A DNA stretch of 21,962 nucleotides from a virus. How positions within the stretch are numbered: position 1 is the stretch's first letter; every line of letters begins with the position of its first letter. The position numbers were made by a program, and so were the translations under genes. The notes below the pieces were generated by a model, which worked only from the letters and a program-made list of their open reading frames with translations, was not told the origin of the DNA and did no database searches. The stretch is taken from positions 1 through 21,962 of the IMG/VR virus record IMGVR_UViG_3300014720_001659. One strand, 5' to 3'. Positions 1-21,962 of the stretch are shown in pieces.

Positions 1-57
1 ACAACAAGGTGTGCTAAATTTGAATCATTCGAGGAGTGGTTTGAAAATTACGCATAA
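1..57 (+). CDS. C-terminal fragment of an upstream gene
   Basis: Frame 1 is open from the left edge and ends at the TAA at 55-57. The last 18 residues are TTRCAKFESFEEWFENYA, rich in aromatic and acidic residues. The stop sits 13 nt before the next ATG on the same strand, which fits a tightly packed phage gene row. Too little is present to assign a function. The stop codon is the first base triplet of a repeat also found at 671 and 8482. Confidence 0.55.
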   Translation, partial: TTRCAKFESFEEWFENYA

Positions 58-68
58 CTAATCGCTAA
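55..68 (+). repeat. Stop-codon repeat copy 1 (TAACTAATCGCTAA)
   Basis: TAACTAATCGCTAA begins exactly at the stop codon of the upstream gene. It matches TAACTAATGGCTAA at 671 with one mismatch and TAACTAGTGGCTAA at 8482 with two. All three copies start at a TAA stop. A role as a cassette boundary is an inference. Confidence 0.45.
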
Positions 69-70
69 AG

Positions 71-673
71 ATGAAAACACCCTCCCTATCCGCAGTCATA
101 TCGCTGCTAACCCTGACGGCATCGGCTCAGGACTGCGCCACGCCGTACGACTTGGAAGCGGCGGGGGTGTGGGAGGATTGCTGGGAGGCGCCGATGTCGT
201 ACAGCACAACCGATGTATTTTACGGCGTAAACTGCTGGTACTACGGCGGCTCGGCATGGCTGGAGTTCACGGTGTACGAGGACGGATGGCCGGTGTCGTT
301 TGGCATCACCTCGGATATAAACTATTCTCCCAACCCCAACGGCCCAGAGGTATTTGTATCGGCGATGGTCGTAACGGAATGTGGCGACGAGATTATGTTT
401 TCCAACGCCAACTGCCCGTCGATGATCGGCGCGGGGTATTGGCTGGGCGGCGCATTGGCGAGTGATTACTACCTGACGTTGGCCCTGCCTGCCGGTACCT
501 ATTACATGCTGATCGGCAACCTCGGATGTGTGCCTTGTCAATCGCAGCTTGAGGGGTGTCTGCGTGTCGAGTATTACAACCACCACCCGCTTGGATTGTT
601 CATTAAGGAAATGTATCTTCGTAACGAATGGCGACGACTCAATTACGATGTGATTGGGAGGTGTATAAAGTAA
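71..673 (+). CDS. Secreted cysteine-rich protein, unknown function
   Basis: This encodes 200 residues. The N-terminus is a clear signal peptide (hydrophobic core about residues 6-18, probable cleavage after TASAQ), so the protein is exported. The mature part has nine cysteines (22, 37, 55, 104, 115, 153, 156, 163, 198), suggesting disulfides. It is rich in Trp, Tyr and Gly and looks like a beta-sandwich; the segment PAGTYYMLIGNLGC near 140-153 resembles the strand of pre-peptidase C-terminal-like domains in Bacteroidota secreted proteins. That likeness is by eye only. No enzyme motif is visible. It lies between two copies of a stop-codon repeat (55 and 671), which may mean it moves as a unit. 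A host-interaction or moron role is possible but unproven. Confidence 0.75.
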   Translation: MKTPSLSAVISLLTLTASAQDCATPYDLEAAGVWEDCWEAPMSYSTTDVFYGVNCWYYGGSAWLEFTVYEDGWPVSFGITSDINYSPNPNGPEVFVSAMVVTECGDEIMFSNANCPSMIGAGYWLGGALASDYYLTLALPAGTYYMLIGNLGCVPCQSQLEGCLRVEYYNHHPLGLFIKEMYLRNEWRRLNYDVIGRCIK

Positions 674-687
674 CTAATGGCTAACCC
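671..687 (+). repeat. Stop-codon repeat copy 2 (TAACTAATGGCTAACCC)
   Basis: TAACTAATGGCTAACCC starts at the stop codon of the secreted-protein gene and matches TAACTAGTGGCTAACCC at 8482-8498 in 16 of 17 positions. The sequences around the two copies are otherwise unrelated. At 8482 the motif forms the left arm of a hairpin; here the right arm is missing. Confidence 0.5.
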
Positions 688-701
688 GATAAAAGCTTCA
701 C

Positions 702-724
702 CTATCCGCACAGGCTGCGGATAA
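702..724. promoter_or_regulatory. Inverted repeat of two DnaA-box-like 9-mers
   Basis: TATCCGCA (703-710) and TGCGGATA (716-723) form a perfect 8-bp inverted repeat with a 5-nt spacer. Read as 9-mers, the right arm on the minus strand is TTATCCGCA, one base from the bacterial DnaA box TTATCCACA; the left arm is CTATCCGCA. It lies in the gap between the stop at 673 and the start near 770. It could be a protein-binding operator, a replication element or simply an RNA hairpin; no U-tract follows, so a classical terminator is less likely. A protein resembling the DnaA DNA-binding domain is encoded at 3588. Confidence 0.4.
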
Positions 725-769
725 GCTTGATTAAGTCGCTGAACAACGCCATAAATAAACGTACGATAA

Positions 770-1069
770 ATGATGAAGACAATAATGACCGCGGTTATGA
801 TGACCGTAGTTGCTGTGTTCGCACAGTACAACAGCCACCCAGAAAGAGTTATCCCGCAACACGAAGAGCGCGTTCCTTGCCACATAAGAGTTGGCCATGG
901 AAGAAGCTTTAAGGTTATTGGAATCTCTCTTATCGCCGGTGGATTCTTTCTGGCTAAAGCCCACTACGAGCAACGTGTAGATGTTCCGTTCTTTGTTATC
1001 GGGGCATGCCCAACAATTGAAGGCATTAGGTTGACGGAGAGTTGCAAAGGAATGGGGGATGCCTACTAA
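770..1069 (+). CDS. Small exported or membrane protein
   Basis: This encodes 99 residues, or 98 if translation starts at the second ATG (773). The N-terminus has a hydrophobic stretch (about residues 6-18) ending AVFAQ, typical of a cleavable signal peptide. A second hydrophobic stretch, FKVIGISLIAGGFFLA near residues 47-62, may be a transmembrane helix, followed by another moderately hydrophobic segment. Short proteins of this design are common in the early regions of Bacteroidota phages, usually without known function. I cannot name a family. The stop at 1067-1069 runs into an A9 tract (1068-1076). Confidence 0.65.
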   Translation: MMKTIMTAVMMTVVAVFAQYNSHPERVIPQHEERVPCHIRVGHGRSFKVIGISLIAGGFFLAKAHYEQRVDVPFFVIGACPTIEGIRLTESCKGMGDAY

Positions 1070-1077
1070 AAAAAAAC

Positions 1078-1108
1078 TTGACAACTGTTAATAACAACAC
1101 TATATCTG
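1078..1108 (+). promoter_or_regulatory. Bacteroidota-type promoter candidate (TTG-N20-TATATCTG)
   Basis: TTG at 1078-1080, then exactly 20 nt, then TATATCTG at 1101-1108. The Bacteroidota consensus is a TTG-containing -33 element and TAnnTTTG at -7, so this differs at one position of the -7 box. It also reads as TTGACA-N17-TATATC. Transcription would start near 1115 and meet the hairpin at 1131 almost at once. If it reads through, it gives RNA antisense to the 1170-1367 gene and could serve the gene at 1416. Confidence 0.5.
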
Positions 1109-1120
1109 TTGCAGTTCTTT

Positions 1121-1146
1121 GAAATAAGAAAGGGGCTTGCGCCCCT
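1121..1146 (-). terminator. GC-rich hairpin terminator, probably for the minus-strand gene
   Basis: AGGGGC (1131-1136), loop TTGC, GCCCCT (1141-1146) make a strong 6-bp stem. On the minus strand it is followed by TTCTTATTTC, a T-rich tail that fits an intrinsic terminator 24 nt downstream of the stop at 1170. On the plus strand the following sequence is only moderately T-rich, so weaker two-way activity is possible. Confidence 0.65.
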
Positions 1147-1169
1147 GTTCTCTTAAGCCGTGAGCTGGA

Positions 1170-1367
1170 TTAGTTTCCAGACGGAGCGGCAATCACGTTG
1201 GCGCCGCCGGTGGAGTTGTTCTGACCCGCATCAATCCATGCGGAGGTCACTGAATACAGCTGACCGTTCCACTTGACCAGTTCTCCGGCCTTGAGTTTCT
1301 CGGCCTGAACGTAGAAGTCCACGGCTTGGCTGCCGTTGCCGGCGATAAAACAGGAATAAGTCTTCAT
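1170..1367 (-). CDS. Small minus-strand protein, unknown function
   Basis: This encodes 65 residues, starting at the ATG whose complement is 1365-1367. There is no signal peptide or membrane segment. The middle part, EKLKAGELVKWNGQLYSV (about residues 23-40), alternates like beta strands and resembles small beta-barrel or SH3-like phage proteins, but I do not recognise a family. It is the only leftward gene among rightward ones here, with a perfect TAnnTTTG -7 motif just upstream (1388-1395 complement) and a hairpin terminator just downstream. This moron-like arrangement supports it being a real gene. Confidence 0.6.
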   Translation of the reverse strand: MKTYSCFIAGNGSQAVDFYVQAEKLKAGELVKWNGQLYSVTSAWIDAGQNNSTGGANVIAAPSGN

Positions 1368-1387
1368 AACATGTTGTTTGTGAAGCG

Positions 1388-1395
1388 CAAAGATA
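1388..1395 (-). promoter_or_regulatory. Minus-strand -7 element TATCTTTG
   Basis: On the minus strand this reads TATCTTTG, an exact match to the Bacteroidota TAnnTTTG box. It lies about 20 nt before the start codon at 1367, giving a short leader. The -33 position about 20 nt further upstream shows only a weak TG-containing match, so the call rests mainly on the -7 box and on the context. Confidence 0.45.
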
Positions 1396-1415
1396 AACTA
1401 TTTAAAACAAAGCAC

Positions 1416-1802
1416 ATGAAAACAATTTCATTATTTGCTGTCCTCTTACTGAGTATCCCGGCCTTGGGCCAAAGCTTCACTGGATACGCGATGCAGATCG
1501 TGGACTTTCGAAAGTCCGGTGAGGTCAAGTCTATTACAGGCACTAGCGTCGGAGTTACTCCAATAATCCTGACTGAAACACATCTCGAGATCAGGTGTAA
1601 GACGCCTCAAGTGATTCGGCTAGTGGTTAAGATCTCAGATCTCAGCTATCCTGCGTGGCTAGGGGAAGACAGCGAGGGATATCCAGTTGTTGTTAGTGTT
1701 GTCGGCACGGAGTTCGGAGACTATGCCTTCCGCATCCAGTATCCGGGCCGTGTGGGCGTTGTATTTATAAGCGAATTCAATGGAGACCATATACCGCGCT
1801 AA
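1416..1802 (+). CDS. Secreted protein, unknown function
   Basis: This encodes 128 residues. The start at 1416 is chosen because it begins a good signal peptide (Lys at 2, hydrophobic core about residues 5-15, probable cleavage after PALGQ) and follows an A-rich leader typical of Bacteroidota starts; the frame is open further upstream but without signal-peptide character. The mature protein has many alternating hydrophobic residues, suggesting a beta-rich fold, and one cysteine. No family was recognised. The last 23 nt overlap the next gene, suggesting coupled translation. Confidence 0.65.
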   Translation: MKTISLFAVLLLSIPALGQSFTGYAMQIVDFRKSGEVKSITGTSVGVTPIILTETHLEIRCKTPQVIRLVVKISDLSYPAWLGEDSEGYPVVVSVVGTEFGDYAFRIQYPGRVGVVFISEFNGDHIPR

Positions 1803-2067
1803 TGTTTGGTTCCGAGACTCTAAAGCGGAGCGCAAGGCAAAGGATGTAATGATTGTCGGCAACAACCCTGATCTCATCATGCGTAACGACTACCTGAGAA
1901 ACTATCTAGTGGCCGAAGCCTATAAAACAGCAGCTAAGATAAAGACGGCGTTAGCCGATCCAAGGCTAAGGATTTCCAAGATAGAGTTCATAAGTAGTCA
2001 TGGCAAATCGAACGTATACTGGGGAACCACTGATCCCAACGTCGAGGTCAAATTAACACCGAAATAA
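1780..2067 (+). CDS. Hypothetical protein
   Basis: This encodes 95 residues, starting inside the 3' end of the preceding secreted-protein gene. It is charged and mostly helical in appearance up to about residue 65 (many Lys, Arg, Ala and Asp), with no signal peptide or membrane helix, so probably cytoplasmic. The C-terminal part, SHGKSNVYWGTTDPNVEV, looks extended. I do not recognise it. Support comes from the tight spacing (15 nt before the next start) and normal codon use. Confidence 0.5.
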   Translation: METIYRANVWFRDSKAERKAKDVMIVGNNPDLIMRNDYLRNYLVAEAYKTAAKIKTALADPRLRISKIEFISSHGKSNVYWGTTDPNVEVKLTPK

Positions 2068-2082
2068 AACAAACCAAATCCA

Positions 2083-2487
2083 ATGAGAAATCTTACAGAA
2101 ACAGAAATCCGCGACCTCGAATCGCGGGGAATCAAGCCGGGGGTGCTTCTGCATTGTGCCTACAATCCAAGCGTGAAATTTATATTTAACGACTGGTCTG
2201 AATTTGAATCGGATGAAGACGAGATTTCTTCAAAGGAAACAAAGGATGGATATTACGATTGGCTTAAAACACATAATGGCGAATACGCCACGCCCGTCGA
2301 GCAGCCAAACACAGTTCGCCCTGTTTTCGAAGCCGCCCCGATAGATTGGGAACAAAGGCGGTGGGAGTTGGCACGGGCCATGTATGTGAATTATCCAGAA
2401 TCAAGTGCGTCGGCGGCGATAGAATCAACCGACGACTTCATCCGTGAATACCGAAACACCCCGCAGCCAGCACTTATAACCCCATAA
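2083..2487 (+). CDS. Conserved phage-type hypothetical protein
   Basis: This encodes 134 residues. The start follows the A-rich leader AAACAAACCAAATCC. The N-terminal part (about 1-65), beginning MRNLTETEIRDLESRGIKPG, resembles small proteins often seen in Bacteroidota phages. The C-terminal part (about 88-126), with DWEQRRWELARAMYVNYPES and DDFIREYR, is an amphipathic helical segment of a kind that recurs in phage hypotheticals. These likenesses come from memory of the families, not from a search. A variable acidic linker joins the parts. No function is known. Confidence 0.6.
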   Translation: MRNLTETEIRDLESRGIKPGVLLHCAYNPSVKFIFNDWSEFESDEDEISSKETKDGYYDWLKTHNGEYATPVEQPNTVRPVFEAAPIDWEQRRWELARAMYVNYPESSASAAIESTDDFIREYRNTPQPALITP

Positions 2488-2500
2488 AAACAAAAATGAA

Positions 2501-2911
2501 ATGAGCGAACTATTTGTATGGTTGTCAGTTGTACTGCTTACATCCGCAACCGTGTTTGAAGCCGTGGCTCACGCCGCACTTATCTCTTCCATGTTTGGCA
2601 TCCCGATGAACTACATACAGCGACAAAGATCCCGGATTTGGCACGGATGCTTTGCGGCAATGTGGGTGTGTGCTTGGGTTGTGATTGCCATGGTCAATCC
2701 TTGGCTGTCCATGTTTTCGGTTGGTCTTCGAATGTCGTTATTCCCCGTTGTTCTTAATTTACTGCTAGGAAAGCCGTTAATGCACATCGGATCCACTGCG
2801 GCTATCGACAACTGGCTTAGGGAAAACGGACTTAAGAGGCTGTGGTTCGTTGTCGGATACCTGTTGATCGTAACCGCTATTGCGATGATAATCCACACTA
2901 ACCCCATCTGA
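2501..2911 (+). CDS. Multi-pass membrane protein
   Basis: This encodes 136 residues with about four hydrophobic segments: residues 4-28, 50-72, 76-90 and 114-132. A basic stretch (RQRSR, about 41-45) lies between the first two, suggesting a cytoplasmic loop there. No enzyme motif is visible, so the role is unknown; inner-membrane location is the reasonable inference. It is followed after 3 nt by another small membrane protein gene, and the two may act together. Confidence 0.6.
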   Translation: MSELFVWLSVVLLTSATVFEAVAHAALISSMFGIPMNYIQRQRSRIWHGCFAAMWVCAWVVIAMVNPWLSMFSVGLRMSLFPVVLNLLLGKPLMHIGSTAAIDNWLRENGLKRLWFVVGYLLIVTAIAMIIHTNPI

Positions 2912-2914
2912 CCC

Positions 2915-3145
2915 ATGCCGAAACTCCATCTATTCTTGTTGATTGTGGTTCTAGTGCTTATCGCACATGGATCCGTTACCGACGAAGTCGCACCGCCTTG
3001 GTCTTATGCCATCGCCGGCGCTATTGTATGCGGTGGCATAGTGGCTACCGTTGTCGAGAACAAAAGACTGAAGGCTGTAGCCAACGGAAAGCCTAAGCCT
3101 CCGTTTTGGAAAACACTTATTGAAACAATCTTAAACATCAAGTAA
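2915..3145 (+). CDS. Small membrane protein, two hydrophobic segments
   Basis: This encodes 76 residues. Hydrophobic segments are at about 4-21 (LHLFLLIVVLVLIAHGSV) and 29-48 (WSYAIAGAIVCGGIVATVVE), followed by a basic tail with KPKPPFWKT. The first segment could be an uncleaved signal anchor. Spacing is 3 nt after the preceding membrane-protein gene and 1 nt before the next start. It could be taken for a holin-like protein by shape, but it lies far from the lysis genes and I do not make that call. Confidence 0.55.
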   Translation: MPKLHLFLLIVVLVLIAHGSVTDEVAPPWSYAIAGAIVCGGIVATVVENKRLKAVANGKPKPPFWKTLIETILNIK

Positions 3146-3146
3146 A

Positions 3147-3401
3147 ATGATAACAGCAGTCATTGAATGCGGTCGCCCCATTCCCGCTAAGTGGGGCAGT
3201 AGCAACGCAGGAAGACCAAGGAAGTACAGGTTTGATAGCCTGAAGAAAGGCGAGGCAGCGTCGTTCTTGATCACTGGATCAAGACAGTACTTCAACAGAG
3301 TCGCTATGTCTATTAGGGGTTGTGCCAACTATCAGCTCGGAGCTGGAAACTTTGCCACAAGAACCAATGGGAAAATAATAACGGTATGGAGAACAAAATA
3401 A
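3147..3401 (+). CDS. Small phage protein with KYRFDSLKKGE/R..GKIITVWRTK pattern
   Basis: This encodes 84 residues. The pattern KYRFDSLKKGEAASF, then a Ser/Arg-rich helix (SRQYFNRVAMSIRG), then FATRTNGKIITVWRTK at the C-terminus matches a family of small phage proteins I recall with KYPFDxLxxGDSFFV...KFxTR...GxRVWR. The family appears in many phages and its function is unknown; the basic helix and short strands suggest nucleic-acid binding. The last 16 nt overlap the next gene. Confidence 0.6.
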   Translation: MITAVIECGRPIPAKWGSSNAGRPRKYRFDSLKKGEAASFLITGSRQYFNRVAMSIRGCANYQLGAGNFATRTNGKIITVWRTK

Positions 3402-3628
3402 AAACCCTAAGCCAATGGCAGCAGGAGCTCGCTCCGACACTCGATCGTCGGCAACACAAACTAGACGAACTCATGGATGCCGTGTTCGAGTCCATGGACT
3501 CAGCTATGAGCGCCTATGTTGACTTGGTTCGCAGGGAGGTTGCCGATGCGGTGCTGGAATACAATAATAAACACAACAATAAAAGCAATGACAAAGACGA
3601 CACCAATAATAATGCAGGCAATAGTTGA
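3386..3628 (+). CDS. Small helical protein, unknown function
   Basis: This encodes 80 residues from the ATG at 3386, preceded by AAAATAATAACGGT. Residues 5-57 are strongly helical with heptad-like spacing (LSQWQQELAPTLDRRQHKLDEL...), a probable coiled coil. The tail from about 60 on is very rich in Asn, Lys and Asp (NNKHNNKSNDKDDTNNN) and probably disordered. It overlaps the preceding gene by 16 nt and the following one by about 41 nt if that starts at 3588. No family was recognised. Confidence 0.5.
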   Translation: MENKIKTLSQWQQELAPTLDRRQHKLDELMDAVFESMDSAMSAYVDLVRREVADAVLEYNNKHNNKSNDKDDTNNNAGNS

Positions 3629-4214
3629 GTCCTATTTTCAGAGGATTCAACCGTATATCAACAAGGTCGAGGCGCAGTTCGACATAACCTATTCTAACCG
3701 GGCTAGAAAGCGAGAGTTTGTTGAGATCAGGGACGCAATCATGTTCGCCCTCACTCCGTATTTCACGCTTGGCGAGGTGGGCGGGGCATTCGCAAAAGAC
3801 CACAGCTCAGTGGTTCACATCAGGCACAAGCATGACATAAACATGCGGTTCAGCAAAAATTACAAGAGCTTGTTTATATTAGCTGTTGACGTAGTTGGAT
3901 CGCACATGGGCCTTCACGAAGATTATATTTCGTCGCTTCACGAGTCTAACATCGATTCAGCGTTTCAAAAAATAGAGAAATTATTCAACCAAGTAAAACA
4001 ACTAAGAGAGGATTATGAGAAAGCCAAGAGAGGAAAGAGTGGTAACAATGTACAAGAACGTATACGAGAAGCTGAGTCCATTTTATGTGAAGGTGTCGGA
4101 TGCGTTGAACAGGATAAGGGACGGCAAGAACAGCATCAGGGTGATGGAGGTCAGGGGTGGGGACAAGCCCAAGAAGTTAGCGTTGCCGATCGTATTGTGG
4201 AGCGGTTATTTTGA
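3588..4214 (+). CDS. DnaA domain IV-like DNA-binding protein
   Basis: This encodes 208 residues from the ATG at 3588; the ATG at 3612 is an alternative. Residues about 36-80 resemble DnaA domain IV: SNRARKREFVEIRDAIMFAL corresponds to the family's SxxRxRxxxxxRqxAmyL, and LGEVGGAFAKDHSSVVH to the recognition helix-turn-helix and DnaA signature (GGRDHTTVLH). No AAA+ ATPase domain is present, so it is not a full initiator. Known phage proteins with an isolated DnaA C-terminal domain are thought to bind DnaA-box DNA; that function is inferred here. The part past about residue 145 is low-complexity (Gln, Gly, Asp) and coincides with the start of the primase gene in another frame, so the annotated tail may have no selected function. 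Confidence 0.65.
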   Translation: MTKTTPIIMQAIVESYFQRIQPYINKVEAQFDITYSNRARKREFVEIRDAIMFALTPYFTLGEVGGAFAKDHSSVVHIRHKHDINMRFSKNYKSLFILAVDVVGSHMGLHEDYISSLHESNIDSAFQKIEKLFNQVKQLREDYEKAKRGKSGNNVQERIREAESILCEGVGCVEQDKGRQEQHQGDGGQGWGQAQEVSVADRIVERLF

Positions 4215-5811
4215 GAAGCGAGAGGACAACGATAACCGTAGACACTCGGGCCTTGTTGTATTGGATTTCGATCACGTAAACACAACGGAAGTAAAACGTG
4301 TTCTCGGTACCGATAACTTTGTTTATGCCTGTTGGCTGTCTCCTAGTGGCGACGGCATTAAGGCGTTGGTAGAAATAAGTAACCCCGAACGTCACAGAGA
4401 TCATTTCCGAAGCCTTGTAAAGTACTTCTCGGACACCTATGGGCTGATCGTAGATGAAACCGGAATCAATGAATCGCGGGCTTGTTTCGAGTCTTACGAC
4501 CCAGACATAGTAGTCAAAGACAGTGATGTCTATGGCGCTATGATCGGAGAGGTTCAACAATCCACCAAAGACATCGAGGTCAGAACAGACTACAGCAAGC
4601 TTCAGATCGCTGCCAACATGATCAGAAGGGCGGGGAAGGGTGAAAAACACAACACGCTCGTCAGGGCTGCTGTGCTCATTGGTGGATACGTGGCCGCAAG
4701 GAAGGTTGAGGAGAGCGAAGCGTTTCGAATACTGACTCAGGAAATCGCTGCCCGGGAGCCAGACGACCTAAACAAGGCAAAGGACACCATACGGGACGGC
4801 ATTGAAAAAGGTAAAACCATGCCGATATCCGAGATCGTGGCCGACGAGGAACGGATCCGCAGAGAGATGCTTATCATGGATGGCGACATGTCATTTATCT
4901 CAAGCGGCGACGAGGACTGGCAATGGTTTCAGGATCTCATCGAAGACCGCATCCAGCCGGGGCTATCCACGGGTAATCAGCAGTTTGATCAGTACTTTAG
5001 GTTTAAGCGCGAGTTTGTCATGGTGAACGGGCACAGCAACATCGGCAAGACCACGTTCATGCTATGGCTGATGGTGGCGGCTTCAGTGAACCACGGTTGG
5101 CGATGGGTGTTGTACAGCGCTGAGAACAAGACCGCAGCAATAAAGATGCGACTACTTCAATACGCATTCAACCGCCCTGCGAAAAACCTCAGTCATCAGG
5201 AAATGAAATTCGGATGGAAGTGGGTAGAGGATCACTTCGTTGTTATCGACAACAAGTCGATCTACAGCTATTACGACCTGTTGATATTCACCGAGAAGAT
5301 CCTCAGGCAGCAGCACATAGACGGCTTGCTTATAGACCCATATAATTCCTTGACGGTGGATCTCAGTAGTCACAGGGGGGTCGGCACACACGAGTACCAT
5401 TACGAGGCCGCATCACAATTCCTGACGACAACGACTCGTCTCGATGTCGCAGTGTGGGTCAACGCCCACAGCTACACCGATAGTCAGCGCAAAAAGGACA
5501 GCGACGGCTATCCTGAAGCCCCGTACGCAGAAGACACAGAGCACGGTGGCAAGTGGGTGAACCGAAGCGACTGTTTCCTTACGCTTCACCGTAAGATCCA
5601 ACACCAAGACCATGACGTCAGAATGACAACCGAAGTCCACGTTAGGAAGGTCAGGAACAAAGAGACTGGCGGTAAGCCCACGCCGCTGTCCTTGCCGCTG
5701 TTGTTCCAAATGAATCAGCAAGAGTCTGGGTTCAGAATGATAGGGCTGGAGCCCATGTTGTTCCCTAGTATAGACCATCTGTTGAAAACTCAACAGAGCA
5801 GCCTGTTCTAG
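4015..5811 (+). CDS. VirE_N primase / DnaB-RecA-type replicative helicase fusion
   Basis: This encodes 598 residues. The start at 4015 follows AGAGAGGA; the ATG at 4048 is a good alternative because MYKNVYEKLSPFYV is where this family normally begins. Residues about 13-135 match the BT4734-like VirE N-terminal domain, with VVLDFD (81-86) and SPSGDGIKALVEI (109-121), the latter typical of this archaeo-eukaryotic primase-related family. Residues about 215-275 look like a PriCT-type helical linker. Residues about 310-560 are a RecA-fold ATPase: Walker A GHSNIGKT (339-346) and Walker B LLIDP (Asp441), with TGNQQFDQYF before the P-loop as in DnaB. The likely role is primer synthesis and fork unwinding for phage replication. 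The first 200 nt overlap the DnaA-like gene in another frame. Confidence 0.85.
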   Translation: MRKPREERVVTMYKNVYEKLSPFYVKVSDALNRIRDGKNSIRVMEVRGGDKPKKLALPIVLWSGYFEKREDNDNRRHSGLVVLDFDHVNTTEVKRVLGTDNFVYACWLSPSGDGIKALVEISNPERHRDHFRSLVKYFSDTYGLIVDETGINESRACFESYDPDIVVKDSDVYGAMIGEVQQSTKDIEVRTDYSKLQIAANMIRRAGKGEKHNTLVRAAVLIGGYVAARKVEESEAFRILTQEIAAREPDDLNKAKDTIRDGIEKGKTMPISEIVADEERIRREMLIMDGDMSFISSGDEDWQWFQDLIEDRIQPGLSTGNQQFDQYFRFKREFVMVNGHSNIGKTTFMLWLMVAASVNHGWRWVLYSAENKTAAIKMRLLQYAFNRPAKNLSHQEMKFGWKWVEDHFVVIDNKSIYSYYDLLIFTEKILRQQHIDGLLIDPYNSLTVDLSSHRGVGTHEYHYEAASQFLTTTTRLDVAVWVNAHSYTDSQRKKDSDGYPEAPYAEDTEHGGKWVNRSDCFLTLHRKIQHQDHDVRMTTEVHVRKVRNKETGGKPTPLSLPLLFQMNQQESGFRMIGLEPMLFPSIDHLLKTQQSSLF

Positions 5812-5830
5812 GGTTGCGTAGATTAGCGGC

Positions 5831-6289
5831 ATGCGAAACCGCAACAAGATTCCCTCGAGGAAGACCACTATAAGGCGAGGCGGCCAGTCGATGGCCTCTG
5901 GGTTAGAGGCGTACTGCCACGACGCTCTCAGGCGTGCTGGCATTGCGTTCGGCTACGAATCCGAGGTCATCGAACTCTGCCCTGCTTTTGGCTTCAATGG
6001 AACCTATCTGAAATCTACCAAAGGCAAGACCGAGCTTGCGGACAGCACAGGGAAGAGAGTGTTGGCAATAACCTATAAGCCTGACTTCGTTAGCCATACG
6101 CACAGGTTTTATATCGAAACAAAGGGTTATGTCCCGAGTCAACACACCTTCCATCTTCGATGGAAACTGTTCCTGAGATGGCTGGTTGATAACGGCAGAG
6201 AGGACTACATGGTGTTTCTTCCCAAGAACAACAAGCAGGTTGATGCCTGTATACGAATAATTCAACAACGAATACGGAGTAATGAGTAG
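5831..6289 (+). CDS. PD-(D/E)XK nuclease (endonuclease I / resolvase-like)
   Basis: This encodes 152 residues; a shorter start at 5891 (MASGLEAYC) would drop a basic extension. The motif set fits a PD-(D/E)XK nuclease: Glu26 in SGLEAYCHDAL, Pro-Asp at 84-85 in YKPDFV, and Glu-x-Lys at 96-98 in YIETKGY. The order and spacing resemble phage T7 endonuclease I and related Holliday-junction or debranching nucleases. It lies just downstream of the primase-helicase, so a role in resolving replication or recombination intermediates is likely, though restriction-like cleavage cannot be excluded. It overlaps the next gene by 8 nt. Confidence 0.75.
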   Translation: MRNRNKIPSRKTTIRRGGQSMASGLEAYCHDALRRAGIAFGYESEVIELCPAFGFNGTYLKSTKGKTELADSTGKRVLAITYKPDFVSHTHRFYIETKGYVPSQHTFHLRWKLFLRWLVDNGREDYMVFLPKNNKQVDACIRIIQQRIRSNE

Positions 6290-6488
6290 AGCGGGACAAC
6301 AGTACAGTAGCACTACGCAGTGCATGCACGACCTCGTGACGGAGCTATACGAGAGTCTACACGACTCCACTGGCGCACCAATCACAAACGGCGTGGCAGT
6401 AGGCAGGGTTCTTGACGGCTTTCGGGCTTCAATGAACGCAGAATTATGGGGCATTATGGAGGCCGCTAAACAAGATGCTAATGACTGA
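6282..6488 (+). CDS. Hypothetical protein
   Basis: This encodes 68 residues. Its ATG overlaps the stop of the nuclease gene and its stop overlaps the start of the next nuclease gene, so it is embedded in a translationally coupled run. It is soluble, largely helical in appearance and slightly acidic overall, without motifs I recognise. The position between two nucleases suggests a nucleic-acid related accessory role, but that is only context. Confidence 0.5.
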   Translation: MSRAGQQYSSTTQCMHDLVTELYESLHDSTGAPITNGVAVGRVLDGFRASMNAELWGIMEAAKQDAND

Positions 6489-6960
6489 GGTAGAGATCAG
6501 TAAGGACATCGTCATGGCGGCAACCGAGCTGGCTATTGAGATGGGGCAGATACACAACAGCATAACCTCTGGGCAGGGCAATATCGCTGGCTTCATAGGG
6601 GAGTTAATTGCTGTCGAGTACTACGGTGGCTTAAGGCTTCCGACGAAGGACTACGACATCCTACTTGACGGTAAGCGTATCGATGTCAAGACCAAGAGGA
6701 CATCGGTCAAACCAAAACCCGAGTACATGTGTAGCATTGCGACCACGAGCCTGCATCAGGACTGCGATGAATACATTTTTGTCAGGGTTAAGAACGACAT
6801 GCGAAGAGCTTGGGTGCTGGGACGTATAAGTTCTCAGGACTTCTTCGAAAACGCCACGCTATTCAGAAAGGGCGACATCGAGGGGGGAAATAACTTCGTG
6901 GTGCTACAGGATTGCTATTCGATTAGCATATCAGACCTACAGAAATACAACAAGAAATAA
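6475..6960 (+). CDS. PD-(D/E)XK-type nuclease
   Basis: This encodes 161 residues from the ATG at 6475 (6481 also possible). The core fits the restriction-endonuclease-like fold: a helix with Glu43 in IAGFIGELIAVEYYGG, Asp61 in KDYDILLDGK, and Asp70-x-Lys72 in RIDVKTKRTS. This is the classical E...D...D/ExK arrangement. After it come strands such as CDEYIFVRVKNDMRRAWVLG (about 96-115). The order is the same as in the nuclease at 5831, but sequence similarity is low. Its substrate is unknown; branched DNA during replication, or host DNA, are both possible. Confidence 0.65.
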   Translation: MLMTEVEISKDIVMAATELAIEMGQIHNSITSGQGNIAGFIGELIAVEYYGGLRLPTKDYDILLDGKRIDVKTKRTSVKPKPEYMCSIATTSLHQDCDEYIFVRVKNDMRRAWVLGRISSQDFFENATLFRKGDIEGGNNFVVLQDCYSISISDLQKYNKK

Positions 6961-6970
6961 ACACACTACA

Positions 6971-7237
6971 ATGGCCATGAAAGAAAAAAGTCAAGACGAG
7001 GTTGGCGCAGCAGTTGATCCTCAGCACTACAAAACCTTTAGTGTGGAGGTTATCGAGATGATGAGACGCATATGGGGGTCTGAAGCGTTCATCATGCACT
7101 GCGAGATGACGGCATTCAAGTACAGGATGAGAGCCGGTAGAAAGCATGGACAGCTGGCTGAAGTAGACCTAGCTAAGGCCGCACAGTACGAGAGGTGGGC
7201 TACTGAAGAAAGACAGAAACAACCCTCAACCCTATAA
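6971..7237 (+). CDS. DUF3310-family (SaV-like) protein
   Basis: This encodes 88 residues. VDPQHYKTFSVEVIEMM (about 15-31) followed by EAFIMHCEMTAFKYRMRAGRK and LAKAAQYERW matches DUF3310: DPxHY, ...EvIe..., a helix ending in KYxxRxxxK, and a closing Lys/Ala-Tyr helix. The family is widespread in phages, including the SaV protein of lactococcal phages, where it is linked to sensitivity to an abortive-infection system. A nucleotide-related function is often assigned but not proven. Its place beside the replication genes is usual. Confidence 0.8.
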   Translation: MAMKEKSQDEVGAAVDPQHYKTFSVEVIEMMRRIWGSEAFIMHCEMTAFKYRMRAGRKHGQLAEVDLAKAAQYERWATEERQKQPSTL

Positions 7238-7253
7238 TTAAAACAGTAACCGC

Positions 7254-7610
7254 ATGACCGCAATACAACGAGTACAGCAAGCCATGGAGGCGATGATATC
7301 TGCCCGCGGCAATAGGCAAGCGTCAACAAAAGAACGCAACGAATATGCTAGGATGGAGAAGGTCTACAAGGTTTTAAGAATCTTATCTGAAGAACAGGTT
7401 ATTAGAGACTTTAAAAAGCAGCAAGACCGCGTCGCTAAGATAGAGGCTGATTTCGAAGAGTGGAAACGCAATACTCCATCAGAGGTAGTGCTTGGAGATC
7501 CTGCTAGAACCAAGGCTAAATACATGGCCATACACAGATACGAGTTTGCCACAACTGTTGATAGCAAACTTTGTTTTAAAACAAAAAATTATGGAAAGAA
7601 ATATAAGTGA
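7254..7610 (+). CDS. Coiled-coil hypothetical protein with possibly altered C-terminus
   Basis: This encodes 118 residues. Residues about 1-75 are highly charged and helical, probably a coiled coil, without recognised motifs. The base composition changes sharply near 7560: the last 15-20 residues (TVDSKLCFKTKNYGKKYK) are encoded by AT-rich sequence that belongs to the following array, and the last 20 nt overlap the start of the next gene. The original 3' end may have been replaced when the AT-rich segment arrived. This is an inference from composition. Confidence 0.5.
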   Translation: MTAIQRVQQAMEAMISARGNRQASTKERNEYARMEKVYKVLRILSEEQVIRDFKKQQDRVAKIEADFEEWKRNTPSEVVLGDPARTKAKYMAIHRYEFATTVDSKLCFKTKNYGKKYK

Positions 7611-7911
7611 AACACTCGAAAGATGGGTAATATTAAAACTACCAAATAACTACTATAAAGTCTTTGGAACTTGGTCTGGTGGTTATTTAGATGGTAATAG
7701 ATGGAAGTTGAACTCTGGAATAGAAAAAATTGAACAAGACGATGATTACTATTATTTTATTGGATTTAGTGGTAGTTGTTATAAGTGTCATAAAAAAGGA
7801 TATGGAACAGCAACATCTTATGGTTTAGGCGTTCTAAATAAAATAATAGAACAAGGAAACGGACAGATTGAACTGATGAAAGATAGTGATGATTGGTCAA
7901 ATGTGGTATAA
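7591..7911 (+). CDS. Hypothetical cassette-borne protein, YKVFGTWSGGYLDG type
   Basis: This encodes 106 residues from the ATG at 7591, preceded by A-rich AAAACAAAAAATT. It resembles Bacteroidota hypotheticals I recall with YKVFxTWxGGYLxGxxWKLNSGI...YFxGxSGSCYKCHK; here that spans about residues 20-67 and includes Cys-x-x-Cys in SCYKCHK. Aromatic residues and short strands suggest a compact beta fold. No signal peptide is visible. Codons are strongly AT-biased compared with genes before 7560 and after 8520, consistent with recent transfer. It ends SNVV-stop inside a repeated element. Confidence 0.65.
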   Translation: MERNISETLERWVILKLPNNYYKVFGTWSGGYLDGNRWKLNSGIEKIEQDDDYYYFIGFSGSCYKCHKKGYGTATSYGLGVLNKIIEQGNGQIELMKDSDDWSNVV

Positions 7912-7933
7912 CGGTTTGCAGATATACGCAGTT
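7900..7933 (+). repeat. Cassette-end element A
   Basis: AATGTGGTATAAC (7900-7912) contains the stop codon and matches 11-12 of 13 bases in the other two copies (8171, 8473). Downstream, AAC (7910-7912) and TGC (7917-7919) can pair with GCA GTT (7928-7933), leaving GGTT unpaired on the left arm. A short imperfect stem bounded by AAC and GTT with extrahelical bases is reminiscent of integron attC sites, although it is shorter and does not match the attC core consensus. Confidence 0.5.
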
Positions 7934-7954
7934 CTAACACAAAATTAAATAAAT

Positions 7955-8182
7955 ATGGAAAACTTAAATAATACAGACAAAAGTTCGGAAAACGCAGAAA
8001 AAGAATTGCGTATATCTGATGTTATACAACGTTTTATTCAAACTGAACGAGAACAATTAGAAGTGAGAAGAAAGTATTATCTAACTAAAAAGGGTGATTA
8101 TTCTTTTCACAACCTAAATTCAATACAAGGGCAGTTAGGTGTTTTGGATAGATTGGAGGGTGTTGTTAAAAATGTTGTATAA
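7955..8182 (+). CDS. Small hypothetical cassette-borne protein
   Basis: This encodes 75 residues. The ATG at 7955 follows AAAATTAAATAAAT. The sequence is acidic at the N-terminus, then helical (about 19-45) with many Glu and Arg, then YSFHNLNSIQGQLGVLDRLEGVV. No motif was recognised; it is probably cytoplasmic. It is AT-rich like its neighbours and ends KNVV-stop, the same C-terminal pattern as the preceding protein although the two are otherwise unrelated. Confidence 0.55.
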   Translation: MENLNNTDKSSENAEKELRISDVIQRFIQTEREQLEVRRKYYLTKKGDYSFHNLNSIQGQLGVLDRLEGVVKNVV

Positions 8183-8205
8183 CGTGCCGCAGCTAAACGA
8201 TAGTT
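8171..8205 (+). repeat. Cassette-end element B
   Basis: AATGTTGTATAAC (8171-8183) is the central copy of the shared gene-end motif, with the stop codon inside. It is followed by GTGCCGCAGCTAAACGATA and GTT at 8203-8205, so AAC and GTT again bound a short segment. GCTAAACGAT resembles GCTAACCCGAT after the copy at 671. Internal pairing is weak. Confidence 0.45.
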
Positions 8206-8229
8206 TTTTAAATGATTAATAACAACAAA

Positions 8230-8484
8230 ATGGAATTACAAACAGCAATTGAAATACTTGAGTACCATCAGAAATGGAGACTTGGTAAAAGAGAAGATAT
8301 GATTCACGAACCTAAAAAGCTAACAGAGGCTTTGGATATAATACTAAGCGAGGTTAAAAAATTTAGTTTAGGTGCTGTTATAGAATCGTTGCCCGAACAT
8401 GAATGTAAATATTGTGGCGTAATGACTACTCAGACAGACGAAGAATGTTATAAAGCACCGCCCACTTCGGGCAATGTTCTATAA
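8230..8484 (+). CDS. Phage-type small protein (AIEILEYHQKWRLG family)
   Basis: This encodes 84 residues from the ATG at 8230 (AATAACAACAAA leader); an in-frame ATG at 8212 would add six residues. The first 45 residues, with AIEILEYHQKWRLGKRE and LTEALDIILSEVKK, match a short helical domain I recall from many phages (AIEIL..HxxWRRG...P..L..AID..I). The C-terminal part carries Cys-x-x-Cys (ECKYCG, about residues 58-63) plus a third Cys near 73. It ends TSGNVL-stop, with the NV(V/L) ending seen in all three genes of this array. AT-rich coding. Confidence 0.6.
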   Translation: MELQTAIEILEYHQKWRLGKREDMIHEPKKLTEALDIILSEVKKFSLGAVIESLPEHECKYCGVMTTQTDEECYKAPPTSGNVL

Positions 8485-8521
8485 CTAGTGGCTAACCCCG
8501 CTTTCGTCAGGGTTATTCGTT
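8473..8521 (+). repeat. Cassette-end element C with hairpin
   Basis: AATGTTCTATAAC (8473-8485) is the third copy of the gene-end motif. It continues TAGTGGCTAACCC; the part from the TAA stop matches 671-687 in 16 of 17 bases. TAACCC (8493-8498) and GGGTTA (8510-8515) form a 6-bp stem with an 11-nt loop, and AAC (8483-8485) can pair with GTT (8519-8521) outside mismatches. The element lies between convergent genes and its GTT overlaps the stop of the minus-strand gene. It could also stop transcription, but it has no U-tract. Confidence 0.5.
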
Positions 8522-8957
8522 ACCTAGTAGCCACTACCCCCAAGGCTACACCAACAATAAACGCCACCGCCTTCATCCTATTTGAAGTGTTTCTACTCCT
8601 GCTGATGTGAGTATACGTTGACCTCAGTTCTTCCTCTAGTTTTGAGTTCCGTTCCTGAAGCATTACGCTTTGCTGTCTTTCGTTGTTTATCAAGTCCTCG
8701 TATTTAGAGGACTTTTCTTCGCAGTTCTGAGACATTGATTTATAGACGTCCAATTGCTGTCTGAGAATTGCGTTCTCGTGCTGCAACTGAATCCTGTGTA
8801 TGCCTTTGGCGATGAGGACTGCTTCTTTGTCTCGAGTCCAAAACACCCCGGTGTCTCCGTTAACAACTATGCGAAGCGGCTCACCTTGAGCTCTCGGCTC
8901 TCCAGAAGCTATCACGCTTAGCGTCGCTCCAATAACGAATGCCTTTATATTCTTCAT
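8520..8957 (-). CDS. Spanin-like protein: signal peptide, coiled coil, C-terminal TM
   Basis: This encodes 145 residues. Layout: signal peptide (about 1-23, MKNIKAFVIGATLSVIASG), a short beta segment, a long coiled coil (about 50-115), and a C-terminal hydrophobic helix (about 128-143, MKAVAFIVGVALGVVA). It lies at the end of the lysis genes and overlaps the preceding spanin-like gene by 77 nt, as Rz/Rz1 genes do. A unimolecular spanin has an N-terminal lipobox plus a C-terminal TM; here the C-terminal TM is present but I see no lipobox cysteine. I therefore call it spanin-like, probably disrupting the outer membrane at lysis. Confidence 0.6.
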   Translation of the reverse strand: MKNIKAFVIGATLSVIASGEPRAQGEPLRIVVNGDTGVFWTRDKEAVLIAKGIHRIQLQHENAILRQQLDVYKSMSQNCEEKSSKYEDLINNERQQSVMLQERNSKLEEELRSTYTHISRSRNTSNRMKAVAFIVGVALGVVATR

Positions 8958-9234
8958 TTGTTTCTTGTCTTGATGTCTGTATCTCTTTGTCTAGACTGTC
9001 TATAATGTCTTGCGACTGCCGTAACTCCCAGTTTAGGCTGTCTATTTGATGGCGTAGTTCTACGGACTTAAGCTGGTTCTGGTGGAGCTCTTGTTTGAGT
9101 TTCGTCGTGGCTTCGTTTAGCTTCCGCAATCTTCTAGTCGGATTCACAGACAGTGATGTAATGATGTCCGCAACAACGACAAAAACAACGACAGCTATTC
9201 CGATCTTTATTACCGTGTCTTTCATCGATGTCAT
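8881..9234 (-). CDS. Rz-like inner-membrane spanin candidate
   Basis: This encodes 117 residues from the ATG whose complement is 9232-9234. That start is preferred over the one at 9261 because it overlaps the amidase stop as ATGA. It has an N-terminal TM helix (about 8-24, IKIGIAVVVFVVVADII), then a periplasmic coiled coil to about residue 100, and a short C-terminal tail ending FWRAESSR. This is the N-in/C-out plan of i-spanins. Its 3' end overlaps the next gene by 77 nt. The assignment is by architecture and position; sequence identity to known Rz proteins is not evident. Confidence 0.6.
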   Translation of the reverse strand: MTSMKDTVIKIGIAVVVFVVVADIITSLSVNPTRRLRKLNEATTKLKQELHQNQLKSVELRHQIDSLNWELRQSQDIIDSLDKEIQTSRQETNEEYKGIRYWSDAKRDSFWRAESSR

Positions 9235-9734
9235 GCTCTGAATTTTATTTTCCTCAGCCACTGAGCAACATCAAACGCCGGACACAGCTTCAGCCATTCA
9301 TGCGGCTCAACGATGCCGTCGACATCGAGATCCGGAGAAAGATCCCTGTGGCCTAGCACAACCACTGATCCAAGCGACTCGGTCAGCGAGTACAGCAAGT
9401 CTTCAAGGGCTTCAAACTGATTAGCACTGAAATCGCTGACTCCAGCCCTGCCACCGATTAAGCAGATGTGGAGACTGTTTTTATTGTGGCCTTTGACTCC
9501 GTTTGTAACTACGTCTGGCGGATAGGTGTTAACCACGTTGCCATTGGATTCGATGACGTAGTGGTATCCACCGGTGTTCCACCCCAGCCCACCCTGCACA
9601 CCTTTGATATACGGGGCCTTGGCTCCTGTCTTGCGGTTGGCTTTCGGCGTCAGGTGATACGAGATAATGTCGTCAGCGGTTGCTGATGTCCGCGATGCCG
9701 AGCAGTGTATTACGATTTTATTTATTGCCCTCAT
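9231..9734 (-). CDS. N-acetylmuramoyl-L-alanine amidase (endolysin, Amidase_2)
   Basis: This encodes 167 residues with no signal peptide, consistent with a holin-released endolysin. The T7-lysozyme-type zinc ligands are visible: His10 in KIVIHCSAS, His129 in VVLGHRDLSPD and Cys151 in LKLCPAFDV. GGYHYVI (about 55-61) and HICLIGG (89-95) are the usual core strands. The reaction is cleavage of the bond between N-acetylmuramic acid and L-alanine of peptidoglycan. Between His129 and Cys151 sits DLDVDGIVEPHE (135-146), matching an EF-hand calcium loop with Asp at 1, 3 and 5, Gly at 6 and Glu at 12. It overlaps both neighbours by ATGA. Confidence 0.9.
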   Translation of the reverse strand: MRAINKIVIHCSASRTSATADDIISYHLTPKANRKTGAKAPYIKGVQGGLGWNTGGYHYVIESNGNVVNTYPPDVVTNGVKGHNKNSLHICLIGGRAGVSDFSANQFEALEDLLYSLTESLGSVVVLGHRDLSPDLDVDGIVEPHEWLKLCPAFDVAQWLRKIKFRA

Positions 9735-10141
9735 ACTTCGTCGGGTATTTGTTCTGGATCGGTGTCGTCTTCTTTGATATTGGCCCTCCTGAAGTGGAAG
9801 TGATTACCTTCGCCGTGGCCCGGAGTGAATTTCTGCCACACATTCACGCTCATGTACGCCGCTATTATTCCACCAGCCAATAGAAACAGATTGACCATCA
9901 CGGAATCAATTGCGTCTACGTGCTTATTGTATACCGACACCACTACCCCGGGGTCTACGTCGCTTGGCTCCGGCATGTAAGACAGAAAGTCCTCGATGTC
10001 TGGAATCATTTTGACATAGACAAAAGCCACGATCGTAGCCGCCGTTATAGATGCATATGCCATGACTAATTTGCGGCTCTCTGTGACGGCGTTATAGCTG
10101 TCTCTGATGTTATTCAGCATCGGCTTCTTTCTGTCTTTCAT
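9731..10141 (-). CDS. Holin candidate, two transmembrane segments
   Basis: This encodes 136 residues. Hydrophobic helices are at about 25-47 (KLVMAYASITAATIVAFVYVK) and 80-102 (SVMVNLFLLAGGIIAAYMSVNVW), joined by a long acidic loop and followed by a charged tail (KEDDTDPEQ). It lies directly before the endolysin gene with an ATGA overlap, and its start overlaps the end of the giant gene by 32 nt. Position and topology suggest a holin; the large loop is unusual, so a structural membrane protein remains possible. Confidence 0.55.
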   Translation of the reverse strand: MKDRKKPMLNNIRDSYNAVTESRKLVMAYASITAATIVAFVYVKMIPDIEDFLSYMPEPSDVDPGVVVSVYNKHVDAIDSVMVNLFLLAGGIIAAYMSVNVWQKFTPGHGEGNHFHFRRANIKEDDTDPEQIPDEV

Positions 10142-13100
10142 TTCTGATGTCCTCCATATACCATTGTAGATTCTCTGACCCTTGTTCTGACCTCATGTAA
10201 ACATACATACCGGCCATGTCTAAGAATAGCTGCTTGTCAGTGGGCGGCAGCTGTTCCGCAAAGTTAAGATATGCATAGGATCTGCTGTCTGCACTTTTAT
10301 CGAAGCCGTCGTATACCGCTCTGATTTCAGCGATGTACTTCCTGTAGTCGTCAGGGAACTGCTTCTTCAGTTCTTCTTCGGCGATCACTGATTTCCTGAT
10401 CTTCGTGAACTTGGATTTCATCTGCCCTGCCTTTGACGGATCCACACCCGTCAGGTGTTCGTGTATGGCTTCGAATCTGTTAACAGCACCTTCTAGTCCG
10501 TATTCTTTTATCGCTATTGCTGCTGGGTCGTTGGGACTCATTAACTGCTCCTCTACGAAAGCCTCTGTCATTGCTATGTAAGCCAAGTATTCTTCTTCGC
10601 TATTGAGTCTTCTGTCTCTGGGTTGATCGTCCATTTTTTTAACGAAGTACTCGATCTCCTTAATTGACAAACCGCCTGCTGCTGCGATGTTCATCAGCGA
10701 CTTCAGTAGGAACATGGATTTCATTTGTTCTCTGTCCTCGGGCCTGATGTAGTACTCTTTGCCAGATGTTGTCACCACGGTCTCGCCGTCACGCATCAGA
10801 TTGGACGTCGTGTTTATTATGTCGCTGATATACACTCCCTGCGGCCCTGCCATTTTAAGACCCCAGTGCAAAGTGCCCGCTTCTTCTTTGGACTTAAACA
10901 CAGGCAGGCCATTGCCTGCGGACTTCCATCTTTCGAATCCTTCCTTGATGTCTCCTTCTCTTCGCTGAGAGCTCCAGTCATCGGCATACATCGAGTAGTA
11001 GATTGCCTTGTTTATGGATTCGGTAACGAGGTCTTCTCCTGCGATAAACAATGGCACCGGCTGAGAGTCTAGTATAGCGCCCTTGATCACAGACCATTTC
11101 ATGCGGTTGAATTCCAAGTCTTTTCTAGGATCCTCTTCTTCGTCATCGAATCCAAGCGCAGATCTCATGACGTCAACAACAACGGGTATCAGCATGTACG
11201 AAACAGCTGCAAACGTCGTGGCTTCTATAGCGTTGCCGACGAATTCGAACGCTGCTTCCTTTTTAGCGGCTGCGTCTCCTTTGACGAGCTTCATCGCAGA
11301 ATACGAAATACTCCTTTTCTTGTTGAGGGCGAACCTCGAATACGGCCACACCACGGCTGATAACACAGACGCAATTGTGGACATCACGCCCTTTGCTCCT
11401 CCAGTATACAAATCAACGGCTTCCCTTGGCGTAGATGCTGCTTGGTCTTTGCTTACTATTTGGTCGGCATACGACACGGCATCCATGTCTGGATTGCGCG
11501 ACTCTTCCATCCAGTTGATCTCCGAGAACGACGACACCCTTCCTGTTGTTATGAGGTAGTCGCCATAAAATGTGAACCACGAAGCCAATGCGGCAAGCTT
11601 ATCGGTGCCCTTGAGGTTCTTCAGCGAGAACTCCGCTACCTTGCCGACAAACTGTGAGGCCACGCTTTCCCTAGCAGATATCGATCCGTTGTATGGGTTG
11701 ATCTGTCCTTTCTCGTAGTCCCGCATAAACACTGGCGACCTCCTCAGCAAATCGTATCTGCCGTCGTTCATCAGCGCTATTTTCATGTCGTCTTTACCCG
11801 CCCACAAACCAGTCTTAGTCGCTGCGGCACCGAGCTCAAACATCATCCTAGCAAGAAACATTGCTGATTCCGATTTGTTCTTTGTGTTGAGCAATACAGA
11901 CGTTAATACAGTTGACTGCTTGAGCGTTTGAGTCACGAGAGATCCAAACGCTTTCACTGCTGCCACGGTTCTCAGGTATGACAGCGGGTTTGGAATTCGC
12001 TTGCCGTTGATAGTCAGGTCGGTTCTCATTATGGCCGGCACTTCCTTTCTGTGACCTCCGGCATAAGCCACCATCTTGCGAGCCAACTCAGAACGCACGG
12101 CATCATCAGGTATGAGTTGCTGAATCTCTTCTGAATTAAACATCCGGGCCGCATAGATAAGCGGTCTAATTGTGTGGGCTAGCGTCGTGTTCTCTCGAAG
12201 GGTCTCTTCGTTGATCTTAAGGAAGTCCAAGCCGATGAGGTTTTGCGTTCCTCGAAGGCTGTTGCGGTTCCTGCTGTATGATGCGCCGGCTGTTTTCTTG
12301 GCCTGATTCAGTGACGACGCCAACACGGTTTCCATCGCCGCCGCCATGAGATCTGCTTCTGCGTTTATTGAACTGCTTCCGGTTTTCTGAATAACAGAGA
12401 ACGGCGTGTAGTTGGGTTCGTATTCCAAGGACTTACCTAGGAATCTCTCTACATATTCCGAAAACATCACGAAGTTCTCTGGGGAGTTATGTAGGTTAGC
12501 CATGAAGTCAACGAACTCCACGATGTCTGGGAAATCGTTGTCTACGTCGGCAATAAGATCGTCTAGTCCGGGCTTAGAGAACAGGTAGTCAAACGCCGAC
12601 TCCAGTTCTTTTATCTCTTTATTGGTGTATCTGCCCTGCTTCTTGAGGTCGGCTATGCTGCGCTCCGCAGCTTTTCTGATGTCGTTAAACCATTCCGCCT
12701 TAGACTCTGATTCGCTTATGCCGTCGCGTTGGTGGTGTTGCCTCATCATGGAGTAGATCTGAGCAATCATCCTCGACTCCATGCTCTCCACATCGCCTTT
12801 GCGGCCGTTGTAATCACTGCTGCGGATCTCGTCCATTTTCTCCGTGATCCTTCTTACGTTGTCTGCGTGAGCACTGTCAGCAAGCGCATAACCCGACACC
12901 ATGCCCGTGATGCCAAGCGTGGTTCTGAGTCTCGCCAATTTATCCTTGGTTATCCCCGGGAATACCAACCTAAAGAAGCTCTCCATGCTGTCAAATAGCG
13001 CCGTGCCAGACAACAGCTTTGAAGACCTACCCATAAGTCCTGACTTCACGAGTTCTGCGATCTTCTGTTGACCGTCGAGTTTCGCCGATAGCGCCGCCTC

Positions 13101-16100
13101 TAACTGACCCAAGCCGTACTTGTTGCCGTTGTCAACGAAGTCCCTCATGCGGAACTCCAGCTGAAGCAATTCTTTCATGGATAGCTTAGACAATCTGTTC
13201 ACTAGTTCTCGCTTCTTGATCTGCGGCACTGGGCCGGAGTCGTCTATAGCGTCTCCAAGTATCGAAACAAACTCGCTTTGATCTGCGAACGTCTGAGCGT
13301 TTTGCTCGAGTAGTTCGCCGATGGCCTGCTCAATAACAGCCTCTTTCCTCAGGCCCATTTCGTCAGCCCTTTGCTGAGCCAATATGTCATAGAAGTACTC
13401 GAGATCCTGCCAGTTCGAAAGAGACCGCTGATCACTGGGATTGATGGCGTTATGAGCTTCGACGAGTTCATTTAGCTTCTTGCGGGTAGCCGGTATGAGT
13501 TTGTCTTGTTCAGCCTTCAAGATGGCGTCGTATTCATCGGAAACCCTTTGGGTTATCTGTGAGGCTATGCCGTCTTTGAACACGTCTCTATCGGTCTCTC
13601 CCTTTGCCTTAGGACGTGGTGGCGTCCACCCCTGAGCAACGGCTTTGTTGTATTCCTCGTTAGCCCATGTGTTGGCTCGCTTCTCTGCGAGGTGCCTACG
13701 GTACACGTCCCTGAATGTTTCTTCAACAGCGGAGAACCTATCGGCGATAGACTGCAACTGCTCAGCAGTGATGCCCACAGCGTTTGGCACGACAGCGATG
13801 ACATCGCCGTTATCATCCTTGATGGTCTTGGTGTTGGAGGCCGCCGCTAAAAGTTCTGCTGCGGTGTCTATGAACTCCTGCACATCAGGCAAAAACACTG
13901 GGTCTATTTTAGAGAGATCAGCAGCCACCTGTCTGAAAGACTCTCTGCTGTCCCCGGGCTTTCTCTCCTTCTTGGCGATAGCGGACAGCTTCTTCTGTAA
14001 TGACTTAGCGGTCTTCACCTGCTTTTCAAAAGCGTCCATCTCCGCCTTGGCGTCTTGGGCATCAAAGATCTTCGACAGCCTGTTGACGAAAGTCTCCACT
14101 ACGGCGTAACCGTTGGTTCTTACGTTTTCTGCGCTGACCTTTGTTGTGGCCTGTACGATTTCGAAAAGCTTTGTGATCTGTGCCGGCGTGAACGGAGGGT
14201 TGCCTCGGTCTGCCATGCGTTGATTCACTAGCTCAATAGCCGCTAGCAAGAACTCGTTAGTACTCCACGCCTTCATGCGGATATTACTGAGTTCTTGCTT
14301 GGTGTCTTTACTCAGACTCTCAAGATCAGCGTACTTATCAAGCAGACCCATGAGTTCCGCTCTGAGACTGATGGCTTCTCTTGATCTGAGATCAAGCCAC
14401 TTACCCATGGTTGCCTTAGCGAAGTCATAGGCTTCTTTCTTCCCTGCCCGATTTCCCGATAGGAACACCTTGGCTCTTTTGTATGTGATCTCGGCTTCGG
14501 CCTTGCTGAGTCCAAGGTGCTCTGTGAGCAATCTCATTATGTCTGGCTTCGCCATCCCTGCTTTAACATACCCTAAAGCCTTGGCATCCACCAGTATGGT
14601 CTTACCTTTAACCGTTACGGTTCTCAGTTGTGGCGTGGTTCCGTAGCGGTTAATGAGTTCGGCTACATACGCATCTAAGTCATCCTGAGCTTTACCAGAC
14701 TTTCTTAGTGAATTGCTTCTAAGGTCTTGTTTAGCGCCTTTTAATTTCTCTGCACTTGGCTCAACACCCTTGGCTATGTCTTCTATTACTTTTTTCGACC
14801 TTTGGAACGCAGTAGTGCTACTTGCTTCGCCAAGCTCAACAGCTCGCTTTCTTTGAGATTCTCTAGCGGATTTTGCGCTTCTCCTGATGGTTGAGGTTGC
14901 ATCATTGATTTGTTGTTCTTGTACTCCATATTTTTTGGCTATTTTTTTTGCTGCTGATTCGTAATCTGGTTGCTCTGAATCCGATGTTTCTTCTCGCCCT
15001 GACTCAATAGACATGTCGGGTCTGAATGTTTGATAAAGTGCTTTCTCAGGATACCAATTCACGGCTTGAAGGTCGGCTATACTTATGTCTATACCGGCTT
15101 CCTCTCTGAGTACTTCTTGAACCCTGTCAAACACAGACACGATAAACAACCGTTGCCTCGGCCCTGTTGGGGCTTCTACTTCTCCTTTGGCGTTTTTTGA
15201 TAAATTGTTCCCAGCTTTTCTGACGTTGTTCAGTCTGTCGGTGCTGGACAATTTTGATCTTTTGTCGAGCCTTGCCGTAGCTTTTTCTATAGAGCCAGCC
15301 ACAGCAACAACATCTGACATGTTTACGCTTCCTATAACCGAAGAAAGTATTCGTCTTTCCTCCTTGTCTAATGACCTTACGGCCTGCCTTAAATCCTCTT
15401 TGTTTTTAGATATAAGATCCTTGCGCCTATCAATTAAGGTTCCCGTCAATCTCCCGTACTGTCTCATGAACCACCTATCCATTGTCAATTGATCGAAGTT
15501 CCCATAAAGATTCATGAAAAATCCGTTACCTATTTTCGGCCCAAATACAGCCGCCCCAAACACTATTTCATCAGCTCCAAGGCCGTTTATAAGTGCCTTC
15601 TTTTTACCGTTGTCGTCGATGTAATACAGATCTCCGGCTCTCATTGGTGTCGTCAAAAACTCCGCAAACTCAGACATGGTTAAGTACTCAAGGACTTTAT
15701 TCGCAAATGCAAACGTACTGTCTATAGCCGCCCTTTGACTACCAGCATTTCCAACAGCAGAGAACCTTCCGCTTTCTTTAAACGCCTTATACTGCTTCTC
15801 TGCCTCTTCAAAGTTTTTATCTACTTTATTGCCGTTGGAAGTAACCGCAAGAGATATTTTAAACGCTGCCTCAGCTTCTTTGTCTGTCTTTATCTCTGGA
15901 TGAATGAGAGCCATTATCCCCATAGCTGCCTTTGTCTTTTCGTCATACCAGCCAAGAGCTTCTGGGTACGCTGATACAGCTAATAGAGTTTCGTAAACAT
16001 AGGCATCAACAAGATATCTGAATAGATTTTCATCCATCACATCTCCGCTCTTTACCTTGTACTTCTTTTTTATTAAAGGCAAGTGCTTTTTAAATCTTTC

Positions 16101-19100
16101 TTGAAGAAGTTCTTTGAATTCCAAGTTTGTCTTTATCGACGACTGAGATGCTGTCTCCAGCGCTGAGGATATCGACACTGGACTGTCTTTCACTTCGAGC
16201 GGTATCTCGTCTATAAACTGTGCCTTGCCAACTTGAAAAACAACTATCTGCTCTTCTCTAGCTACATCTTCTGTTTCTTGAAGCGTCTTCGCTTGGCGTT
16301 CTTCAGTGGACATCTTGGCTCTCTCTTGAGCGTTGCGTGCCTCGGCCTCTCCTGCGAGTCTCTTATAGGTTTCGAACTTTTCTTCTTGCGACAACTCTCT
16401 TCTGTCGTTGACGATTGTAGTTGGATCTCCGCCGATGGCAAACCCTTCGATCTGCTGAACGGCGTGTTGGATCTCGTGTATCATCCCGGACAATGCCGTC
16501 GCCTTGTCTTTGGCAAACATCTGAATATAAATCGGAGTGCCGTCGCCAGCCACCGACAACGCACCCTGAACACCGTCAATGCCGCCTATGTATAAATCCA
16601 CTGGCATGCGCTTCAATTTCGGGTACAGCCTAAACAGTTCGTCAAATCTAACAAGATCCTCTAAAGCACCTTCATGAACATCGGCAAGGTTGCCGTTGGT
16701 TAGTTCGATGATTGGGGGGCTGAGCCTGAGGTTTAGCCTAGCCTTGGGCTCGATCTCGTATCTCCACTTGTTGTCAACACCACGTTCCCATCCAGTAGCC
16801 ATCCTGATGTCTCTCGGAAGGCTCCCTGACTTCTCCATGTCTCTAGCAACAGCAAGATTATCCCTGACGCTCTGAGATAGGTAAGCGTTCTCTCCGATGA
16901 TTTGCATCTTGCCCAGTCTTCCTTTGTCGAGTCCTGAGGTGGTGTCACTAAGCGGTCTCCCGTCTAGCATCTTGAATTCCTTTGGATCGAACGGCCCCCA
17001 GTCAGTGGTGCCGTGCAGAACGCCTTCGCCACCGCTTAGCTGCGGTATCGCAAGCTGCTTGGTATCCGCAAGTAACTTGTCCATCTCGGCGTCACTAAGC
17101 TTCCTGCTCAGCTGAATGGATACAGTGGGTTCAGTGCCCTGCACTTCGTTAGCTGATATCACCTCAACGTCTTGTGGAAACTGACTTAGTACCTCTTGGA
17201 CGGGGATCTTCCTGTCGGTCTTTTCTTCGAGCAGTCCGATATTCAAGAAGTTTCCATCTGGAGCACCCGGGATAGATAATGGATCTGTCCGCTTTTTCGA
17301 TGGGGGTGACTTTGACTCATTCAACTCAAACGATTCGCTGTAGTCGTCCATGACCTCAGCCACGGCATCCAACATAGAGGATTCAACAGATCTTACCCCA
17401 TCAAGGATGGCCACAACTATGCGCTGCCATATGCTTTCCTGCGCCTTACCTGTGGTTTGGTAAGCAATAGAGGACAGCCATTTGCCAAATTCCGGAGAAG
17501 TCAGAGCGTAGGTAATGAGTTCTTGATGGCTGCCGTCTACCACGAACTTATACAGAGACGCAACGGCTTCACTCATCTCCAGCGCTGCTCCTGACTCAAC
17601 TGCGGCTATCAGGTCTTCTCTTATCTTCGAAACCCGCTCCGCCAGTCTTGGATCGTTGACTTCGGCCTTGTGCAGCATGCCGTGAATGATCTCGTGAGCC
17701 ACGTTTCTGTCGATGTTCTGAAACTCTTCTTTCCTGTTGGTGTTTATTGCGATGACGTTTGTGGCGGGGTAGTATAGCGCCGCTCCCTCACTTGGGCGCA
17801 GACCAGAAAACCTAATCCTCCCGAGGCCGTTGGCTTTCCACCAAGAGTAAAGTGGCCCGTACAACTGATCGTTGACATCGCTAACCACTTCGGATATGTC
17901 TGCGGTTTCGCCCTTGCTGAACCTCAGTTCTCCTTCCGGGGTCAGGGCAGCGGGTAACTGCGCCTTGCCTTTGGCTCCTTCTGTAGCCGCCCATTCAGGA
18001 AGCAATCCTAACTTCTGTTCAGCGAACTTCATGACCTCGTACACCTTGCCAACCAACTCATTGGCCTCCTCTGTCTTTCCTTCTTCTCTCAGTCTTCTAG
18101 CCTGATCCCTGATCGCAAAGGCCTCGTCATTAATGCCTGAGAAATTCACCCATGAATTCTGTCCGCGGGTTTCTGTAGTCATCGCTCTACGGGCTTTCGG
18201 CGTGAACATAGCGGCGTGAACTCGCCATGCATTCTCTTCGCCGATAGCGCCAAAGCTGTTTCCTAATTTTGCGTGACCAAAGAAGTCGTGTACAAACCTG
18301 AAGACATCATTCACCAGTAACGGTACGCCGTTGACATCGGTGTATTGCGTCCTACGAAGTCTAGGGTCTTCGGCTCTCTGCTCCTCGGTGATGGGTTCGT
18401 CTCCAAACCCAGACTCGGTAGAGAAGATCTTCATTCGCTTGTTGTTGCGAAGGTCTTCTATCATGTCGCCACTTGAACTGTACGGCTCGGTATTGTTAAC
18501 CTCGACTACATATCCTTCGGCAATGATGGTTTCGTACTGCGCTAGTGTTTCCTCTGCCATGAGCTCGTAAGCCTCGATGACTTCGGGATCCGTCGGCGAA
18601 TGCTTCATGGCGTCGAACTCATCGGATATCCGCTTCGCTCTGTCTTTGTCTATTGTCCGGATTCTTTCGGGCTTTTCGTAGCCTTCGATGCCTCTGTCTT
18701 TAACATATCGCTCCGCAATTCTCGTAGCGTCCTCCAAAGGCTCGCTGAAGAGTTTGTTTCCTGCGACTGGCTGAGCTTTTCCTGATTTGTCATTTGCTTG
18801 TCTTCTTGTTGATTGCTTGTCTACTAATTGCTTTTCTGCGGTGGTGTCTACGGCCTCGCCTTTTGACATCTTCCCTGTCACCGAGTTAATGGCGGCTACC
18901 ACGTCTCTTGTCTTTGGTGTGCCAACCCCTGACGGAAACAACCGCTGAGACACCATTTCCTTGAGCCTTCCAGCCAAAGAAGTACGAGCCTCTAAACTAA
19001 CAGCACCGGTTTCGATAGTGGCCTTGAGTTCCGTAAGAAACTCATCGGCCACTTCTGGGTCTGCGGCAACCATTGCCGCAACGTCATTGGTGTCGATCTT

Positions 19101-21962
19101 CGATAACTCCGCCTTGCGCTCTGGATTAGCAGCTGCCATAACGGCTTGAAAGTTTCTTCTGACAAAAGACGTTAAGTCAGCCTTTGTGTCTTTGTCCATG
19201 TTGGCCTTGGCGAGCGTCTCTGCGAGTGCTGTTGAAGCACTGCCGCCCATCTGAGAAAACTCGGCTTCGTGATAGGCCTCGTGATAAGCGGTGTTTTCCT
19301 TGAGTAGCGGAGCATACAGGTGTATCTCTCTCACGGATCCATCGGCGTCTTTCCTTGTCCAAAACCCTCTTGAGACAGTTCCTGCGGGGTTGTCGTCTGT
19401 TTTTGTTGCGGCTTTCATTGACTCAGCGGTGCCGTGCATAACGACCTTGACTCCCGGAGAACTCTGGGCCAAAGACTTGACGGCAGCCACCACGTTTCGC
19501 AGCCCCTTCGTGGTTTGCTCCACGGTGTTGGCCACGTTCGATCTAAGCCTTCCCGAGGAAATAATGCCGCCGATAACCGCCTCCACGTTGTCAACGCTCA
19601 ACTCAACCGACGTCTGACCTGCGGTTATCTCTCCGTATTCAGCGAAATCCGCATCCACAGAAGCCACTTCTTTCATGACTCTTATCTCGTCTTCGTCTAG
19701 AGTGGAGTTGTCAAACCCCGCAACCTTAGAAGCGTATCGTGACTCTATGGCTCTTTTCCTGTTGATCTCTGTTTCCACAACGGCAGCGGCTTCCGCCAAC
19801 GCCTGATCCTTCTCCTCTTTAGTCAGTGTGGTATTCGCTCTTATAGCCTGAGCAGTGATCCTCTGGTTTCTAATTTCTCTGTTGGCTGCGACGATTTCTT
19901 TGACCTCGTCTTCAGTCATGGACTCGTACAGTGTGGCATCCTTGAGCGCCAGTCTATTATGGGCTTCGGACAGCAACGCAAGCTCCTTCTTGATCTCTGA
20001 CCTCCTAGCGTCAGTAGTAGCTGTTTCTAACTCAGCTAATAGACGAGCCTCTTCACTTCTTATCACCGCCCTTTCTTTGGCTGTGAAAACCGAGAATGCC
20101 ACACCAGCTCCTCTTGCCGCTAAATACATCGATCCTCCAGCGCCGGCACCAACTACAAAGCTATCAACTATTTCGCCGGTCTTAATGACCTTCATCGATC
20201 CTAGTTCAACCTCAGCAGATCCGATCCTCCGCCTTAGTTGCCCTTGTAGTTCTGGGTCTGTTGTGGATTGAAGTTCTGTCTTGAGGTCTTCGATCTCCCG
20301 GGACAGTGACGTCGATGACTGAGTGTAGTCCGCAATCTGTGCAAAGAAAGAAACCAAGGCCTCTTCTCCGCCTTCGCCTCCTAACGATTTAAACAAGCCC
20401 TTGACAAAGCCATCCTTCCCAGCTTCTTTAACCGCCTTATCTACGAATGCATCCCTGACATAATTGAATCCGGCTTTCTCCGCAAACCTCGCATACGGGA
20501 GAAACTCCGCACCTACCTCTATGGCGCCGTTAGCGAAGGCGTACAAGCTTTTCTCAGCCGTGGTCAGGTACTGGTCTTCCCTGACGCCACCGTATGCAGA
20601 TCCTGCCGATTGTATAAAGCCAGTGGTTCCACTCATTGCCAACCCTACCCCGGGGTTAACCATGGTAATCACGGCATCGATGGCGATTTGTGGCAGTGCG
20701 TTAGTGATGTCTACAGCGGCTTTTGCGGCGGCTATGTCTGCCTTACCTTCGGAGATGAGTTCAGTGTATGTCTTGGTTCTGTCCTCTGCGGATACGCCGG
20801 CTTCAGAAAGCTGCTGATCAACCAGCCCTCTAGACTTCTCTTCTAGCCTTGCGGCCTCAGACCTCCATACATCTCCAGCGAGTTGTACGGATCCCGGAAG
20901 CAGCCCTACGCCAAGAATGTCATACGTCCACGCTTGAAAATTAGCGGCACCCGAACCCATTTGCAACACCACGTAGTTGTATAGCTTCTCCGAAATAGAG
21001 TTGTGTTCCTGAGCGAATCTCCTGCCTTCCGCGTATTCCGAGGACAGATAAGAATCTGTCGCGTCCTGTGCTGATTTGTATTGCTTAGCCTTTAACCCCT
21101 CTCTGACCACCTCTTCCAAGGAGTTGAGTTGAGCTGATCCGGTTTTGTAGGCTACTTCGTTGTAATACCTAATGATCTCTCCGCTCTCTATGTATTGCTT
21201 CAGCTGTTCTTTGGCCGTCTCGTCTCCTTGTGCGGCATTGTTAAGAGTAGTGAAAACATCATCAAGAGCAGCGGATAACCCCGGGTCTTTGAACGCAGAA
21301 ACAGCCGGCTCTGCAACTGCCGTTGGCAGACTCTCAACAACAGACACGAGTTCATCGATGGTTTTCTCAGGGAAGTCAGACTGAAGCTGTGCCGCCACAA
21401 TACCAACGTCTTCCTTAGCCACTGAGTCCAAGCCTCTCTGCTTCAGAACCTCTAATACGTCTCTTTGCAGATCTCCGGCTTCTTTAACCGGTGCCAACGC
21501 CTTTGTCTTCTGCTGCTCAGCAATTTCTGACTCAGCAATAACAACAGCGCTATCGCTTTTGTTCACGGGCTTTCCTGACTTGATGGATTGCTTAGCCTCG
21601 TCTACGCGGTACTTCGCCACTGGCATTGCCGCGGCCGCGGCGTTTTGTGAGCGCATCGCACTGAATGCGTTGAACTCTTCTTCGGATACCTGACCAAAAG
21701 CGGCGGCTGCCGAATACTGTCGGTCGTCTCCATAAATTTTATAGAGCTCTTCGTATCTGTCAGGACTTAGTTCTGCTGTACCCGAATCTCCACTCGGTAT
21801 GCGCTGACCCTGATTGACACCCGAGGTAGACGCCACTGAAGTCTGCGCTGATTGACGCTCCGAGGCGGAGGCTCCAATCGACTGATCTTTTTTTTTTAAA
21901 CCAACAGCAACTTCGTAGTCTTCTAGGCTTCCGCTAAACCCACTGGATGACGCATTGCGATA
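10110..21962 (-). CDS. Giant polyvalent phage protein, 5' end outside the window
   Basis: The frame is open to the right edge, giving at least 3,950 residues. A GTG lies at 21836, but open frame continues upstream, so the true start is not visible. In protein order: hydrophobic stretches (about 20715-20580 and 20165-20090), coiled coil, zincin 1 with HEAYH (19283-19269), a conserved phage domain with VHDFFGHA (about 18293-18270) and TETRGQNSWVN (about 18180-18145), zincin 2 with HEIIH (17696-17682), a WERG..NKWRYEI segment with zincin 3 HEIQH (16478-16464), an AT-rich module with GWYDEK and ADLQAVNWYPEK, long helical regions, and a C-terminal hydrophobic region (about 11230-11150). This matches phage polyvalent proteins, thought to be packed in the virion and injected to act early in infection. 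Five GKAQ tetrapeptides separate modules. The 3' end overlaps the holin candidate. Confidence 0.85.
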   Translation of the reverse strand, partial: YRNASSSGFSGSLEDYEVAVGLKKKDQSIGASASERQSAQTSVASTSGVNQGQRIPSGDSGTAELSPDRYEELYKIYGDDRQYSAAAAFGQVSEEEFNAFSAMRSQNAAAAAMPVAKYRVDEAKQSIKSGKPVNKSDSAVVIAESEIAEQQKTKALAPVKEAGDLQRDVLEVLKQRGLDSVAKEDVGIVAAQLQSDFPEKTIDELVSVVESLPTAVAEPAVSAFKDPGLSAALDDVFTTLNNAAQGDETAKEQLKQYIESGEIIRYYNEVAYKTGSAQLNSLEEVVREGLKAKQYKSAQDATDSYLSSEYAEGRRFAQEHNSISEKLYNYVVLQMGSGAANFQAWTYDILGVGLLPGSVQLAGDVWRSEAARLEEKSRGLVDQQLSEAGVSAEDRTKTYTELISEGKADIAAAKAAVDITNALPQIAIDAVITMVNPGVGLAMSGTTGFIQSAGSAYGGVREDQYLTTAEKSLYAFANGAIEVGAEFLPYARFAEKAGFNYVRDAFVDKAVKEAGKDGFVKGLFKSLGGEGGEEALVSFFAQIADYTQSSTSLSREIEDLKTELQSTTDPELQGQLRRRIGSAEVELGSMKVIKTGEIVDSFVVGAGAGGSMYLAARGAGVAFSVFTAKERAVIRSEEARLLAELETATTDARRSEIKKELALLSEAHNRLALKDATLYESMTEDEVKEIVAANREIRNQRITAQAIRANTTLTKEEKDQALAEAAAVVETEINRKRAIESRYASKVAGFDNSTLDEDEIRVMKEVASVDADFAEYGEITAGQTSVELSVDNVEAVIGGIISSGRLRSNVANTVEQTTKGLRNVVAAVKSLAQSSPGVKVVMHGTAESMKAATKTDDNPAGTVSRGFWTRKDADGSVREIHLYAPLLKENTAYHEAYHEAEFSQMGGSASTALAETLAKANMDKDTKADLTSFVRRNFQAVMAAANPERKAELSKIDTNDVAAMVAADPEVADEFLTELKATIETGAVSLEARTSLAGRLKEMVSQRLFPSGVGTPKTRDVVAAINSVTGKMSKGEAVDTTAEKQLVDKQSTRRQANDKSGKAQPVAGNKLFSEPLEDATRIAERYVKDRGIEGYEKPERIRTIDKDRAKRISDEFDAMKHSPTDPEVIEAYELMAEETLAQYETIIAEGYVVEVNNTEPYSSSGDMIEDLRNNKRMKIFSTESGFGDEPITEEQRAEDPRLRRTQYTDVNGVPLLVNDVFRFVHDFFGHAKLGNSFGAIGEENAWRVHAAMFTPKARRAMTTETRGQNSWVNFSGINDEAFAIRDQARRLREEGKTEEANELVGKVYEVMKFAEQKLGLLPEWAATEGAKGKAQLPAALTPEGELRFSKGETADISEVVSDVNDQLYGPLYSWWKANGLGRIRFSGLRPSEGAALYYPATNVIAINTNRKEEFQNIDRNVAHEIIHGMLHKAEVNDPRLAERVSKIREDLIAAVESGAALEMSEAVASLYKFVVDGSHQELITYALTSPEFGKWLSSIAYQTTGKAQESIWQRIVVAILDGVRSVESSMLDAVAEVMDDYSESFELNESKSPPSKKRTDPLSIPGAPDGNFLNIGLLEEKTDRKIPVQEVLSQFPQDVEVISANEVQGTEPTVSIQLSRKLSDAEMDKLLADTKQLAIPQLSGGEGVLHGTTDWGPFDPKEFKMLDGRPLSDTTSGLDKGRLGKMQIIGENAYLSQSVRDNLAVARDMEKSGSLPRDIRMATGWERGVDNKWRYEIEPKARLNLRLSPPIIELTNGNLADVHEGALEDLVRFDELFRLYPKLKRMPVDLYIGGIDGVQGALSVAGDGTPIYIQMFAKDKATALSGMIHEIQHAVQQIEGFAIGGDPTTIVNDRRELSQEEKFETYKRLAGEAEARNAQERAKMSTEERQAKTLQETEDVAREEQIVVFQVGKAQFIDEIPLEVKDSPVSISSALETASQSSIKTNLEFKELLQERFKKHLPLIKKKYKVKSGDVMDENLFRYLVDAYVYETLLAVSAYPEALGWYDEKTKAAMGIMALIHPEIKTDKEAEAAFKISLAVTSNGNKVDKNFEEAEKQYKAFKESGRFSAVGNAGSQRAAIDSTFAFANKVLEYLTMSEFAEFLTTPMRAGDLYYIDDNGKKKALINGLGADEIVFGAAVFGPKIGNGFFMNLYGNFDQLTMDRWFMRQYGRLTGTLIDRRKDLISKNKEDLRQAVRSLDKEERRILSSVIGSVNMSDVVAVAGSIEKATARLDKRSKLSSTDRLNNVRKAGNNLSKNAKGEVEAPTGPRQRLFIVSVFDRVQEVLREEAGIDISIADLQAVNWYPEKALYQTFRPDMSIESGREETSDSEQPDYESAAKKIAKKYGVQEQQINDATSTIRRSAKSARESQRKRAVELGEASSTTAFQRSKKVIEDIAKGVEPSAEKLKGAKQDLRSNSLRKSGKAQDDLDAYVAELINRYGTTPQLRTVTVKGKTILVDAKALGYVKAGMAKPDIMRLLTEHLGLSKAEAEITYKRAKVFLSGNRAGKKEAYDFAKATMGKWLDLRSREAISLRAELMGLLDKYADLESLSKDTKQELSNIRMKAWSTNEFLLAAIELVNQRMADRGNPPFTPAQITKLFEIVQATTKVSAENVRTNGYAVVETFVNRLSKIFDAQDAKAEMDAFEKQVKTAKSLQKKLSAIAKKERKPGDSRESFRQVAADLSKIDPVFLPDVQEFIDTAAELLAAASNTKTIKDDNGDVIAVVPNAVGITAEQLQSIADRFSAVEETFRDVYRRHLAEKRANTWANEEYNKAVAQGWTPPRPKAKGETDRDVFKDGIASQITQRVSDEYDAILKAEQDKLIPATRKKLNELVEAHNAINPSDQRSLSNWQDLEYFYDILAQQRADEMGLRKEAVIEQAIGELLEQNAQTFADQSEFVSILGDAIDDSGPVPQIKKRELVNRLSKLSMKELLQLEFRMRDFVDNGNKYGLGQLEAALSAKLDGQQKIAELVKSGLMGRSSKLLSGTALFDSMESFFRLVFPGITKDKLARLRTTLGITGMVSGYALADSAHADNVRRITEKMDEIRSSDYNGRKGDVESMESRMIAQIYSMMRQHHQRDGISESESKAEWFNDIRKAAERSIADLKKQGRYTNKEIKELESAFDYLFSKPGLDDLIADVDNDFPDIVEFVDFMANLHNSPENFVMFSEYVERFLGKSLEYEPNYTPFSVIQKTGSSSINAEADLMAAAMETVLASSLNQAKKTAGASYSRNRNSLRGTQNLIGLDFLKINEETLRENTTLAHTIRPLIYAARMFNSEEIQQLIPDDAVRSELARKMVAYAGGHRKEVPAIMRTDLTINGKRIPNPLSYLRTVAAVKAFGSLVTQTLKQSTVLTSVLLNTKNKSESAMFLARMMFELGAAATKTGLWAGKDDMKIALMNDGRYDLLRRSPVFMRDYEKGQINPYNGSISARESVASQFVGKVAEFSLKNLKGTDKLAALASWFTFYGDYLITTGRVSSFSEINWMEESRNPDMDAVSYADQIVSKDQAASTPREAVDLYTGGAKGVMSTIASVLSAVVWPYSRFALNKKRSISYSAMKLVKGDAAAKKEAAFEFVGNAIEATTFAAVSYMLIPVVVDVMRSALGFDDEEEDPRKDLEFNRMKWSVIKGAILDSQPVPLFIAGEDLVTESINKAIYYSMYADDWSSQRREGDIKEGFERWKSAGNGLPVFKSKEEAGTLHWGLKMAGPQGVYISDIINTTSNLMRDGETVVTTSGKEYYIRPEDREQMKSMFLLKSLMNIAAAGGLSIKEIEYFVKKMDDQPRDRRLNSEEEYLAYIAMTEAFVEEQLMSPNDPAAIAIKEYGLEGAVNRFEAIHEHLTGVDPSKAGQMKSKFTKIRKSVIAEEELKKQFPDDYRKYIAEIRAVYDGFDKSADSRSYAYLNFAEQLPPTDKQLFLDMAGMYVYMRSEQGSENLQWYMEDIRNERQKEADAE
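14685..16229 (-). other. AT-rich module within the giant gene
   Basis: The DNA between the fourth and fifth GKAQ codons is clearly richer in A and T and in AAA, TTT and ATA codons than the sequence on either side (compare 16020-16140 with 16440-16600). It encodes about 511 residues including GWYDEKTKAAMGIMALIHPE, ITSNG-like LAVTSNGNKVDKNFEEA, GAAVFGPKIGNGFFMNLYGN and ADLQAVNWYPEKALY. I recall these patterns from other phage polyvalent proteins, but cannot assign an activity. The sharp edges suggest module exchange. Confidence 0.6.
14685..18782 (-). repeat. Five GKAQ tetrapeptides at module borders of the giant protein
   Basis: GKAQ is encoded at 18782-18771, 17969-17958, 17450-17439, 16229-16218 and 14696-14685 (minus strand). 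The context is KSGKAQ in the first and last copies, and KGKAQ, TGKAQ and VGKAQ in the others. Codons differ between copies (for example GGA AAA GCT CAG against GGC AAG GCG CAG), so the likeness is at protein level rather than a DNA repeat. Each copy lies between recognisable domains: zincin 1, the VHDFFGHA domain, zincin 2, zincin 3, the AT-rich module and the helical C-terminal half. A variant, SGKPV, occurs near 21567-21578. Confidence 0.7.
21888..21897 (-). repeat. A10 homopolymer in the giant gene
   Basis: Ten T on the plus strand, so the coding strand reads TTTAAAAAAAAAAGATC and encodes Leu-Lys-Lys-Lys-Asp in a low-complexity linker. The frame stays open on both sides as given. Runs of this length are prone to polymerase slippage and to sequencing length errors. 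Confidence 0.7.

Follow-up and report, generated by a model that had tools for sequence, protein, structure and literature searches.

Phage head-maturation sites of the T4, phiKZ and SPN3US type are short motifs in which a free position is flanked by two fixed ones, and ejected internal proteins are processed. For the polyvalent proteins of phages it has been proposed that embedded zincins process the chain or release its domains (Iyer et al. 2017, PMC5512222, in the sections considered here). According to the same sections, the N4 virion RNA polymerase is packaged uncut and DdrB of phage P1, a polyvalent protein of the darA operon with a zincin, reportedly undergoes shortening ahead of packaging (PMC5512222). 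Here we describe a giant phage protein that, like the polyvalent proteins of Iyer et al., is multidomain and combines a zincin with LPD23 and other cargo; the sections of PMC5512222 considered name neither a cut site nor a border motif, whereas the giant has K-x-Q at its borders and a layout of constant cores and variable cargo. By description it also resembles gp47, gp49 and gp50 of crAss001, very large proteins carried by a podovirus with the crAss muzzle, but these are associated with RNA polymerase and PMC10172136 mentions no cleavage. The likeness to DdrB is likewise one of description, DdrB having one shortening event. To our knowledge DdrB has no repeated border tag. Head-maturation sites differ in that they end in Glu and occur in several head proteins, whereas K-x-Q is confined to the giant.

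The window, i.e. the whole stretch of 21,962 nucleotides analysed, contains the giant's ORF at 10110-21962 (-). It encodes at least 3,950 aa and is 5'-open, the frame running off the contig; comparison with a homologue that has a complete start (L029, MDEELK...) suggests that about a dozen residues are missing from the N-terminus. The parts are, from N- to C-terminus:

18783-21962 (-): constant N-terminal core with zincin 1 (aa 1-1060), homologous in all family members
19269-19283 (-): HExxH of zincin 1 (HEAYH, aa 894-898), in 16/16 family members, in invariant columns
18771-18782 (-): GKAQ 1, border between N-terminal core and VHDFFGHA module; K and Q invariant in 15 members, disordered in models
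17970-18770 (-): VHDFFGHA cargo module (aa 1065-1331), phrog_3170; the match of ct7L0027 covers exactly aa 1065-1331; folded, pLDDT ~85-98
17958-17969 (-): GKAQ 2, border between VHDFFGHA module and zincin 2; breakpoint cluster at aa 1329, disordered in model
17295-17957 (-): zincin 2 cargo module with an HExxH (HEIIH at 17682-17696); weak Peptidase_M78 match below cut-off; absent in L006
17439-17450 (-): GKAQ 3, inside the zincin 2 unit or close to its end; nearest breakpoint ~50 aa off, model of low confidence
16230-17294 (-): LPD23 / zincin 3 cargo block, a 79% identical block in L006
16746-16874 (-): LPD23 (Pfam PF18838, E 5e-12)
16464-16478 (-): HExxH of zincin 3 (HEIQH), within the LPD23 / zincin 3 block
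16218-16229 (-): GKAQ 4, border between LPD23 block and AT-rich module; L006 has GKAQ at the corresponding place, where the shared block ends
14697-16217 (-): AT-rich cargo module (507 aa), 42.4% GC; relatives in ctQRb9, ctEw122, DC33 and L054
14685-14696 (-): GKAQ 5, border between AT-rich module and C-terminal core; 15 members have K and Q here without exception, and breakpoints cluster at aa 2424
10110-14684 (-): constant C-terminal helical core, 57% identical in L006, present in 33 loci

The domain content is that of a polyvalent protein, with LPD23 above cut-off, three HExxH units and a VHDFFGHA domain common to other polyvalent proteins; the relative L054 also shows ART-PolyVal, just below cut-off. 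Pfam matches of the giant to Chitin_synth_1, TMP_2 and DUF5344 were below cut-off and were disregarded.

The ORF contains GKAQ exactly five times (starting at aa 1061, 1332, 1505, 1912 and 2423 of the 5'-open frame), always inside 14685-18782, and the tetrapeptide is encoded nowhere else in the window. The first-pass annotation, which had reported five copies in this 4.1-kb part, differing in their synonymous codons and separated by pieces of 271, 173, 407 and 511 residues, was right on these points: the five codon strings are all different. The 511-residue unit, which it had called AT-rich, has indeed 42.4% GC compared with 50-52% in the rest of the gene, and its expectation of well under one copy by chance agrees with the 0.08 (independent residues) or 0.16 (first-order Markov) that we computed. 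The probability of five or more copies is 2.7e-8 or 7e-7, respectively. However, since correction for all 160,000 possible tetrapeptides raises these values to 0.004 and 0.12, the count on its own is suggestive, not decisive; when the ORF was shuffled, a tetrapeptide with at least five copies turned up in 1.4% of residue shuffles and 6% of Markov shuffles. It is this corrected value for the window protein alone that speaks for the view that a tetrapeptide has recurred by chance because the protein is so long.

Homology breakpoints, mapped independently, cluster in the window protein at aa 1061, 1329, 1923 and 2424 and match four of the five GKAQ copies. The earlier claim that the copies separate units holds for these four; GKAQ 3 (aa 1505) lies at no mapped border, the nearest breakpoint (aa 1557) being about 50 aa further on, and is not a confirmed border. 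Long queries or wide two-sequence alignments returned a single homologue, L006, while a narrow block of the C-terminal core returned the family. Between window and L006, homology ends and resumes at GKAQ and the cargo between copies differs; after GKAQ 4, L006 has a module unrelated to the AT-rich module of the window.

Another 31 loci, on contigs of up to 71 kb and with a crAss-type muzzle protein, show that the motif at module borders is K-x-Q. Its middle residue is A in 46 of 61 sites and is otherwise seen as S, P, Q, F, D, L or K, with codons that follow general usage; selection therefore acts on the peptide. A leading G at every site is found in the window and L006 only, some family borders lack A, and one reads RFQ. 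The proposal of the first-pass annotation that a selected peptide marks the borders is thus borne out by the homologues, in which it had suggested looking for the motif, except that the conserved unit is K-x-Q, mostly KAQ, rather than GKAQ. Among the 15 members aligned over the N-terminal core, 19 columns are invariant; they include the HExxH residues as well as K and Q at border 1, where the flanks vary. More distant giants have lineage-specific border peptides of their own (IKAQK, KKQK, IKFQK), plus a zincin. A search with the pattern YHEAYHE gave real matches in 2 of 12 contigs, and a 41-row alignment with misplaced N-core rows was excluded from the results. No relatives of the constant cores were found among the isolated phages searched or in the bacterial genomes searched. 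We also considered the 'RFS/LFS' strings next to borders 1 and 2 as another possible tag, but they are not repeated in relatives.

Of 2,961 short patterns ranked without bias for their occurrence near homology breakpoints, KAQ came first and K.Q second; KAQ is no more than 15 aa away from 26% of breakpoints versus 2.8% at random, with P values that are optimistic because family members are kin. KAQ occurs 25 times in the giants versus 5.7 expected, and 14 times versus 14.0 expected in all other proteins of six contigs, which is not the distribution of a head-protease substrate motif. K-x-Q stands at nearly every module border and is no commoner than chance in the rest of the family genomes; what is kept is the peptide, with flanks and codons both changing. 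With K and Q fixed at the same borders in relatives and the motif ranking first near breakpoints, chance is refuted for the family and highly improbable as a general account; for GKAQ 3 alone it is possible.

A linker used in domain shuffling had been named as the main alternative. In its pure form KAQ would be functionless baggage inherited at exchange joints, as the coincidence of motif and breakpoints and the identical 12-base string of two GKAQ copies in L006 would fit. This account is weakened where the same modules remain side by side, since there K and Q persist while the flanks have diverged. Moreover, the border peptides inside one protein vary together, including the middle residue, and DNA identity is not what is kept, because codon strings vary widely. 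We therefore consider it rather unlikely as a full explanation. Shuffling at the motif is real, as window and L006 show; because modules do shuffle there, it is part of the story and not a clean rival.

The HExxH of zincin 1, present in 16/16 family members examined, lies 160-178 residues upstream of the first border, and a conserved EFLxEL motif follows it in all members, which predicts a protease within the chain. Zincins 2 and 3 are cargo that most relatives lack, which leaves zincin 1 as the sole candidate for an enzyme common to the family; of the earlier suggestion that one of the protein's own zincins perhaps cuts it, the version with zincin 1 is the one that stays a candidate. In the model of zincin 1, of moderate quality, the HExxH is on a helix. 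Its best fold match, a weak one (Z 4.4), is to aa 2127-2363 of N4 virion RNA polymerase gp50, which is the gp50 zincin region in the sections of PMC5512222 considered; these also report gp50 as uncut in packaging, unlike what is proposed here. Further weak matches (Z 4.4 and below) are lethal factor entries, and Foldseek gave no significant match for either model. AlphaFold models place GKAQ 1 and 2 in disordered linkers adjoining a folded module, in line with the exposed linkers that the first-pass annotation had asked for.

We infer, as a somewhat probable reading, that the K-x-Q borders are proteolytic processing sites of a phage polyprotein; that zincin 1 of the N-terminal core, the likeliest candidate, is the enzyme and acts in cis has a slightly less than even chance. 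Constant N- and C-terminal cores would frame variable cargo modules with small-K-x-Q (GKAQ here) at the borders, and zincin 1 would free the modules by cutting prior to packaging, inside the head or once the protein has been ejected into the host. The need for a border to stay exposed would also account for the swapping of modules at exactly these points. The candidate scissile bonds are Q|G/A, or the one before Lys, as some zincins choose their site by the P1' residue. Since residues after Q at family borders include P, K, D, E and F, a Q|x cut would show no selectivity at P1'. Further points against processing are the position of GKAQ 3 off any mapped border, the family borders that lack A or read RFQ, and the N4 polymerase, whose zincin region is the weak fold match of zincin 1 and which is reportedly packaged uncut.

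Alternatively, K-x-Q in exposed linkers may be bound rather than cut, for instance by a partner in packaging, in unfolding or in the tail channel that requires a handle between the folded modules. Such a docking or ejection peptide would account for conservation at the peptide level, the position in linkers and the confinement to the giant, and the cargo proteins of crAss001 are thought to cross the tail partly unfolded (PMC10172136). It has no need of a zincin, although all members examined have zincin 1. Three residues of which the middle one is free are also more typical of a protease site than of a handle, and we regard docking as unlikely, if with some real chance. Cutting in trans by another phage or host protease seems improbable. 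Phage head proteases of the SPN3US and T4 type do recognise short motifs whose middle position is free, but these motifs occur in several head proteins, whereas outside the giant KAQ is no commoner than chance predicts. Furthermore, no S78 prohead protease (PF04586) was found in the 13 contigs searched, many of which are fragments.

As to the setting, the relative G015 has a crAss-type muzzle and a P22-like portal, with PF25731, PF25729 and PF16510 above cut-off, as in Crassvirales or a sister group; these were read in G015, the window not including that region. In relatives the giant's gene adjoins virion genes, and a giant of phage H66 that is related carries an annotation of detection in virions by mass spectrometry. 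Judged from these sequences and annotations, the giant is probably a virion protein of a podovirus related to the crAss phages.

Searches of the open-access literature found no paper describing a border motif in giant phage proteins of this kind; the border motif appears new, while the idea of processing by zincins dates from 2017. That idea has been a proposal lacking known cut sites, for which the motif provides concrete mutable sites and predicted fragment ends, so that virion proteomics or a straightforward cleavage assay could test processing. More tentatively, polyvalent giants may be true polyproteins with a lineage-specific cleavage code, in which the resident zincin of the N-terminal core reads K-x-Q and frees any cargo between two such peptides, enzyme and sites co-evolving (GKAQ, KAQ, KFQ, KKQK, IKAQK). 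If processing at the borders is true, it would supply a rule, readable from the sequence, by which many giant phage proteins could be divided into their functional units, and phages would have a modular route for exchanging early-infection effectors.

The giant of this IMG/VR virus record, a phage polyvalent protein with constant N- and C-terminal cores and variable cargo modules between them, carries five copies of GKAQ.

10110-21962, minus strand: giant ORF, 3,950 residues, open at the contig end
aa 1061, 1332, 1505, 1912 and 2423 of the giant ORF: GKAQ copies 1 to 5

The first-pass annotation described an exact fivefold repeat with differing synonymous codons, expected well under once by chance; both statements are borne out, all five codon strings being different and 0.08 to 0.16 copies expected in the giant. 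No further GKAQ is encoded elsewhere in the whole 21,962 bases. Since the probability of the count is 0.004 to 0.12 once corrected for 160,000 tetrapeptides, the count alone is insufficient for the claim.

The nearest relative, L006 (IMGVR_UViG_3300031758_004788), has three GKAQ and shares three BLASTP blocks with the window: the N-core (43% identity), with GKAQ at its end in both proteins; an LPD23/zincin 3 block (67-79%), spanning from just after the first GKAQ of L006 to the second; and the C-core (57%), beginning at the last GKAQ in both. Between these blocks the window giant has a VHDFFGHA module, a zincin 2 module and an AT-rich 507-aa module (42.4% GC vs 50-52%), and L006 has other modules, including DUF7178. 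The VHDFFGHA module has a counterpart in phage ct7L0027; the match covers aa 1065-1331, precisely the stretch between two GKAQs. The AT-rich module recurs in phages ctQRb9, ctEw122 and DC33. GKAQ is absent from the module-sharing proteins of these phages (0/4), and no relatives of the window's cores were found in the phage collection. Limnohabitans phage DC33 (PQ492659.1, L011), with a 39-kb genome and a 3,125-aa polyvalent protein, is yet filed under Inoviridae, a placement that looks wrong. The VHDFFGHA module (window 17970-18770) is very widespread (at least 580 stretches confirmed among the 600 matches listed, on viral contigs), falls only into unnamed families and has no significant PDB match; its H-D-x-x-G-H motif has the look of a catalytic or metal-binding site.

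In an AlphaFold2 model of aa 700-1120, copy 1 lies in a stretch with pLDDT <50. In the model of aa 1040-1581 the VHDFFGHA module is folded (pLDDT about 85-98, model residues 30 to 290), flanked by low-confidence stretches holding copies 1 and 2 (model residues 22-25 and 293-296). The suggested structural check for linker positions comes out in favour for copies 1 and 2, and copies do coincide with ends of the L006 blocks and of the VHDFFGHA module; the model around copy 3 is poor, the closest homology breakpoint is about 50 residues away, and this copy is not established as a border.

A scan with a conserved C-core block yielded 33 loci, of which 31 have new locus ids (L056, among them, is on the same contig as L029). 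Their giants are about 3,300 residues long and have KAQ, not GKAQ, at their borders. Over 61 border sites from 14 proteins, hand-picked from alignments, the middle residue is A in 46, S in 6, P, Q and F in 2 each, and D, L and K in 1 each; G or A follows in 37. KFQ occurs at two borders in L061 and L062, where KAQ is found nowhere, KQQ at two borders in L056, and RFQ in L064. The suggested search for GKAQ or a related motif at homologues' domain borders thus finds K-x-Q kept there, and on these alignments K-x-Q rather than GKAQ is the border motif. The 46 KAQ sites use ten different codon strings, roughly matching general codon usage.

Across eleven family giants plus seven other phage giants, 26% of homology breakpoints lie within 15 residues of KAQ; the figure is 2.8% at random positions and no higher than 5.4% with control tripeptides. 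When 2,961 tripeptide and gapped patterns near clustered breakpoints were ranked with no preselection, KAQ came first and K.Q second (KAQ: 23 of its 42 copies in 4.5% of residues, nominal P 2.5e-20); such P values are optimistic because the proteins are related, and it is the ranking that counts. Fifteen members aligned from zincin 1, the HExxH unit of the N-core, to border 1 at the N-core end, without anchoring on the motif, share 19 invariant columns, including the three HExxH residues, an EFLxEL motif and the border K and Q, whereas positions flanking border 1 vary. At the last border, in a display anchored on the motif, the entropy is zero for K and Q and 0.7 to 3.3 bits for most neighbours. 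Over six long contigs the giants contain 25 KAQ against an expectation of 5.7, whereas all remaining proteins together contain 14 against 14.0. Border peptides are alike within one protein beyond within-border-class shuffling (middle residue P 0.002, preceding residue P 0.0005, some of the proteins compared being related). K-x-Q is a border motif under peptide-level selection, largely confined to the giant and bracketing exchangeable modules. An inert shuffling linker, set beside the bracketed modules on one side and this selection on the other, is quite unlikely.

Two further strings were seen. SKDQAASTPR, a K-x-Q-A string inside the C-core (window about aa 3505-3520), is conserved in all members and could be a further site; its flanks are also conserved, and its role is therefore probably structural. 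RRKAQLN, at residue 44 of the protein just upstream of the giant in two family contigs (G014 11781-13661; G015 41824-43566), might mark an additional site, close to the N-terminus of a second ejected protein.

As the best explanation we infer, with somewhat better than even confidence, that K-x-Q is a processing site. An HExxH is present in the N-core of 16/16 family members examined, 160 to 178 residues ahead of border 1, and is the sole HExxH in all except the window and L006; the window's zincins 2 and 3 belong to the cargo. Zincin 1 has weak fold matches, topped at Z 4.4 by aa 2127-2363 of N4 virion RNA polymerase, the part assigned to the zincin superfamily in PMC5512222 (there aa 2130-2448). 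The excerpted text of that paper proposes that polyvalent proteins have domains freed by zincins, cites P1 DdrB shortening in support, describes the N4 polymerase as packaged unprocessed and names no cut site. Zincin 1 would be the most likely enzyme, an assignment just short of even confidence. A search of 13 contigs gave no S78 protease, and processing of K-x-Q by another protease is distinctly improbable.

The gene content of family contig G015, with a terminase, a P22-like portal and a crAss muzzle protein, suggests crAss-related podoviruses; the hosts would by inference be Bacteroidota. This 71.5-kb contig (L077-L080) apparently carries a double set of head and tail genes, and could represent either a two-phage chimera or a pair of joined genomes.

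8609-10720 and 65320-67437: terminase-like ORFs, G015
6106-8556 and 62893-65271: portal-like ORFs, G015

In crAss001 the head and tail store large cargo proteins, which are believed to leave the particle in a partly unfolded state (PMC10172136). This would suit K-x-Q as a docking or ejection peptide, a reading that seems unlikely beside the HExxH ahead of border 1. In L054 an ADP-ribosyltransferase-like module, its match just below the Pfam cut-off, lies between two K-x-Q borders.

More distant giants sharing the VHDFFGHA module have lineage-specific border peptides.

L088/L089: IKAQK, three copies in L089
L090/L091: KKQK, in L090 four copies as [LF]KKQK/FKKHK
L130/L154: IKFQK, two copies each in L130 and L154

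Of their breakpoints, 33% fall no more than 15 residues from [KR]x[QH]K, vs 3% at random. Most giant ORFs of this set (L088-L092, L095, L130, L154) have one HExxH upstream. That zincins process polyvalent proteins has been proposed before; what appears to be new is the border motif, together with its lineage-specific forms and the layout of constant cores and variable cargo.
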